A stretch of DNA of 64,000 bases. Origin: Rhizobiales bacterium PAR1. GTDB taxonomy: Bacteria > Pseudomonadota > Alphaproteobacteria > Rhizobiales > Beijerinckiaceae. Below are positions 1 through 64,000 of this stretch, one piece after another. The notes below the pieces were generated by a model. That model searched no databases, had not been told where the DNA came from, and was given only the letters and a program-made list of their open reading frames with translations. The stretch covers positions 186,001 to 250,000 of the forward strand of contig NKIW01000001.1 in NCBI GenBank assembly GCA_002256205.1, read 5' to 3'. The position numbers were made by a program, and so were the translations under genes. Position 1 is the stretch's first letter; each line of letters starts with the position of its first letter.

Positions 1-642
1 CATGCGCTCCTGAATGAGCCGACGGTCGGTCTCGATCTGGGTTTCACCCGGGCCACCGAGAAAGCCGAAGCCGCCACGCTGGCGTTCGAGATGGGTCCAG
101 GAGCGGACAAGACGCGATTTTTGATAGGCGAGATGCGCAAGCTCGACCTGCAACCGGCCCTCACGGGTCGAGGCGCGGCGGCCGAAAATCTCGAGGATCA
201 GTCCGGTCCGGTCAATCACCTTGGCCTTGAACGCCTGCTCAAGGTTGCGCTGCTGCACGGGGCTGAGCGCGCAATCCATCATGACGAGCGAAATCTCTTC
301 TGCCTCGACGAAAGCGGTGATCTCCTCGACCTTGCCCTGCCCGAGAAAGGTCGCCGGGCGCGGTAGACGAATCGGCGCGATCTGGCTCGCAACGATGGTG
401 AGATCGATCGCCATCGTCAGGCCGATCGCTTCATCAAGCCGCGCCTCCTGCGTGCGCAGGCTCAGCGCGCCTGCTGCCGTGGCCGCACGTTCGGAAAGAT
501 AAGGCCCCACGACAAGCGTGCGCGTCTGGAGCGCAATCGTCTTCTCGGGTTCGAAGGCGCCCTGCTTGACGGCTCTGGTGCCGCTACGGTTCTGAAGGTC
601 GGTCGTGGCCGTATTCCGTCTCTCGGAGGCAAAACGCCTCAG
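1..642 (-). CDS. hflX: GTPase HflX, N-terminal part (runs off the left edge)
   Basis: HflX is a ribosome-associated GTPase that splits stalled ribosomes. Only the N-terminal part is in the window. The reverse-strand translation contains the HflX N-domain, with GQGKVEEI, the long helical stretch, and then the hallmark [19 protein letters not shown] just before the edge; the G-domain proper lies outside. No ATG or GTG occurs near the expected start. The frame is open upstream into hfq, and the most plausible start I see is a CTG at 642 that overlaps the hfq stop as CTGA, so the start is uncertain. It lies directly downstream of hfq, as is usual in proteobacteria, and is probably co-transcribed and translationally coupled with it. 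Confidence 0.85.
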
Positions 643-881
643 TCTTCGTCGTTCGGACCCGGAAGATGGATCGGCGAGGCCGGCATGATGGTCGAAATCG
701 CGTGCTTGTAGACCAGCTGCGATACCCCATCGCGCTTCAGCAACACGCAGAAATTATCGAACCAAGTCACCGCGCCCTGCAATTTGACGCCATTGACCAG
801 AAAGATCGTGACTGAAATCTTGTTCTTACGAACGTGATTAAGAAAATTATCCTGTAAACTCAGCGTCCGTTCCGTCGCCAT
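639..881 (-). CDS. hfq: RNA chaperone Hfq
   Basis: Hfq is a hexameric Sm-like chaperone that pairs small RNAs with mRNAs. The 80-residue product has the Sm1 region (NLxxVRKNK-type, then [13 protein letters not shown]), the FDNF segment and the Sm2 motif YKHAISTI, all canonical. The tail after the Sm core is short and acidic, ending GPNDED. An in-frame GTG lies nine bases upstream (890), but ATG 881 is preferred: it begins the usual MATER sequence and has a GGTGA ribosome-binding site six bases before it. The gene precedes hflX. A perfect 8-bp inverted repeat (919-937) sits in its leader. Confidence 0.96.
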
Positions 882-918
882 TTTTTTCACCCGTTTTTTT
901 AGCGCGGCGTCTTTCCCG

Positions 919-937
919 TCTGGAATACGATTCCAGA
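919..937. repeat. 8-bp perfect inverted repeat in the hfq leader
   Basis: TCTGGAAT and ATTCCAGA flank a three-base spacer, about 38 bases upstream of the hfq ATG in the 234-base gap between ntrX and hfq. No T-run follows on either strand, so it does not look like an intrinsic terminator. It could be an operator or a 5'UTR hairpin. It does not resemble the NtrC site consensus TGCAC-N5-GTGCA. The rest of the gap shows no gene. Confidence 0.6.
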
Positions 938-1115
938 TTGGGATCCCTCACCCTCAATTTGGATCGGAACCCGCGAGAAGCACAAGTAGGAAAGTCACGT
1001 CAGGCCAAATTTGCTGCACTGCAACCAGTTGACGCTATCCTGCATGTTTCGCGCGCCTTGCCAAGGGATTTAAGAGCACACTGTTAGACTTAAGAACATG
1101 GGGCCGCACCGCAGA

Positions 1116-2480
1116 TCATATCCCCAGCGACTTCAACTTCCGGTGTAGTGCGGAGCGCTCCATGCCGACGAATTCCGCCGTGCGCGAAACATTTCCGCCG
1201 AAACGGTTGATCTGGGCGATGAGATATTCGCGTTCGAACACCTCGCGCGCCTCCCGCAGGGCCATGGAAAGCAGACGTTCGCCCCCGGCTCCGCTGGGTG
1301 TCGCGGGCGCAGAGGAGCCGACATCCTGCGGCAGCATTTCCGCAGTGACCTCTTGATTGGCATCGCCGCCAGCCAGGATCATTAGCCGCTCGACGTTGTT
1401 CCGCAATTGGCGGATGTTGCCCGGCCAGTCATGTGTTTGCAGGATCGCCATGGCATCCATCGCGATCTTGCGTTTGGGCAAGCCGGAGGAAATCGCGATC
1501 TGCTGCATGAAATGATCGATGAGCGCAGGAATATCTTCCCGGCGCTCCGCAAGCGAAGGCACGCGGATCGGCACGACGCCGAGGCGGTGATAGAGATCTT
1601 CACGGAAGCGCCCGGCAGCGATTTCCTCGCCAAGGTCGCGGCTGGTCGAGGAGATAATCCGGACATCGACATGCACACGCGCCGAACCATCGACCCGCTG
1701 GAAGTTCTGATCGACCAGCACGCGCAGGATCTTGTTCTGCGTTTCGCGCGGCATATCCGCGATTTCGTCAATAAAGAGCGAGCCGCCATGGGCCTCTTCC
1801 AGCGCGCCGATGCGCCGCGGGCGCCCCTTGGCGGCTTCAACGCCGAACAGCGCCTCTTCCATGCGTTCCGGCGTGATCGCAGCGGCGTTGATGACCACGA
1901 ACGGCCCGCCAGCACGCGACGAGGATTGGTGCAGCGACCGCGCGGTCAATTCCTTGCCTGAACCGGGCGGTCCGGAAATCATCACGCGGGCATTCGTCGG
2001 CGCAACACGCTCAATCTGCTGGCGCAGCTGCGAAATTACCGTCGATTGGCCAATAATCCCGTCTGGCTCGCCAGAGCGGGTCTTGAGATCGCGGATTTCG
2101 CGCCTCATCGCGCTTGATTCGAGCGCCCGCATCGCAACCAGTACAAGGCGATCCGCCTTGAACGGCTTCTCGATAAAGTCGTAGGCCCCCTGCTTGATGG
2201 CAGCGACAGCCGTTTCGATATTGCCGTGACCGGAGATCATCACGACAGGAATTTCCGGGTGCAATTCCTTGATAACGTCAAGCAGTTGCAGGCCATCAAG
2301 ACGGCTGCCCTGAATCCAGATATCAAGAAAGATCATGTTGGGCCGCCGCGCTTCAATCGCGGCCAACGCCTCGTCCGAATGTCGGGCAGTGCGCGTGGTA
2401 TAACCCTCGTCGTCCAGAATGCCGGCCACGAGATCGCGGATGTCGGCCTCGTCATCCACAATCAGAATGTCGCTTGCCAT
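1116..2480 (-). CDS. ntrX: Nitrogen regulation response regulator NtrX
   Basis: NtrX is the response regulator partner of the NtrY kinase, acting in nitrogen and redox/envelope control in alphaproteobacteria. The 454-residue protein has a receiver domain (acidic pair DD at 9-10, phospho-acceptor D53, K105), an AAA+ domain (Walker A GPPGSGKE near 170, Walker B SLFIDEI near 234) and a Fis-type helix-turn-helix at the end (ERSALHRKLKSLGI). The sigma-54 contacting GAFTGA loop, expected just after LFG near 215, is absent and replaced by VEAAKGRPRR; this is known for alphaproteobacterial NtrX and implies it does not activate sigma-54 in the NtrC manner. Its ATG abuts the ntrY stop with no gap. Confidence 0.95.
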   Translation of the reverse strand: MASDILIVDDEADIRDLVAGILDDEGYTTRTARHSDEALAAIEARRPNMIFLDIWIQGSRLDGLQLLDVIKELHPEIPVVMISGHGNIETAVAAIKQGAYDFIEKPFKADRLVLVAMRALESSAMRREIRDLKTRSGEPDGIIGQSTVISQLRQQIERVAPTNARVMISGPPGSGKELTARSLHQSSSRAGGPFVVINAAAITPERMEEALFGVEAAKGRPRRIGALEEAHGGSLFIDEIADMPRETQNKILRVLVDQNFQRVDGSARVHVDVRIISSTSRDLGEEIAAGRFREDLYHRLGVVPIRVPSLAERREDIPALIDHFMQQIAISSGLPKRKIAMDAMAILQTHDWPGNIRQLRNNVERLMILAGGDANQEVTAEMLPQDVGSSAPATPSGAGGERLLSMALREAREVFEREYLIAQINRFGGNVSRTAEFVGMERSALHRKLKSLGI

Positions 2481-4841
2481 TTATCGGGCCCCCTCGCTGG
2501 GTCGGGTAGTGGAAATCTCAGCGCCGGGCTGTGCGGTAGCACACGGCAGATGAATACGGACAAGCGCACCGGGTAGAGGCTGGCCTTGTTCCGGCAGCGG
2601 ATCGAGCAGTTCGATTCCCCCGCCATGATCCTCGAAAATTTTGGCGACAATCGGTAGGCCGAGGCCAGTGCCACCATCGCGCGTGGTCATATAGGGCTCA
2701 AGCAGGCGCTGGCGCCCTTCCTTGGGGAATCCCTTGCCGTTATCCCGAATATCGATCAGCACTTCGCTCTCGGTCGGCGGCGGCAGGCTGATCTCGACGC
2801 GACCCTTGCCTTCCGCTCCGCTCGGGGATTCGGCAATCGCCTCGCAGGCGTTTTTGATCAGGTTCTGCACCGCCTGACTGACGAGTCGTCGGTCGAAACG
2901 CGCCAGAACCGGCCCCTCCGGCAGGTTCTCTTCGATGGTGATCGCCGGATTGCCGACGCGCATCATGAAGGCGACTTCACGCAGCGTCTTGACGATGTCG
3001 TCATTCACCGGCTGCGGCTTGGGCATGCGCGCAAAGGAGGAGAACTCATCCACCATGCGCTTGATGTCCTCGACCTGCCGGATGATCGTATCCGTGCATT
3101 GATCGAAAATCGGGCGATCCTCGGTGATCACCTTGCCGAATTTTCGCCGGATACGCTCGGCGGACAGCTGGATCGGCGTCAACGGATTCTTGATTTCATG
3201 GGCGATGCGCCGGGCGACATCGGCCCAGGCTGAGGTGCGCTGCGCGGTGACGAGGTCGGTGATATCGTCGAGCGTCACGACATGACCACCCGCAGTGTCG
3301 CCCGTGACGCGCACCGAGAGCATGCGCTCGACGCCGCGACGGCTGACCGTCACCTCGTTCTGCATCAGTTTCTGCGAGCCGGCGCGCGCCTCCTCGATGA
3401 TCCCGGCGATCTCGGGGAAGAGATCGCCAAACGGACGATCATGCACATCCTGATCGCCGAGCGAGAGAATGAGCCGCGCCATCGGGTTGACGAGGCTCAC
3501 CTTGCCGTCCGCATCAAGCCCGATCACGCCGGCCGGCACACCGGAGAGCACGGCCTCCATGAAGCGGCGGCGCTGGTCGATCAACGCATTGGCTTCGCTC
3601 AGGCTATCGTGCTGCTCGCGCAGAACGGTCGTCATGTTGTTAAAGGTCGCGCCGAGCTGGACAAGGTCGGTGCCGATTTTCGCCAGCGGCACCTGCACAT
3701 AGAGGTTGCCGGCAGAGACCTGATCAGTCGCCTGCATCAGTCGCCGGATCGGGTCGACAAGCCGGTCTGCGAAGGCAATGCCGAGCAGTACGGAGGCGAG
3801 CAACCCGATCAGGGTCAGCAGCGCGAAAACCAGCGCGATACCGTATTGCGTCGCGTTGCGGCGCGCTTCGAGCACCTGATATTGCAGCACGCCGGAACGG
3901 GCGATGACCGGGAATTCAAGCATGCGCGGGTCGATGCCACGCGCGACCATGAGGTAGGAATCCGGACCGAAATTCTTGAGCTGAATCAGCCCACCGATGG
4001 ATTCGCGGCTGAAGAGACAGGAAGGCTCATCCGTCGCGGCATAGCGAAAATCCTCAGGTGAAACCCCCGGTGGCTCGACCTTGCGGCCCTCAACCTCAGC
4101 CTTTTCGACCATCGAGCCGTCTTCCTTGAAGATCACGGCATGAGGAAAGCCGAGCGAAGCGGCACGTCCGTTGAAAAAGCCCTGAAAACCCGCCTTGTTG
4201 CCCAGGAAGAAGCCGGAAGCATTCACGCGATCAAGATCGGCGCCCATGAGGCGCATTTCCCGCACGAGGTTCTGGCAAATCTGCTGCTGGAAATTCTGGC
4301 TGATGACATCGGCATTTTGCACCAGCGCCTTCAGATCACCCGAGAACCACGGCGTCAGCCCGCGTTCGAGCGCGAGCAAACCAGCCCCCGCGACCAGCGC
4401 CGTCGGAACCGCCGCCACAAGGCTGAACAATCCCACGACGCGCTTGTGGAGCCTCGCGCCGGAAAGCCCGGCCTGATTGGCGCGCCAGAGGCGATACAAT
4501 TGCCGGAAAACCAGCGCCAGCAGCGCCAGAATGAGCGCAACATCGATGCCGAGCAGCACGAGCACGGCATTCTCGCTGGGTTCGATCCCGAGCGAGCCCA
4601 TGAGAAACAGGAAGGTGCCGACCGCTGCAATCAGGGCGATACCGACAATCGTCGGTGCCCAGAGCGAATGGATCGGCTCATCGCGCGCAGCAGCAGGAAG
4701 TATTGTCGCACCGCTCTCCTGCGCCGCACCATCCGGCAAGGCGGAAACAGACATGGCTGCATCAGGCACGTCGGGCGGCTGTCCCGGACGGCTGGTCATG
4801 GACGAAAACCTGTCATCGACACGGGGTTGTCGCAGCTCCAT
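2481..4841 (-). CDS. ntrY: Sensor histidine kinase NtrY
   Basis: NtrY is the membrane sensor kinase for NtrX. The 786-residue protein has four predicted membrane segments (about 62-82, 92-114, 135-157 and 332-357), a roughly 165-residue periplasmic domain between the third and fourth, then HAMP, a PAS region (about 430-530), a HisKA domain with phospho-accepting H548 in AHEIKNPLTP, and a HATPase with N-box NLIKNACEAI and glycine-rich DNGKGFP and GGTGLGLP. It is followed without a gap by ntrX, so the two are one unit. Start 4841 is used because it is the first ATG; there is only a weak ribosome-binding site, and later methionines at residues 15 and 30 remain possible. Confidence 0.94.
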   Translation of the reverse strand: MELRQPRVDDRFSSMTSRPGQPPDVPDAAMSVSALPDGAAQESGATILPAAARDEPIHSLWAPTIVGIALIAAVGTFLFLMGSLGIEPSENAVLVLLGIDVALILALLALVFRQLYRLWRANQAGLSGARLHKRVVGLFSLVAAVPTALVAGAGLLALERGLTPWFSGDLKALVQNADVISQNFQQQICQNLVREMRLMGADLDRVNASGFFLGNKAGFQGFFNGRAASLGFPHAVIFKEDGSMVEKAEVEGRKVEPPGVSPEDFRYAATDEPSCLFSRESIGGLIQLKNFGPDSYLMVARGIDPRMLEFPVIARSGVLQYQVLEARRNATQYGIALVFALLTLIGLLASVLLGIAFADRLVDPIRRLMQATDQVSAGNLYVQVPLAKIGTDLVQLGATFNNMTTVLREQHDSLSEANALIDQRRRFMEAVLSGVPAGVIGLDADGKVSLVNPMARLILSLGDQDVHDRPFGDLFPEIAGIIEEARAGSQKLMQNEVTVSRRGVERMLSVRVTGDTAGGHVVTLDDITDLVTAQRTSAWADVARRIAHEIKNPLTPIQLSAERIRRKFGKVITEDRPIFDQCTDTIIRQVEDIKRMVDEFSSFARMPKPQPVNDDIVKTLREVAFMMRVGNPAITIEENLPEGPVLARFDRRLVSQAVQNLIKNACEAIAESPSGAEGKGRVEISLPPPTESEVLIDIRDNGKGFPKEGRQRLLEPYMTTRDGGTGLGLPIVAKIFEDHGGGIELLDPLPEQGQPLPGALVRIHLPCATAQPGAEISTTRPSEGAR

Positions 4842-5018
4842 TCCAGGGTCGGCGAAAAAAATCTGCCAGATTTGCCGTCCCCGGCGATGCGGAGTGGCGG
4901 CGAATCTTCGCCCCAGAGATTTGGCGCGAATGACTCATCCGCGCAACACTGTTGTTGGATTGCGACAATTCTGCGGCGGATAAGCCGCTCTGCACAAGGC
5001 CGGTCAGGGGCGTTGCAC

Positions 5019-6512
<1,494 letters not shown>

Positions 6513-6581
6513 ACCGTTTTGGCCCTCGTCTGTCTCGGGTGTCCTGTCCCAGATGTGGAACCGGATCGCCCGCAATGTCCG

Positions 6582-7709
6582 TTACCGTTCCCGTTCCTGA
6601 TGCATGGGCAGGAGAATGCGGAACATGGTCTGCCCCTTGAGGCGTTCGCATTCGATAACCCCGCCATGATCACTCACGACTTTCGCTACCAGTGCAAGAC
6701 CGAGGCCAGTTCCGCTCGCCTTGCTGGTAACGAAGGGTTCGAAGAGATGCGGCAGGAGATGATCAGGAATACCCGGACCGTTATCGAAGATGCCCACCTC
6801 GAACGGCAGCGCGACACGCTGCGCGCTCGTTGGCACCACCACGGAAACGCCGGGGCGGAAGGCCGTGGTGAGCGTGATCCGTCCGCCAATGGTCTCCGGT
6901 CCAATGGCTTCGGCGGCATTCTTGACGAGGTTCAGCAGCGCCTGGATGAGCCGGTCGCGGTTAGCGAGAATGGGCGGCAATGAGGGGTCAAACCGGTGCT
7001 CAAACGCGATATTGGTGCCAAAACCGCTCGAAGCGAGACGGCTGACGTGGTCGAGCACTTCATGGATATTCACCAGCGCCATCGGCACCGGGCGACCATC
7101 TGAGAAGACCTCGAAGCGCTCGACGAGCCGCACAATGCGGTCGACTTCGGAGCGGATCAGCATGGAAAGCGGCTTCTCCGCCTCAGGCAGCGAATGCTCA
7201 ATGAGCTGCGCCGCGCCGCGAATGCCGGAAAGCGGATTCTTGATCTCGTGCGCCAGCATCGAGGCCATGGCGCCCACGGAGCGCGCGGCATCGCGATGGG
7301 TAAGCTGGCGGTTCATCTTGTCCATCATCGCGCGCGGCTGGATGACGAGCAGCAAATGCTTGTTCGTGTCGATCAGCGGCGCAGCGTAGATATCGGCAAT
7401 AAGCTCGCCTTTTCCGGTCTTTGAGACCGCAAGGTCGATGCCGTATTCGGTGACGCTGCCACCCTTGGCGCGCACATGATCGAGCAGCAGGATCAAGGGC
7501 GAACCGGGCGCAAGAATTTCATCGAGCGCCCGCTCGCGCAGGCGCAATCGCCCGGCACCGAAGTGCTGTTCGGCAGCGGAATTGGCAAAAACGATATGGT
7601 TGGTGCGATCCAGTTCAACGACCGGCATCGGCATCGCATCCATCAGGTTCCGGACGTCTTGGGTCTTTTGAATGGGGTTCATCCTCTGGTCAGGCAGCGA
7701 TGCCGGCAT
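6582..7709 (-). CDS. ntrB: Nitrogen regulation histidine kinase NtrB
   Basis: NtrB (GlnL) is the soluble kinase/phosphatase controlled by PII proteins that phosphorylates NtrC. The 375-residue protein has an N-terminal PAS domain (about 17-125), a HisKA domain with H154 in LAHEIKNPLSG, and a HATPase with N-box NLVKNAAEAIG, DNGPGIPD and GTGLGLALV. No membrane segment is seen. The start at 7709 overlaps the end of dusB by 20 bases and has a GAGGG ribosome-binding site; an internal ATG at 7682 is the alternative. The dusB-ntrB-ntrC order is the classical rhizobial arrangement (dusB was named nifR3 for this reason). Confidence 0.95.
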   Translation of the reverse strand: MPASLPDQRMNPIQKTQDVRNLMDAMPMPVVELDRTNHIVFANSAAEQHFGAGRLRLRERALDEILAPGSPLILLLDHVRAKGGSVTEYGIDLAVSKTGKGELIADIYAAPLIDTNKHLLLVIQPRAMMDKMNRQLTHRDAARSVGAMASMLAHEIKNPLSGIRGAAQLIEHSLPEAEKPLSMLIRSEVDRIVRLVERFEVFSDGRPVPMALVNIHEVLDHVSRLASSGFGTNIAFEHRFDPSLPPILANRDRLIQALLNLVKNAAEAIGPETIGGRITLTTAFRPGVSVVVPTSAQRVALPFEVGIFDNGPGIPDHLLPHLFEPFVTSKASGTGLGLALVAKVVSDHGGVIECERLKGQTMFRILLPMHQERER

Positions 7710-8715
7710 GTCCCTCAGGACTGGGCAGGTTCAGAAAGATGGCCTCAAGAAACCGTCTTACCTGAGCCGGATCAACGGATTGCAAGATTTCAGCCAGTTC
7801 CGGCGGATCAATCACAGCGCCACGGCGACGCGCTTCCTCCGCATAGGCCGCGACATGCTTGCGGGCATGGCGGACGCCCTGCTGCGCACCGAGACTTTCG
7901 ATGAGGCTCATATAGTGTTCGCATGCCCCCGCCGCGAGATCCGCACCGGCAGGCACCGGCAACGCTAACCCCTTGAGACCAGCAGCAATTTCTCCCACCA
8001 GCCAGGGGCGACCCAGTGCGCCGCGCCCAATCATCACGCCATCCGCGCCGGAATGCTCCAGCGCCGTACGTGCCTCCTCCAGCGAGGCGATATCGCCATT
8101 GACGATTACCGGCAGGCGCGTCGCAGCTTTGACCGGCGCAACGGCCCGCCAGTTCGCCTGCCCTTTGTAGAACTGCTGACGCGTACGGCCATGCACCGTG
8201 ATGAGCGAAAGCCCGCAATTCTCGGCTCTGCGCGCCAGTTCCGCCGCATTGAGGCGTGTTTCATCCCATCCGAGCCGCATTTTAAGCGTAACGGGAATGG
8301 AAACCGCCGCACGTACCGCCTCGATCAGGCTCTGCGCATGATCGAGATCGCGCATCAGCGCCGAGCCGGACATGCCTCCGGTGACGCGTTTTGCCGGGCA
8401 ACCCATATTGATATCAAGCACATGCGCGCCGGAAGCCTCTGCCACCCGAGCGCCCTCGGCCATGGCGGTTGCCGCGCAGCCCGCGAGCTGGACGATATGC
8501 AGCGCGAGCCCGTCGCCTTCGGCCCTCAGGCGGGATTCCTCGTCGCCAATGGCCAGTTGATCCGCCGCAACCATCTCGGAGACGACCATCCCGGCACCAA
8601 ACCGCGCGGCCACTTTCCGAAAGCCGTAATCGGTCACGCCGGACATCGGCGCAAGCGCGGCAGCGCCCGGAAGCGCATGGTCAGCCAGCATGAGGTTTGG
8701 CAGCTTTGTAATCAT
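7690..8715 (-). CDS. dusB: tRNA-dihydrouridine synthase (NifR3/DusB type)
   Basis: This FMN enzyme reduces uridines in the tRNA D-loop to dihydrouridine. The 341-residue protein starts its TIM barrel with APMSGVTDYGFR (22-33) and has the DINMGCPAKRV motif with catalytic C106, then the FMN-binding HGRTRQQFYKG and GADGVMIGRGALGRPW near 225. Length and motifs are normal. It heads the dusB-ntrBC unit and diverges from ispDF across a 285-base gap that must hold the promoters of both units. Confidence 0.95.
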   Translation of the reverse strand: MITKLPNLMLADHALPGAAALAPMSGVTDYGFRKVAARFGAGMVVSEMVAADQLAIGDEESRLRAEGDGLALHIVQLAGCAATAMAEGARVAEASGAHVLDINMGCPAKRVTGGMSGSALMRDLDHAQSLIEAVRAAVSIPVTLKMRLGWDETRLNAAELARRAENCGLSLITVHGRTRQQFYKGQANWRAVAPVKAATRLPVIVNGDIASLEEARTALEHSGADGVMIGRGALGRPWLVGEIAAGLKGLALPVPAGADLAAGACEHYMSLIESLGAQQGVRHARKHVAAYAEEARRRGAVIDPPELAEILQSVDPAQVRRFLEAIFLNLPSPEGHAGIAA

Positions 8716-9000
8716 ATTGCCTATTTATTGAGCAAAATGCTCACGTTCACGCAGTGGCGGGAGACACCAAACGCATGTAGGATGCAACTTGCCCGTTTGT
8801 GAGCAGTGCAGCCGCCCTTATCCAGAGCGGTCAGCATGGTTTGGCGAAGTCATGAGCGGAAACACCACTGCCGGGCCGCTCACCCCATCAGGACAAGGGC
8901 CATTCACTACAAGGGCTTGAGGTCTCCCGCAATCGGGCGATTGACGACAGGGCCAAATTTCCCGATGGAACGAACCTCGCTCCAACCGCCGGGACACTCG

Positions 9001-10191
9001 ATGACCGCTCTCTCCTCCATTGCCGCCCTGATTGTCGCTGCCGGGCGCGGCGCGCGTGTCGGTGGCGCAATCCCAAAGCAGTATCGCATCGTCGCGGACA
9101 AGACGGTGCTGGCACATACACTGGCAGCTTTCGGCGCAGTGGAAAGCATCGACCGCATCGTCACCGTGATCCATCCGGACGACAGCGCAGAGTATGAAAC
9201 CGCCGCTCGCAAAAGCACCGTGACCGAGCAGCGCCTTGCCTCCGCATTTGGCGGCACATCGCGGCAGGCGTCCGTTCGGCTCGGCCTCGAAGCACTGGCC
9301 AATGCAGGCTTTCCGGCTGACGGGCTGGTGCTGATCCATGATGCAGCGCGCCCCTTTGCCAGCGAAGCGCTGCTCTCACGCGCCATTCTGGCCGCCGCGC
9401 GCCATGGTGCGGCGATCCCCGTGCTCCCTGTGCCGGATACCCTCGCCATCGTCGATTCCGAGGGACGGCTTGCCGGCAATCACGACCGCGCCATGGCGCG
9501 CACCGTTCAGACGCCACAGGCCTTCCGCTTCGAGTTGATCCTCGGCGCGCATCGCCGCGCTGCCGCTGACGGGCGCGAGAGCTTTACCGATGATGCCAGC
9601 CTTGCCGCCGCATATGGCACCACGGTTCACACGTTCGCCGGTGATGCCGCGTTGTTCAAGATCACCGAGGAGCGCGATTTTCTTCGCGCTGAACACCACC
9701 TCTCGCCTTTGGCCCGCGAGACACGCACCGGCATCGGCTATGATGTTCATGCCTTTACGGAAGGCGATCACGTCTGGCTTGGCGGCGTCAGAATCCCGCA
9801 TAGCCATGCTCTGCTCGGCCATTCGGATGCGGATCCGGTGCTGCATGCGATCACCGATGCGCTGCTCGGCACAATCGGCGATGGCGATATCGGCATGCAC
9901 TTCCCACCCTCAGACGAGAAATGGCGCGGCGCGGCCTCGCATCTCTTCCTTGCCGATGCGGCACGGCGCGTCACCCAGCGTGGCGGGCGAATCGTTTCGG
10001 TGGATTGCACTGTGGTCTGTGAAGCGCCGAAAGTCGGCCCGCATCGTGCGGTGCTTCAGGCGGAAATCGGTCGCATTCTCAGGCTTTCCGCCGAGCGTGT
10101 CGGCGTCAAGGCGACGACCTCGGAGCGGCTCGGCTTCACCGGCCGCCGCGAAGGCATCGCCGCGATTGCGATTGCCAGCGTGGCGTTTTAG
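9001..10191 (+). CDS. ispDF: Bifunctional IspD/IspF of the MEP isoprenoid pathway
   Basis: This fusion catalyses two steps of the non-mevalonate pathway: CTP-dependent formation of CDP-methylerythritol (IspD) and cyclisation to ME-cPP (IspF). Residues 1 to about 235 are IspD, with the nucleotide-binding AALIVAAGRG followed by PKQYR and LIHDAARPF. From about 240 on is IspF, with metal ligands in YDVHAF and HSDADPVLHA and the GDIGMHFPP segment. The fusion is typical of alphaproteobacteria. Start 9001 is taken because the IspD core begins six residues later; the frame is open for 195 bases upstream but that extension has no homology. cinA follows after 36 bases. Confidence 0.95.
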   Translation: MTALSSIAALIVAAGRGARVGGAIPKQYRIVADKTVLAHTLAAFGAVESIDRIVTVIHPDDSAEYETAARKSTVTEQRLASAFGGTSRQASVRLGLEALANAGFPADGLVLIHDAARPFASEALLSRAILAAARHGAAIPVLPVPDTLAIVDSEGRLAGNHDRAMARTVQTPQAFRFELILGAHRRAAADGRESFTDDASLAAAYGTTVHTFAGDAALFKITEERDFLRAEHHLSPLARETRTGIGYDVHAFTEGDHVWLGGVRIPHSHALLGHSDADPVLHAITDALLGTIGDGDIGMHFPPSDEKWRGAASHLFLADAARRVTQRGGRIVSVDCTVVCEAPKVGPHRAVLQAEIGRILRLSAERVGVKATTSERLGFTGRREGIAAIAIASVAF

Positions 10192-10198
10192 CGCGAAG

Positions 10199-10215
10199 CT
10201 CGGATTTTATCCGAG
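10199..10215. repeat. Hairpin between ispDF and cinA
   Basis: CTCGGAT and ATCCGAG flank a TTT loop, seven bases after the ispDF stop and twelve before the cinA ATG. An outer GAAG/CTTC pairing could extend the stem past a two-base bulge. With no T-run behind it, it is more likely an mRNA-processing or stability hairpin, or one that masks the cinA start region, than a full terminator. Confidence 0.5.
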
Positions 10216-10227
10216 GTCTTCATCCCC

Positions 10228-10743
10228 ATGCCCGCCAAAGTCACCGTTCCCGCCCTCGCCCGCCGCGTCCTCTCCGAGGCACGCAAGAACGGCTACACCA
10301 TCGCCACGGCGGAATCCTGCACCGGCGGCATGGTCGCAGCGGCACTGACCTCGATCGCAGGCTCGTCGGATGTATTTGATCGCGGCTTTGTCACCTATTC
10401 CAACGCCGCCAAGAGCACGATGATCGGCGTGCCGGCCAAGCTGATCGAGAGTGTCGGCGCGGTCTCCGCCGAGGTCGCCGCCGCCATGGCGGAGGGCGCA
10501 TTGAGGGCGTCAGGCGCCGGGTTGACGGTGGCACTTACGGGCGTTGCTGGTCCCGGCGGCGGGACGGATGCCAAGCCGGTCGGGCTTGTGCACATGGCTG
10601 CCGCGGCGAAAGATGGTCGCGTGATGCGCGCCGAACATCGGTATGATCCCGCGCTGGGGCGTGCAGGTATTCGTCGCGCCGCGATGATCGATGCACTCGA
10701 AATGCTGCTCGATCTTGCGGCCTCAGGCACTCACTTCGCGTAG
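10228..10743 (+). CDS. Nicotinamide-nucleotide amidase, CinA C-terminal domain protein (PncC type)
   Basis: This stand-alone CinA C-terminal domain (171 residues) is the PncC-type amidase that hydrolyses nicotinamide mononucleotide to nicotinate mononucleotide in NAD salvage. Family motifs are clear: TAESCTGGMVAAALTSIAGSS (about 24-44, with the catalytic Ser/Thr region), GFVTYSNAAK, and AVSAEVAAAMAEGA-like residues before ALTGVAGPGGGT. The N-terminal MoaB-like domain of full CinA is absent, as in many proteobacteria. The 3' end overlaps the convergent gene on the other strand by 13 bases. It probably shares a transcript with ispDF. Confidence 0.9.
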   Translation: MPAKVTVPALARRVLSEARKNGYTIATAESCTGGMVAAALTSIAGSSDVFDRGFVTYSNAAKSTMIGVPAKLIESVGAVSAEVAAAMAEGALRASGAGLTVALTGVAGPGGGTDAKPVGLVHMAAAAKDGRVMRAEHRYDPALGRAGIRRAAMIDALEMLLDLAASGTHFA

Positions 10744-12983
10744 TGGCGCCAGAGCGCACCGAGGATATTGGAGAAATCATCGGTCCAGGCCTCACCGCCA
10801 CGGTCGACCGGCGGCACCCAGCCCTTGGCCGCAAGCGGCTCCAGCGTCTCCTTGCGATGCGCCAGCGCAACCACGACCGAGGCGTTGCGATCCCCGTGTG
10901 AGAGCTTCACCTCAGGGTTATCGTAGCGGATCAGCGCCGGAACCCCGGCCCGCCGCGCCAGCGCGGCAACAACGCTTTCCAGTTCCAGATGGCGGTTGGA
11001 GATATGCACCGTGAGGATGCCGCCGTCCTTCAGTTTCGCAAGGTAAAGCGCAAACGCTTCCTCCGTCATCAGGTGCATCGGAATGGCATCCGACGAAAAG
11101 GCGTCGATGACGAGGTGGTCAAAACGCGCGTTGGCTTCCTTGGCGAGCGTCAGCCGCGCATCACCGAGTACGATCCGGGCATCCGGCGCGCAGTCCCGGA
11201 GAAAGGAGAAATAGCGCGGGTCGCGCGCGATCCGCACCACTAGCGCGTCAATCTCAAAGTACGTCCAGCGATCCTTCTCTGCGCCGTTACAGGCATGCGC
11301 ACCGGTACCGAGGCCAACAACGCCGATATTGCGCCCAGCCTCCGCCCCGACGGTTGCGTTGAGGCTCGCAGCCATCGCGCCATCCGGATGATAATAGGTC
11401 AGCGGGATCGGGCGGCCTGTGGTCGGCGTCCCGTCATCATTGAGGATGCGCTGCGCGCCATGCAGCGTGGTGCCATGCGCAAGCAGGCGGAAATGACGCT
11501 CCTCGCCGAGCTCGATTTTGTGTACGCCGAAGAACGAGCGCTCGTAGATCGGCTTATCGGTGAAATTGCGGAGGCCTTCGAGGCTGACAAGCAGAAGCGG
11601 CAACATCGCCAGCACAACAGCCGGATAGCGAAACAACACCATGGTACCGAAGGCCGCGAACAGGAAGATGAGATTGAGTCGTGGCGCCATCTCCTCGGTG
11701 CCATAGGCGCGGACGAACATTAGCACGGCGAAGCTAAGAGCCAGCACCAGCGCAATCTGGATGAGAGCCACGCGCAACCGCGTCTTCCAGAGCGCTTGCG
11801 AGGCAGCTACCGCCGCAACCACGAGGATCGGGTATTCGAGCACGCGGTCAAAGATGAACGGCGCGATGAGCCCGCAAAAGAGGCCCCCCAGCACGCCGCC
11901 GAAGCTCATCCAGAGATAAAACGCCGTGAGGTGCTCCGCCGCCGGGCGCATCGCATAGAGCCGAAAATGACAGACGAGCGCGGCAAGGAAGAAGAACAAC
12001 ACATGGACCAGCGGCGCCAGCGCTGAATTGTTGAAACCGTAATAGCTGTAAACGACGAGCCCTGCCGCGCAGAAGCTCATCAGGCGATCAACAATTCCCA
12101 TCGGGAACGGCGGCTTATCGCGGAAAATCAGCACAAAGGTCAAAAGGAAAAGTGCCAGCGGCATTACCCAGATGAAAGGCGCCGAGGCGATATCGGTCGA
12201 GATATGCGCCGTCACCGCGACCAGTAGGCCCGAGGGAATGAAGCTGAGCGCGATCCACCCAAGGATGGTTTTCGCGGCGGGATGACTGGTCACGACCTCG
12301 CGGCGGACCTCCCCCGCATCCGGCGCCTTGCGGATGACGTACGCTGCAAGCGCAATCAAGGCGATCAGCAGCAGAAAGCCACCCGACCAGCTCAGGGATT
12401 GTGTTCTGACCCGCATCAGCGGCTCAAAGGCGATGGGGTAAAGCAGCAGCGCGCCAAACGAGCCGAGGTTCGAGGCACCGTAGAGGAAATACGGGTCTTT
12501 CGCCCAGGGATGACCTGAACGCGCGAACCACGCCTGCAACAGCGGCCCATTCCCCGAAACCGCAAAAAAAGGCAGCCCGACCGAGAGCAGGAAGACGCCG
12601 ATGAGCCAGAACGCCTGCCCTTCCGCCGGTGGTTCGCCAAGCCGGCCACTCACGGCAATCGGCAGCACGAACGCGGTCACGATCAGCAGCGCGAGATGCA
12701 CGATCATCGCCGTGCGAAGCGGCAGGTAGCGCGTCGAAAGATGCGCATAGCCATAGCCCGCGAGCAGCAGTGCCTGAAAGAAAACCATCGCAACCGACCA
12801 GACGGCCGGCGATCCGCCGAGCTGCGGCAGCACCATTTTGGTGAACATTGGCTGGATGCTGAATAGCAGAAAAGCCGAGACGAAAATCGCGGCGGCAAAG
12901 GCAGCGAGCGTACCGCGACCGGCCGTGGCGGGAATGGCGATGTCAGGCGCGGTCGATGCTGTCACAGGAGGTTCGGCTGTCAC
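10731..12983 (-). CDS. Multi-pass membrane protein fused to a spermidine-synthase-like domain
   Basis: A 750-residue protein of the 'fused MFS/spermidine synthase' family. Residues from about 28 to 490 hold many hydrophobic segments (starting at FAAAIFVSAFLLFSI). The C-terminal part, from about 550, is a Rossmann fold like aminopropyltransferases and methyltransferases: GVVGLGTGAHA, an acidic residue in YFEIDALVV, and VLGDARLTL with DHLVIDAFSSDAIP. Substrate is unknown; polyamine synthesis cannot be assumed because many members of this family have no tested activity. The start is GTG 12983 with a poor ribosome-binding site, so the N-terminus is uncertain. It converges on cinA. Confidence 0.85.
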   Translation of the reverse strand: MTAEPPVTASTAPDIAIPATAGRGTLAAFAAAIFVSAFLLFSIQPMFTKMVLPQLGGSPAVWSVAMVFFQALLLAGYGYAHLSTRYLPLRTAMIVHLALLIVTAFVLPIAVSGRLGEPPAEGQAFWLIGVFLLSVGLPFFAVSGNGPLLQAWFARSGHPWAKDPYFLYGASNLGSFGALLLYPIAFEPLMRVRTQSLSWSGGFLLLIALIALAAYVIRKAPDAGEVRREVVTSHPAAKTILGWIALSFIPSGLLVAVTAHISTDIASAPFIWVMPLALFLLTFVLIFRDKPPFPMGIVDRLMSFCAAGLVVYSYYGFNNSALAPLVHVLFFFLAALVCHFRLYAMRPAAEHLTAFYLWMSFGGVLGGLFCGLIAPFIFDRVLEYPILVVAAVAASQALWKTRLRVALIQIALVLALSFAVLMFVRAYGTEEMAPRLNLIFLFAAFGTMVLFRYPAVVLAMLPLLLVSLEGLRNFTDKPIYERSFFGVHKIELGEERHFRLLAHGTTLHGAQRILNDDGTPTTGRPIPLTYYHPDGAMAASLNATVGAEAGRNIGVVGLGTGAHACNGAEKDRWTYFEIDALVVRIARDPRYFSFLRDCAPDARIVLGDARLTLAKEANARFDHLVIDAFSSDAIPMHLMTEEAFALYLAKLKDGGILTVHISNRHLELESVVAALARRAGVPALIRYDNPEVKLSHGDRNASVVVALAHRKETLEPLAAKGWVPPVDRGGEAWTDDFSNILGALWRHYAK

Positions 12984-13041
12984 GGGCGGGCTCGCTCAGG
13001 GTGGGGCGAACGAGCCATGACAGCAAACGGCGCATTTTTCG

Positions 13042-13500
13042 TTAAGTCAGCGGCTTTCTCGCGGCGAGATGATCTGCGCGAGCCTCGAACGCCTCTGCCA
13101 TCTTGCGGAAGACTTTCTCGAACACGGCCCCGGCCAGCATCTGGAAGGTGCGGCTCTTGAACTCATAGTCGATGAAGAATTTCACGTCGCAGCCGCTGGG
13201 AGATGCAATAAAAGTCCAGCGGTTTTCGAGGTGCTTGAACGGCCCGTCGACATAGGTCACACGGATCTGGTTCGCGGCGCGATCGAGTTCCACCCGCGTC
13301 GTGAAGGTCTCGCGGATCATCTTGTAGCCGATGGACATATCGGCCAGCAGCGTTGTTGTCCCGCCTGCCTCGCTCCGCCGCCGGATGTACAGGCTCTCGC
13401 ACATCGGCACGAATTCAGGATAGCGTTCGATATCCGCGACAAGATCAAACATGACCTGCGGCGAATGCCTGACGGGACGTGTGGTCTCAAACTTCGGCAC
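13042..13500 (-). CDS. RatA/Coq10-family START-like protein
   Basis: A 152-residue polyketide-cyclase/START-like lipid-binding protein. The N-terminal half has the family pattern of a beta strand, then MFDLVADIERYPEFVPMCESL, and the C-terminal helix (VFEKVFRKMAEAFEARA) is also typical. Mitochondrial Coq10 binds ubiquinone and supports its function in respiration; bacterial RatA was reported to affect ribosomal subunit association. In alphaproteobacteria the Coq10-like role is the more likely one. It lies three bases downstream of lipA and is probably co-transcribed with it. Confidence 0.88.
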   Translation of the reverse strand: MPKFETTRPVRHSPQVMFDLVADIERYPEFVPMCESLYIRRRSEAGGTTTLLADMSIGYKMIRETFTTRVELDRAANQIRVTYVDGPFKHLENRWTFIASPSGCDVKFFIDYEFKSRTFQMLAGAVFEKVFRKMAEAFEARADHLAARKPLT

Positions 13501-13503
13501 GGA

Positions 13504-14469
13504 TTACTTCCGCGCCTCGCGGTTCGCCTTCAGCTTGGCGAAATCCTCGCCGGCGTGGTGCGACGAGCGCGTCAGCGGGCTCGCGGAAACCATCAGGAAC
13601 CCCTTGGTGTAGGCGATGGTCTCGTAGCCCTTGAATTCATCGGGCGGCACAAAGCGGATCACCGCATGGTGCTTTTTCGTCGGCTGGAGATACTGGCCGA
13701 TAGTCAGAAAATCGACATCCGCCGAGCGGAGATCATCCATCAATTGCAGGATTTCGTTCCGCTCTTCGCCTAGGCCGACCATGATGCCGGACTTGGTGAA
13801 AATCGTCGAATCCAGCTCCTTCACCCGCTGCAAAAGCCGGATCGAGTGGAAATAGCGGGCGCCGGGCCGCACCTTGAGATACTTCGAGGGCACGGTTTCA
13901 AGATTGTGGTTGAAGACATCGGGTCGCGCCGCGACCACCACCTCCAGCGCGCCTTCCTTGCGCAGGAAGTCAGGCGTCAGGATTTCAATCGTGGTTTTCG
14001 GAGACGCCTTGCGGATCGCGCGGATGGTCTGAGCAAAATGTTCCGCACCGCCATCGGCGAGATCGTCGCGGTCCACTGAGGTGACAACGACATGAGTCAG
14101 GCCAAGCTTGGCCGTCGCCATGCCCACATACTCCGGCTCGTTAGGGGCGAGCGGCGCGGGCATACCGGTCTTCACATTGCAGAAGGCGCAGGCGCGCGTG
14201 CAAGTGTCGCCCATGATCATAAAGGTCGCGTGCTTCTTGTCCCAGCACTCGCCGAGGTTTGGGCAGCCCGCCTCCTCGCACACCGTGACGAGGCCGTTTT
14301 CCTTGACGATTTTGTGGGTTTCCTTCCAGCCCGGCGAGCCCGGCGCCTTCACGCGGATCCAGTCCGGCTTCTTCTGGATGGGATTATCCGGCCGATGCGC
14401 CTTCTCGGGGTGACGCAGGTCGCCCGACTTCTTGCGCGGATCATTGGTGAGAAGATCAATCGTGGCCAT
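13504..14469 (-). CDS. lipA: Lipoyl synthase LipA
   Basis: LipA is a radical-SAM enzyme inserting two sulfurs into octanoyl groups on lipoyl domains, the cofactor of the PdhB and PdhC lipoyl domains encoded downstream in this window. The 321-residue protein has both iron-sulfur clusters: the auxiliary C-x4-C-x5-C (C64, C69, C75 in [12 protein letters not shown]) and the radical-SAM C-x3-C-x2-C (C90, C94, C97 in CTRACAFC), plus the C-terminal RSSHHAGE with the auxiliary-cluster serine. ATG 14469 is preferred over 14493 because a GAGGA ribosome-binding site lies five bases before it. The RatA/Coq10 gene follows immediately. Confidence 0.97.
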
Positions 14470-14625
14470 GAGCGTCCTCGTCTTTCCTTTCACCTAGTGA
14501 AGATGCGGGGTTTCAGCAAGTGAGCCGAAGGCATGGGCGGCATGACAAGAAGGCGGAACCGGCAGTTTATCGGTTGAGCCAGCCGGTTTTCGCGCCATAG
14601 TGCAACAGGTTGAGAAGGAGTAGCG

Positions 14626-15609
14626 ATGATGAAGCGGTGGCACCTGGTTTACGCCTTGGCACTGGCCGCTTTCTTCGCGCCATCCGCGCATGCGAACGAC
14701 AGTCAGGCCGAGATCGCCATCGGCGGTCTTGTGCTCAAGCAATCGAACGCGATCCGCCTTGAAAGTCAGGATCTTTTCATCTCGAAAGAAGAAGTACGGG
14801 TGAACTACCGCTTCACCAACATCTCAGACCGCGACATCGAAACGCTGGTCGCCTTCCCGCTGCCCGTCTGGGAGCCGAGCCCTATCAGCGCGATCCCCGA
14901 TTTCCGCAAGGAACTCAATTTCCGTACATGGGTAGAAGGCCAGCCGCTCGCGCTGGATTTCGTCGAGCAGGCCCATGCCGCGGGGCGCGATATCACCACG
15001 CTTCTCCGCCAGAACAACATTCCGATCATGCCCATTCCGGAGGTCTTCGACGCCGCGATTAACCGCCTTTCTCCTCAAATCCGTAGCAGCCTGATCAAGG
15101 ACAAGCTGATCGAGGAAGAAGGCGAGATGAACGGCGTCAAAAGCTGGGGGGCGCGCTGGAAAATCACCACCAATGTCACCCGGCAGCAGGTTTTCCCCGC
15201 CGGGCGCACCATCCGTGTCGAGCATCGCTACAAGCCCTTCGCGGGCGGCTCGGTCGCCGGCGCCTATAACGCGGATGCGCGGCATCAGGGCTACTTCCGT
15301 GAACGCGCGCAGAAGTTTTGTGTCGATAACGATTTTCTACGTGGATTCGACGCGCGCCTTGCCAAAATGCGCGACAAGCTCGCCTACAACGAGGTCTGGC
15401 TTGGCTATGCCCTCAAGCCCGGAGCGAACTGGCTCGGGCCGATCAAAGATTTCCGGCTCGTCGTAGACAAAGGCCAGCCCGACAGCTTCGTCAGTTTCTG
15501 CGCCAAGGGCGTCAAGAAGATTGGCCCGACGCAATTCGAGGTGCGCTACACTGATTTCAAGCCGACGCAGGACCTTTCGATCCTGCTGATCGAGTTCCCG
15601 AAGCCCTAG
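14626..15609 (+). CDS. Secreted DUF4424-family protein
   Basis: A 327-residue protein with a signal peptide (hydrophobic 6-20, cleavage probably after SAHA near residue 23) that matches the DUF4424 family as I recall it. The mature part has alternating strands and family-like segments such as YRFTNISDRDIETLVAFPLP and the C-terminal FEVRYTDFKPTQDLSILL. No catalytic motif is recognised; function unknown, location probably periplasmic. An excellent ribosome-binding site (AAGGAG, five-base spacer) precedes the start. The stop codon lies in the first unit of a 19-base tandem duplication shared with the converging gene. Confidence 0.85.
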   Translation: MMKRWHLVYALALAAFFAPSAHANDSQAEIAIGGLVLKQSNAIRLESQDLFISKEEVRVNYRFTNISDRDIETLVAFPLPVWEPSPISAIPDFRKELNFRTWVEGQPLALDFVEQAHAAGRDITTLLRQNNIPIMPIPEVFDAAINRLSPQIRSSLIKDKLIEEEGEMNGVKSWGARWKITTNVTRQQVFPAGRTIRVEHRYKPFAGGSVAGAYNADARHQGYFRERAQKFCVDNDFLRGFDARLAKMRDKLAYNEVWLGYALKPGANWLGPIKDFRLVVDKGQPDSFVSFCAKGVKKIGPTQFEVRYTDFKPTQDLSILLIEFPKP

Positions 15610-15634
15610 GGACTACCCGAAGCCCTAGGGACTA
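15597..15634. repeat. 19-bp perfect tandem duplication holding two stop codons
   Basis: CCCGAAGCCCTAGGGACTA occurs twice head to tail with no mismatch. The first copy contains the TAG stop of the DUF4424 gene (plus strand). The second copy ends in the TAG stop of the converging GlsB-family gene (minus strand). Each copy has the palindrome CCCTAGGG. It looks like a recent slippage or duplication event exactly at the convergent junction. Confidence 0.9.
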
Positions 15635-15880
15635 CTTGCCGAGAAACCGCCCGACGACAATCACGATGGCGCCGCCGAGCACCGCCGCAACAAGGCTATG
15701 GAGAAACGGCCCACCGACAAAAACGCCGAGCATTCCGAGCACGATATGCCCAACTACCGCGCCCACCAGTCCGACAATGATGTTGCGGATGATGCCGCCC
15801 GAACCGCCAACAATCAGGCTCGCGAGCCAGCCTGCGATGCCGCCGAGGATAAGCGTGATGACGAGAGGGGGAATGATCAT
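15632..15880 (-). CDS. GlsB/YeaQ/YmgE-family small membrane protein
   Basis: An 82-residue protein almost wholly hydrophobic, with three predicted membrane segments and glycine patterns typical of the 'transglycosylase-associated' GlsB/YeaQ/YmgE family (GGIAGWLASLIVGG, then NIIVGLVGAVVGHIVLGMLG). Members are often stress-induced; biochemical role is not known. The start at MIIPPLV is chosen because upstream residues are unlike the family. The preceding small gene on the same strand ends eight bases upstream, so the pair is likely one operon. Confidence 0.88.
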   Translation of the reverse strand: MIIPPLVITLILGGIAGWLASLIVGGSGGIIRNIIVGLVGAVVGHIVLGMLGVFVGGPFLHSLVAAVLGGAIVIVVGRFLGK

Positions 15881-15888
15881 GGAGATTT

Positions 15889-16107
15889 TCAGTCCTTGAT
15901 ATTCAACGCGCGGCGCACCCAATATGCACCGCCTTGTGTCGTAAAAACAACCAGAACTACCGCGATGGCACGATCCCATCCGATGTTGCCTGTAAACGGG
16001 TGTGCATCAGTCCATAACACCCCCGTTAAGAACGGAGCCGCAAAACAAAGAGGATTGAGAGCAGCCATGACTGCTTTCTGACCTTTGTTGCTTACCTCCC
16101 AACTCAT
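15889..16107 (-). CDS. Small hypothetical membrane protein
   Basis: A 72-residue product that I do not recognise. It has two hydrophobic stretches (about 17-33 and 45-59) and a basic C-terminus (YWVRRALNIKD). ATG 16107 is preferred because GAGGGG lies about five bases upstream; an ATG at 16125 overlapping lpdA would add six residues. It sits between lpdA (stop at 16118) and the GlsB-family gene with short spacing, suggesting translation from the pdh/lpd transcript. Confidence 0.6.
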   Translation of the reverse strand: MSWEVSNKGQKAVMAALNPLCFAAPFLTGVLWTDAHPFTGNIGWDRAIAVVLVVFTTQGGAYWVRRALNIKD

Positions 16108-16117
16108 GCTTTCCCCC

Positions 16118-17557
16118 TCACGCATTCAAGGCCTTCCCATAAGCGTCGAGCACGCTTTCCTTCATCATTTCCGAGAGCGTCGGATGCGGGAAGATCGTGT
16201 GCATCAGGTCTTCCTCGGTGGTCTCGAGGTTCATCGCCACAACGAAACCCTGAATGAGTTCGGTGACTTCCGCACCCACCATATGCGCGCCGAGGAGCTG
16301 GCCGGTCTTCTTGTCGAAAACCGTTTTGACAAGCCCGTTATCCTCACCGAGCGCGATGGCCTTGCCGTTGGCGCCAAACGAGAACCGCCCGACGCGCACT
16401 TCATGGCCCGCCTCCTTGGCCTTGGCTTCCGTGAGACCGACCGAGGCAACCTGCGGATGGCAATAGGTGCAGCCCGGAATCTTGCGCTTGTCCATCTCAT
16501 GAACATGCAAGCCCTTGATATGCTCGACGCAGAGCACGCCCTCATGCTCAGCCTTGTGCGCAAGCATCGGCGGGCCGGCGACATCGCCGATGGCATAGAT
16601 GCCCGGCACGTTGGTGCGGCCATAGCCGTCGATCACGACGCAACCACGATCCGTCTTGATGCCCAGTGCCTCAAGCCCGAGGTTTTCAATATTGCCGACG
16701 ACGCCGACCGCTGAAATCATCCGCTCGGCGGTGATCTCCTGCTTGTTGCCTTTCTCATCCTCAACGGTGGCAGTGACGCTGTTCGCGCCCTTCACAACCT
16801 TGGTGACCTTGGTCGAGGTCAGGATTTTCATGCCCTGCTTTTCGAAGGATTTGCGGGCGAGCGCGGAGATTTCCGCATCTTCCACCGGCATCACCTGCCC
16901 CATCACCTCGACCACCGTAACCTCGGCGCCCATGGTGCGATAGAAGCTGGCGAACTCGATGCCGATCGCGCCCGAGCCCATCACGATGAGCGACTTGGGG
17001 ATCGCCGGCGGCACCATCGCCTCGAAATAGGTCCAGATCAGCTTGCCATCCGGCTCGATGCCCGGAAGGCTACGCGGCCGCGCGCCAGTCGCGACGATGA
17101 TGTGCTTGGCGGTATAGGTGCCCGCGCCCTGAACGCCCTTGGGAATGGGGTTTTGCGGCAGCATCGGCAGCTTTTTGGTGTCCGTGACAACGATTTCGCC
17201 CGGCTTGGTCAGCTTGGCCTCGCCCCAGATCACGTCGATCTTGTTCTTTTTCATCAGGAAGCCGACGCCGCCGTTAAGGCGCTGTGAAACCCCGCGCGAG
17301 CGCTTAACGACCTCGGTCGCATCCGGCGTCATCGTGCCTTCAAGCTTGAGGCCGTAGCTCTTGGCGTGCTGCGCGTAATGCAGGATTTCCGCCGAGCGCA
17401 GCAGCGCCTTCGTGGGGATACAGCCCCAGTTGAGGCAGATGCCGCCGAGATGCTCACGCTCGACAATCGCTGTCTTGAAGCCGAGCTGGGCAGCACGGAT
17501 CGCGGCAACATAACCGCCCGGACCCGAGCCGATGATGATGATATCGTATGCGGACAT
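16118..17557 (-). CDS. lpdA: Dihydrolipoyl dehydrogenase (E3)
   Basis: This FAD enzyme reoxidises dihydrolipoamide in pyruvate and related dehydrogenase complexes, reducing NAD. The 479-residue protein has the FAD-binding GSGPGGYVAAIRAAQLG at the N-terminus, the redox-active disulfide C41-C46 in GGICLNWGCIPTK, an NAD-binding GSGAIGIEFASF near 190, the second FAD motif GIYAIGDVAGPPMLAHKA, and the C-terminal catalytic His-Glu pair in FPHPTLSEMM. It lies downstream of pdhA-pdhB-pdhC on the same strand, marking it as the pyruvate dehydrogenase E3. Confidence 0.96.
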   Translation of the reverse strand: MSAYDIIIIGSGPGGYVAAIRAAQLGFKTAIVEREHLGGICLNWGCIPTKALLRSAEILHYAQHAKSYGLKLEGTMTPDATEVVKRSRGVSQRLNGGVGFLMKKNKIDVIWGEAKLTKPGEIVVTDTKKLPMLPQNPIPKGVQGAGTYTAKHIIVATGARPRSLPGIEPDGKLIWTYFEAMVPPAIPKSLIVMGSGAIGIEFASFYRTMGAEVTVVEVMGQVMPVEDAEISALARKSFEKQGMKILTSTKVTKVVKGANSVTATVEDEKGNKQEITAERMISAVGVVGNIENLGLEALGIKTDRGCVVIDGYGRTNVPGIYAIGDVAGPPMLAHKAEHEGVLCVEHIKGLHVHEMDKRKIPGCTYCHPQVASVGLTEAKAKEAGHEVRVGRFSFGANGKAIALGEDNGLVKTVFDKKTGQLLGAHMVGAEVTELIQGFVVAMNLETTEEDLMHTIFPHPTLSEMMKESVLDAYGKALNA

Positions 17558-17572
17558 GAGAACCCCGTTTTC

Positions 17573-18088
17573 TTATTGGAATTTCGCGAATTGCGCCGAT
17601 TTCGCGCAATCCTCGTTCAAGGCACCGAACGCCTTGTCGGCGGCGGCAAATTTGGTGGCAAATTCGGCGGGCGGCAGGGCTGCAACCTGCTCGGCAATCT
17701 CGTTGAGAGACCAGCTCAGCGCGGAATAGCGTTCGCGCGCGGTCTCCGGCGTGAAATTGGCGAGATAGGTCCCGAGCGCGCCGAAGCGATAGACCAAACC
17801 CTTGAGGTCGCGGCGTGCGACTTCAGCCGCTGGCTTGTCCAGCGGCGCGTGGCTATTCGCCTCCTCGGCCCGGAGGCGGAAGGCGAAGAAAGCTTCGATG
17901 ATATCGCGACAGGTCTTGAGGTTTTCAGCGCGCAGCACGTTCTGCTGCACGCTTTCGATGTTCTTGCGATAATTGAAACTCTGGCTGATCGAAGAGATCA
18001 GCGAGAGCGAGGCAATCAGCAGCGAGAGCGTGGGGAGCGAGAGAAGGCGCGGGAGAACAGAGGCGCGAAACGCCGGTTTTTCGTCCAT
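17573..18088 (-). CDS. Hypothetical membrane-anchored protein in the pdh region
   Basis: A 171-residue protein without a recognised domain. One N-terminal membrane segment (about 19-37, LSLLIASLSLISSISQSF) is followed by a soluble, mainly helical and charged region with two cysteines (CRDII near 60 and EDCAKSAQF near the end). Topology suggests a signal-anchored protein. The ribosome-binding site is very strong (GGGAGGGAGA before ATG). It ends 15 bases before lpdA and starts 21 bases after the YdcH gene, so it is probably in the same unit, but no link to pyruvate dehydrogenase can be shown. Confidence 0.75.
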   Translation of the reverse strand: MDEKPAFRASVLPRLLSLPTLSLLIASLSLISSISQSFNYRKNIESVQQNVLRAENLKTCRDIIEAFFAFRLRAEEANSHAPLDKPAAEVARRDLKGLVYRFGALGTYLANFTPETARERYSALSWSLNEIAEQVAALPPAEFATKFAAADKAFGALNEDCAKSAQFAKFQ

Positions 18089-18109
18089 TCTCCCTCCCTT
18101 CTGGCGGCC

Positions 18110-18346
18110 CTACTTGGAGAGCATCGCGTAAAGCTCGTCTTTCAGTTTCAGCCGCTGCTTGCGCATGGTTTCGAGGTGCGCATCGTCGGTGGGCTCGATG
18201 TCGGTCTCGGCGCGGTGAATGGCGCGGTTGACCTCGTGATATTCCTCATAAAGCTTCGCGAAGTGCGGCTCCGAGGTCTTCAGCTTCTGGATTTTGAAGG
18301 CATGTTCCGGAAATTCGGCAAGCAGTTCGTGCGGGGTATGCGACAT
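18110..18346 (-). CDS. YdcH-family (DUF465) small coiled-coil protein
   Basis: A 78-residue, highly charged helical protein matching the YdcH/DUF465 family: HELLAEFPEHAFKIQKLK at the start, then SEPHFAKLYEEYHEVNRAIHRAE and a C-terminal LETMRKQRLKLKDELYAML. It is predicted to form a helical hairpin or coiled coil. Function is unknown. The family is common in alphaproteobacteria as isolated short genes. Confidence 0.88.
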   Translation of the reverse strand: MSHTPHELLAEFPEHAFKIQKLKTSEPHFAKLYEEYHEVNRAIHRAETDIEPTDDAHLETMRKQRLKLKDELYAMLSK

Positions 18347-18421
18347 CGAGTTTAGGCTCCTTAAGAGGGAATTCTCCCGTAGAAACCTTAGTGCACGCCC
18401 TTTGTTCCTCCTTGATCCCCG

Positions 18422-19066
18422 TCAATCTGATAAAATAGCGCGAACCGACGCGACGAGCGCTTCGCCGATCGCCCGCGTGTTCGCGCCATCGAGATGCACA
18501 CCATCGACCGGCGAAGCCGTGGCGACACTCGCCGCGTCGTAGAATCCGCAGCCCATTTCATCCGCCAGCCGGCGATAATAACCCGCGAGCTTTTTCGACT
18601 CGGTTATCGCGCCCTCGAACATCTCCGCGAAGAAGGTGTCACCTGTCGCCACGACATGCGGTGGCGCAACCACAATGACCTTCGGCGGCGTATAATCCGG
18701 CAGACGCGGCGAATGCTTCTGCACGATCTCGACGCAGCGCTTCATGCCGAGATACGCCGAGGCGGCATTACCAGCGGTCGCAGGTTTGAGGTCGTTGGTG
18801 CCCAGCATCAGAATCGCCACTGCCACGGGGCGATGCGAATGAAGCATGGACGGCAAAAGTCGCGCGCCGTTGCGATCACAATCCGCGAGGAAATCATCGA
18901 ATGCCGTGGTGCGCCCGCCCATGCCTTCGGTGACGACATCAAAGCCCGCACCGAGCCCAGCCGCCAGCGCATTCGGCCAGCGGTCGGCATAGGCGTGGCG
19001 CACGCCGCCTGCCTCGGGGTTGGTGCCCCAGGTCAGGCTATCGCCATAACAAAGGATAGTTTTCAT
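18422..19066 (-). CDS. SGNH/GDSL-family hydrolase (arylesterase-like)
   Basis: A 214-residue SGNH hydrolase. Block I is ILCYGDSLTWGTNP with nucleophile S10. Block II glycine is in VTEGMGGRTTAF, block III is LGTNDLKP, and block V is the DGVHLDG near 193 holding catalytic Asp and His. No signal peptide is seen, so it is probably cytoplasmic. The closest familiar group is the arylesterase/SGNH type often annotated in rhizobia; natural substrate unknown. It lies between pdhC and the YdcH gene on the same strand. Confidence 0.9.
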   Translation of the reverse strand: MKTILCYGDSLTWGTNPEAGGVRHAYADRWPNALAAGLGAGFDVVTEGMGGRTTAFDDFLADCDRNGARLLPSMLHSHRPVAVAILMLGTNDLKPATAGNAASAYLGMKRCVEIVQKHSPRLPDYTPPKVIVVAPPHVVATGDTFFAEMFEGAITESKKLAGYYRRLADEMGCGFYDAASVATASPVDGVHLDGANTRAIGEALVASVRAILSD

Positions 19067-19094
19067 GGGGTTGGCTCCCGAGGCGAAGGATTGA

Positions 19095-19114
19095 CGCGCG
19101 TACCGCTACGCGCG
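19095..19114. repeat. 8-bp hairpin downstream of pdhC
   Basis: CGCGCGTA and TACGCGCG flank a CCGC loop in the 72-base gap between the pdhC stop and the start of the SGNH hydrolase gene. It is perfect and GC-rich but not followed by a T-run on the minus strand. It may attenuate transcription or protect the 3' end of the pdhABC transcript. Confidence 0.55.
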
Positions 19115-19138
19115 CCGGCTTTCGCTATGCGGCGATGC

Positions 19139-20473
19139 TCAGACGAGCATACCCATCGGGTTCTCGATGAAGCCCTTGAAGGACTGCATCAATTCTGCAC
19201 CAAGCGCACCATCGACCGCCCGATGATCGGTCGAAAGCGTGACGGACATCACGGTCGCGATGGCGAGCTGGCCACCCTTGACGACCGCACGCTGCTCGCC
19301 CGCGCCCACAGCGAGGATCGTCGCATGCGGCGGGTTCACGATGGCGGCAAAGTCCTTGACGCCGAACATGCCGAGGTTCGAGACGGCGGTCGTGCCGCCC
19401 TGATATTCCTCGGGTTTCAGCTTCTTGGCCTTCGCGCGGGCCGCATAATCCTTCATCTCGTTGGAGATGGCCGAGAGCGTCTTGGTTTCCGCCGCGCGGA
19501 TGATCGGCGTGATCAGCCCGCCGGGGATCGACACCGCGACGCCAACATCGGAATGCTTGTGCTTGAGCATCGCGTTGTCGGTCCACGAGACATTGGCTTC
19601 CGGCACAGCCTTGAGGGCCAAAGCGATCGCTTTGATCACCATGTCATTCACGGAGACCTTGTAAGCCGGCTTGCCGTCCTTGACCGGAGCGGCCTTGTTG
19701 ATCTGCTCGCGCAGGCCAAGGAGCGCATCGAGCTCGCAATCCACCGTGAGGTAGAAGTGCGGCACGGTCTGCTTGGATTCAAGGAGGCGGCGCGCGATGG
19801 TCTTGCGCATGCCGTCATGCGGCACTTCCTCGTAGGAGCCTTCCGCGAAGAGCTTCTTGACCGCATCTGCCGAGGGACCGGAAGCCATGGCGGTTGGGGC
19901 AGCAGCAGGAGCCGCGACGGGCGCAGCCGCACCCGGCATCGGGATGATTTTCGCACCGCCGCCCGCTTTGGCAGCCTCGACGTCGGCCATCACGATTCGG
20001 CCATGCGGGCCGGAGCCAGCGACAGCAGCAAGGTTGATGCCCGCTTCCTTGGCTATACGCTTGGCGAGCGGTGACGCGAACACGCGGGAGCCGGCAGAAG
20101 CGGCGGAGGCAACAGCAGCAGGAGCAGCAGCCTGAGCGACCGGAGCCGCCGCAGCTGATGCAGCCACCGGAACAGGCGCAGCGGCAGGCGCAGCAGCGCC
20201 ACCACCAGCAGCCACGGCCTTGGCGTCTTCGCCTTCAGCCGCAATCAGCGCGATGAGCTGGTTGACCGGCACATCCTGCGTGCCGGCAGCCACGACGATC
20301 TTGGCGAGAATGCCTTCATCGACCGCTTCCACTTCCATGGTCGCCTTGTCGGTCTCGATCTCGGCGATGACATCGCCGGATTTGATCGTATCGCCTTCTT
20401 TTTTCAGCCATTTGGCAAGGTTGCCCTTTTCCATCGTGGGCGAAAGGGCGGGCATCAGGATATTGATGGGCAT
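19139..20473 (-). CDS. pdhC: Pyruvate dehydrogenase complex E2, dihydrolipoamide acetyltransferase
   Basis: E2 forms the core of the pyruvate dehydrogenase complex and transfers acetyl groups from lipoamide to CoA. The 444-residue protein has one lipoyl domain (1-80, lipoylated K43 in [10 protein letters not shown]), an Ala/Pro-rich linker (about 88-128), a peripheral subunit-binding domain ([14 protein letters not shown] through [12 protein letters not shown]), a second linker, and the catalytic domain ending with [14 protein letters not shown] (His and Asp active site). It follows pdhB by 24 bases with a GGGAG ribosome-binding site. The lipoyl domain is very similar to that in PdhB. Confidence 0.96.
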
Positions 20474-20497
20474 GGTATTTTCTCCCTTTCCTGATGC

Positions 20498-21877
20498 TTA
20501 GCGATACAACACGGCCTTGGCCGCCGCGACGACCTCGCCCACGTTCGGCAGCGCCAGCTTTTCGAGGTTGGCGGCGTAGGGCATCGGCACATCCTTGCCG
20601 GTCACGCGGATCACCGGGGCATCGAGATAATCGAAGGCCTCTTCCATGATCTTCATCCCGATTTCGGCGGTGACACCCGATTGCGGCCAGCCCTCTTCGA
20701 TGGCAACGCAGCGGTTGGTCTTCTGGATCGAGCGCACAACCGTCGCGATATCCATCGGGCGGATGGTACGGAGGTCGATGACTTCCGCCTCTATCCCCTC
20801 GCCCGCCAGCGCCTCCGCCGCCTTCATGGCGTAGGTCATGCCGATGCCGAAGGAGACGATGGTGACGTGGTGGCCCGGCCGCACGACCTTCGCCTTGCCG
20901 ATCGGCACGGTCCAGTCATCAAGCTTCGGCACATCGAACGACTGCCCGTAGAGGATTTCGTTCTCAAGGAAGATGATCGGATTCGGATCACGGATCGCCG
21001 CCTTCAGAAGGCCCTTGGCATCCGCCGCAGACCACGGCTGGATAACCTTCAGACCCGGAATCTGGCTGTACCACGCCGCATAATCCTGGCTGTGCTGGGC
21101 CGCCACGCGCGCCGCAGCGCCGTTCGGACCCCGGAACACAATCGGGCAGCCGAGCTGACCGCCCGACATATAGAGCGTTTTCGCCGCCGAGTTGATGATG
21201 TGGTCAATCGCCTGCATGGCGAAGTTGAAGGTCATGAACTCGACGATGGGCTTGAGGCCCGCCAGCGCCGCGCCGACGCCGATACCGGCAAAGCCGTGCT
21301 CGGTGATCGGCGTATCAATGACGCGCCGCGCGCCGAATTCCTGCAACAGGCCCTGCGTAATCTTGTAGGCGCCCTGATATTCCGCGACTTCCTCGCCCAT
21401 GACGAAGACATCACCGTCACGGCGCATTTCCTCAGCCATCGCGTCGCGCAGCGCTTCGCGCACCGTGGTTTTCACCATTTCCGTGCCAGCCGGGATTTCG
21501 CCCGAGGCATCATAGCCCGGCACTTCCGCGCGCGGCGCAGCCGGAACGGTCGGCGCAGGTGCCGCCGCGACAGGCGCAGCGACCGGTGCCGCAGCAGCCG
21601 GCGCGGACGCGGAAGCCGCAGTGCTCGCATCCTCCCCCTCGCCCGCGATGATCGCGATGCGGGTGTTCACGGCGACATTTTCGGTGCCATCCGCGATCAG
21701 GATCTTGGCGAGAATGCCTTCATCCACGGCTTCCACTTCCATGGTCGCCTTGTCGGTTTCGATCTCGGCGATCACGTCGCCGGCCTTGATCTTGTCGCCT
21801 TCCTTCTTGATCCACTTGGCGAGCGTACCGCTCTCCATGGTGGGGGACAGCGCGGGCATCAGAACATCGATGGGCAT
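20498..21877 (-). CDS. pdhB: Pyruvate dehydrogenase E1 beta subunit with N-terminal lipoyl domain
   Basis: The beta subunit of E1, working with PdhA in thiamine-diphosphate-dependent decarboxylation of pyruvate. The 459-residue protein is longer than plain E1-beta (about 325) because it carries an extra lipoyl domain (1-80, K43 in [10 protein letters not shown]) and an Ala/Pro linker before the transketolase-like domain, which begins near 135 ([14 protein letters not shown]) and has [14 protein letters not shown] and [17 protein letters not shown]. This fusion is characteristic of alphaproteobacteria. It is separated from pdhA by a small membrane-protein gene. Confidence 0.96.
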
Positions 21878-21910
21878 GGGATTAACGTCTCTCTTGAAGC
21901 CATGTTGTGA

Positions 21911-22177
21911 TTAGGAGACCGCGGGCCAGAAAAACAGCAGAAGGATAAAGAGCGGCGGAACTACACTTCCCGCCAGAAGTACCTTTGCCATTTTTGACCC
22001 GCGTTGAGCCCGCGCAAGATATTCAGACCAGTAGCCCCAAGGGCGATAACGACTGGGTTTGAGATCTAACGGCATCGGCTCGTACTTCGTGACCCAATAA
22101 TCAGCGATGATCCAGACGAGCGCCCAAATGACCGAAAAGGCCAGAAAGAGTGTCGGCTTCATCGCTGGGTCCATCAT
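21911..22177 (-). CDS. Small hypothetical membrane protein between pdhA and pdhB
   Basis: An 88-residue protein with two hydrophobic segments (about 8-26 and 65-84) joined by a proline- and tryptophan-rich basic loop (KPSRYRPWGYWSEYLARAQRG). I do not recognise a family. It begins five bases after the pdhA stop and ends 33 bases before the pdhB ATG, so it must be on the pdh transcript. A different small gene is often found among pdh genes in relatives, but this one has no resemblance I can name. Confidence 0.65.
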   Translation of the reverse strand: MMDPAMKPTLFLAFSVIWALVWIIADYWVTKYEPMPLDLKPSRYRPWGYWSEYLARAQRGSKMAKVLLAGSVVPPLFILLLFFWPAVS

Positions 22178-22182
22178 TCAGC

Positions 22183-23247
22183 TCACAGCGTGATATCGGT
22201 CCAGAGCTCGGAGACATCCGGCTCGGGATCGACAGTCGCGAATTCCGCGCTCTCGTTGACGACACGGCGAACCTCGGCGTCGATCTTCTTGATCTCGTCC
22301 TCGGATACCTTGTGCTTTTTCAGAAGGCGCTCGCGCACCTGCTCGATGGGGTCATGCTCGTTGCGCATCTTGTCCACTTCGTCCTTCGAGCGATACTTCG
22401 CCGGATCGGACATCGAGTGGCCGCGATAGCGGTAGGTCTGCATTTCGAGAATATAGGGGCCCTTGCCGGCACGGGCGAATTCCATCGCGCGGGCACCGGC
22501 CTCGCGCACGGCCTGCACATCCATGCCATCCACCTGCTCGCCGGGGATGTTGAAGGAGAGGCCGCGCTTCGAGAAGTCAGTCTGCGCCGAGGCACGGGTC
22601 ACGGCAGTGCCCATGGCGTAGCGGTTGTTCTCGATCACGTAGATCGCCGGCAGGCTCCAAAGCTCCGCCATATTGAAGCTCTCGTAGACCTGCCCCTGGT
22701 TCGAGGCACCGTCGCCGAAATAGATCATGCTGACCGCGCCGTTCGAGCGATAGTGATCCGCGAACGCGAGGCCGGTGCCGAGGGCTACCTGCGCACCGAC
22801 GATACCGTGGCCGCCGAAGAACTGCTTCTCGCGGCTGAACATGTGCATCGAGCCGCCTTTGCCCTTGGAGTAGCCGTTACGGCGCCCCGTCAGCTCGGCC
22901 ATGACGCCCTTGGCATCCATGCCGCAGGCCAGCATATGGCCATGATCGCGGTAGCCGGTGATCACCTGATCGCCCGGCTTCGAGGCCATCTGCATGCCGA
23001 TGACCACCGCTTCCTGACCGATGTAGAGGTGGCAGAAGCCGCCAATGAGGCCCATGCCATAGAGCTGGCCGGCCTTTTCCTCGAAGCGGCGGATCATCAG
23101 CATCTCGCGGTAGGCGAGCAAATCCTCGTCCCGCGTAAAGGGCTTGGGGGCCGAGGTCTTCACCGCCGGTTCCTTGCCTGCCGTTTTGTCAGCTGATTTC
23201 GCACGCGAAACAGTCGCACTGCTCGCTTTGGCCGCTTTGGAAGCCAT
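22183..23247 (-). CDS. pdhA: Pyruvate dehydrogenase E1 alpha subunit
   Basis: E1-alpha binds thiamine diphosphate and, with PdhB, decarboxylates pyruvate. The 354-residue protein has an Ala/Lys-rich N-terminal extension (1 to about 35), then LMIRRFEEKAGQLYG, the GYRDHGHMLACG segment, the thiamine-diphosphate motif GDGASNQGQVYESFNMA with ENNRYAMGT, and the regulatory-loop RYRGHSMSDPAKYRSK. ATG 23247 is chosen over GTG 23253 because GAGGGG lies five bases before it. It is the first gene of the pdh operon; an inverted repeat sits in its leader. Confidence 0.96.
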   Translation of the reverse strand: MASKAAKASSATVSRAKSADKTAGKEPAVKTSAPKPFTRDEDLLAYREMLMIRRFEEKAGQLYGMGLIGGFCHLYIGQEAVVIGMQMASKPGDQVITGYRDHGHMLACGMDAKGVMAELTGRRNGYSKGKGGSMHMFSREKQFFGGHGIVGAQVALGTGLAFADHYRSNGAVSMIYFGDGASNQGQVYESFNMAELWSLPAIYVIENNRYAMGTAVTRASAQTDFSKRGLSFNIPGEQVDGMDVQAVREAGARAMEFARAGKGPYILEMQTYRYRGHSMSDPAKYRSKDEVDKMRNEHDPIEQVRERLLKKHKVSEDEIKKIDAEVRRVVNESAEFATVDPEPDVSELWTDITL

Positions 23248-23522
23248 GAACACCCCTCACAATTCGTTTCGACCCTGGTAGCGCCTGAGAGCGTCTTGAT
23301 TCCCGTTGCCGGGAATTCTTTATTCGCCCTTAGGCTTACCGCGTTTTGCCACAAACGCCAGAGGCAAAAAACCCGTCCAACAGGCAACAGCCCTGTGCGC
23401 ATTACGCATAGGTCACATCAACAGACGCAAAATATTGCACTGCACAACAGAATTTCGTGAGAGTTTTGGAAGAGCCTTGCGTCAAACGCAGGGCTGATGC
23501 GCATTCAGAAGCGCAGCATACA
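23248..23522. promoter_or_regulatory. Leader/promoter region of the pdh operon with two hairpins
   Basis: The 275-base gap between ftsB and pdhA holds no gene. Two inverted repeats stand out. One is ATTCCCG and CGGGAAT around TTGC (299-316 of the 23 kb block, i.e. 23299-23316), about 50 bases upstream of the pdhA ATG, a possible operator or leader hairpin. The other is AGCCTTGCGT and ACGCAGGGCT around CAA (23473-23495), a ten-pair stem with one G-T pair, 28 bases after the ftsB stop. It is placed where an ftsB terminator would be but has no strong T-run. I cannot assign the -35/-10 elements with confidence. Confidence 0.5.
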
Positions 23523-23837
23523 TCAACGATCCAGCAGAATGACGACGTCGTTCTTGTGCGCGATGTTGAGCATCAACCGCTGGCGCTCATCAAGTAGATC
23601 GCGGTCAATTTCGCGGCCCGAGAGCTGGTTGATCCGGCGTTCCCACGCAAGTCGTTCGGTGCGGGCCTCGGCGATTTTCACCAGTGTCGCCTCGGTCTTA
23701 CGCTTGGCTTCCTGCTTGGCGATCAGGCCGCGCTCACCCGTGTTGGCGGAATGCGCGAAATAGGCGCTGGCCGACCACGCGATGGTATGGAACGCAATCA
23801 GGAAGCCGATACGCCGGCGGCGGGTACGAATGATCAT
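23523..23837 (-). CDS. ftsB: FtsB/DivIC-family septum formation initiator
   Basis: A 104-residue bitopic protein: short basic cytoplasmic N-terminus (MIIRTRRRR), one membrane segment (about 11-28), then a charged coiled coil (GLIAKQEAKRKTEATLVKIAEARTE region) and a short C-terminal tail with LLDERQRLML, as in FtsB. FtsB is part of the FtsQLB complex of the divisome. In many alphaproteobacteria this gene precedes pdhA, as here. Family assignment rests on architecture and context since sequences in this family diverge quickly. Confidence 0.82.
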   Translation of the reverse strand: MIIRTRRRRIGFLIAFHTIAWSASAYFAHSANTGERGLIAKQEAKRKTEATLVKIAEARTERLAWERRINQLSGREIDRDLLDERQRLMLNIAHKNDVVILLDR

Positions 23838-23888
23838 GCCATCAGTATCCCGCCGCAGGGTTAAGGAGGCGTTGAAGCCGCCCTGAAA

Positions 23889-25394
23889 TCACGCGGCCTG
23901 TCGACGTGCCGCGATCGTCCTGAGCGACTGCCGGACGAAGGAGAAGAACTGCCACAGCAGGAACAGCGCCGCCGGTGCGAGCAGTGCCGCACTGATCGGC
24001 TGCGTGACGAAGGGCGCGAAGCTGCCGCGGCTGATCAGCAGCGCGCGCCGGAAGTTCTCCTCCAGCATCGGACCGAGAATGAAGCCGAGCATCAGCGGTG
24101 CAACATCGAGTTTCAGGCGCAGGAAGGTGTACCCGAGCACGCCGAAAATCGCGGTGACATAAACGTCATGGACGTTGCTGTTCACGCTGTAGGTGCCGAT
24201 GCAGCAGAAGAAGAGGATGCCCGGAAACAGTGCGCCATAGGGAATTTTGAACACTGAGAGCCAGTAACGCACCATCGGCACGTTGAGGAACAGCAGGAAG
24301 CAGTTGCCGATCCACATCGAGGCAACGAGGCCCCAGAAGAGGTCCGGATGCTGCGCAATCATGTTCGGACCGGGCTGAATCCCGTTGATCACAAAGGCCG
24401 CCATCATCAGCGCCATCACGGCGTTCTCCGGAATGCCCATGCTCATCAGCGGGATGAAGCTGGTGCGCGCTGCGGCCTCATCTGCCGCCGCCTGACCGGC
24501 GACGCCTTCAATCGCGCCCTGCCCGATCTCGTCCTTGTATTTGCTGAGCTTCTTGTCCACGGCATAAGCCGCAAACTGCGCAATCACCGGCCCGCCGCCC
24601 GGCATGATGCCGAGAATGGAGCCAACGACGCTGCCGCGCAGCGCGCTCGGGATGATGCGCTTGAACTCGGGCCAGGTCGGCATCAGCTTGATCGCGCCGT
24701 TGAAGGGTGATCGCCGCTCCTTGTTGTCGAGATTCTTGGTGATCTCGGCGATGCCAAAGCACCCAAGCGAGACACTCACGAGGCCGATGCCATCGTAAAG
24801 CGAAACCATGCCCATCGTGAAGCGCTGGGTGCCGGTGTAGACGTCGGTGCCGATCTGCCCGAGGAGCACGCCGACAAGGCACATGCCGAGACCATCGAGC
24901 ACGCTGCCGGTCGTCACCATGGAAACGCTCAGGAAGCCGAGCAGAACCAGGGAACAGTATTCCGTAGGGCCGAAGAGAAGCGCGACCTTGCTGAGCACCG
25001 GCGCGAGCCAGGCCAGCACCACAATCGCCACCGTGCCGCCGATGAAGCTCGACACGCCCGCAGTGAACAACGCGAGACCCGTCTTGCCCTTCAGCGTCAT
25101 CTGATAGCCGTCGATACACGCCACGATACTCGCGGCATGGGGAATTTTCATCGTGATGGCGCTGACATTGTCGCCGTATTGCGCACCATAATAGATGCCC
25201 GCGAGCATGATCAACGCGCCGCCCGTCGGCAGCGAATAGGTCAGCGGCAAGAGGAGGCTGATCGTTGCCAGCGGGCCGAGGCCCGGCAACAAGCCGATCA
25301 GCGTGCCGATGATGCAGCCTGCCGCGCAGAACATGAGGTTGTTGATGGTGAGGGCGTGGCTGAAGCCGAACGCCAGGTTGTCCAGAACTTCCAT
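23889..25394 (-). CDS. tctA: Tripartite tricarboxylate transporter, large permease TctA
   Basis: TctA is the large membrane subunit (about 12 segments) of tripartite tricarboxylate transporters, which import carboxylates using a periplasmic receptor TctC. The 501-residue protein has the duplicated family motifs GLLPGLGPLATISLLLPLTY near 30-50 and GIMPGGGPVIAQFAAYAVDKK near 265, and GIPENAVMALMMAA. ATG 25394 is chosen over 25451 because a GGGAGGGGAG ribosome-binding site lies before it and upstream residues overlap tctB without homology. No tctC gene is adjacent. Confidence 0.94.
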   Translation of the reverse strand: MEVLDNLAFGFSHALTINNLMFCAAGCIIGTLIGLLPGLGPLATISLLLPLTYSLPTGGALIMLAGIYYGAQYGDNVSAITMKIPHAASIVACIDGYQMTLKGKTGLALFTAGVSSFIGGTVAIVVLAWLAPVLSKVALLFGPTEYCSLVLLGFLSVSMVTTGSVLDGLGMCLVGVLLGQIGTDVYTGTQRFTMGMVSLYDGIGLVSVSLGCFGIAEITKNLDNKERRSPFNGAIKLMPTWPEFKRIIPSALRGSVVGSILGIMPGGGPVIAQFAAYAVDKKLSKYKDEIGQGAIEGVAGQAAADEAAARTSFIPLMSMGIPENAVMALMMAAFVINGIQPGPNMIAQHPDLFWGLVASMWIGNCFLLFLNVPMVRYWLSVFKIPYGALFPGILFFCCIGTYSVNSNVHDVYVTAIFGVLGYTFLRLKLDVAPLMLGFILGPMLEENFRRALLISRGSFAPFVTQPISAALLAPAALFLLWQFFSFVRQSLRTIAARRQAA

Positions 25395-25407
25395 TGTCTC
25401 CCCTCCC

Positions 25408-25830
25408 TCAGTACAGCGGCAGCTGGAATTTGAGACCCACGCGCATCGCAATCGCGATCAGAGCGAGCACGGTGGCAATCTTGAGCGTGCGCGACAGCGA
25501 AAAGTCGTCGCTCGCCAGCGATGACATGAACACCATCACTACCAACGCAACGAGCATATTCACGTATTCGGTGATCACGGCGAAGGTCACGAGGCTGACG
25601 GTAATCAGCGTGACATTCCGCCAGTGGAAATCGAGCGGTTTCGCCTCAAGCAACCAGGACTTGATGACCATGCCGATACCGACAAAGAAGAGAAGGCCGC
25701 TGACCATCAGCGGGAAAAGCCCCGGACCGGGCTTGCCCAGCGTACCGATCGAGAAATTGGGCGCCTGAAGGCCAAACAGCAGCGCAATGGCTGCAAGAAA
25801 CAGCCCCTTGAGGACATTCTGGTTATTCAT
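25408..25830 (-). CDS. tctB: Tripartite tricarboxylate transporter, small subunit TctB
   Basis: TctB is the small four-segment membrane subunit that pairs with TctA. The 140-residue protein has four hydrophobic segments and the family-like start NQNVLKGLFLAAIALLFGLQA with KPGPGLFPLMVSGLLF. ATG 25830 is chosen as residues before it (from 25884) are unlike the family and a GGGAAG element precedes it. The gene leads the pair; tctA begins 13 bases after its stop. No receptor gene lies in the 418-base region upstream. Confidence 0.9.
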   Translation of the reverse strand: MNNQNVLKGLFLAAIALLFGLQAPNFSIGTLGKPGPGLFPLMVSGLLFFVGIGMVIKSWLLEAKPLDFHWRNVTLITVSLVTFAVITEYVNMLVALVVMVFMSSLASDDFSLSRTLKIATVLALIAIAMRVGLKFQLPLY

Positions 25831-26248
25831 ACGCGCTTCCCGCTCCCCAACCGCCACCACTCTTGACGGTGGTTTGCAGCCCAAAAACTCATCTGTTCAA
25901 GGACGATCGCCCGCGTTGAACCGCCAGCGTTCAGAATCCCTCGCGAGACCATACCCATATTTAAGCCCTGAACAACCAGTGCCTTGCACTTTCGGCCTAG
26001 GCCATTTGTGGATTTTCCCCGATTTAAAGTATCACGCAGCTTACGGCGCCGGAGGCCGCGAAACACGCTAGGGAATTTTACACACGCCAATGCGCCTTGC
26101 GGCACCGCCGGGCTGGCGGTTTTGCGTTGACGCGTCGCGGATTTCTCGCAAATCTCGCGCGGTTAGCCGGCCAAGGGCTTTTCGGCGCGTCCGCACGAGA
26201 GGCCACCCGGTTCCGACATTCCAGCGTTTCTGTCCCTCAGGTGATCCC
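25831..26248. promoter_or_regulatory. 418-base divergent intergenic region, tctB / iron-type ABC transporter
   Basis: No gene that I would accept lies here; the open frames present are short, compositionally odd and without a ribosome-binding site. It must hold the promoters of both divergent operons. An AT-richer stretch at about 26010-26040 (around TTTAAAGTATCA) is the most likely promoter zone. I looked for a palindromic iron-box or Irr-type element (TTTAGAA-type) and did not find one. No tctC remnant is seen. Confidence 0.5.
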
Positions 26249-27283
26249 ATGATTTCGCGCCGGCTGCTGATCTCCGCTTTTTCGCTTGGCCTTCTGGCCT
26301 CGGCGCCCATCGCGGCGCGGGCTCAGAGCCTCAACGTGCTCTGTGCGCCGACCGCCCAATGGTGCGAAGCGATTGCCGCCGCTTTCGAGCGCGATACCGG
26401 CGTGAAGGTCGGCATGGCACGGAAATCGGCGGGCGAAATCCTGGCGCAGATCAAGGCTGAATCCCAGAACCCCAAAACCGATCTCTGGTTCGGCGGTTCG
26501 GCGGAAACGCACCTTGCCGCAGCGGAACAGGGCCTTTTGCAGGCTTACACCTCCCCCAACATGAAGGATCTTCACCCTTGGGCGCTCAAGGTCCACGAGC
26601 AATCAGGCGGGCAATCGGTCGGTGTTTCCTCCGGCGCGATTGCGCTGGTGATCAACAAGGAGATTGCAGCCAAGAAGGGCTTCAAGTTGCCCGAAGACTG
26701 GAACGACCTCCTCGATCCGGTCTTCCGCAACGAATTGCAGATGCCGAACCCGAATTCTTCCGGCACGGCCTATACGATTGTCGCCGGGCTGATCCAGCTC
26801 TGGAATGAAGATCGCGCTTTCGATTACCTCAAGAAGCTGCACGCCAACATCAACGCCTACACCCGTTCGGGGGCTGCACCGCTGCGCGCGGTGTCCCGAG
26901 GGGAAGCAGGTGCCGCGATCAGCTTCAACATGGAAACGCAGGCCGACATCGAAAAGGGCTTCCCGATCACCTTCGGCTATCCCAAGTCCGGCACGAGCTA
27001 TGAAGTCGCGAGCATGTCGCTGATCAAAGGCTCGCGCAATCAAGCCAACGCCAAGAAGTTCTACGACTGGTACCTGACCGGCGCTGCGCAGGATATCGGT
27101 GTTGCGGTGGGCGAATTCCATGTCCCCGCCCACAAGAGTGCAAAATCCGATCCCCGCCTGCCCGACATGAGCAAGATCAAGCTCGTCGATTACGATTTCA
27201 AGAAGTTCGGCGCGGTCGAGATGCGCAAGCACATTCTCGAGCGCTGGGAACGCGAGGTCGGCTCGCTGCCTGCCGCCCGCTAA
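26249..27283 (+). CDS. Iron-type ABC transporter solute-binding protein (FbpA-like)
   Basis: A 344-residue periplasmic binding protein of the Fe3+/2-aminoethylphosphonate/spermidine group. It has a signal peptide (hydrophobic 6-20, cleavage after AARA before QSLNVL), then the two-lobed fold with DLWFGGSAETHLAA, GVSSGAIALVINKEI, NPNSSGTAYTIVAGL and a C-terminal EVASMSLIKGSRNQANAKKFYDW. ATG 26249 is chosen because it gives the signal peptide; the frame is open upstream but unlike the family. Permease and ATPase genes follow directly. Substrate is not certain: iron is the usual guess, but the tyrosine pair of true FbpA cannot be confirmed by eye. Confidence 0.88.
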   Translation: MISRRLLISAFSLGLLASAPIAARAQSLNVLCAPTAQWCEAIAAAFERDTGVKVGMARKSAGEILAQIKAESQNPKTDLWFGGSAETHLAAAEQGLLQAYTSPNMKDLHPWALKVHEQSGGQSVGVSSGAIALVINKEIAAKKGFKLPEDWNDLLDPVFRNELQMPNPNSSGTAYTIVAGLIQLWNEDRAFDYLKKLHANINAYTRSGAAPLRAVSRGEAGAAISFNMETQADIEKGFPITFGYPKSGTSYEVASMSLIKGSRNQANAKKFYDWYLTGAAQDIGVAVGEFHVPAHKSAKSDPRLPDMSKIKLVDYDFKKFGAVEMRKHILERWEREVGSLPAAR

Positions 27284-27301
27284 GCGCGATCAAGGCCCTG
27301 A

Positions 27302-29509
27302 GTGATGAGGCTATCGCCCGCGAGCGCGCTGACCTGGGGGCTATCCGCCCTCGGGGTCTTCGTGCTGCCGTGGTATATGCTGGAGGATGGCCTCACGCCA
27401 ATGCGGCTCTTCGGGCTGATCGGTTCCGAGGTTGAATACGCCTCGGCGGCGACGGCGGCCGCCTGGTTCGGGCGATGGTGGCTCTGGCCACCGGTTCTGG
27501 CGGTGCTGATTGGCCTGCCCTCTCTCATGCCCGGTCTTTCCCGAAGGAGCGCGGCACTGCTGCGCGGCGGCGCAGGTGCTCTTGGGCTGACGAGCGTGAT
27601 CGCGCAGGGATGGCTGATCGGCATTCGAGGCTGGAACTATCCGGCACTGGAGGCGGCATTCGGTGCCCTGCCTTCCGGCCAGTTCGGTATCGGCCTTGGC
27701 GGAGCGGCGGCCTTTCTGGCCTTCCTTCTGATGATCACCGATGCTCTGGCGCTGAAAGGCAAATTCGGTGGTGACCGCTTCGTCGCGGGTGCCGTCGGCA
27801 TTATCGTTGCGGCCATCGCGATTTTCACAATCTGGCCGGTGCTGACCATCCTGTCGCAAGCGTTCGGCATCGCCAAAGGCGAGACAGCAGCCGTTGTTTT
27901 TGCGCAGCGATTCTTTCACGCCAAGGTCTGGGGTCTGGAGTGTCTCGTCTCGCGCTCGGCCTGCGGCGTGGCGTGGAACACGCTGGCGCTTGCACTTTCA
28001 ACCGCGTTGGCGACCACCCTGCTAGGCCTCTGCTTCGCACTGATCGCGATACGAACTGGTTTTCCCTTCAAGTCGGGCCTGCGCCTCCTGACTGTATTGC
28101 CAATCGTCACGCCACCGTTTGTGATCGGCCTTGGGTTGATCCTGATCTTTGGCCGCTCCGGCATCGTCAATCAGGCAGCGGCGCATCTCTTTGGCGTGGA
28201 ACTGGGCCGGTGGATCTATGGCTTCAACGGTGTCTGGCTGGCGCAGGTCTTCTCCTTCACGCCTACTGCCTTTCTCGTGCTGATCGGCATCGTGCAGGGT
28301 ATTTCGCCCACCATGGAAGAGGCCGCGCAGACCCTGCGCGCCAGTCCTTCACGCACCTTCAATGCGGTCACGCTGCCGCTGATGATGCCGGGCCTTGCGA
28401 ATGCCTTCCTCATCGTTTTCATCGAGAGTCTGGCCGATTTCGGCAATCCCATCGTGCTCGGCGGCTCATTTGGCGTGCTCTCAACCGAAATTTTCTTTGC
28501 CGTGGTCGGGGCGCAGGTGGATTTCGGACGCGCGGCCGCGCTGGCGCTCATCCTGCTGCTGTTCGCGCTCACCGCCTTCCTGATCCAGCGTTTCTCGGTC
28601 GGCTCGCGCTCCTATGTGTCGATGACCGGCAAGGGCGAGACCGGTCTTGCGCAGGGAGTCCCGACGTGGGTGCGGCGCGTGGCCTATACCGTGGCGTTGC
28701 CGTGGGCAGTTCTCACCGTTACCGTTTATGCGCTCGCGCTCGCTGGCGGCTTTGTGAAGATCTGGGGCCGAGACTGGACGCCGACCCTTGAGCATTTTGC
28801 CCGAGCCTTCGCGATCGACCATGGCGTCAAGGGCATCGTCTGGTCGGGCGGCGCATGGTCGTCGCTGTTCACGACGATAAAGCTCGCGGCCATTGCAGCA
28901 CCGATCACTGCCGCACTGGGTCTGCTCGCGGCATGGCTATTGACGCGCCAGCGCTTTGCCGGGCGCACCGCACTCGAATTCGGGCTGATGCTCTCTTTCT
29001 GTGTTCCCGGCACCGTGACCGGCGTAGCCTATATTCTGACCTACAACATCCCGCCGCTGGAGATCACCGGCACGGCGCTGATCCTCGTGCTGTGCTTTAT
29101 CTTCCGCAATATGCCAGTCGGCGTCCGTTCCGGAATGGCGACGATGAGCCAGCTCGACAAAAACCTTGACGAAGCCGCCGCGACGCTCCGCGCCTCGACC
29201 TTCCGCGCCTTGCGCGTCGTGATCCTGCCGCTGCTCAAACCTGCGATCATCACCGCGCTGACCTATTCCTTTGTCCGCGCCATGACGACCGTTTCAGCGG
29301 TGATTTTCCTCGTCTCGGCGCAATATGAAATGGCCACCGTCTTCATCATCAACCGGGTGATCAATGGCGATTACGGCCTTGCGATTGCCTATTCGACCGT
29401 ACTGATCGTGCTGATGACAGCGGTCATCGGCCTGATCCAGCTGGGCGTCGGCGAACGGCGGCTCGTCCGTCGTGAACCCTCGGTCCCTGCGAAGGAACGC
29501 CACGCATGA
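27302..29509 (+). CDS. Iron-type ABC transporter permease, fused double permease with extra N-terminal membrane region
   Basis: A 735-residue permease of the FbpB type in which two permease domains are joined. EAA loops are at EEAAQTLRASPSRTFNAVTLPLMMPG (first half, about 340) and DEAAATLRASTFRALRVVILPLLKP (second half, about 620), each contacting the ATPase. An additional ~180 residues with four or more hydrophobic segments precede the first typical domain, which makes it longer than the usual double permease (about 550). Start is GTG 27302 or ATG 27305. The ATPase gene overlaps its end by four bases (ATGA). Confidence 0.9.
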   Translation: MMRLSPASALTWGLSALGVFVLPWYMLEDGLTPMRLFGLIGSEVEYASAATAAAWFGRWWLWPPVLAVLIGLPSLMPGLSRRSAALLRGGAGALGLTSVIAQGWLIGIRGWNYPALEAAFGALPSGQFGIGLGGAAAFLAFLLMITDALALKGKFGGDRFVAGAVGIIVAAIAIFTIWPVLTILSQAFGIAKGETAAVVFAQRFFHAKVWGLECLVSRSACGVAWNTLALALSTALATTLLGLCFALIAIRTGFPFKSGLRLLTVLPIVTPPFVIGLGLILIFGRSGIVNQAAAHLFGVELGRWIYGFNGVWLAQVFSFTPTAFLVLIGIVQGISPTMEEAAQTLRASPSRTFNAVTLPLMMPGLANAFLIVFIESLADFGNPIVLGGSFGVLSTEIFFAVVGAQVDFGRAAALALILLLFALTAFLIQRFSVGSRSYVSMTGKGETGLAQGVPTWVRRVAYTVALPWAVLTVTVYALALAGGFVKIWGRDWTPTLEHFARAFAIDHGVKGIVWSGGAWSSLFTTIKLAAIAAPITAALGLLAAWLLTRQRFAGRTALEFGLMLSFCVPGTVTGVAYILTYNIPPLEITGTALILVLCFIFRNMPVGVRSGMATMSQLDKNLDEAAATLRASTFRALRVVILPLLKPAIITALTYSFVRAMTTVSAVIFLVSAQYEMATVFIINRVINGDYGLAIAYSTVLIVLMTAVIGLIQLGVGERRLVRREPSVPAKERHA

Positions 29510-30573
29510 ACGCCCCCCGACACGCCGCCGATGTTCGCCTTGAGGGTATTGCCAAGCGCTATGGCAAGGTGACCGCCGTCAAGCCGCTCGATCTCGTGAT
29601 CGAAGCTGGCACGCTGGTCACGCTCCTCGGCCCCTCCGGCTGCGGCAAGACCACGCTGCTGCGGATGATTGCCGGGCTGGAACGCGTCTCGGAAGGGCGC
29701 ATCCTTATCGGCGGACGCGACGTCACCGACTTTTCCGCCGGCGAGCGCAATGTCTCGATGGTTTTCCAGTCCTACGCGTTGTTTCCGCACATGAGCGTGC
29801 GGGAGAACGTCGCTTTCGGGCTGATTTCGGAAGGCGTGGCCAAACAGGAAGCCCACGCGAAGGCAGAAACCGTTCTGGCCACCGTGGGTCTTGCCGGCTT
29901 CGGTGATCGCTTCCCGTCGCAACTCTCGGGCGGTCAACAGCAGCGCGTCGCCGTGGCGCGTTCGCTGGTGCTCGAACCCGATGTGCTCCTCTTTGACGAA
30001 CCGCTCTCGAACCTCGATGCCAAACTCCGCCGCTCGATGCGAGAGGATATCCGCGCACTCCAGCAGAAGCTCGGCCTGACTGTGGTCTATGTCACGCATG
30101 ACCAAAGCGAAGCGCTCGCGGTCTCGGATGTCATCGTGGTGATGAAGGCAGCGGAGATCGCCCAGGCCGGCACGCCGCGCGCGCTCTATGAGGAGCCGGC
30201 AAACGTCTTTGTCGCGACCTTCATGGGCGAGGCAAATCACGTGAAGGGCGAGATTCAGAGCATCGATGGCACCGAAGCCACGGTCAGGCTCGATAGCGCC
30301 ACCCTCACCCTGCCCGCGCGCAGCCTCGCGCCCGGCCCTGTCGATATTGTCATCCGCCCGGAAGCCATCCGCATTGATCCCGCTGATACGCCCGGCGGCC
30401 TTGCCGCAACCATCGCCACCGCGACCTACATGGGCGCGCACGCCGAATATAACCTCGAGACGCCCGTCGCCCGGCTGTTCGCAATTGTGCCCGAAGCGGA
30501 AGGCCTGTTGTCAGTCGGTAGCGCGGTCTCGCTCAGCTTTGCCCGGCGCGGAACCATCCTCGTTGCGCCGTGA
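29506..30573 (+). CDS. Iron-type ABC transporter ATPase (FbpC/PotA type)
   Basis: A 355-residue ATPase energising the importer encoded by the two genes before it. All motifs are intact: Walker A LLGPSGCGKTT near 41-51, Q-loop VFQSYALFPHMS, signature LSGGQQQRVAVARSL near 145, Walker B VLLFDEPLSNLD, and H-loop YVTHDQSEALA. The C-terminal ~110 residues are a TOBE-type regulatory domain (MGEANHVKGE, then VDIVIRPEAIRID). The start overlaps the permease stop, so translation is coupled. Confidence 0.94.
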   Translation: MNAPRHAADVRLEGIAKRYGKVTAVKPLDLVIEAGTLVTLLGPSGCGKTTLLRMIAGLERVSEGRILIGGRDVTDFSAGERNVSMVFQSYALFPHMSVRENVAFGLISEGVAKQEAHAKAETVLATVGLAGFGDRFPSQLSGGQQQRVAVARSLVLEPDVLLFDEPLSNLDAKLRRSMREDIRALQQKLGLTVVYVTHDQSEALAVSDVIVVMKAAEIAQAGTPRALYEEPANVFVATFMGEANHVKGEIQSIDGTEATVRLDSATLTLPARSLAPGPVDIVIRPEAIRIDPADTPGGLAATIATATYMGAHAEYNLETPVARLFAIVPEAEGLLSVGSAVSLSFARRGTILVAP

Positions 30574-30676
30574 TAACCCGCTTCACGTCAATGACATGAT
30601 GCGCCTCTATCGGCTCTGCTGAGGCGAACACAACGGCCTTATCATCACTCTGTCGCGGCAACCCGGAGCCTGACGC

Positions 30677-31615
30677 ATGACCCAGCATATCCCCGGCGCG
30701 CGCTTTCATGCCCTGATTCTCAAGGCACGCGAGAAGCCGCCGCTCCCCACCGCCATCGTCCACCCCTGCGATGATCTGAGCCTTCTGGGGGCGGTTCAGG
30801 CCGAGGAAAACGGGCTGATCGCACCGCTCTATGTCGGCCCCCGCGCGAAGGTTCTCGCGACGGCGGAAGGCGTGGGCATCACGCTAGACGAAAGCCGGAT
30901 CATCGATGTTCCGCACAGCCATGCGGCCGCATCGCGCGCAGTAGAACTCGTTCGTGAAGGGCGTGCGCAGGCCCTGATGAAGGGCAAGCTCCACACGGAT
31001 GAACTCCTCTCCGCCGTGCTCGACAAGGAACGCGGGCTCAGAACCGAGCGCCGGCTCAGCCATGTTTTCGTACTTGATGTACCGCTCTACCAGCGCATGC
31101 TGCTGATCACCGATGCCGCGATCAACATCTCGCCGAGCCTCGAAGACCTGCGCGATATCGTCCAGAACGCACTCGATCTCGCTGTTTCGATGGGAATCGA
31201 GATCCCCCGCGTTGCCCTGCTCTCGGCAGTGGAGACCGTGACGGAAAAACTCCCCTCGACCGTGCTGGCCGCCGCCATCTGCAAAATGCGCGATCGCGGG
31301 CAGATTGTCGGCGGGCTGGTCGATGGCCCCCTCGCCTTCGACAATGCCATTTCGCCCGAAGCCGTTGCCGCCAAGGGCATCATTTCAGAGGTCGCAGGCA
31401 AGGCGGATATCCTCGTGGTGCCAAACCTCGAAAGCGGCAACATGATCGCCAAGCAGTTGATCTATCTCGCAGGTGCGGAAGCGGCTGGTATCGCGCTCGG
31501 CGCGCGGGTGCCGATCATGCTGACGAGCCGTTCCGACACACCCGCCGCCCGCCTCGCCTCCGCGGCGCTGGCCTGCCTCCACGCCGGTTTCTTGCCAAGA
31601 AAACCGGTGACATGA
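30677..31615 (+). CDS. Phosphate acetyl/butyryltransferase family protein
   Basis: A 312-residue member of the Pta/Ptb family, which interconverts acyl-CoA and acyl phosphate. Recognisable segments are AQALMKGKLHTDELLSAVL, LSHVFVLDVP, ITDAAINISPSLEDLRDIVQNA and the C-terminal VVPNLESGNMIAKQLIYLAGAEAAGI. The short form matches the rhizobial proteins found with acetate kinase or with beta-oxidation genes. No kinase gene is adjacent here. It starts 103 bases after the ABC ATPase with a GGAG ribosome-binding site and may be transcribed separately. Confidence 0.9.
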   Translation: MTQHIPGARFHALILKAREKPPLPTAIVHPCDDLSLLGAVQAEENGLIAPLYVGPRAKVLATAEGVGITLDESRIIDVPHSHAAASRAVELVREGRAQALMKGKLHTDELLSAVLDKERGLRTERRLSHVFVLDVPLYQRMLLITDAAINISPSLEDLRDIVQNALDLAVSMGIEIPRVALLSAVETVTEKLPSTVLAAAICKMRDRGQIVGGLVDGPLAFDNAISPEAVAAKGIISEVAGKADILVVPNLESGNMIAKQLIYLAGAEAAGIALGARVPIMLTSRSDTPAARLASAALACLHAGFLPRKPVT

Positions 31616-31651
31616 GCGGGACGACCCGGTTCAAACACCCGGACGGAAGCT

Positions 31652-32560
31652 CTACGCCACCTTCGCCACGTTGAAATGCAGAATGCCGGAATCAGAGGTG
31701 TTGCGGGACAGCGTCACGCGGTTTCGACCACCCGATTTTGAGGCGTACAGCGCGACATCCGCCTCGCGCATCGCATCCTCGAAGTTTGAGCCCGGCAAGC
31801 GCTCGGCAACGCCGATGCTGGCCGTAACCGTGAGAGGTCCGGCCGCCGTCTCGAAGGGCTCATCGGCGATGGCAAATCGAATGCGCTCGGCCACTTCGCC
31901 TGCGATATGCAGCGGTGCATGCACCAGCAGCCCGAATTCCTCACCGCCGAGGCGTGAGAACTGCTTGTCAATCGCCGAAGCCCGCCGCGCAATCACGCGC
32001 AAAACCTCATCGCCGATATCATGGCCATAACGGTCATTGATCTGCTTGAAGTGATCGACGTCGAGCATCAGGATCGACACCGGCGCGGAGGCGAAGCTGT
32101 TTTTCTCCAACTCTTCGAAAAACGACCGGCGGTTACGCAGGTTCGTGAGGCTGTCGTAGGAGGCAAGACGAATGAGATCGTTCTGTGCCGCCAGCAGACG
32201 CCCCGCCGCCCGCAACCGGGCCAGCAACTCGCTCGCGCGTGGCGGCTTGGTGATATAATCGTCAGCGCCGCTATCGAGCGCCTCGACGAGTTTCAACTCA
32301 TCCCGCGAGGACGAGAGCACGATGACATAGACCGGGCGGGCATTATCGGTGCAAAGCTTGGCTTCCCAGCACAATTCGAAGCCCGAAATCGTCGCGAATT
32401 CGATCGCCGTGATCAGCACGTCGAATTCCTGCCCGGACCGCATGAAGGCCAAAGCCTCATCGGCATCGCCGGAGCAGACAATCTCGTGCCCGTCGGCCGA
32501 GAGCATATTGGCGACAATTGTCCTGCCAATGCGGCTCGGCTCTGCCAGCAGAATACGCAT
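31652..32560 (-). CDS. Diguanylate cyclase with a degenerate receiver domain
   Basis: A 302-residue protein with an N-terminal receiver-like domain (1 to about 120) and a C-terminal GGDEF domain making c-di-GMP. The cyclase looks active: LMLDVDHFKQINDRYGHDIGD and signature GGEEF at 205-209. No RxxD inhibitory site is seen five residues before the signature. The receiver is odd: the phospho-acceptor position is Ala (A52, ITAIEF where ITDxxM is expected) and the first acidic-pair position is Ala (A6-E7), though K105 and S83 region are retained. ATG 32560 is preferred; a GTG at 32578 would add six residues. It lies downstream of the THI5-like transporter. Confidence 0.9.
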   Translation of the reverse strand: MRILLAEPSRIGRTIVANMLSADGHEIVCSGDADEALAFMRSGQEFDVLITAIEFATISGFELCWEAKLCTDNARPVYVIVLSSSRDELKLVEALDSGADDYITKPPRASELLARLRAAGRLLAAQNDLIRLASYDSLTNLRNRRSFFEELEKNSFASAPVSILMLDVDHFKQINDRYGHDIGDEVLRVIARRASAIDKQFSRLGGEEFGLLVHAPLHIAGEVAERIRFAIADEPFETAAGPLTVTASIGVAERLPGSNFEDAMREADVALYASKSGGRNRVTLSRNTSDSGILHFNVAKVA

Positions 32561-32673
32561 GATCGAAGAAATTCCCACCTAGAAAGCAGGATGAAACTAG
32601 GCAGGAATGATTAAAAAATTCGCATGAAAATAGGAAAATTTACCGATCAATCACACCTTTCAGTTGTATTTTT

Positions 32674-33549
32674 CTAACTCTCCCGCTTGATCGCGCTCTC
32701 ATGCCAGCGGAACAGCAGGCGATGGGCGATGTAGGAGGTGGCAAGAAAAATCGCAATTCCGGACATGGAAATCATCAGAAGCGCCGCAAACATGCGTGGA
32801 ATCTTGAGCTGATATCCCGATTCCAGAATGCGATAGGCTAAACCGGAAGCCGAACCGCCCGTCCCTGCAACAAATTCGGCCACAACCGCACCGATCAACG
32901 CCAATCCGCCAGAAATTTTTAGCCCGCTCAGAAAATACGGCAATGCTGCCGGCAAGCGCAGATAGCGCAGGGTCTGCCAGCGATTCGCGCCGTAAAGCTG
33001 GAACAGCGCGACAAGATTATGATCGGCGGAATTCAGTCCCATGATTGTGTTCGACAGGATCGGGAAAAACGCGACGATCCACGCGCAGATCAGCAGCGAG
33101 AGATTCACATCGCCAACCCAGATGATGATCAGCGGTGCAATCGAGACCACCGGCGTCACCTGAAGCACAATGGCATAGGGCAGCAGCGAGCGCTCCAGCC
33201 ACTTCGATTGCGTGAAGAGGATCGCCAATGCCACGCCAACACTCACCGCCGCAATCAACGCGGCAAAGGTGATCCGGAGCGTCACCCAGAGCGCGACAGA
33301 AAGCGTCGGCCAATCCGTAATCAGCGTTTGGAAGATAATCCCCGGTCCCGGCAGGATATAGGGCGGGATGCCCTTGAGCCGCACGATCCCCTCCCACACA
33401 GAAAGGAAGATCACGCCCATTGCCAGCGGCGCGAGAATGCCCGGCCAGCGACTCTTCGGCAGGCCGAGGACAGTCTCCTCCTGTGCATAGACTGGCGCGG
33501 CATCCTGATCGGTGCCTTTGGCGGAAGTCGGGGAGAGGTCAGTGCTCAT
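32674..33549 (-). CDS. ABC transporter permease (SsuC/ThiX type)
   Basis: A 291-residue permease of the nitrate/sulfonate/taurine/pyrimidine importer group with about six membrane segments. The EAA-type loop is NLVALFQLYGANRWQTLRYLRLPAALPYFLSGLKI, followed by GGLALIGAVVAEFVAG, both characteristic. An N-terminal ~35-residue polar tail precedes the first segment. The gene lies ten bases after the ATPase gene in one operon with the THI5-like binding protein. Family alone does not fix the substrate. Confidence 0.92.
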   Translation of the reverse strand: MSTDLSPTSAKGTDQDAAPVYAQEETVLGLPKSRWPGILAPLAMGVIFLSVWEGIVRLKGIPPYILPGPGIIFQTLITDWPTLSVALWVTLRITFAALIAAVSVGVALAILFTQSKWLERSLLPYAIVLQVTPVVSIAPLIIIWVGDVNLSLLICAWIVAFFPILSNTIMGLNSADHNLVALFQLYGANRWQTLRYLRLPAALPYFLSGLKISGGLALIGAVVAEFVAGTGGSASGLAYRILESGYQLKIPRMFAALLMISMSGIAIFLATSYIAHRLLFRWHESAIKRES

Positions 33550-33558
33550 ATCTTAGGC

Positions 33559-34374
33559 CTATGCGTCAATGGCGGCTTTGAGCGCCTCGGAACCAAGGCG
33601 GCACAGGTGGGCGTAATCCGCCGAGGTCCGGAAGAGGTTGTCACGCGGGAACGGCGCATCGACCATCACTTCACTCATCACGCGCCCCGGTCGCGCCGCC
33701 ATCACGACGACGCGCTGCGAGAGATAAACGCTCTCGAACACCGAATGCGTCACGAAGACCGCCGTGAAGCGGTTGCGCTCCCAGAGGGCGAGGAGATCGT
33801 CGTTGAGCTTATGCCGCGTGATTTCATCGAGCGCCGCGAAGGGCTCATCCATCAGCAGAACCTTCGGCTCGGTGACGAGCGCGCGGGCAATCGAAACGCG
33901 CATCTTCATCCCGCCCGAAAGTTCGCGCGGGTAGGATTTCTCGAACCCCTTGAGCCCGACGAGATCGAGCATCGCTGCCGCTCTGTCCCGCGCCTCGCCC
34001 GCATTCATATGCTTGAGGCGCAAGGGGAGTGTGACATTTTCCAACGTCGGCGCCCAGGGGAGAAGCGTCGGCTCCTGAAAGACAAAACCGAGGCTATGCT
34101 CCGGCTTGCCATAGGCATCGGCACTCTCCGCACCCGGCCAGTCGATTGTCCCGGCGCTCGGTGCGGAAAGATCGGAAATCAGGCGGAGCAGCGTCGATTT
34201 CCCACAGCCCGAGGGGCCAAGCAGGCTGACGAACTCGCCCGGGAAAAGGTCGAGATCGACATCCCGCAAGGCGAGCGTGCCGTTGGAGAATTTCTTGGAA
34301 AGGCCGCGCACCGAAACCAGCGGGCGCAGACCCGATGGCTTCGAGGCACTATTGACCATTGGGGCCGAACTCAA
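33559..34374 (-). CDS. ABC transporter ATPase (SsuB/ThiZ type)
   Basis: A 271-residue ATPase with Walker A LLGPSGCGKSTLLRLI near 54-70, Q-loop FVFQEPTLLPWAP, signature LSGGMKMRVSIARAL near 155, Walker B VLLMDEPFAALDEITR, and H-loop VFVTHSVFESVYLS. It is typical of the sulfonate/pyrimidine subclass. Its start overlaps the end of the binding-protein gene by four bases (ATGA) and the permease follows after ten bases, a tight three-gene operon. Confidence 0.94.
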   Translation of the reverse strand: MSSAPMVNSASKPSGLRPLVSVRGLSKKFSNGTLALRDVDLDLFPGEFVSLLGPSGCGKSTLLRLISDLSAPSAGTIDWPGAESADAYGKPEHSLGFVFQEPTLLPWAPTLENVTLPLRLKHMNAGEARDRAAAMLDLVGLKGFEKSYPRELSGGMKMRVSIARALVTEPKVLLMDEPFAALDEITRHKLNDDLLALWERNRFTAVFVTHSVFESVYLSQRVVVMAARPGRVMSEVMVDAPFPRDNLFRTSADYAHLCRLGSEALKAAIDA

Positions 34375-35387
34375 ATGCCGACGCCCTTGTTGATGAAATC
34401 AAGGTTGTAGGCCTTGGAGACATCGATATTCGCCGGGAAAACGCCCGTCGCCGCCATCTGGTCATAGAAGTTCTTCCAGCGCACATCTGTCATCGCGCCA
34501 AGCCCAAGCTTCAGCGCATCGCCAGAGAGAACAATGCCGCGCTCGGTCATGACTTTCAGCGCATAGGCGATCTTGTCGTCAGTCATGTCGGGATTGGCGG
34601 CCTTGATCAGTGCGTTGGCGGCAGCATTGCCTTCGCCACCCTTCATATAGGCGGCCCAGCCTTCGAGGGTCGCGTTGACGAAGCGCTGCACCACGTCCTT
34701 CTTCTCGGTCATCATCTTGCGGGAGATGTTGATCGTCGTGTTGTAGTTGTCGAAGCCAGCATCGGCGATGAGATGCACGAGCGGCTTAACGCCGCCTTCC
34801 TTCTCGATCGCGAACGGCTCGGAGGACAGGAAGCCCTGCTGGCAGACGCCCTTGTCGGCAAGGAACGGCGCCATGTTGAACGTATAGGGGCGGATCTGCT
34901 CGTCGGAATAGCCGAATTTCGCCTTCAGGAACGGCCAATACGAGGTGCGGCCCGCGCCGCCGACGAGGATCGGCTTGCCCTTGAGTTTGGTGAAATCGTC
35001 GTTCCCCTGCCCCGGGTGGCAGATAATGACCTGCGGGTCTTTCTGGAAGATCGAGGCGATGCAGAGGAACGGCAGGCTCTGTTCGACATAGCGGATCGCC
35101 TCGAAGGAGTTCGACATGATCATGTCGACCTGCCCGCCGAGGAGGAGCTGCGAGGGGTTCTGCTGCGGCCCGCCCATGCGGATATCCGCGTCAAGCCCGT
35201 ACTTTTTATAGATCCCGTTGGCGAGCGCGTAATAGAAGCCGCCATGTTCGGCCTGCGCGCGCCAGTTGGTGAGATAGCTGACCTTGTCGAGCGTCTGTGC
35301 GCGGGCGCTGCGCCCCGCAACTGGCACAAGTGTGGCTCCGCCGATCAAGCCGAGAGCCGCCCTGCGGTCGATGCGAAATGTCGTCAT
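34371..35387 (-). CDS. NMT1/THI5-like ABC transporter solute-binding protein
   Basis: A 338-residue periplasmic binding protein. A twin-arginine-like signal (IDRRAALGLIGGATLVPVAG, cleavage after ARAQ near 32) is followed by the family core: SYLTNWRAQAEHGGFYYALANGIYKKYGLD, GGPQQNPSQLLLGGQVDM, and KPILVGGAGRTSYWP. THI5-like proteins bind pyrimidines (HMP, formylaminopyrimidine) but also sulfonates and other small molecules. ATG 35387 gives the signal peptide; upstream in-frame residues are unlike it. The catabolic genes across the gap make a nitrogen-ring substrate attractive but unproven. Confidence 0.9.
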   Translation of the reverse strand: MTTFRIDRRAALGLIGGATLVPVAGRSARAQTLDKVSYLTNWRAQAEHGGFYYALANGIYKKYGLDADIRMGGPQQNPSQLLLGGQVDMIMSNSFEAIRYVEQSLPFLCIASIFQKDPQVIICHPGQGNDDFTKLKGKPILVGGAGRTSYWPFLKAKFGYSDEQIRPYTFNMAPFLADKGVCQQGFLSSEPFAIEKEGGVKPLVHLIADAGFDNYNTTINISRKMMTEKKDVVQRFVNATLEGWAAYMKGGEGNAAANALIKAANPDMTDDKIAYALKVMTERGIVLSGDALKLGLGAMTDVRWKNFYDQMAATGVFPANIDVSKAYNLDFINKGVGI

Positions 35388-35735
35388 GGTATCCCTCGCT
35401 CTTGTCTTTTTTGCTGTGCGCGATGCGCGATCCTGAAGGGACGAGCAACGGCTATGCCAGCCTGCCGCCGGGTCTCCCTTGGGCAAGCCGTTTGTCTTTT
35501 GATCACAATGCCTTTTCTAGGGCCATGTTGCCTAGAGGCAAGGCTCTCTCACGAACTTGCGATCAACAGGGAACTGCCGGCAACGAAATAGAAACCGTAA
35601 CGCGCGCTTTTCCGTCGCGCGACTGAACACACCCCGAAGAACGGGCAAAGGGTACGGCTTTCGAGGATCGGGTTAGGTCATTTTTTAATCAATTGTGGCC
35701 CTCTGAAACCCTGATCAGATTAACCGTATGAGTTC
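35388..35735. promoter_or_regulatory. 348-base divergent gap, THI5-like transporter / acyltransferase
   Basis: No gene is supported here. The region must carry promoters for both sides. An AT-rich patch at about 35680-35696 (CATTTTTTAATCAATTG) is a probable promoter core for one side. In the transporter leader ACGGCT and AGCCGT face each other across about 36 bases with AAGGGA/TCCCTT pairing possible, so the 5'UTR may fold. I checked for the thiamine-riboswitch hallmarks (CTGAGA plus ACCTGATCTGG-type) and do not find them together. Confidence 0.4.
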
Positions 35736-36884
35736 ATGGCACATTCCAGCGCACCAACCTTCGCTTCCGCCGGTCCGGAATCGGACACGGCATACAAGCC
35801 CTTGGCGTATCTCGCGCCAATGGATGGCCTGCGCGCACTGGCTGTCCTGCTGGTTCTCTGGAGCCACATTCCGTTCGTCCCGGAAATTCCCTTCACGAAG
35901 CTCTCGTGGGAAATCACCCAAAAGCTCTCGATCGGGTATTTCGGGGTCGATATCTTCTTCATTCTCAGCGGCTTCCTGATTACGAGAATTCTGCTGAACA
36001 CCCTCGAGAACGAAGGAAAAATCTCGCTCCGCACCTTCTATATCAAGCGGGCGATCCGGATATTCCCGGTCTACTACCTCTGCGTCCTGTTCTACGTGGC
36101 TTTCTTCGCCTTCGACGGGAGGAGCCTCGTCAGCCTGCTGACCTATTCGTTCAATTACTATCACGCGCTGCACCCGACCCCGCACCCGCTCGAGCACACC
36201 TGGTCTCTGGCTGTAGAAGAGCAGTTCTATCTCGTCTGGCCGTTTCTGGTGGCGATGATCCCGGCTGCGCGCGGCAAGCTGATCACCGGGCTTTTTATCC
36301 CGTCCTTGGCCGCAGCGCTTGCTCTTGCCTTTGCGACCCTGATGGAGGGAACCCTTGCTGGCGACATGATCTACATGTCGAGCCTGACCCGGATGATGTC
36401 GCTTTCGCTGGGCGCCTCGCTCGCCTACCGCGAAAACACGACGAGCAACCTGAGCCCGCAGCAAGCCTGCGGTATCATCGGTCTTGGCGTGAGCCTGCTG
36501 CTGCTTGATTTTGTACTCAGATCATTCCGGATCATTCCGGCAGCGGGGTATTTTCAGGCGTTTGCGCTGGTCGGTTTCGCCCTGCTGAGTTTCGGCGCCG
36601 TCGCTTTGCTGCTGTCCCCGGATAGCCGCCTGATGCAGAAGGCACAGAGCTTCCTGACCCTGTCACCGCTGCGTTATATCGGGCGAATCTCCTACGGGCT
36701 CTACCTCTATCACTATCTCCTGCTCTACGTTCTGGGTATCCAATTGGCGGAAACCGAGGCGAAGGGCGCTTCGGGCAGCACTGTTCTGGCCTTTATCGTC
36801 CTGACATTCGGTTTGGCAGCACTGTCGTTCCGATTCTTCGAGGAGCCGTTGCTGCGACTAAAAAGCCGTTTCGCACGCTCCTGA
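35736..36884 (+). CDS. Acyltransferase-3 family membrane protein (OafA/YrhL-like)
   Basis: A 382-residue integral membrane acyltransferase. Family hallmarks are LAPMDGLRALAVLLVLWSH near 24-43 (with R and H essential in the family), GYFGVDIFFILSGFLIT near 66, and HTWSLAVEEQFYLVWP near 155, then several hydrophobic segments up to RISYGLYLYHYLLLYVLG. Such proteins O-acetylate or otherwise acylate surface polysaccharides, lipids or antibiotics. No glycan genes are nearby, so its substrate is unknown. The C-terminal SGNH domain of OafA is absent. Ribosome-binding site is weak. Confidence 0.92.
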   Translation: MAHSSAPTFASAGPESDTAYKPLAYLAPMDGLRALAVLLVLWSHIPFVPEIPFTKLSWEITQKLSIGYFGVDIFFILSGFLITRILLNTLENEGKISLRTFYIKRAIRIFPVYYLCVLFYVAFFAFDGRSLVSLLTYSFNYYHALHPTPHPLEHTWSLAVEEQFYLVWPFLVAMIPAARGKLITGLFIPSLAAALALAFATLMEGTLAGDMIYMSSLTRMMSLSLGASLAYRENTTSNLSPQQACGIIGLGVSLLLLDFVLRSFRIIPAAGYFQAFALVGFALLSFGAVALLLSPDSRLMQKAQSFLTLSPLRYIGRISYGLYLYHYLLLYVLGIQLAETEAKGASGSTVLAFIVLTFGLAALSFRFFEEPLLRLKSRFARS

Positions 36885-36943
36885 ACGGTTGGAAATGCTG
36901 CAATGCAGGAGTAGGCTCGACGTAACTCGTCTCAGCCCTCTTC

Positions 36944-38344
36944 ATGCGGAATGTCTCCATGAATGTTCACGCTACTCCCGGCAGCACCAGCCCCGCCGTT
37001 GACCCTGCCCGCATCACCGCACTCATCGCGGACCTCGGCGATATTCCGGTGATCACCGAGGAGAAAGTGGTGCGGAAAAGAAGCCGCGACTTCTTCTGGT
37101 ATTCGCCGATTCTCAACGAAGAGCTGTCCAAAAAGAGCGCCGACATCGTGGTTTTGCCGCGCAATGAGGCAGAGGTAATCCGGATCGCAGCAGCCTGCGC
37201 GAAGCATCGCATTCCCATCACGCCGCGCGGCGGGGCAACCGGCAACTACGGACAGGCCGTACCTCTTGAAGGCGGCGTATTGCTCGATCTCAATGCGCTC
37301 ACCGGCATCGAATGGGTCAAACCCGGTCATGTCCGGGTCGGCGCGGGGATGAATATCGGCAAGCTTGACGCCGAGCTTCGCCCGCAAGGCTGGGAGATGC
37401 GTATGCACCCCTCCACCAAGCGCACCGCGACCATCGGCGGCTTTGTCGCCGGCGGCTCGGGCGGTGTCGGCTCGGTGATGTATGGTGGCCTGCGCGAGCC
37501 GGGCAATATCCTCGCCGCGCGCATCGTCACGGTGGAGGAAACCCCGCGCGTCATCGAACTCCGGGGCGATGCGGCGCAGAAGATCAACCGCGCTTATGGC
37601 ACGACGGGCATCATCACCGCGCTCGAAATGCCGCTGGCGCCGGCCTACCCGTGGCTCGATGTCATCGTCGCTTTTGACGACTACAAGACATGCCTTGAAT
37701 TCGGGCGCGATGTCGCCCGCGCTGATGGCGTGATCAAGAAGCTGCTCTCGCCCATCGCAAGCCCGCTGCCGGAGTATTTCGGCCAGATGCGCGCGAACTG
37801 CCCGGACGGAAAGGCGATTCTCGTCGCAATGATTTCTGAGGCGTCGTTCGAAACCTTCTCGGATCTGATCGCCGGGCGCGGCACTATCACGCTCAAGGCG
37901 CCGACCGTCGAGGAACCGGGCCAGATCCCGGCCTACGAATTCACCTGGAATCACACGACGCTTCAGATGCTGAAGGTGGATCGCTCGATCACCTACCTTC
38001 AGTGTCTCTTCCCGCCGGATCGCTTCGTCGATACCATTCTCGATATGGCGGCGATGTTCCCGGACGAACTGATCCCGCATTGCGAATTCATCCGCTTCGG
38101 CGGACAGGTCACGTGCTCCGCCCTGCCCGTCATCCGCTACACGACGAAGGAGCGGCTTTATGAAATCATCGCTGCACACGAGGCCCATGGCGTGATGATC
38201 GCCAATCCCCATGTCGTGAGCCTGGAGGATGGCTCGCGCCACAAGCGCGCCGATGCTGACCAGATGGGCTTCAAGGCCGAGATCGACCCCTACGGCTTGC
38301 TCAACCCCGGCAAGATGCGCTCCTACATCCCTGTGAAAGCATGA
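36944..38344 (+). CDS. FAD-linked oxidase, first of two paralogues (GlcD-like, PCMH fold)
   Basis: A 466-residue FAD-dependent oxidase/dehydrogenase of the FAD_binding_4 superfamily. The FAD-binding region has ADIVVLPRNEAEVIRIAAAC, ITPRGGATGNYGQAVPL near 92, and HPSTKRTATIGGFVAGGSGGVGS near 145; the C-terminal domain ends DPYGLLNPGKMRSY, as in GlcD-type enzymes. N-terminal RSRDFFWYSPILNEEL is shared with the paralogue at 40051-41466. Function unknown: hydroxyacid or heterocycle oxidation are possible. The next gene overlaps its stop by four bases. An alternative start is ATG 36959. Confidence 0.88.
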   Translation: MRNVSMNVHATPGSTSPAVDPARITALIADLGDIPVITEEKVVRKRSRDFFWYSPILNEELSKKSADIVVLPRNEAEVIRIAAACAKHRIPITPRGGATGNYGQAVPLEGGVLLDLNALTGIEWVKPGHVRVGAGMNIGKLDAELRPQGWEMRMHPSTKRTATIGGFVAGGSGGVGSVMYGGLREPGNILAARIVTVEETPRVIELRGDAAQKINRAYGTTGIITALEMPLAPAYPWLDVIVAFDDYKTCLEFGRDVARADGVIKKLLSPIASPLPEYFGQMRANCPDGKAILVAMISEASFETFSDLIAGRGTITLKAPTVEEPGQIPAYEFTWNHTTLQMLKVDRSITYLQCLFPPDRFVDTILDMAAMFPDELIPHCEFIRFGGQVTCSALPVIRYTTKERLYEIIAAHEAHGVMIANPHVVSLEDGSRHKRADADQMGFKAEIDPYGLLNPGKMRSYIPVKA

Positions 38345-38928
38345 GAATTCTCTATCTCTACTGCCACCCGCTGGATGACAGTTTCCACGCTGCGATCCGC
38401 GATGCCGGCATCGCAGCGCTGCGCGCGAACGGCCATGACGTTGATCTATGCGACCTCTACGCGGAAGGCTTTCAGCCCGTGCTCACCGCCGAGATGCGGC
38501 GTGAGTATCACGACACCAGCCTCAACCGGAAAGGCATCGAGGGTTATGTCGAGCGCCTCCATGCCGCCGAGGGCATGGTGGTGCAATTTCCGACATGGGC
38601 GTTTGGTTTCCCGGCGATGCTTAAGGGCTATTTCGACCGGCTCTTCTCCCCGGGGATCACGTTTGATCTCACCGACCCGGCGCATGTGAAGCCCCTGCTC
38701 CCGAAACTCCGGAGCGTCACCGGCATTTCGACCTATGGCCGCCCGCGGCTTCAGGCGCTGTTTGTCGGCGATCCACCGCGCAAGATGATCACGCGGTATC
38801 TGCGCTGGTACGCTGGCGCGCGTGCCCGCATCCGCTATCTCGCGCTCTATCACATGAATGTCGCCACTGAAGCGCAGCGGAAGGCCTTTCTGGCGCGCGT
38901 TTCGACCGAACTCTCCCAGATCCGCTGA
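38341..38928 (+). CDS. NAD(P)H-dependent flavodoxin-fold oxidoreductase (KefF/MdaB-like)
   Basis: A 195-residue flavodoxin-like NAD(P)H:quinone oxidoreductase. It starts with MRILYLYCHPLDDSFHAAI (FMN/FAD phosphate-binding HPxxxSF pattern), continues with VVQFPTWAFGFPAMLKGYFDRLFSPG near 80-105, which is the family signature, and has GISTYGRPR. Start overlaps the oxidase stop (ATGA), so the two are translationally coupled. A role as electron-transfer or ring-reduction partner of the oxidase is inference from context. Confidence 0.9.
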   Translation: MRILYLYCHPLDDSFHAAIRDAGIAALRANGHDVDLCDLYAEGFQPVLTAEMRREYHDTSLNRKGIEGYVERLHAAEGMVVQFPTWAFGFPAMLKGYFDRLFSPGITFDLTDPAHVKPLLPKLRSVTGISTYGRPRLQALFVGDPPRKMITRYLRWYAGARARIRYLALYHMNVATEAQRKAFLARVSTELSQIR

Positions 38929-38934
38929 GGCATC

Positions 38935-39723
38935 ATGCGCAAAACCCACTGGTACGACCTGACCGCCCGCGATTTTGCCGCCCTCGACAAGGAGCGGACC
39001 ATCGCGGTGCTCCCCATTGCCGCGACCGAACAGCACGGCCCGCATCTCTCCGTGGGGACGGATTCGATCATCGCCGGCGGCATGATCGAGGAAGTCACGA
39101 GGCGCCTGCCGGAAGCGCTTTCAGTTCTGTTCCTGCCGATCCAGATGATTGGCAAATCGAACGAGCACCTGCGGTCGCCCGGCACCATCACGCTTTCGGC
39201 GGAAACACTGATCCGCGCCTGGACCGAGATCGGCGAGAGCGTCGCCCGGGCGGGCATCAGGAAACTGGTGATCGTCAATTCCCACGGCGGCAATGTCGAG
39301 ATCATGGGCATTGTCGCGCGCGAATTGCGCGTCCGCTGCGGGATGCTGGTTGCGCAATGCGCCTGGCGGCGGCTCGGTGTGCCGCAGGGCCTGTTTTCGG
39401 ATACCGAGAACAATTTCGGCATCCACGGCGGCGATTTCGAGACCTCGGTGATGCTGCATTTCGCGCCGGACCGCGTACGCAAGGACAAGGTGGCGGATTT
39501 TGTCCCCAAGTCGATCCAGATGACGAAGGATTACACCCAGCTCCGCATGACCGGCTTCACCTCGATGGCGTGGATCGCCGAGGACAATCACCCCGAGGGA
39601 GTCGCCGGTGAAGCCCATCTCGCGACAGCGGAAAAGGGCGCGAAAGCCGCGGAATTTCAGGCGCTGCGCTTCATCGAACTGTTGCAGGACGTGGCGAAGT
39701 TTCCGCTTGAGGATTTGGCTTGA
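38935..39723 (+). CDS. Creatininase-family hydrolase
   Basis: A 262-residue member of the creatininase superfamily of metal-dependent amide and cyclic-amide hydrolases. Metal-binding segments are visible: AATEQHGPHLSVGTDSI near 29-45 (Glu, His and Asp ligands), IVNSHGGNVEIM near 115, and GIHGGDFETSVML near 158, where the usual HAGExETS reads HGGDFETS. Besides creatininase, the family has formamide hydrolases of flavin/deazaflavin and sugar-ring hydrolases, so the reaction is open. It follows the flavodoxin-fold gene by six bases. Confidence 0.92.
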   Translation: MRKTHWYDLTARDFAALDKERTIAVLPIAATEQHGPHLSVGTDSIIAGGMIEEVTRRLPEALSVLFLPIQMIGKSNEHLRSPGTITLSAETLIRAWTEIGESVARAGIRKLVIVNSHGGNVEIMGIVARELRVRCGMLVAQCAWRRLGVPQGLFSDTENNFGIHGGDFETSVMLHFAPDRVRKDKVADFVPKSIQMTKDYTQLRMTGFTSMAWIAEDNHPEGVAGEAHLATAEKGAKAAEFQALRFIELLQDVAKFPLEDLA

Positions 39724-40046
39724 TCAACGCGCTCTTTGTTTGTTCTGCGAACAAGCTTCGCAGCCCGACAGCTGAACAAGTCTTCTCGACATACAACGGC
39801 GTGGAGACGGACTCTGCCGGTCTGCTGGAAACGGCTGATACCCGCCTCTCTCCTGAGCAAATCGAATGGTCGGACATCATTTTCGTGATGGAAAAGCGTC
39901 ACCGTTCGAAGCTATCGAAACAGTTCAAACGCTACCTGAACGGCAAGTGGATCATCTGTCTCGAAATACCGGACGAGTACGAATACATGCAACCGGAACT
40001 AGTCGCGCTATTGGAGCGGAAAGCCGGACCATTCCTCCGCCGCTGA
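39720..40046 (+). CDS. Small tyrosine-phosphatase-like protein (low-molecular-weight PTP fold)
   Basis: A 108-residue protein resembling predicted low-molecular-weight tyrosine phosphatases (COG4551-like). The P-loop CX5RS is intact at the N-terminus: ALFVCSANKLRSPTAEQVF, and a downstream SDIIFVMEKRHRSKL matches the family helix. It starts with TTG, overlapping the creatininase stop as TTGA. It is shorter than classical LMW-PTPs (about 150). Role in this operon is unclear; it ends four bases before the converging second oxidase. Confidence 0.82.
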   Translation: MINALFVCSANKLRSPTAEQVFSTYNGVETDSAGLLETADTRLSPEQIEWSDIIFVMEKRHRSKLSKQFKRYLNGKWIICLEIPDEYEYMQPELVALLERKAGPFLRR

Positions 40047-40050
40047 GCCC

Positions 40051-41466
40051 TCACCCCAACCCGCCGCCCAACCCCTTGAAAAGAAAGTTCTTCCCCGCCT
40101 TGAAATCATAATCAGGGTCTTCCCATGCAATCATCTTGCCGGGGTTCAGAAGGCCTTGCGGGTCAGCCTCGCGTTTGAAGGCAAGCTGCGCCTCGTCCGT
40201 CTGCTTCATGCCGCCCTCTTCGAGCGTGTAGCGGTGCGGGTTGAAGATCGGCGCGCCCATATCCTCATGGATGGCCATGATCTCTTCGAGCCGTTCCTCA
40301 GTGGTGAACTTCACCATCGGCAGGCCAAAGCACGTCACCTTGCCGTCGAAGCGCACGAATTCGAGGTGGCAGGCGACCTCATCACCAAATTTCGCATTGA
40401 TCTTCTCGACAAGTCCGATCTGGTTCGGGAACGGGTAGAGCACCTGCAAATAGGTGATTTTCGGATCAACCCGCAATGCACGCAACGTGGTGTGGTTCCA
40501 CGAGAGTTCGAACACCGGCGGCAGGCCCTTGGCCGCCTCTTCGCTGAGGGTATCCGATCGCATCAGCACCTCGGCGCCCTTCCAGCGCGCGGTGAAGGCG
40601 AGCAACGGGTGTAGTGCGAAATCCGCAACCATGATCAGCACGACATGCTTGTCGCGTGGCAGAAGTTTTTTATGCCGCAGGAACGTGTCATGCGGCGCAG
40701 GCGCGGCAACAACCCCAAGCTCCTTGAGCAGCAGCCCATCTTGCTCGCCAAGGGCATTCGCAAATTCACTCGCGCGTCGCAAATCATCAAAGCCGACAAT
40801 CAGATCGACCCAGGGGTAAGCGGTTGCCAGCGGCACCTCGCATTCCGTGATGATGCCGTTGGTGCCATAGGCATGCGCGACTTTCAGAAGATCATCGCCG
40901 GAGAGTTCGAGCACACGTGGGCTCGCCTCCATGGTCATCACTTTCATGCGGATGATGTTGCCGTAATCCCGAAGGCCGCCCCAGCGGATTGAGCCGATTC
41001 CTCCCGAACCACCGGCAATGAAGCCGCCGATGGTCGCGGTGTGATAGGTCGAGGGATGAAGCCGCAATTCCTGCCCGGATTTCGCGCGCGTCTCATGATC
41101 GATTTCGGAGAGGATCGCACCCGGACCGGTCACAACGCGTCCCGGCGCGATGGATTTGACCGCCTTCAGCGCCGAAAGGTCGAGCACCACACCGCCGGAA
41201 AGCGGCATCGCCTGCCCGTAATTTCCAGTCCCCGTACCGCGCGGCGTCACCGGAATGCCGAGGCGGTGGCACTCGCCGAGCACCGTTAAGAGCTCCTCTT
41301 CATTCGTGGGAATGACGATGAGGTTGCCGACAACAGCGTCGAGCTGGCGCTTCAGCGTTGGCGAATACCAGTAGAAGTCACGGCTCTTCTGCTTCAGAAT
41401 CGCCGGATTATCATCGGTTCTGATGGCGCCAAGGCGGGCCTTAAGCGTTGCGATATCATGCGGCAT
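40051..41466 (-). CDS. FAD-linked oxidase, second of two paralogues (GlcD-like)
   Basis: A 471-residue paralogue of the oxidase at 36944-38344, sharing KSRDFYWYSPTLKRQL, VTPRGTGTGNYGQAMPLSGGVVLDLSAL, LRLHPSTYHTATIGGFIAGGSGGIGS and DPQGLLNPGKM. By eye the two share close to half their residues across the FAD domain, so they are clearly related but not recent copies. It lies eight bases after the amidohydrolase gene, in one operon. The presence of one paralogue in each of two converging operons suggests two similar oxidation steps or two related substrates. Confidence 0.88.
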   Translation of the reverse strand: MPHDIATLKARLGAIRTDDNPAILKQKSRDFYWYSPTLKRQLDAVVGNLIVIPTNEEELLTVLGECHRLGIPVTPRGTGTGNYGQAMPLSGGVVLDLSALKAVKSIAPGRVVTGPGAILSEIDHETRAKSGQELRLHPSTYHTATIGGFIAGGSGGIGSIRWGGLRDYGNIIRMKVMTMEASPRVLELSGDDLLKVAHAYGTNGIITECEVPLATAYPWVDLIVGFDDLRRASEFANALGEQDGLLLKELGVVAAPAPHDTFLRHKKLLPRDKHVVLIMVADFALHPLLAFTARWKGAEVLMRSDTLSEEAAKGLPPVFELSWNHTTLRALRVDPKITYLQVLYPFPNQIGLVEKINAKFGDEVACHLEFVRFDGKVTCFGLPMVKFTTEERLEEIMAIHEDMGAPIFNPHRYTLEEGGMKQTDEAQLAFKREADPQGLLNPGKMIAWEDPDYDFKAGKNFLFKGLGGGLG

Positions 41467-41474
41467 GTGAAATC

Positions 41475-42800
41475 CTAGAGTCCGTCGAGTTCAGCATATT
41501 CGGGCAGCGGTGCGTCGATCGCCTTGCCGTTGATCAGCACCAGCCGATCGGTCTGCGGGCGGCACAGAAACTCATTCATTGTCCGCGCCGAGAAGATCAC
41601 AAGGTCTGCTGCAGCACCGACCTTGATCCGCCCCTTCTCGGGCATTCGCATCTGAGCGGCGGGTCGGGTGGTCAGCGTCTCCAGCCACGGCCGTGCAGAG
41701 TGGTCAAAATGCAGGATGCGCGTCGCCTCGCGGAAGACCTCAACCCCGTCGAGATCGCCATAGGCATAGAACGGATCGCGGGTGTTGTCGGAGGCGACCA
41801 TCGTGGAAACGCCAGCCGAATCAAGCTCATGCAGTGGCGCGACCCCACGCCAGCGCGGCGTGATGCCCGCCTGCCGGTCTTGCAGATACATGTTGCACAT
41901 CGGCAGCGACACAACATTGAGCCCCGCCTCGGCCAGTTTTCCGGTGACGCGTTTGCGATCCTCATCACTCATCAGCGCGAGTGAGCAACAATGACCCGCA
42001 AGCGCCTTGCCCTTGAATTTGTGGCGGATCAGCGCATCCGCGATCACCTCAAGGCTGCGCGCATCGGGCGAATTCGATTCATCGACGTGGAAATCAAGGT
42101 CGAGTCCGTCTGTTTTCGCCACACCGACCATCTTGTCGAGCGCGGCTTCGAGCTTGGCATCGGGTGCTTCGCCGAGAAACGTCACCGCTCCGAGAATGCC
42201 CTGATAACGGCTCACAGTCGCGACGAGCTTTTCGAATTCATCAGGGTTATCCATCACATTGACGATGGGCATCAGGCAGACAGCCTGAAGCGCGATGCGG
42301 CCATGCCATTCGGAACGCATCTCGTCGAACACCGGCCAGGAGATGCCGATCTGTTTGCCAATGCTGTCGAGATGCGTGCGGATCGCGCCTGTGCCGTGAT
42401 GCAAGGCCGAACGCAGTGCGAAATCCATTCGCGCCTGCACATCCTCGGCGGTCCAATACGCCTCGCGGTCGCGCCCAACAGTCTCGCGCGCGCCGAAAAA
42501 CGTCCCATCCGGGTTCGGCGCGCGACGGAACACATGGCCCTTGTCGAGATGGGTGTGGATATCGATGAGACGCGGCAGCACCAGCCGCTTGCCACCGGGC
42601 AGATGCGGAACACCGTCCTGCGGGGCGGCACCGACCACGACCTCGGCGATTTTGCCGGCCTCGATCAGCAGTGAGGCTTTGACAAGCCCATCACGGCTTG
42701 TTTCGGGCGGATCATCGCCGGAAAAGTCGGTGATCGCCGCCGGCAGACTGACACCATCGAGCCAATAGCGCACAAGCCGTGGTGGAACCTCAAACTGCAC
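41475..42800 (-). CDS. Cytosine-deaminase-like amidohydrolase
   Basis: A 441-residue amidohydrolase-superfamily enzyme near CodA. Metal and catalytic motifs are clear: RLIDIHTHLDKGH near 77-89 (HxH), LDFHVDESNSPDAR near 232 (His and Glu), ALAGHCCSLALM near 262, and STMVASDNTRDPFYAYGD near 325 with the metal-binding Asp. The C-terminal composite-domain region has VGAAADLVIFSARTMNEFL. Relatives deaminate cytosine, isoguanine, isocytosine or other rings. It is the first gene of the minus-strand operon with the second oxidase, opposite to the Rid-family gene. Confidence 0.9.
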   Translation of the reverse strand: MQFEVPPRLVRYWLDGVSLPAAITDFSGDDPPETSRDGLVKASLLIEAGKIAEVVVGAAPQDGVPHLPGGKRLVLPRLIDIHTHLDKGHVFRRAPNPDGTFFGARETVGRDREAYWTAEDVQARMDFALRSALHHGTGAIRTHLDSIGKQIGISWPVFDEMRSEWHGRIALQAVCLMPIVNVMDNPDEFEKLVATVSRYQGILGAVTFLGEAPDAKLEAALDKMVGVAKTDGLDLDFHVDESNSPDARSLEVIADALIRHKFKGKALAGHCCSLALMSDEDRKRVTGKLAEAGLNVVSLPMCNMYLQDRQAGITPRWRGVAPLHELDSAGVSTMVASDNTRDPFYAYGDLDGVEVFREATRILHFDHSARPWLETLTTRPAAQMRMPEKGRIKVGAAADLVIFSARTMNEFLCRPQTDRLVLINGKAIDAPLPEYAELDGL

Positions 42801-43041
42801 GCTTCTCTCCCTGATCTATCTTCGCCGGCGCCAGACCGAATTCACCTTGATCCCAAATCGCCTTGATCTGAAGCAAACCCGATTCCATTCTTCACGGGAA
42901 GTCCAGCGCATCTATCTTGGCGCCCCGGAAGCATTTTCAAGCGAAGTGGGCGCCGGTTCGCGTGAAGAAAATGCGACAGAAAAAAGCAGAGCGTTTTTCG
43001 ACGAATGGAAATTCGGAGAAAATACACCGAAAGGAATGAGA

Positions 43042-43428
43042 ATGGCCGCCACCCCTATTAATCCCGGTGCGATCCGTGCGCCATTTGCGGCTTATTCTCA
43101 TGCCGTGGTTGTCGATACGCCCAAGCGGATGCTCTTTGCCTCCGGGCAACTTGGCGTTTCGCCTGACGATGTTATCCCCGAGGATATCGAAGCGCAGGCC
43201 GTGCTCTGCTTCGAGAATATCCGCGCGATCCTCGCCGAGGCAGGGATGGATTTCTCCCATGTCGTACGCTTCACCGCTTTTGTGACCGACAGGGCGTATT
43301 TTCCCGTTTATGGCGCGGTCAGAAGCCGCTATGTCAGCGGCAACGCTTTTTCCTCGACGCTCGTCATTGCCTCTGGCTTTACCCGCCCTGAATTCAAGGT
43401 GGAGGTCGAGGTGACGGCGGTCGCCTGA
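43042..43428 (+). CDS. Rid-family (YjgF/YER057c/UK114) protein lacking the catalytic arginine
   Basis: A 128-residue Rid-superfamily protein: AAYSHAVVVDTPKRMLFASGQLGVSPDD, then QAVLCFENIRAILAEAGMDFSHVVRFTAFVTD and KVEVEVTAVA at the end. True RidA enzymes hydrolyse imines using an arginine (R105 of E. coli RidA, in PARSCVEV). The matching segment here reads FSSTLVIA, with Ser at that position, so it is not a RidA-subfamily imine deaminase and belongs with Rid groups of other function. ATG 43042 is chosen for its AAGGA site; the frame is open upstream but unlike the family. rimO follows after 15 bases. Confidence 0.88.
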   Translation: MAATPINPGAIRAPFAAYSHAVVVDTPKRMLFASGQLGVSPDDVIPEDIEAQAVLCFENIRAILAEAGMDFSHVVRFTAFVTDRAYFPVYGAVRSRYVSGNAFSSTLVIASGFTRPEFKVEVEVTAVA

Positions 43429-43443
43429 CACGCCCGGATTATT

Positions 43444-44778
43444 ATGACCGCTCCTGCTCCCAAGATTTCCTTCGTTTCGCTCGGCTGCCCGAAGGCGCTG
43501 GTGGATTCGGAACGCATCATCACCAAGCTCCGCGCCGAAGGCTACGAGCTGACGAAAACCCACGCGGGTGCCGATCTTGTCATCGTCAACACCTGCGGCT
43601 TTCTCGATAGCGCCAAGGCTGAAAGCCTCGATGCCATCGGCAAAGGCATGGCGGAAAACGGCAAGGTCATCGTCACGGGCTGTATGGGTGCCGAGCCGGA
43701 GCAAATCCGCGAGGCCTACCCGGGCATTGCCGCGATCACCGGACCACAAGCCTACGAGAGCGTGATGAACGCGGTGCATGACGTCGCCCCGCCGCTGCAC
43801 AACCCGTTCCTCGATCTCGTGCCGGAACAGGGCGTGAAGCTCACACCGCGTCATTACGCCTATCTGAAAATCTCGGAGGGCTGCAACAACCGCTGCACTT
43901 TCTGCATCATTCCGAAGCTGCGCGGCGATCTTGTCTCGCGCCCGCTCGCCGAGGTGATGCGCGAAGCGGAAAAGCTCGTCAAAGCCGGGGTCAAGGAACT
44001 GCTGGTCATCAGCCAAGATACCTCGGCCTACGGCGTTGACCTGAAGTACGCCCCGAGCCCCTGGGGCGATGTCGACTATCGCACGCGCTTTCTCGATCTC
44101 GCCAAGGCGCTCTCGACCCTCGGCGTCTGGGTCCGCATGCACTATGTCTACCCCTACCCGCATGTCGATGAGGTGATCCCGCTGATGGGCGAGGTTGCGG
44201 CCAGCGGCGGCATGGTGCTTCCCTATCTCGATATTCCCTTCCAGCATGCGGCACCGAATGTGCTCAAGGCGATGCGCCGCCCCGCGCATCAGGAAAAGAC
44301 CTTCCAGCGCATTGAAAAATGGCGGGAAATCTGCCCGGACCTTGCTATCCGCTCGACCTTCATCGTCGGCTTCCCCGGCGAGACGGAGGAGGATTTCGAA
44401 GAACTTCTGAGCTTCCTCACGGCGGCGAAGCTGGAGCGCGTCGGCGCGTTCAAGTACGAGCCGGTGCGTGGCGCCACGGCCAATGATCTCGGTTTTGAGG
44501 CAATTTCTCCCGAGGTGCAGCAGAAGCGCTATGACCGCTTCATGAGGCATCAGCAGCCGATTTCAGCCAAACTCCTGCAACGTCGCGTTGGCCAGCGCAT
44601 CAAGGTGATCATCGATGAGGCCGGCCCAACCGTTTCGAAGGGCCGTTCGATCTGGGATGCGCCGGAGATCGATGGTTCGGTCTATGTCGCCTCGCGCCGC
44701 CCCTTGCGTGCGGGCGATATCGTCTCGGTGAAGATCGAGCGCGCGGATGCCTATGACCTACACGGGGTCGCAGTGTGA
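43444..44778 (+). CDS. rimO: Ribosomal protein S12 methylthiotransferase RimO
   Basis: RimO is a radical-SAM methylthiotransferase that modifies an aspartate of ribosomal protein S12. The 444-residue protein has the N-terminal UPF0004 domain ([25 protein letters not shown] and VTGCMGAEP holding the three cluster cysteines), the radical-SAM CxxxCxxC ([17 protein letters not shown] near 145) and a C-terminal TRAM domain. FLDSAK and the [10 protein letters not shown] segment favour RimO over MiaB. EamA follows with a four-base overlap. Confidence 0.96.
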
Positions 44779-45695
44779 GCCTCCTCCCCCGTAACGGCGG
44801 CGATACCGGGCAAATCAAGCCCGAAATGGTCTTCGCTGCCCTCATCGGCTGCACCTTCCTCTGGGGTTGGAGCTTTCCGCTCACCAAGATGATGACTGGT
44901 GCTTTCCCACCGATCACGCTGGCGGCTTTGCGCGGTGGCATCGGCGCGGCAACGCTGATCCTCTGGTTCCTCGTCATGCGCCAGAGCGTGCTGCCGCAAA
45001 GTCGGAAGGAAGTCCTCGACTGGATCGTCCTCGGCTCGCTCAATGGCTGGATTCCGAACCTACTCGTGGCTTACGCGACGCAGTTCCTCCCCGCCGGTCA
45101 GGCCGCGATGATTCAGGCCTGCGGACCGCTCCTCACCGCATTGATGGCGAACCAGCTCTTTGCAGACGAAAAACTGACCGCAACGCGCCTCATCGGCATT
45201 CTCATCGGGTTTGCCGGCGTCGGCCTGCTGGTCGGCCCGCGCATGGTCGGCGCCGGGGCAACGCCGCTTGCAGCCACTGCGATGCTTGGCGTCGCCTTCT
45301 GCTATGCCTCGGGCAATATCTACGTGCGAATGATGCCGGTCGCTGACCCGAAGCGCCTCGCGCTTGGCCAGCAGATCTGCTCGGCAATCGCCGCCACAGA
45401 GTTCACACTGGCGACGGTGGGTGCAGCGAGCTTCGCGGCCGTGCCCGCGAATATCCTGCCAATCCTCGGGCTGGGTATGATCGCCACCGCCGCCCCCATC
45501 GTGATCTTCATGTATATCCTGCGCGCTGCCGGCCCGACGCGCGCCTCGCTAACGGGATACATGGTGCCGGCTTGGGCGGTAGCGATTTCTGCCGTGGTGC
45601 TGGGCGAAACCATCGGTTTCCGCGAAGGCCTCGCCGGCGCGATTATCCTCGCCGGGGTTTACATCGTGACGCGCGCGAAGGCGCGCACTGTCTGA
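44775..45695 (+). CDS. EamA-family (DMT) transporter
   Basis: A 306-residue ten-segment drug/metabolite transporter-superfamily protein with two EamA repeats: [17 protein letters not shown] near 18, and the second starting at [21 protein letters not shown] near 170. The conserved [24 protein letters not shown] closes it. Substrate not predictable; members export amino acids, metabolites or nucleobases. It starts at GTG overlapping the rimO stop (GTGA) so translation is coupled. Confidence 0.92.
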
Positions 45696-45701
45696 ACTCA
45701 T

Positions 45702-46622
45702 TTATTCCGCTGGCATCGCTTCGCGGTTGCGCTGCCGATTGGGTTTACGGAAGCGGCGGCGGACATAAATCGTCAGGCCAGTTCCAAGCAGCCCGACGAA
45801 GCCGATCGACGTCACCAGCACCATCATGCCGGTCCAGCTGCCAAAGGCATTGCCCTCATGGAGCGCACGCGGCCAGTTGGTTTGCGTGAGCGTGATCCCG
45901 GAACGGCTGACGTTGTAGACATTAAAGGCACCGCCCTCGTTGATCCGCGCAAGAAGGCGCGGCCCGCGCTGGCGGAGCCAGATCAACCCACCAAGGTCGC
46001 GCTCTTTGCCCAGCATCTGCACCGCCTCCTTGATCGGCGGCAGCGCGGCACGATCCTGCTTCACCGGTGTGGCGAAGGTGATGCCGAATGCCAGCATCAG
46101 CCCGGTGATCGGCGAGACCGCTAGGATCGGCAAGCCGAACCAGGCCATGCCCTGATGCCAGCCGGAAATCGAATTCCTGAGGCGCGGCCAGCCCATGAAA
46201 ACACCAAGGATAATCAACACGATCATCGCGATGGTCGAAGCCGTCACCACCCAGCCGAGATCGAACAGGAAATGCTCATGCAGTCCGCGCGCCGTGCCGA
46301 AAATCTCGGAAAGCGTCGTGGATTCATCCTCGATCACCGCACCAGTTTTGAGATCAAGCTCGGTCGAACCGTCCTCGCCCACGCCCAGCAACTCGATGCG
46401 GTTCTCGTAAGCCCTGATCATCACGCCACGCGCCTTGCTCTCGGGATCATGCTTGTCGAGTAGCGCGATGATCTTTTCCGGCGGGAGCGAAGCACCGCGC
46501 GTCGTTGCATCCTGAACGATTGGCTCAAATGAGAGGATCAACCCGGTGACGATCACCACCGCGAGCGGAATGGCAAAAACGAGTGTAATCCAGCGATGGA
46601 GGCGCAGAAGCAAAGGTTTCAT
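45702..46622 (-). CDS. PepSY-domain membrane protein
   Basis: A 306-residue PepSY-TM-family protein: LLLRLHRWITLVFAIPLAVVIVTGLIL at the N-terminus (HRW pattern), periplasmic PepSY region (LPPEKIIALLDKHDPE), a second segment LGWVVTASTIAMIVLIILGVFMGWPR with further His, third and fourth segments, and LHEGNAFGSWTGMMVLVTSIGFVGLLGTGLTIYVRRR at the end. Relatives take part in iron/siderophore reduction or peptidase control. ATG 46622 is preferred over TTG 46628. It is separated from the upstream BMP operon by a terminator. Confidence 0.88.
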   Translation of the reverse strand: MKPLLLRLHRWITLVFAIPLAVVIVTGLILSFEPIVQDATTRGASLPPEKIIALLDKHDPESKARGVMIRAYENRIELLGVGEDGSTELDLKTGAVIEDESTTLSEIFGTARGLHEHFLFDLGWVVTASTIAMIVLIILGVFMGWPRLRNSISGWHQGMAWFGLPILAVSPITGLMLAFGITFATPVKQDRAALPPIKEAVQMLGKERDLGGLIWLRQRGPRLLARINEGGAFNVYNVSRSGITLTQTNWPRALHEGNAFGSWTGMMVLVTSIGFVGLLGTGLTIYVRRRFRKPNRQRNREAMPAE

Positions 46623-46731
46623 GATCAAATTCCGTCAGAATGGGCGGTTGCTCCCCGCCGGAAGCAGGCTCCATCCAGCACCACATGCTGCATTGCGTCA
46701 AATGAGCGTTTGTTAATGTTGATCTCAAACA

Positions 46732-46761
46732 AGAACGGCGGCCCGCAAGGACCGCCGTTCT
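46732..46761 (-). terminator. Intrinsic terminator of the BMP ABC operon
   Basis: AGAACGGCGG and CCGCCGTTCT form a perfect ten-base stem with a ten-base loop (possibly tightened by GG/CC pairs), followed on the minus strand by a T-rich TGTTTG. It lies 26 bases after the stop of the BMP binding-protein gene, the last gene of the operon. Confidence 0.82.
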
Positions 46762-46786
46762 GCCAGCTTCGAAGCCTATTGGCGGC

Positions 46787-47869
46787 TTACTTCGGAATCG
46801 TGCCTTCGATGCCCTGCACGTAAAAATTCATGCTGGCGATCTGGCCGTCATTGAGCTTGCCGTCCTTGCATTCCACGGCCTTGCCGTCCTGCGCAATGAT
46901 CGGGCAGGTGAACGGGTCGATCTTGCCTGTCCGGATACCTTCTTCGGTCTCCATCGCGAGCTTTTTCACGTCATCCGGCATATTGACATAGGGACCCATC
47001 ACGACCTTGCCCTTGGCAAGACCGTCGAACACGTCCTGGCTCTGCCACTTGCCTTCGAGCACGGCACGCGTGCGCTCGACGTAATACGGCGCCCAGTTGT
47101 CAATGATCGAGGTCAGGATGTTCTTCTCGGCGAACTTCGACATATCCGAGGCCTGACCGAAGGCATACTTGCCACGCGCAGCTGCCTGCTGGAGCGGCGC
47201 CGGGCTATCCGTGTGCTGGGTGATGATATCCGCACCCTGATCCATCAGGGCCTTGGCGGCATCGCCTTCCTTGCCCGGATTGAACCAGTCGAACGCCCAG
47301 GCCACCTTGATCTTCACATCCGGATTAACCGACTTCGCGCCGAGATAGAACGCGTTGATGCCCGCGACCACTTCCGGGATCGGCATCGAGCCGACGTACC
47401 CGATCGTGTTCGACTTCGTCAGCTTGCCCGCGATCTTGCCGATGATGAAGCGGCCTTCGTGGAACTTCGCCGAATAGGTCGAAACGTTCTTCTCGCGCTT
47501 GAAGCCGGTCGCGTGCTCGAACATCACATTCGGATACTTCTTCGCGACTTTCAGCGTCGGCTCCATGTAGCCGAACGAGGTCGTGAAGATCAGCTTGTGG
47601 CCGGTCCGGGCGAGCTGCTCGATCGAACGCTCGGAATCGGCTTCCGGCACGTTCTCGATGAAGGTCGTCTCGACCTTGCCCGGGAACGCGGCTTCAATCG
47701 CCTTGCGGCCGACATCGTGCTGATAGGACCAGCCGAAATCGCCGACCGGACCGACATAGATAAAGCCTACCTTGAGCTTTTCCTGCGCCATGGCCGGGCT
47801 CGCGAGCCCCAAGGCCAGCGCGAAGGCACCCAGTGTGATGGATGCAAATTTACCGGATGAAATAGACAT
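46787..47869 (-). CDS. BMP-family ABC transporter solute-binding protein
   Basis: A 360-residue basic-membrane-protein-family binding protein, the group that delivers nucleosides and related compounds to YufO-PQ-type importers. Signal peptide 1 to about 28 (cleavage after AMA, before QEKLKVG; no lipobox cysteine). Mature features are VGFIYVGPVGDFGWSYQHDVGRKA, IFTTSFGYMEPTLKVAKKYPNVMFEHATG, and AWAFDWFNPGKEGDAAKALMDQGADIITQHTDSP, all typical. Last gene of a five-gene unit (qor-like, ATPase, two permeases, BMP). Confidence 0.94.
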   Translation of the reverse strand: MSISSGKFASITLGAFALALGLASPAMAQEKLKVGFIYVGPVGDFGWSYQHDVGRKAIEAAFPGKVETTFIENVPEADSERSIEQLARTGHKLIFTTSFGYMEPTLKVAKKYPNVMFEHATGFKREKNVSTYSAKFHEGRFIIGKIAGKLTKSNTIGYVGSMPIPEVVAGINAFYLGAKSVNPDVKIKVAWAFDWFNPGKEGDAAKALMDQGADIITQHTDSPAPLQQAAARGKYAFGQASDMSKFAEKNILTSIIDNWAPYYVERTRAVLEGKWQSQDVFDGLAKGKVVMGPYVNMPDDVKKLAMETEEGIRTGKIDPFTCPIIAQDGKAVECKDGKLNDGQIASMNFYVQGIEGTIPK

Positions 47870-47949
47870 GTGCCTTCCCCAAAATGCTGCGCGATGTCAT
47901 CAACCCTCGCGCGCCACGCTCCGCGACACGAGGTGAGTTTCTTCTTGTT

Positions 47950-48870
47950 CTATCGCTCCGGCACAAACGGTTGCCCGAGCGACCCCGCAGCCCCTGCGCC
48001 CTTTCGGCCCGAAAGCGAAAGCACCAGCAGCGCCGCGATGGTCATAAGATACGGTAGCGCCGAAAGCAGTTGCGAGGGAAGTGCGATTGCACCAGCCTGC
48101 GCATGAAGCTGTGCAACTGTGATGCCGCCGAAAAGATAAGACCCCAGCACCAGCCGCCAAACATGGCCGGCAGCGAAAACCACCAGCGCCAGCGCGATCC
48201 AGCCGCGCCCGGCGCTCATACCCGGCGACCAGAAGCGGGTGTAGATCAGCGAGAGATAAGCCCCAGCAAGGCCCGCCATCAGCCCGCCAAACAGGATCGC
48301 CCAGAAGCGCAGTTTGCGCACAGGCAAACCAAGCGCGTGCGCGGAAACATGATTTTCACCGACGCTCCTGAGCAGCAGCCCGATACGGGTGCGGTTGAGC
48401 ACGAAGGCCACCAGCACGATCAGAATGAGCGAGAGGAAAAACACCACATCGCCCGTGAAGATCGCCTTGCCGAGCAGTGGAATGTCCTTCAACACCGGAA
48501 TTTCAATCGGCGGGATCGCCGCGCGCGGCTGACCGACGAAATCCTGCCCGATGAGGCCCGCAAGACCCAAACCGAGAATGGTCAGTGCGAGGCCGGTCGC
48601 GACCTGATTGGTGGCAAAAAACACCACCATCACGCCGAACAAGGCCGAAAGCGCCATGCCCGCCAGCGCCCCGGCCAGCAGGCCGACCACCGAGGAATCG
48701 GTGAGTACGGCAACGGCGAAACCTGTCGCTGCGCCGACGATCATCATGCCCTCGACGCCGAGGTTGAGGATGCCCGCACGCTCGACGACATGTTCGCCAA
48801 GCGCCGCGATGAGCAGCGGCGTGGCGGCGGTCATGACGGTCGCGATGATAAGAGGAAGCGTATCGATCAT
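47950..48870 (-). CDS. BMP-associated ABC transporter permease (second)
   Basis: A 306-residue branched-chain-type permease with about eight to nine membrane segments, like YufQ. Typical features are AALGEHVVERAGILNLGVEGMMIVGA near 22-48 and RSVGENHVSAHALGLPVRKLRFWAILFGGLMAGLAGAYL near 170-210. It forms a heteromeric channel with the permease encoded just upstream; 15 bases separate the two genes. The BMP binding-protein gene follows after 80 bases. Confidence 0.93.
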   Translation of the reverse strand: MIDTLPLIIATVMTAATPLLIAALGEHVVERAGILNLGVEGMMIVGAATGFAVAVLTDSSVVGLLAGALAGMALSALFGVMVVFFATNQVATGLALTILGLGLAGLIGQDFVGQPRAAIPPIEIPVLKDIPLLGKAIFTGDVVFFLSLILIVLVAFVLNRTRIGLLLRSVGENHVSAHALGLPVRKLRFWAILFGGLMAGLAGAYLSLIYTRFWSPGMSAGRGWIALALVVFAAGHVWRLVLGSYLFGGITVAQLHAQAGAIALPSQLLSALPYLMTIAALLVLSLSGRKGAGAAGSLGQPFVPER

Positions 48871-48885
48871 GGGGTCAGCCTCGCA

Positions 48886-49959
48886 TCATGCGCCGTCCCG
48901 GCGGATTTCCAGCCGGTAACGGTTGAGGGTCTCGCCGAGGAGCACGCACATCAGCAGCAGCCCCATGAAGAAACGGGTGAGATCGAACGGCAATTTCAGT
49001 GTCACCTGCGCGCTCTCTGCGCCGATCAGCAGCACCGCGATGACAATCGCCGAGAGCGCCGCGCCGACGGGCGAGAGCCGCCCGAGGAACGCAACGATAA
49101 TCGCGGTGAAGCCTAGCCCCTGCCCGAAGCCGGGCCGGAGTTGTCCCACCTGCCCCGACACCTCGATCACGCCCGCAAGCCCTGCGAGCGCACCGGAAAT
49201 GAGGAAGACCAGCACCGTGATCCGGCTCTCGTTGAAGCCGGCGAAATTCGCGGCGCGCGGCGCATCGCCGCTTGCGGAAACCGCAAAGCCGAAGAGCGTC
49301 CGCCGGAAGAGCACGAAGGCCACCGCGACGGCGATCAGCGCCAGCACAAGACCGGCGTGCAGCCGTCCGCCTTCGAACAGCGGTTGGAGCACGGCGGAAT
49401 CGGAGAAGGCAACACTCTGCGGGAAATTATAGCCCTTGGGGTCGCGCCAAGGCCCCCGCACGAGATAATCGAGCAGGAATTCGGCGATATAAACCAGCAT
49501 TAGCGACGTCAGGATTTCGGAAATCCCAAAGCGCGTCCGGAGCAGTGCCGGGATTGAGGCATAGACGAGCCCGCCGATGGCCCCGGCGATCAGCATCAGC
49601 GGCAGGATCCAGAACCCGCTCATGCCGTGGGTGAGGATCGCGACGCCACCGCCACAAATGCCGCCGAGCAGGAACTGGCCCTCGGCGCCAATATTCCAGC
49701 GGCTAGCGCGGAAGCAGAACAACAGGCCGATCGCGATCAGGATCAGCGGCGTTGCCTTCAGCAACACCTCCTGCATGGCCCAGGGGTCGGTCAGCGGTTC
49801 GCGGATGAACACGTTAAACGCCGTCACGGGCGATTTGCCCATCAGCGCGACAATCGCGCCGCCGATCAGCACGGCAACAAGCAGCGCCGCCACCGGCGTC
49901 AGGAACTGTCGCAGCGGCGTAACCGTGCGGCGGGGAACAAGGGCGAGGTGGAAGCTCAT
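48886..49959 (-). CDS. BMP-associated ABC transporter permease (first)
   Basis: A 357-residue permease of the YufP type. Membrane segments start near 21; diagnostic stretches are LLFCFRASRWNIGAEGQFLLGGICGGG near 80-105, ALLRTRFGISEILTSLMLVYIAEFLLDYLVRGP and VSASGDAPRAANFAGFNESRITVLVFLISGALAGLAGVIE. Start overlaps the ATPase stop by four bases (ATGA). Confidence 0.93.
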   Translation of the reverse strand: MSFHLALVPRRTVTPLRQFLTPVAALLVAVLIGGAIVALMGKSPVTAFNVFIREPLTDPWAMQEVLLKATPLILIAIGLLFCFRASRWNIGAEGQFLLGGICGGGVAILTHGMSGFWILPLMLIAGAIGGLVYASIPALLRTRFGISEILTSLMLVYIAEFLLDYLVRGPWRDPKGYNFPQSVAFSDSAVLQPLFEGGRLHAGLVLALIAVAVAFVLFRRTLFGFAVSASGDAPRAANFAGFNESRITVLVFLISGALAGLAGVIEVSGQVGQLRPGFGQGLGFTAIIVAFLGRLSPVGAALSAIVIAVLLIGAESAQVTLKLPFDLTRFFMGLLLMCVLLGETLNRYRLEIRRDGA

Positions 49960-51473
49960 ATGTGGGCCCCTTCCCCATGCTCGCGGTGCGTCATCATCAT
50001 GCCGATCGCTTCGCGCGTGACGTCGTGCACGCGCTGGGCTGGCGAAAGCTCGCCCTCCCGCATCACAACAATGAAGTCCGCCAGCATCAACGCTTCATCG
50101 AGGTCTTGGGTGATCACAAGAACCGCCGTGCCTTGCCCGGCTAGATCGATTAGCGTCTGGCGGATATGCGTCGCGGCGCGCGCATCGACGCCCCAGCTCG
50201 GTTGATCAATCACGATCAGCTTCGGATTGCGCTTCACCTCACGCCCGACGATGTATTTCTGGAGATTGCCGCCCGAGAGCTGCGCCGCGAGCGGATCCGG
50301 CGAAGGCACGCGCACGTCGAAGCGCTGGATGATATCGCCAGCGACATCCATCAGCCGCCCCTTGTCGATGAACAGCCCGCCGATCTTCTCGGTGGCGTGC
50401 CAGGAGAGGACAATGTTGTCCGAAAGCGCGGTCTGCGGCAGCGTCGCCTGCCCGAGCCGCGCCTCCGGCACGAAGGCCGCCCCGGCGCGGCGGCGCGCGT
50501 TGATATCCGCTGCGGTCACATCCCGACCGGCGATGCGGATCGTCCCGCTGGTGACGGTACCGCCCTCACCGGAAATCGCGGCGTAAAGTTCGCTCTGACC
50601 ATTGCCTGCGACGCCCGCGATGGCGACAATCTCGCCCGCGCGTACGCTGATGCTGGCTTCGCTGAGGCGCACACCATGGATCGATTCCGCTTCGACCGTC
50701 AGTTTTGTGCATTCAAGCACCGCTTCGCCATAGGAATGCGCAGCGGCGGCCCGCAAATCGATCACCCCGTCGCCGACCATCAGACCCGCAAGTTCACGCG
50801 CCGAGACCGCGCGCGGATCAGCCTCCGCGACAACGCGGCCCGCGCGCAGGACGGTGGCAGCGGTGCAGAGCCGACGCACCTCTTCCAGCTTGTGGCTGAT
50901 GAAGAGCAGGCTCGCGCCTTCCGCCGCCAGCTTGTCGAGCGTTTTGAATAGCGCCTCGCTTTCGGAAGGTGTGAGAACCGAAGTCGGCTCATCGAGGATG
51001 AGCAGTTTCGGATCCTGCATCAATGCCCGCAGGATCTCGATGCGCTGCCGCTCGCCGGCAGAAAGCGTATAAACCGGGCGATCCAGATCAATCGCGAGGC
51101 CGAAATGCTCGGCCTTTGCGCGCACTTTCTCGCGTAACGCCTTGTCCGCCACCGCCCCTTCGAGCGGAATGGCGATGTTTTCGAGCGCCGTGAAATCCTC
51201 GAACAGCGAGAAATGCTGGAACACCATACCGATGCCGCGCGCACGCGCCTCGCGTGGCGAGGACAACGTGACCACCTCGCCGTTGATGCGGATTTCACCC
51301 GAGTCCGGCGAGAGCAGCCCGTAGAGGATTTTCACCAGTGTTGATTTGCCGGCGCCGTTTTCGCCAAGGAGGGCATGAATCTCGCCAGCATGCAGCTTAA
51401 GATCAATCGAAGAATTGGCCATGAGTGCGCCAAAATACTTCGTGATCCCGCTCAGTCTGACTAGTTCACCCAT
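49956..51473 (-). CDS. BMP-associated ABC transporter ATPase (double NBD)
   Basis: A 505-residue double ATPase like RbsA/YufO. The first domain has canonical motifs: LLGENGAGKSTLVKILYG, signature LSAGERQRIEILRAL and LLILDEPTSVL. The second is degenerate, as in this family: Walker A reads GVAGNGQSE without the lysine and Walker B VIDQPSWGVDA has Gln at the catalytic Glu position; its signature LSGGNLQKYIVG is retained. It follows the quinone oxidoreductase gene by 30 bases and overlaps the first permease. Confidence 0.94.
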   Translation of the reverse strand: MGELVRLSGITKYFGALMANSSIDLKLHAGEIHALLGENGAGKSTLVKILYGLLSPDSGEIRINGEVVTLSSPREARARGIGMVFQHFSLFEDFTALENIAIPLEGAVADKALREKVRAKAEHFGLAIDLDRPVYTLSAGERQRIEILRALMQDPKLLILDEPTSVLTPSESEALFKTLDKLAAEGASLLFISHKLEEVRRLCTAATVLRAGRVVAEADPRAVSARELAGLMVGDGVIDLRAAAAHSYGEAVLECTKLTVEAESIHGVRLSEASISVRAGEIVAIAGVAGNGQSELYAAISGEGGTVTSGTIRIAGRDVTAADINARRRAGAAFVPEARLGQATLPQTALSDNIVLSWHATEKIGGLFIDKGRLMDVAGDIIQRFDVRVPSPDPLAAQLSGGNLQKYIVGREVKRNPKLIVIDQPSWGVDARAATHIRQTLIDLAGQGTAVLVITQDLDEALMLADFIVVMREGELSPAQRVHDVTREAIGMMMTHREHGEGAHI

Positions 51474-51503
51474 CGATACGCGCCCCCTGGCAAGATGTGT
51501 CTG

Positions 51504-52478
51504 TTATGGCAGCAACACGGTGGAACCCGTGGTCTGGCGCCCTTCAAGCGCCCGATGCGCATCCGCCACCTTGGCAAGCGGGAAAGTCTGCGTCGCCGGG
51601 ATCTTGACGGTGCCGTTACCCACGGCTGTAAACAAACGCCGTGCCATCGCGGCGTAGCGCTTCGGATCGTTGATGTAATTGAACAGCGTTGGCCGGGTGA
51701 CGTAGAGGTTCCCCTTCTTGCCCAGAAGCCCGATATCGAACGACGTGATCGCGCCCGAGGCATTGCCGAAGCTCACGAGATAACCGAAGGGCTTCAGGCA
51801 ATCGAGCGAGGCGGGATAGGTCGATTTGCCCACACCGTCATAGACAACATCGCAGAGCGCGCCCTTGGTGATCTCCTTCACGCGCGCCGCAAAATCCTCC
51901 TTCGAGTAGTCGATGATATGGTCGCAGCCGTGCTTTTTCGCGAGTTTGGCCTTTTCGGGCGATCCCACCGTACCGATCACCGTCACGCCCAGTGATTTCG
52001 CCCACTGGACGAGGATTGAGCCTGTACCGCCCGCAGCGGCATGCACGAGGATGGTATCGCCCTTCTTCACCTTGTAGGTTCGGAACAGCAGATATTCCGC
52101 TGTCAGGCCCTTGAGCATCATCGAAGCACCAGCCTCGAAGCTCACCTTGGCCGGCAGCTTGACGAGCGAGGCCACGGCGATGTTCCGCGCGCTGGCATAG
52201 GCGCCGAGCGCGCCGACATAGGCCACGCGGTCGCCCACCTTGAAGCCGGTGACGCCTGCACCCACGGCCGTCACAACGCCCGCGCCCTCGTTGCCGGGTG
52301 TAAAGGGCATCGACGGCGCCGGGTAAAGACCCGTACGGAAATAGGTATCGATGTAATTGAGGCCAATGGCCTTCTGCTCGATCTGGACTTCGCCAGCGCC
52401 CGGTGCGCCGAGTGTGGTATTTTCAAGCGAGAGAACTTCCGGCCCGCCGTACTGGGCAACGCGGATCACCTGAACCAT
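51504..52478 (-). CDS. Zinc-independent quinone oxidoreductase (QorA-like)
   Basis: A 324-residue medium-chain dehydrogenase/reductase of the quinone oxidoreductase type. GLNYIDTYFRTGLYP near 40, PGNEGAGVVTAVGAGV near 62, and the NADPH-binding HAAAGGTGSILVQWAKSLG near 147 are typical; no zinc-binding cysteines are present. Relatives reduce quinones with NADPH. It is the first gene of the BMP transporter operon, 30 bases upstream of the ATPase, although a functional link is not obvious. Confidence 0.92.
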   Translation of the reverse strand: MVQVIRVAQYGGPEVLSLENTTLGAPGAGEVQIEQKAIGLNYIDTYFRTGLYPAPSMPFTPGNEGAGVVTAVGAGVTGFKVGDRVAYVGALGAYASARNIAVASLVKLPAKVSFEAGASMMLKGLTAEYLLFRTYKVKKGDTILVHAAAGGTGSILVQWAKSLGVTVIGTVGSPEKAKLAKKHGCDHIIDYSKEDFAARVKEITKGALCDVVYDGVGKSTYPASLDCLKPFGYLVSFGNASGAITSFDIGLLGKKGNLYVTRPTLFNYINDPKRYAAMARRLFTAVGNGTVKIPATQTFPLAKVADAHRALEGRQTTGSTVLLP

Positions 52479-52587
52479 CTTGGTCTTTCCTTTTCTGACT
52501 CGCTTGCCCGCGCAAAAAGCAGCCCGGCAGCGAAGGGGTTGTTGGGGACAAGTGGTGCATCATTCCGCCCTGATTTCAAGCGCGGAG

Positions 52588-52668
52588 TTGACTTGGGAAC
52601 CTGTCATCCAAAGCCGTGCATCACGGATGACTGATATTTGACTTGTCTCGGGTTCCTTGACTTGTCTC
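52588..52668. repeat. Three TTGACTTG repeats upstream of the UbiH-type gene
   Basis: TTGACTTG occurs at 52588-52595, and the longer TTGACTTGTCTC at 52638-52649 and again at 52657-52668 (19 bases start to start). All point toward the UbiH-type gene at 52718. Each resembles a -35 element, and the pair could also be a direct-repeat operator. The rest of the 239-base gap shows no gene. Confidence 0.45.
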
Positions 52669-52717
52669 CTTGCCAAGGCGGACCAATTCATCTTGATGAG
52701 GGCAAACGGAGCGGAAC

Positions 52718-53923
52718 ATGGCCAGAGAAGATCTTGGGAAAGCGCCTTTCGATGCCATCGTGGTTGGCGGTGGTGCAGCAGGGCTTTCGACCGCCATCGG
52801 TCTGGCGCAAGGCGGGCTGAGCGTTGCCATTCTGGGCGTGCCCGACACCCCGCGCGATGATGGCCGCTCCGCCGCGCTGTTCCAGTCGAGCCTCGATTTT
52901 CTGGGCAGCCTCGGCGTTGAGGAAGCGCTCAAAGCGGCTGGCGCACCGCTTCGCGCGATCAAGCTTATTGATATCACCGGCGCGCTGGTGCGCGCACCGA
53001 CCACGACCTTCAAGGCTGCGGAGATCGGTCAGGCGGCGTTTGGATGGAATATTCCAAACGCGAAAATCATTGAAGTGCTGAGCGCCGAGGCCCGCGGAAC
53101 GGCGGGCCTTTCGGTTTCCTCTGCCTTCATCGACCAAGTTGACGACACGGGCGAATGCATCCGCGTGACCACAGCGGATGGTGCGGTGCTCGAAGCTCGC
53201 GTGCTCATCGGCGCGGATGGCCAGAAATCCCGTGTCCGCGAGCAGGCCGGCATCTCGCATCGGGTGAAGCCTTACCCGCAAAGCGCAATTACCTGCCGCC
53301 TGAGGCATCCGAAAGACCACGAGGACGTAAGCCTTGAATTCCATACCCGCGAAGGGCCGTTCACCTTCGTGCCGGTGGGGGATGGCCTCTCGGCGCTGGT
53401 CTGGATCATGAAGCCGGAAAAGGCTGAGGCGATGCTGAAACTCTCGCGCGAGGCTTTCGCGGAGGCCGTGACGCGGCGTTCGAATGCGATCCTCGGCACC
53501 GTCACGGTCGAGGGGCCGATGGCGGCTGTGCCACTCCAGAAGCTTGTGGCGGATCGTCTGGTCGAAGGCCGCATCGCACTCGTGGGCGAAGCCGCGCATG
53601 CCTTCCCGCCGATTGGCGCGCAGGGGCTCAACCTCGGCCTCAAGGACGTCGAAGCGCTGGTCAAGCGCCTCACGGCGGCGAAAGCGGCAGGCGAAGACCC
53701 GGCGAGTGCCCTGCCCGCCTACGCGCGCGACCGCAAGCTTGATGTCGAGATGCGTTCGGCAGGCGTTGATGTGCTCAATTCCGCGCTGATCGCGGATATC
53801 CTGCCGTTCGACATCGCCCGCGCCGCCGGGCTGGCAGTCCTGCGCGATGTCGGGCCGATCCGGCGCCTTGCCATGCGCATCGGCGGCTGGAATAGCCCGT
53901 TCAGGGCTAAAATTCCGGCGTAA
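52718..53923 (+). CDS. UbiH/UbiF-family FAD-dependent hydroxylase
   Basis: A 401-residue aromatic-ring flavin hydroxylase, probably in ubiquinone synthesis. The FAD-binding VVGGGAAGLSTAIGLAQGG is at 14-32, the DG motif in VLIGADGQKSRVREQAG near 160, and the second FAD motif in ALVGEAAHAFPPIGAQGLNLGLKD near 285. Which ubiquinone carbon it hydroxylates cannot be told; alphaproteobacteria vary in these enzymes (UbiL, UbiM, UbiH-like). It has its own promoter region on the left and abuts the converging AEC-family gene with no gap. Confidence 0.92.
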   Translation: MAREDLGKAPFDAIVVGGGAAGLSTAIGLAQGGLSVAILGVPDTPRDDGRSAALFQSSLDFLGSLGVEEALKAAGAPLRAIKLIDITGALVRAPTTTFKAAEIGQAAFGWNIPNAKIIEVLSAEARGTAGLSVSSAFIDQVDDTGECIRVTTADGAVLEARVLIGADGQKSRVREQAGISHRVKPYPQSAITCRLRHPKDHEDVSLEFHTREGPFTFVPVGDGLSALVWIMKPEKAEAMLKLSREAFAEAVTRRSNAILGTVTVEGPMAAVPLQKLVADRLVEGRIALVGEAAHAFPPIGAQGLNLGLKDVEALVKRLTAAKAAGEDPASALPAYARDRKLDVEMRSAGVDVLNSALIADILPFDIARAAGLAVLRDVGPIRRLAMRIGGWNSPFRAKIPA

Positions 53924-54877
53924 CTACCATACGGGCAGCTTGTTCTCGGCAATCAGCCAGAGCAGGCCCGTGACGGTCAGGATCGAGACCAACGTGCCGA
54001 CGAGCACGCCCGAGGAGGCACGCTCGACATAGGTCTCGTATTGCCGCGCCATGACATAGACATTGAGCGCGGGCGGCAGGCCCGCCATCAGGGTCGCGGT
54101 CAGGATCCACACACGATCAAAACCGCCGACCATGCTCAGCGCGACGAATATCAGCACCGGATGCAGGATCAGCTTGACGAAGAGATGCACCGGCATCTCT
54201 TTCGGCACGCTCGTCAGCGGGCGCAATGCCACAGTGACGCCGAGCGTGAACAGCGCCACTGGTGCGGCGGAATTCTTGAGCAGAACCACCATGGTGTCGA
54301 TCGCCTGTGGTGGCTGCCAATGGAAATAAGCAGCCGCGACGCCGAGAAAGGTCGCGACGTTGAACGGATGCGAGAAAATCCGCCACAGGACGAGCTTGGT
54401 CGTCGCCCAGAGATTGACCTTCTCTGTGCTGCCCAGCGCCATCAGGAACGGCAGAATCGTGAACAGCAGCATCGAATCGAACACGAAGATCAGCGCCGTC
54501 GGCACCGAGGAGGCCGTCCCCAACGCCGCCAACGTCAGCCCCGGCCCCATGTAGCCGATATTCGAATAGGCCCCGAAAACACCCTGAATGCTCGATTCGC
54601 GGATGTTCCCCCCGGTCACCAGCAGCCCGACGCCGAACGAAACACAGAACACAATATAGGTGCATAGCGTCGTCGTGGCGATAAAACGCCAGTTCGTCAG
54701 TTCCTCGATTGGCGTCGCGCCGATCAGTTTGAAGAAAAGTGGCGGCAAGGCGATGTAAACAATGAAGAAATTCATCCACGCGAGGCCGCTCTCGGGGATT
54801 TTCATGAAGCGCCCGCAGCCAAATCCGAGCAGGATCAGACCAAAAAACGGAAAGGCTAGCGAAACAACAGGGCTCAT
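53924..54877 (-). CDS. AEC-family (auxin efflux carrier) transporter
   Basis: A 317-residue transporter of the AEC family with about ten membrane segments in two halves (FPFFGLILLGFGCGRFMKIPE near 9; VFGAYSNIGYMGPGLTLAALG near 100 is the family-typical N-x-G-x-x-G-P stretch). Bacterial members carry malonate, malate or other carboxylates. A 20-base tandem repeat sits directly before its ATG and no ribosome-binding site is visible. Confidence 0.92.
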   Translation of the reverse strand: MSPVVSLAFPFFGLILLGFGCGRFMKIPESGLAWMNFFIVYIALPPLFFKLIGATPIEELTNWRFIATTTLCTYIVFCVSFGVGLLVTGGNIRESSIQGVFGAYSNIGYMGPGLTLAALGTASSVPTALIFVFDSMLLFTILPFLMALGSTEKVNLWATTKLVLWRIFSHPFNVATFLGVAAAYFHWQPPQAIDTMVVLLKNSAAPVALFTLGVTVALRPLTSVPKEMPVHLFVKLILHPVLIFVALSMVGGFDRVWILTATLMAGLPPALNVYVMARQYETYVERASSGVLVGTLVSILTVTGLLWLIAENKLPVW

Positions 54878-54880
54878 GGG

Positions 54881-54920
54881 CAGGGTCTGATCACGAAAAG
54901 CAGGGTCTGAGCACGCAAAA
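54881..54920. repeat. 20-bp imperfect tandem repeat before the AEC-family gene
   Basis: Two adjacent 20-base units starting CAGGGTCTGA (54881-54900 and 54901-54920) differ at three positions. The first unit is three bases upstream of the AEC start codon (minus strand). No Shine-Dalgarno is visible in this place, so the repeat forms the immediate leader of that gene. Confidence 0.8.
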
Positions 54921-55068
54921 AGGCCAGCAACGCTTGACGAAGCCGGAGTGGATCGAAAAAAAGGAAGTTCGCTCTAACATCTTCGGAGCGGACGGGAAAT
55001 CGTCATTCCATTGCGAATGAACATGCCGCACCCGATCGCCGGACATAGCGCCCTTTTCAGGACAGACC

Positions 55069-55959
55069 TTGGCCCCTCCACCGCCCTCCTTCTTCAAGCG
55101 CACGCAATTCGGTGCCGAAGCCCTTGGCTTCTCGACCCTTGCCGCGCTGATCACGAGACTTGGGCCGGACCGGGCAAGCGCGATCTCCGGTGCGGCCTGG
55201 CAGCGCCTCGCACCGTTCAACAAGCGCCATGCCCGTGCAGAAGCGCAGATGCGCGCCGGCGTGCCCGACCTCGGCGACGCCGAAATCGCCGCTAACCTCC
55301 ATGAAATGTGGGGCAACCTCGGCCGCACGACCGCCGAAGCGTTTCACATCGGTGCGCTGATCGCAGATCAGGATCGTTTTCGCATCGGCGAGGATACGCG
55401 CGATGCCATCCGCGACGCCAAGACGCGCGGCGCGGTGTTTGTTTCGCTCCATCAGGGTAACTGGGAACTGGCGGCGCCGCTGCTGAATCATCTCGGCCTG
55501 CCGGTCGCGGGCGTCTACCAGAAGCTCCAGAACCCGTTGGTGGAAGCGAAGGCCTCGCTGTTCCGCAGCCCCTATTATGGTCTTGGCCTCTATTCAAAAG
55601 GCAATGAGGCCGCGCGACAGCTTCTGAAAATCGTCGGCAATCGCGGAACCGTCGCCATCATGGCCGACCTGCGTGATCTTTCCGGCGTTGCGGTGCCGTT
55701 TTTCGGCCAGCCCGCGCCCTCTACCGGCTTTCCGGCGTTGCTGGCGCGCGGACGCGATGTGCCGCTTTACGCCGGCGTCGTCTTTCGCGAGGACGGCGCC
55801 ACCTTCCGCATCAGGACAATGGAAATTCCGGTCTCCCGCAGCGGAGATCGCGAAACCGATATCGTTGAGACGACAGCGGCGATCCAGCGCTGTTTCGAGG
55901 CCTATGTGCGCGAAAAGCCGGGTCAATGGATGTGGGGCCATCGCCGCTGGCGGCGCTAA
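55069..55959 (+). CDS. Lipid A acyltransferase-like protein (LpxL/HtrB family)
   Basis: A 296-residue lysophospholipid/lipid A acyltransferase of the LpxL/HtrB family. The catalytic HX4E is HQGNWE near residue 127 in VFVSLHQGNWELAAPLLN. Other family segments are NLHEMWGNLGRTTAEAFH and the C-terminal KPGQWMWGHRRWRR. The start is TTG with AGGA six bases before; no ATG is close. A membrane anchor is weak (only a mild hydrophobic N-terminus). Whether it acts on lipid A or another lipid cannot be told. Confidence 0.88.
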   Translation: MAPPPPSFFKRTQFGAEALGFSTLAALITRLGPDRASAISGAAWQRLAPFNKRHARAEAQMRAGVPDLGDAEIAANLHEMWGNLGRTTAEAFHIGALIADQDRFRIGEDTRDAIRDAKTRGAVFVSLHQGNWELAAPLLNHLGLPVAGVYQKLQNPLVEAKASLFRSPYYGLGLYSKGNEAARQLLKIVGNRGTVAIMADLRDLSGVAVPFFGQPAPSTGFPALLARGRDVPLYAGVVFREDGATFRIRTMEIPVSRSGDRETDIVETTAAIQRCFEAYVREKPGQWMWGHRRWRR

Positions 55960-56045
55960 ACTGTCATTGCGACCACGGCAAAAGTATTCAACCTCTTGAG
56001 AGCGCGCTGAAAATGCTTATGTTCGCTTCCCTGAGGGTAGCGTTC

Positions 56046-56378
56046 ATGAAATCGCGTCAAGCCAAATACACCATCGGACAGGTGGTCAAGCACCGGATCT
56101 ATCCGTTTCGCGGCGTCATTTTTGATGTCGATCCGGAGTTTTCCAACACGGAGGAATGGTGGGAATCCATTCCCGAGGATGTGCGCCCGCGCCGGGATCA
56201 GCCGTTCTATCATCTCTTCGCGGAAAACGAGGAGAACGAATACATCGCCTATGTCTCCGAGCAGAACCTGCTTCCGGATGAATCGGGCCGCCCGCTGCGC
56301 CACCCGCAGATCGAGGAAATGTTCGAGAAGGGCTCGGAAGGCCAATTCGCGCCAAAGCATCACTCACTGATGAACTGA
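56046..56378 (+). CDS. hspQ: Heat shock protein HspQ (hemimethylated DNA-binding YccV-like)
   Basis: A 110-residue HspQ/YccV-like protein: KYTIGQVVKHRIYPFRGVIFDVDPEF at the N-terminus and PFYHLFAENEENEYIAYVSEQNLLPDE in the middle are diagnostic. HspQ is a specificity-enhancing factor of Lon in enterobacteria. The alphaproteobacterial form has a C-terminal tail (HPQIEEMFEKG). ATG 56046 is chosen for its GAGGG site; the frame is open upstream to 55926 but that part overlaps the acyltransferase gene. It is followed by a shared terminator. Confidence 0.94.
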   Translation: MKSRQAKYTIGQVVKHRIYPFRGVIFDVDPEFSNTEEWWESIPEDVRPRRDQPFYHLFAENEENEYIAYVSEQNLLPDESGRPLRHPQIEEMFEKGSEGQFAPKHHSLMN

Positions 56379-56430
56379 GGTTTCAGCCACGGTTTGTGCT
56401 GTTGTCGTCACCGTTCGATCCGACCCATAA

Positions 56431-56455
56431 AAAAGCCCGGCTGAGCCGGGCTTTT
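56431..56455. terminator. Bidirectional intrinsic terminator
   Basis: AAAAGCCCGGC and GCCGGGCTTTT form an 11-pair stem around a TGA loop, with a T-run on the plus strand and, on the minus strand, a T-run from the preceding A-rich bases (AAAAAA at 56429-56434). It lies 52 bases after hspQ and 23 bases after the converging ialB-family stop, so it serves both. Confidence 0.92.
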
Positions 56456-56477
56456 CATTTTCTGGCGGGCGAAAACC

Positions 56478-57191
56478 TTACGGCTTCGGCGGTTGGGTGC
56501 CCTGACGCTGCTTGAGCAACTCCTCACCCTTTTTCTTGAGATCGTCAGCCCCCGGCGCAGGCGCCGCACCCGGAGCCGGACCGCCTTGCTGCATCTTGGC
56601 CAGCGTTTCCTGATCGATACCAGCGCTGTCGAAAGCCTTGCCGAAGTTGCCGAGCGGCACTTCGAAATTCACTTCCTGACCGATCTGGTTCTGCATGTCG
56701 ATGCGCAGAGAGGTGCCCTTCTTGAGCGCAGCGATCATCGCGTCATTGATTTCACCTTCAATGAAGCAGCCCTGCTGGAGACAGATCTGGAACTTGCCAT
56801 TCACCGGCGGCGCGCCTTCCACCGCAAGGCGCACGCCCGGCGGGATCAGGAACGTCAGCGGCACGAGAATACGGGCAAAGCGACGATTGTCTTCCTTGAT
56901 CGCGTAAACTGCGATCGCCATCACCGGCTGGTTATTCTCGGCCACGAAATCGCGTGTGGTGTAGCAGACCGTCTTCTTCACGGCCGGGTCTTCACCACAA
57001 ACCTTGAGCCATTCACCCTGATCCGGCGCAGCCTTAAGCGGCACCTTGATCCCGGCATTTGCAGGCGGGGCGGCGGGAGCAGGCTGGGCTGCCTTCGGTG
57101 CCTGCGCAAGCGCCGTAAAGCTCACGAGACCATTGAGTGCGAGCCCGGCAAGCCCCGCAACGCAAGCAGTCGTCGTTTTCAGCGATATCAT
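56478..57191 (-). CDS. IalB-family (invasion-associated locus B) protein
   Basis: A 237-residue secreted protein. Signal peptide about 1-30 (cleavage after ALA, before QAPK), a Pro/Ala-rich linker (31-48), and the IalB domain with WLKVCGEDPAVKKTVCYTTRDF, LVPLTFLIPPGVRLAVEGAPP and FQICLQQGCFIEG, with the conserved cysteines. The C-terminal tail is low-complexity (AAPAPGADDLKKKGEEL). In Bartonella IalB is linked to erythrocyte invasion; in other alphaproteobacteria its role is unknown. It converges on hspQ. Confidence 0.9.
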   Translation of the reverse strand: MISLKTTTACVAGLAGLALNGLVSFTALAQAPKAAQPAPAAPPANAGIKVPLKAAPDQGEWLKVCGEDPAVKKTVCYTTRDFVAENNQPVMAIAVYAIKEDNRRFARILVPLTFLIPPGVRLAVEGAPPVNGKFQICLQQGCFIEGEINDAMIAALKKGTSLRIDMQNQIGQEVNFEVPLGNFGKAFDSAGIDQETLAKMQQGGPAPGAAPAPGADDLKKKGEELLKQRQGTQPPKP

Positions 57192-57451
57192 CGTTCGATC
57201 CTCATTCCCGCGAGCATAGCTTTCCCGCTTCCTCTAACCGTCTTTCCCGTCATTCTGCAAGCGTTACGCGCAGCTTGCGACAAGAACCATAGGCTCGATC
57301 AACCGGGATTGCGGCTGAAGCGTGACAGCGGTGGAAATCTCGCCTGCAAAGGCTGTAAATTTCCCGCCGGTTCGAGGGAAAATCACGGGAGCTTACCGTC
57401 AAACCGCACACTACGATGGTAGAGACCCGCGCGCTTGCGTATTCTCTTGCG

Positions 57452-59269
57452 ATGACGGTAACCCGAATCATTCCGGCGCTTGGCGCAAGTTTGCTGCTGC
57501 TGGCGAGCCTCCTGTCCACTCCGGTTCGGGCGGACGAGGCTCCTCATCGCCACGCCATTGCCATGCACGGCGAGCCGGACCTTGCCGCCGGCTTCACCCA
57601 CCTGCCCTATGCGAACCCGGACGCCCCCAAGGGCGGCATCTTGCGCCTTGGAATTGCCGGCAGCTTCGATTCACTCAACACCATGGCGATCAAGGGCAAT
57701 GCACCGACCGCGATGGTGCCTTACATCGTCCAGCCCCTGATGATGCGTTCGGCGGATGAGCCCTTCACGCTCTACGGACTGGTGGCGGAAACGGTCGCCT
57801 CGCCGGAGGATCGTGCTTATGTCGAGTTCCGCATCAACCCGGCCGCACGCTTCTCGGACGGGCACCGGATCACCACGCGCGATGTCGAGTTTTCGTGGCA
57901 GCTGTTCACGACACGCGGGCGGCCCAATTATCGCGCCAACGCGGCCAAGGTCGAGAAAGTCGAGATCCGCGACCCGACGACGATCCGCTTCACTTTCAAA
58001 ACCGCCGGCGATCAGGAATTGCCGCTGATCATCGCGATGATGCCGGTGCTGGCGGCTCATGCGACCGACCCGGAAAAATTCGAGACTATGGGCTTCAACG
58101 CCTTCCTCGGCTCGGGACCGTACAAGCTGGAAAGTGTCGAACCCGGCACGCGCGTGCTGCTCAAGCGCCGCGCCGACTATTGGGCCAAAGACCTGCCGGT
58201 GCATCGCGGGCTCTACAATTTCGACACGATCAGTCTCGATTTCTTCCGTGATTCCAACACACTGTTCGAAGCCTTCAAGACAGGTCTGCTCGATCTGCGC
58301 ATCGAAATCGACCCGACCAAATGGCGTGAGGGCTACAAGATCGCAGCCGTCGAGGATGGTCGGATCATCCGGGAGGCGATCCCGATCAAGGCGCCCAAGG
58401 GAATGAGCGGCTTTATCTTCAACACCCGCCGCCCGATGTTTTCGGATGTCCGTGTTCGTGAGGGGCTATTCTCGCTGTTCGATTTCGAATGGCTCAACAA
58501 GAACCTCTTTGCCGATGTCTACAGGCGCACCGGCAGCTTTTTTGACGAGAGCGAGCTTTCCTTCCGCTCGGGTCCGTCCGACGCACGCGAGGCGAAAATT
58601 CTCGGCGATGCGCTGGCAGCACTCCCGCCAGCTATTCGTGATGGCACATGGCGCCCACCGGTTACCGATGGCTCGGGTCGCGATCGCGCGGTGATGAAAC
58701 GCGCCATCGAGCTCTTTTCGTCTGCGGGCTACGGCATCCGCGACGGGCGCATGGTGAACCTCAAGTCAGGCGAACCTTTCACGTTCGAATTGATGGTAAC
58801 GAGCCGCGAGAAGGAGCGCATCGCCCTCGCCTTCGCAGATGGTCTGAAGCAGGTCGGCATTTTCCCGACGATCCGGCTGGTGGATTCGAGTCAATATTGG
58901 GCGCGCGTGCGCCAATTCGAGTTCGATATGATCATTGAGGGCTACGTTGTTGGTCCCTCGCCCGGTCAGGAGCAAGCGAACCGCTGGTCAAGCCGCGCCG
59001 CAAACCAGCCCGGCACGCTCAATTGGGCCGGTGTACGCTCTCCGGCGATTGACCGCACCATCGAGGCGCTGCTCGCCGCCCGCAGTCGCGAGGATTTCGT
59101 GGCCTCCGTCCGTGCGCTCGATCGACTGTTGATCGCGGGACATTACGTGCTGCCGCTCTACCACCTGCCGGACCGCTGGGTGGCCCGTTGGCGCCACATC
59201 TCCCGCCCGGATCGGCTGGCGGCGTACGACTTTTTGCACGACAGCTTTTGGTTAACGCCGAATCGATAG
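57452..59269 (+). CDS. Peptide-type ABC transporter solute-binding protein (family 5)
   Basis: A 605-residue extracellular binding protein of the SBP_bac_5 family (oligopeptide/microcin C-type). Signal peptide with hydrophobic LGASLLLLASLLSTPVRA, then the mature HAIAMHGEPDLAAGF-THLPYANPDAPKGG start typical of the YejA group, and ARFSDGHRITTRDVEFSWQLF. Permease genes are not adjacent, so it is an orphan in this window. Start 57452 is preferred for the signal peptide; 57416 would add 12 residues. Neither has a clear ribosome-binding site. Confidence 0.9.
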   Translation: MTVTRIIPALGASLLLLASLLSTPVRADEAPHRHAIAMHGEPDLAAGFTHLPYANPDAPKGGILRLGIAGSFDSLNTMAIKGNAPTAMVPYIVQPLMMRSADEPFTLYGLVAETVASPEDRAYVEFRINPAARFSDGHRITTRDVEFSWQLFTTRGRPNYRANAAKVEKVEIRDPTTIRFTFKTAGDQELPLIIAMMPVLAAHATDPEKFETMGFNAFLGSGPYKLESVEPGTRVLLKRRADYWAKDLPVHRGLYNFDTISLDFFRDSNTLFEAFKTGLLDLRIEIDPTKWREGYKIAAVEDGRIIREAIPIKAPKGMSGFIFNTRRPMFSDVRVREGLFSLFDFEWLNKNLFADVYRRTGSFFDESELSFRSGPSDAREAKILGDALAALPPAIRDGTWRPPVTDGSGRDRAVMKRAIELFSSAGYGIRDGRMVNLKSGEPFTFELMVTSREKERIALAFADGLKQVGIFPTIRLVDSSQYWARVRQFEFDMIIEGYVVGPSPGQEQANRWSSRAANQPGTLNWAGVRSPAIDRTIEALLAARSREDFVASVRALDRLLIAGHYVLPLYHLPDRWVARWRHISRPDRLAAYDFLHDSFWLTPNR

Positions 59270-59356
59270 AATATGGGTTCTTGAGAAAATTGGATCGGAG
59301 ACGCGAAGCGCTGCGGTCCATAGAGGGAACTGGAGCGTTGATCATGCACCAGACAC

Positions 59357-60568
59357 ATGCACAAGATGCCCAGGCATAGCGGCCCCCAACTGCCTGATCC
59401 TTGGGATCAGCTCACCCTGAAGGCGCTCGCGATGCGCGGCGCCATGACATCGCCGGCGCGGGTCTTCATGCGTGATTGCCCGGCGCGCGAGGCCTGGAAC
59501 GGCGTCGAGCCCCGCACCCTGACCTTTGACGCCTTTTACAAGGCTGCCCATTTTCTCGGCGCCCAGATCCGGACTCTCGGCGTTCAGCCCGGCGAACGGG
59601 TGCTGATCCTGCTTCCGAACACGGTGGAAGCCCCGATTTCCATCCTCGCCTGCCAGCTTGCCGGCGCCGTTCCTGCGATGGCGGCAGCCGATGAGCGCGC
59701 CGAAGTGCTGCGCGCGGCCGCCGAACGTTGCGGCGCGACTATGGTCATAACCACAGGGCGGGTCGTTGATCTGGCACTCGGTGAAAAGGCCCGGCAGGTC
59801 GCCGCCAAGGTGATGTCCGTGCGCTGCATCGCCGGCTTTGGCCTCGGCTTGCCCGAAGGGATCGTCAGCCTTGAGGGCTGGTCGGAAGAAGATATTGACG
59901 AGCTGCCCGAGCGCGATCGCCATCAGTCCCAACCCGGCCTGATGACTTTCGGGCGTGAGGGCTCCAGCCTTTGCGCCTTCTTGCGCACCGAGGGGCAGAT
60001 GGTCGCCGAAGCGCTCGCGATTTCGAGCGTCCTGCGTCTCGATGGCCGTCGCGGGTTGATTTCCCTGATGCACCCCGCCGCTGCCGCAACCATCGCCGCG
60101 AGCCTGCTGCTGCCGCTCCATGCCGGTGCCAGCGTGCGCCTCGTTGGTCCCTATGATGGCCAGACGCTGGCTGACGTTCTCGACGCCGATCCCACCGCCT
60201 TCGTTTTCGGGCCGGATCATTTCATGGCGCAACTCAATCCGGACAGCTTCGGCGATGGTCGCCTCGGCAATGTCGCCGGCTTGCTGGCGCTGACGCGGAT
60301 CGAAACGCCGGATGCGAAAATCCTGTCTGCCGGCAAGATGGATGCGGCCTTGCTGATCGATTTCATCGAACGCGGGATCATGACCAGCCTGAAATGGCCG
60401 AGGGATGGAAAGCTCACGCTGCCAGCGATCTATCCGCACCCGATGGAAAGCGTGCTACCGGAAGGCACTGTGATGCTCGCCCATGAGGTCGGCGCGAATG
60501 GGCCGAACTTCACCGGTTTTGGCGCTGCGGCGATCATCCGCCGCGAAGAGGCCGGAAAAGCGGCCTGA
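59357..60568 (+). CDS. Degenerate acyl-CoA-synthetase-like protein
   Basis: A 403-residue protein that follows the ANL (adenylate-forming) N-terminal fold: TFDAFYKAAHFLGAQIRTLGVQPGERVLILLPNTVEA near 55-95, PISILACQLAGAVPA, and SLMHPAAAATIAASLLLPLHAGASVRLVGPYD near 235. The ATP-binding TSGTTGxPKG loop is missing and reads MTFGREGSSLCAFLR instead, and the C-terminal subdomain with the catalytic lysine is absent. It is most likely a non-catalytic pseudoenzyme. Its stop directly abuts the mfd stop on the other strand. Confidence 0.78.
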   Translation: MHKMPRHSGPQLPDPWDQLTLKALAMRGAMTSPARVFMRDCPAREAWNGVEPRTLTFDAFYKAAHFLGAQIRTLGVQPGERVLILLPNTVEAPISILACQLAGAVPAMAAADERAEVLRAAAERCGATMVITTGRVVDLALGEKARQVAAKVMSVRCIAGFGLGLPEGIVSLEGWSEEDIDELPERDRHQSQPGLMTFGREGSSLCAFLRTEGQMVAEALAISSVLRLDGRRGLISLMHPAAAATIAASLLLPLHAGASVRLVGPYDGQTLADVLDADPTAFVFGPDHFMAQLNPDSFGDGRLGNVAGLLALTRIETPDAKILSAGKMDAALLIDFIERGIMTSLKWPRDGKLTLPAIYPHPMESVLPEGTVMLAHEVGANGPNFTGFGAAAIIRREEAGKAA

Positions 60569-63500
60569 TCACTTCTTCTTCTCGGCGATGCGGGCGATAT
60601 CCGTCATCAGCGCTTGCGTTGCCTTGAGCCGCACCGTCGGATCTTCGAAGGCGCCAGCAAAGACGATCTTCATATCAGGCCGTACCTTGGCCGTTGTCCC
60701 CTTCTCGGTGACGTATTTCACAAGTCCGTTGGGGTTCGCGAAGCTGTTATCCTTGAAGGCAATGATGATGCCCTTGGGGCCGGCATCGACCTTCTCGACA
60801 TGCGCGCGACGGCACAAAAGCTTGATCGCCACGATCTTCATGAGCTGGCCGATCTCAGGCGGCAGCGGCCCGAAGCGGTCGATCATTTCGGCAGCGAATC
60901 CTTCGATCTCGCCCTCGTTCTCGACCTGACTGAGCCGACGATAAAGCCCCATGCGGATATCAAGGTCCGCGATATAGCTTTCGGGGATCAGAACCGGCGT
61001 GCCGATGGCAATCGTCGGTGACCAGGCCTCTTCCTCCGGCAGATCAAGCCCTGATTTCAGTGCGGCAATCGCCTCTTCCAGCATCTGCTGGTAAAGCTCG
61101 TATCCCACCTCTTTGATATGGCCGGATTGCTCATCGCCGAGGAGATTGCCCGCGCCACGGATATCAAGATCGTGACTCGCCAGCTGGAAGCCGGCGCCGA
61201 GGGTATCGAGTGATTGCAGCACCTTGAGCCGTCGCTCGGCGTTTGGCGTGAGCTTCTTGTTCACCGGCAGGGTGAAGAGCGCATAGGCGCGGGTTTTCGA
61301 GCGCCCGACGCGCCCCCTCAACTGGTAGAGCTGACCGAGGCCGAACATATCGGCGCGGTGGATGATCAGCGTGTTGGCCGAGGGAATATCGAGACCACTC
61401 TCGACGATGGTGGTCGAGAGCAGCACGTCGAACTTGCCGTCATAGAAATCGCTCATCACCTGTTCGAGATCGGTCGCGGACATCTGTCCATGGCCAACGC
61501 CGACGCGGACTTCCGGTACGTTCTTTTCGAGAAAAGCGCGGACCTCGCCCAGATCGTCGATACGCGGCACGACATAGAAGGATTGCCCGCCCCGATAGCG
61601 CTCGCGGAGCAGTGCCTCGCGCACGACAAGCGGATCGAACGGCGCAACGAAGCTGCGCACGGCGAGGCGGTCCACCGGCGGTGTCGCGATAATTGAGAGT
61701 TCGCGCACCCCCGTCATGGCAAGTTGCAGCGTACGCGGAATCGGCGTTGCCGAGAGCGTGAGCACATGCACCTCGGCGCGAAGCTCTTTCAGGCGCTCCT
61801 TATGGGCCACGCCAAAATGCTGCTCCTCATCGATGATCAGCAGCCCGAGATCCTTGAACTGCACGTTCTTGGCGAGAAGCGCATGGGTGCCGACGACGAT
61901 ATCGACCTTGCCCTCGGCCATTTCCTCCTTGGTCTTCTTGACATCCGCCGCCGCGACGAGGCGCGAAGCCTGCGCAAGGCGCAAGGGAAGCCCGGAAAAG
62001 CGGTTCTGGAAGGTCTTGAAGTGCTGGCGCGCGAGCAGCGTCGTCGGCACGACCACAGCCACCTGCTTGCCGTTCATCGCCGCAACAAAAGCTGCCCGCA
62101 GCGCCACCTCCGTCTTGCCGAAACCGACATCGCCGCACACAAGCCGGTCCATTGGGCGTCCGGAGGCGAGATCATCGAACACGGCGTCAATCGCGCCCTG
62201 CTGATCCTCGGTTTCATCGAACGGAAACCGCGCGACGAACTCCTCATAGACGCCCTCGGGCGGAACGAGGCGCGGGGCCTCGCGCGTCATGCGCTGCGCC
62301 GCGACCTTGATCAACGCGCGCGCCATATCGCGGATGCGCTGCTTGAGCTTGGCCTTGCGGGCCTGCCAGGCCCCGCCGCCGAGGCGGTCGAGCGTCGCGT
62401 CGGTCTCTTCCGAGCCGTAGCGGGTCAGAAGCTCGATGTTCTCCACCGGCAGGAACAGCTTGTCGCCACCCGCATAGTGAATTTCGAGGCAGTCATGCGG
62501 CGCACCGGCCACCGTGATCGTGTTGAGCGAGACAAAGCGCCCGATGCCGTGATCGACATGCACCACGATATCGCCGGCCTTGAGGCTGGTGAGTTCGGTA
62601 ATGAAATCCTTCGCGCGCTTCTTTGAACGCTTCGGGCGCGTCATCCGCTCGCCGAGAATGTCCTCCTCGGAGATGAGCGCGAGATCGCCAGTCTCGAAGC
62701 CTTCCTGAAGCGTCACGGTCATCAGACCGATCTCGCCCTTGGCCAGCTCTTTTGCTTCGCGCAGCGATTTCAGCGGCCTGAGCGCGGAAAGACCATGGTC
62801 GGCCAGCACACCGCCGAGCCGGTCGCGCGCGCCTTCACTTGCCGCCGCGAAGAGAACGCGCTTGCCCTGCCCTTGCAGTGCGCGCGCATGGAGCGCCGCC
62901 GCCTCGAACACATTGGCGTTGGGGTCATTGCGCTCCGCGGCAAAATCGCGCCCCTTGCGCGTTCCGCCGGCAAGAATGATGCGCTCACCGCCCGGCGCCA
63001 TCGAGAAGCCGGAGAGTTCCACCGAGGCCTTGCGCAGGCCCTGCCAGTCGGCGCGGCTGCGATACAGCGCCTCGGGCTTCATCGGCTGATAGGGAACGCC
63101 CGCAGCGCCCTCTTCGATGGCGCTTTTGCGCGCGTCGTAATAGTCCGAGATTTGCGAGAAGCGTTCCTCCGCGGCGCCATCGGCCTGCGCATCGAACACG
63201 AAGGTCGTATCCGGCACAAAGGCTTCAAGCCCATCGAGCCCGGCATGGAAGAGCGGGAGCCAATGCTCCATGCCGATATGGCGGCGCCCTTCGGAGACAT
63301 GCTCGTAAAGCGTATCGCCCCTGAGCGGAGCGCCAAACGCTGCGAGATACCCTTGCCGGAAGCGCTTGATCGTTTCTGTGGTGAGCTGGAATTCGCTCAT
63401 CGGCACGAGATCGAGCGCCCGCAGCTGCGCTGAGGAGCGCTGCGTCTCAGGATCGAACGAGCGGATGCTCTCGAGCGTATCGCCGAAGAAATCGAGCCTG

Positions 63501-64000
63501 ACGGGCTCGGCAAACCCCGGCGGGAAGAGATCAACAATGCCGCCGCGCACCGCGTATTCGCCGACATCGCGCACGGTCGATCCGCGAGAATAGCCGTTCA
63601 TCTCCAGCCATTTGGCAATGTCGTCAATGTTGAGCGCATTGCCCGGTGCGCAGGAAAAGCTCTGCCGCGCGACAAATGCCGCTGGCGGAAGCTTCTGAAG
63701 CGCCGCATTCACCGTGGTGATCAGAACACGCGGGCGCGCGCCGCCGCGCGAACGAACCAGCCGCGCAAGACACTCCATCCGCCGCGCCAACACAGAAGCA
63801 TTGGGTGAAGCGCGGTCAAAGGGCTGACAATCCCAAGCCGGAAGCGAGAGCACCTCGATCTCCGGTGCAAAGGCACTCAGGGCGCCCTGTACTTCGGCCT
63901 GCCGCAATCCGTCGCGTGCGACAAACGTCACCAGCGCGGGAACGTCATCGCCCTTGGCAAAACGCAGACGCGCGAGTTCCGCGAGCACCAGCGCGATCGC
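60569..64000 (-). CDS. mfd: Transcription-repair coupling factor Mfd (N-terminus beyond the right edge)
   Basis: Mfd releases stalled RNA polymerase and recruits UvrA. The frame is open to the window end, so the true start lies outside; the visible part starts within the UvrB-homology region (SLPAWDCQPFDRASPN, RVLITTVNAALQKLPP). The RNA-polymerase-interacting domain has GDIVVHVDHGIGRFVSL, the translocase has Walker A GDVGFGKTEVALRAAF, IIDEEQHFGVAHKE and QLRGRVGRSKTRAYALF, and the C-terminal UvrA-masking domain follows (APKGIIIAFKDNSF-like). Over 1140 residues are in the window, consistent with a full-length homologue of about 1160. Confidence 0.97.
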   Translation of the reverse strand, partial: AIALVLAELARLRFAKGDDVPALVTFVARDGLRQAEVQGALSAFAPEIEVLSLPAWDCQPFDRASPNASVLARRMECLARLVRSRGGARPRVLITTVNAALQKLPPAAFVARQSFSCAPGNALNIDDIAKWLEMNGYSRGSTVRDVGEYAVRGGIVDLFPPGFAEPVRLDFFGDTLESIRSFDPETQRSSAQLRALDLVPMSEFQLTTETIKRFRQGYLAAFGAPLRGDTLYEHVSEGRRHIGMEHWLPLFHAGLDGLEAFVPDTTFVFDAQADGAAEERFSQISDYYDARKSAIEEGAAGVPYQPMKPEALYRSRADWQGLRKASVELSGFSMAPGGERIILAGGTRKGRDFAAERNDPNANVFEAAALHARALQGQGKRVLFAAASEGARDRLGGVLADHGLSALRPLKSLREAKELAKGEIGLMTVTLQEGFETGDLALISEEDILGERMTRPKRSKKRAKDFITELTSLKAGDIVVHVDHGIGRFVSLNTITVAGAPHDCLEIHYAGGDKLFLPVENIELLTRYGSEETDATLDRLGGGAWQARKAKLKQRIRDMARALIKVAAQRMTREAPRLVPPEGVYEEFVARFPFDETEDQQGAIDAVFDDLASGRPMDRLVCGDVGFGKTEVALRAAFVAAMNGKQVAVVVPTTLLARQHFKTFQNRFSGLPLRLAQASRLVAAADVKKTKEEMAEGKVDIVVGTHALLAKNVQFKDLGLLIIDEEQHFGVAHKERLKELRAEVHVLTLSATPIPRTLQLAMTGVRELSIIATPPVDRLAVRSFVAPFDPLVVREALLRERYRGGQSFYVVPRIDDLGEVRAFLEKNVPEVRVGVGHGQMSATDLEQVMSDFYDGKFDVLLSTTIVESGLDIPSANTLIIHRADMFGLGQLYQLRGRVGRSKTRAYALFTLPVNKKLTPNAERRLKVLQSLDTLGAGFQLASHDLDIRGAGNLLGDEQSGHIKEVGYELYQQMLEEAIAALKSGLDLPEEEAWSPTIAIGTPVLIPESYIADLDIRMGLYRRLSQVENEGEIEGFAAEMIDRFGPLPPEIGQLMKIVAIKLLCRRAHVEKVDAGPKGIIIAFKDNSFANPNGLVKYVTEKGTTAKVRPDMKIVFAGAFEDPTVRLKATQALMTDIARIAEKKK

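Follow-up and report, generated by a model that had tools for sequence, protein, structure and literature searches.

What do two operons that converge in the genome of Rhizobiales bacterium PAR1, each with its own flavoenzyme, break down, and do they work together? We addressed this within a 64,000-nucleotide stretch of contig NKIW01000001.1 (the window, meaning the whole stretch of DNA analyzed) and in related genomes and plasmids. The PAR1 genome comprises 4.2 Mb. We propose, with moderate confidence, that the locus is a catabolic island for a pterin or a folate-derived ring compound, made of two paralogous modules placed tail to tail.

Gene content of the locus

All listed open reading frames are present at the coordinates below (window positions), and Pfam assigns two FAD_binding_4 domains, Flavodoxin_2, Creatininase, LMWPc, Amidohydro_3/1 and Ribonuc_L-PSP, which confirms the two converging operons and their genes as proposed in the initial annotation.

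32674..33549, minus strand: permease of an ABC importer (BPD_transp_1; Pfam)
33559..34374, minus strand: ATPase of the ABC importer (Pfam)
34371..35393, minus strand: NMT1/THI5-like substrate-binding protein (Pfam NMT1, 81.1 bits, scanned as 34371-35486)
35736-36884: acyltransferase gene, between the THI5-like importer and oxA
36944..38344, plus strand: oxA, FAD_binding_4 flavoenzyme, putative flavin oxygenase (Pfam, tree)
38341..38928, plus strand: Flavodoxin_2 NAD(P)H oxidoreductase that may serve oxA and oxB as flavin reductase (Pfam)
38935..39723, plus strand: creatininase-superfamily metal hydrolase, putative cyclic-amide or ring-opening hydrolase (Pfam)
39720-40046, plus strand: PTP-like open reading frame of 108 aa (weak LMWPc match)
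40051..41466, minus strand: oxB, flavin oxygenase, probable orthologue of PDB 6V42 (sequence, model, tree)
41475..42800, minus strand: cytosine-deaminase-like amidohydrolase with an altered substrate pocket (Pfam, NF005759)
43042..43428, plus strand: Rid-family protein without the catalytic Arg105 of RidA (Pfam Ribonuc_L-PSP, alignments)

The plus-strand operon is tight: oxA and the flavodoxin-type gene overlap by 4 bases, 6 bases separate the latter from the creatininase-family gene, and this gene overlaps the PTP-like gene by 4 bases. The facing minus-strand operon encodes the amidohydrolase and then oxB across a gap of 8 bases, and the converging ends, at 40046 and 40051, leave 4 bases between the operons. 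The Rid gene diverges from the amidohydrolase-oxB pair; for its start we preferred the ATG at 43042 (128 aa) over the TTG at 42847. Importers of the NMT1/THI5 and BMP types flank the cluster, as had been claimed (Pfam).

oxB is a probable orthologue of an oxygenase deposited for folate catabolism

An AlphaFold2 model of oxB (mean pLDDT 78.7, pTM 0.80; weak, with pLDDT below 50, at 410-421 and 445-471) has PDB 6V42 as its top match in the PDB, with the same fold, 66% identity, TM 0.90 and E 3.8e-61. This structure was released on 2020-12-02 under the title "Crystal structure of the flavin oxygenase with cofactor bound involved in folate catabolism," and 6V43 shares its sequence. By sequence, oxB matches 6V42 over its full length (E 4.3e-209). 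In a tree of 32 rows, one branch (100/100) sets 6V42 together with all 17 oxB rows apart from the oxA side, and 6V42 is sister to Mesorhizobium caraganae (100/100). The 25 closest matches to the 6V42 chain are 73-77% identical to it, the named ones being Mesorhizobium and other Rhizobiaceae, and most named loci among the closest matches contain the full block of genes described below. Among named organisms, Rhizobiales bacterium SYSU XM002 and Rhabdaerophilum sp. SD176 have the closest relatives of oxB. From these comparisons, oxB is probably an orthologue of 6V42.

The folate label is the depositor's title on one enzyme, and within the cluster only the kin of oxB bears it; a search of the open literature found no paper on the 6V42/6V43 folate-catabolism oxygenase. 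The earlier description of the cluster as undescribed was thus half right overall and fails for oxB, which groups with this structure. The same annotation called both oxidases GlcD-like; a glycolate oxidase function can be discarded, with 79.0 bits for oxA and 69.8 for oxB, over the N-terminal part only, against an equivalog cut-off of 567.9.

oxA and oxB are old paralogues

oxA also matches 6V42 (E 9.2e-136), but it falls on the opposite side of the tree and is a paralogue, not a 6V42-type member. The paralogy of the two oxidases noted earlier holds: they are 45% identical, and a tree of 48 rows places them on opposite sides of one branch (100/100), with several families on each side. Both trees carry labels given by the best-scoring query and midpoint roots, and several rows on the oxA side have long branches. 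oxA and oxB are old paralogues and not the product of a recent duplication.

We compared 111 oxB rows (at least 500 bits) with 15 oxA rows (at least 600 bits), some genomes being present twice: 90 columns are conserved with the same residue in both, and a further 8 are conserved within each group but differ between the two (oxB/oxA: D167/E185, H198/R216, N203/T221, P335/R347, G381/A393, F408/A420, R412/V424 and M420/R432), with R412 and M420 falling in a weak part of the oxB model. The swapped charges at these columns suggest that the two enzymes may act on different substrates or intermediates.

The genes form a conserved linked unit

Neighborhoods were followed in two sets. The named loci (L numbers) are the best 80 of 580 confirmed matches by oxB similarity; they are rich in Mesorhizobium and Bosea and are not independent, a gene counts as present at a bit score of at least 100 wherever it lies in the locus, adjacent or not, and 20 of the 80 loci do not reach 21 kb. 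Among these best 80 of 580 loci, oxB shares its locus with the amidohydrolase in 76, and with both the amidohydrolase and a homologue of the Flavodoxin_2 reductase in 73; all three ABC genes are present as well in 51, the Rid gene in addition in 46, and the creatininase-family gene too in 40. For the 60 loci of at least 21 kb within this set, the cumulative counts (amidohydrolase, reductase, ABC, Rid, creatininase) are 60, 59, 41, 38 and 33.

The second set comprises 99 relatives (G numbers), with the window genome excluded, the fragment G049:C33 dropped, and oxA or oxB assigned by bit score. Co-occurrence in other alphaproteobacterial genomes had been named at the outset as a check on linkage, and here 31 relatives carry oxB, the amidohydrolase gene lying 18-169 bp away in 30 of them. 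Outside the genus, the amidohydrolase is found in 18 of 19 genomes with oxB versus 26 of 83 genomes overall, a comparison for which Fisher tests take no account of relatedness. Conversely, 34 of the 38 genomes with the amidohydrolase carry an oxB- or oxA-like gene. The exceptions are G021, G029, G085 and G093, with the amidohydrolase and no oxA- or oxB-like match at threshold, and G071, with oxB and no amidohydrolase match at threshold.

Many Rhizobiales share the block, and modified versions of it are found on plasmids from Rhodobacterales and Enterobacterales. Rhizobium and Mesorhizobium versions hold the THI5-like importer, creatininase-family and Rid genes in a single block, while Bosea retains only the amidohydrolase, oxB and the reductase near one another. 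At E 1e-60, oxB-like genes turned up in 140 plasmid records (109 from Rhizobium), and four Rhizobium plasmids share one order: creatininase, LysR, importer, amidohydrolase, oxB, reductase, Rid. Agrobacterium, Alloyangia, Ruegeria, Klebsiella and Pantoea plasmids bear related but modified blocks in which the oxygenase is oxA-like. Several plasmid homologues are 38-45% identical, and oxA is only about as near to oxB as they are; at least one of them, from Agrobacterium, has no annotated amidohydrolase alongside. In a draw of 299 genomes across the phylum, 22 (PAR1 included) match the oxA/oxB alignment at E 1e-80. The genes form a conserved linked unit; this conserved neighborhood across Rhizobiales supports the earlier idea of a linked catabolic cluster for a nitrogen heterocycle.

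A search for further shared neighbors returned mostly antisense shadow ORFs, with one additional family in 8 of 18 sampled loci, MarR-like in Bosea. Genes annotated as urea amidolyase, amidase, isochorismatase and allophanate hydrolase adjoin the Rhizobium etli copy, and a xanthine-dehydrogenase-type hydroxylase gene adjoins that of R. johnstonii. The acyltransferase gene at 35736-36884 has no match in the best 80 of 580 loci, as far as these loci extend.

Hydrolases and the Rid protein depart from their family labels

Residues were counted in rows scoring at least 350 bits for the amidohydrolase, 240 for the creatininase-family protein and 95 for the Rid protein, cut-offs that exclude divergent homologues (e.g., Klebsiella, Pantoea); some genomes are counted twice. 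The amidohydrolase is the only cluster protein scanned that passes a curated NCBIfam cut-off, that of NF005759 "cytosine deaminase" (563.5 bits against 403). It belongs to the same family as E. coli cytosine deaminase (PDB 1K6W) and AtzC and shares their metal-site residues: the metal or catalytic positions H82, H84, H238, E241, H270 and D338 are kept in 112/112 rows. The positions of CodA Gln156 and Asp314, which we take to contact cytosine, are changed, the former to I179 (Ile, Val or Leu in 99/112 rows) and the latter to N339 (Asn in 112/112). We rejected an ordinary cytosine deaminase on the basis of these two pocket positions. Its 14 PDB matches are cytosine deaminases, AtzC and one hydantoinase, and none is a pterin deaminase by name.

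The creatininase-family protein is assigned at superfamily level only (PF02633, 237.7 bits). Five residues, E32, H34, D43, H117 and E169, are invariant in 62/62 rows, and the E/H/D/H residues of creatininase (PDB 1J2T, 3A6E) are conserved, whereas the Glu of the creatininase motif NGHYEN is replaced by Gly (NSHGGN) in 62/62 rows. Creatinine breakdown was rejected as its role, the score of 88.5 bits being far below the 235 that the creatininase equivalog model requires.

In the Rid proteins, S-T-L stands in place of the RidA arginine in 64/64 rows, and in the alignment the window protein has S or T opposite RidA Arg105. This arginine is critical in RidA, and the subfamilies without it, Rid4-7, have so far shown no deaminase activity according to PMC8113886. 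We rejected a RidA-type deaminase, Arg105 being missing from the cluster Rid proteins. Judged by their sequences, the usual labels (GlcD, cytosine deaminase, creatininase, RidA) are probably misleading for these proteins.

The THI5-like importer belongs to the system

Homologues of the PAR1 permease and ATPase occur together with oxA in L131 and L132, and with oxB in many Rhizobiales loci. The binding protein, distant from ThiY and THI5 in overall similarity, scores 574 bits against its counterpart beside oxA in G030 (L131) and 568 bits against that in G078 (L132), versus 271-372 bits against counterparts in loci with oxB but without oxA; against the counterpart beside oxA in G043 (L129) it reaches only 292 bits, and against those beside plasmid oxA-like genes 35-258 bits. 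The importer at 32674-35393 belongs to the system, and its THI5-like binding protein probably serves the import of the ring compound or of a breakdown product.

The initial annotation also placed the PTP-like gene in the plus-strand operon and a BMP-type importer next to the cluster; little indicates that either is part of it. Among the best 80 of 580 loci, the BMP binding protein is found in 4 (L038-L041, the same places as genus genomes G002, G012, G001 and G015) and the PTP-like gene in 3, both in genus members only, and the LMWPc match of the latter is weak (27.2 bits against a cut-off of 23.2). Both probably lie outside the system. BMP-type genes were also seen near the R. etli and Labrys copies.

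Two proposed modules joined in this genus and in three MAG loci

We take the island as a module A (importer, oxA, reductase, creatininase-family hydrolase) joined to a module B (amidohydrolase, oxB, reductase); assigning the importer to module A is the less secure part of this reading. Of 25 oxA-like matches in the 99 relatives (a contig-end fragment in G095 is tallied among them, yet its best score in another comparison is to oxB), a creatininase gene lies no more than 1.7 kb from 17, of which 11 come from PAR1's genus. Twelve of the 16 genus genomes carry oxA as well as oxB, and the two are direct neighbors in three further MAG loci (L058, L059, L066). In G030, G042, G053 and G078, the A- and B-type oxygenases are on separate contigs or far apart. 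G043 carries oxA with the amidohydrolase, Rid, creatininase and importer genes and has no oxB at the threshold used; oxA thus stands there in a full partner set, which indicates that either oxygenase can operate with partners of one type. A second reductase gene, located 3' of oxB in relatives from the genus, is absent from the PAR1 genome, where the best match to the second reductase of G008 (L009) is the oxA-linked reductase, at 39% identity. New here are the origin of oxA and oxB, as old paralogues, in two modules that this genus and the three MAG loci bring together, the 8 columns that tell them apart, the two changed pocket positions of the amidohydrolase and the missing arginine of the Rid proteins. 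Its two-module form makes the island a variant, and its key enzyme already has a solved relative labeled folate-catabolic.

Proposed pathway and alternatives

To the computed gene content, linkage, kinship of oxB with 6V42, old split of oxA and oxB and changed active-site positions, we add a model in which a pterin as substrate, an oxygenase reaction for oxA and the sequence of reactions are inferred. The pterin of folate is the likeliest ring because one oxygenase is closely akin to 6V42, deposited for folate breakdown. The THI5-like importer would take up the substrate, and the flavodoxin-fold NAD(P)H reductase would supply reducing power by reducing flavin. oxA and oxB may then use O2 to oxidize or open the ring at two related steps, on intermediates that are akin but not the same. 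The amidohydrolase and the creatininase-family hydrolase could deaminate the ring or hydrolyze cyclic amide bonds, and the Rid protein might handle a reactive or side-product step. A bolder version, which we put forward only tentatively, is that the genus joined its two long-separate modules for two successive O2-dependent steps on a pterin, with a non-RidA Rid protein and an amidohydrolase of new specificity. If true, this would give a near-complete bacterial route from the pterin of folate to simple nitrogen compounds; the conserved block of two oxygenases, two hydrolases, importer and Rid protein offers directly testable enzymes.

Several points count against the pterin reading: the folate label is one depositor's title, no PDB match of the amidohydrolase is called a pterin deaminase, oxA is only about as near to oxB as several plasmid homologues are, the Rid protein lacks the RidA arginine, Bosea has a reduced set, and some genomes have the amidohydrolase without an oxygenase match or oxB without an amidohydrolase match. 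The cluster might instead serve another nitrogen heterocycle, such as a pyrimidine, a hydantoin, the pyrimidine of thiamine or a xenobiotic, the folate label of 6V42 being non-transferable or naming one of several substrates. Such a substrate would suit ThiY and THI5, which handle thiamine pyrimidine precursors and are among the importer's distant solved relatives, as well as the nearest PDB relatives of the amidohydrolase, cytosine deaminase and AtzC, and the neighbors of the R. etli and R. johnstonii copies. That oxB is so close to, and groups with, an enzyme deposited as folate-catabolic speaks for the folate side, and the Pfam matches at the locus include no thiamine-salvage family; we regard another heterocycle as rather unlikely.

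We judge it unlikely, too, that the operons face each other by chance and that modules A and B serve different substrates. The separation of A- and B-type oxygenases in four genomes, the 8 differing columns, and an importer that is nearer to its oxA-linked counterparts in L131 and L132 than to the importers of oxB-alone loci would all fit such an arrangement; they have to be set against the presence of both oxygenases in most genus genomes and their adjacency in the three MAG loci, and against the replacement of oxB by oxA within the full partner set of G043. Very improbable, and largely refuted by the linkage data, is a mere gathering of housekeeping or detoxification genes (a GlcD-like oxidase, a stress Rid protein, a quinone reductase) with no common pathway: the families are broad and only the amidohydrolase passes a curated cut-off, but the genes are tightly packed and their linkage is conserved in many lineages, plasmids included. 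We continue to favor one catabolic island that breaks down a pterin or another ring compound derived from folate.

Comparison with known pathways

Bacterial folate breakdown with a cyclic-amidine deaminase is known from the carboxypeptidase G and pterin deaminase route of Variovorax sp. F1 and Arad3529 (PMC9513972). None of the words oxidoreductase, xanthopterin or gene cluster appears in the main text of that paper. A paper on riboflavin catabolism makes no mention, in its available part, of folate, creatininase, cytosine deaminase or RidA (PMC12746152). The RutA and RutB models of NCBIfam have no match among the cluster proteins, and the window Rid protein scores 30.6 bits against the RutC cut-off of 169.1. 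The E. coli Rut pathway for uracil nevertheless is alike in logic, combining a flavin oxygenase and reductase (RutA/RutF), a hydrolase (RutB) and a Rid protein (RutC) (PMC8113886; PMC7662398), whereas the window draws its enzymes from other families (FAD_binding_4, Flavodoxin_2, cytosine-deaminase-like and creatininase) and imports through an ABC system.

Variation of the block within and beyond the genus

The putative pterin/folate-ring catabolism block around the flavin oxygenase gene oxB and its old paralogue oxA differs among related genomes in gene content and neighbours.

Features within and beside the block (window positions)
35736-36884: Acyltransferase_3 gene, between the importer and oxA
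39720-40046: LMWPc-like ORF of 108 aa, containing a CX5R stretch
43042-43428: Rid protein gene, RidA catalytic Arg105 absent
46787-51473: BMP-type importer, adjoining the cluster in the window's genus

Genus relatives carry a reductase gene after oxB (e.g., 2913-3503 in locus L009), which is missing from this position in the window (40046-40051), where 4 bases separate the oxB end from that of the facing LMWPc-like ORF. Matches to this ORF were restricted, in the locus comparison, to loci of the window's genus, and the Acyltransferase_3 gene had none within the extent of each of the 80 named loci, the best 80 of 580 oxB matches. The oxB match of L016 (genome G007) is listed with one internal TGA.

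Parts of the block also occur separately. In genome G035, the amidohydrolase, reductase, importer and Rid genes are grouped without oxB (L139), while oxA lies with the creatininase gene at a separate place in the genome (L128). In two genus members, G009 and G014, the creatininase gene adjoins an NMT1-type binding protein gene (L140 and L141, respectively), and neither oxB nor the amidohydrolase was found at the thresholds used.

Neighbours of the block

On plasmid pC of R. etli CIAT 652 (L119), the genes flanking the block are annotated as urea amidolyase, amidase, isochorismatase hydrolases and allophanate hydrolase, a set that would fit nitrogen release from a ring product. On pRL12 of R. 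johnstonii 3841 (L124, 3905-8686), a xanthine-dehydrogenase-type molybdenum hydroxylase set adjoins the block's creatininase gene. BMP-type genes are also found next to the block in R. etli (L119) and in Labrys (L080, L111), perhaps by coincidence.

A conserved Rid type

An S-T-L motif is present in all cluster Rid proteins among rows of at least 95 bits (64/64). Judged by its sequence, the window's protein is of a conserved Rid type that lacks the catalytic Arg105 of RidA.
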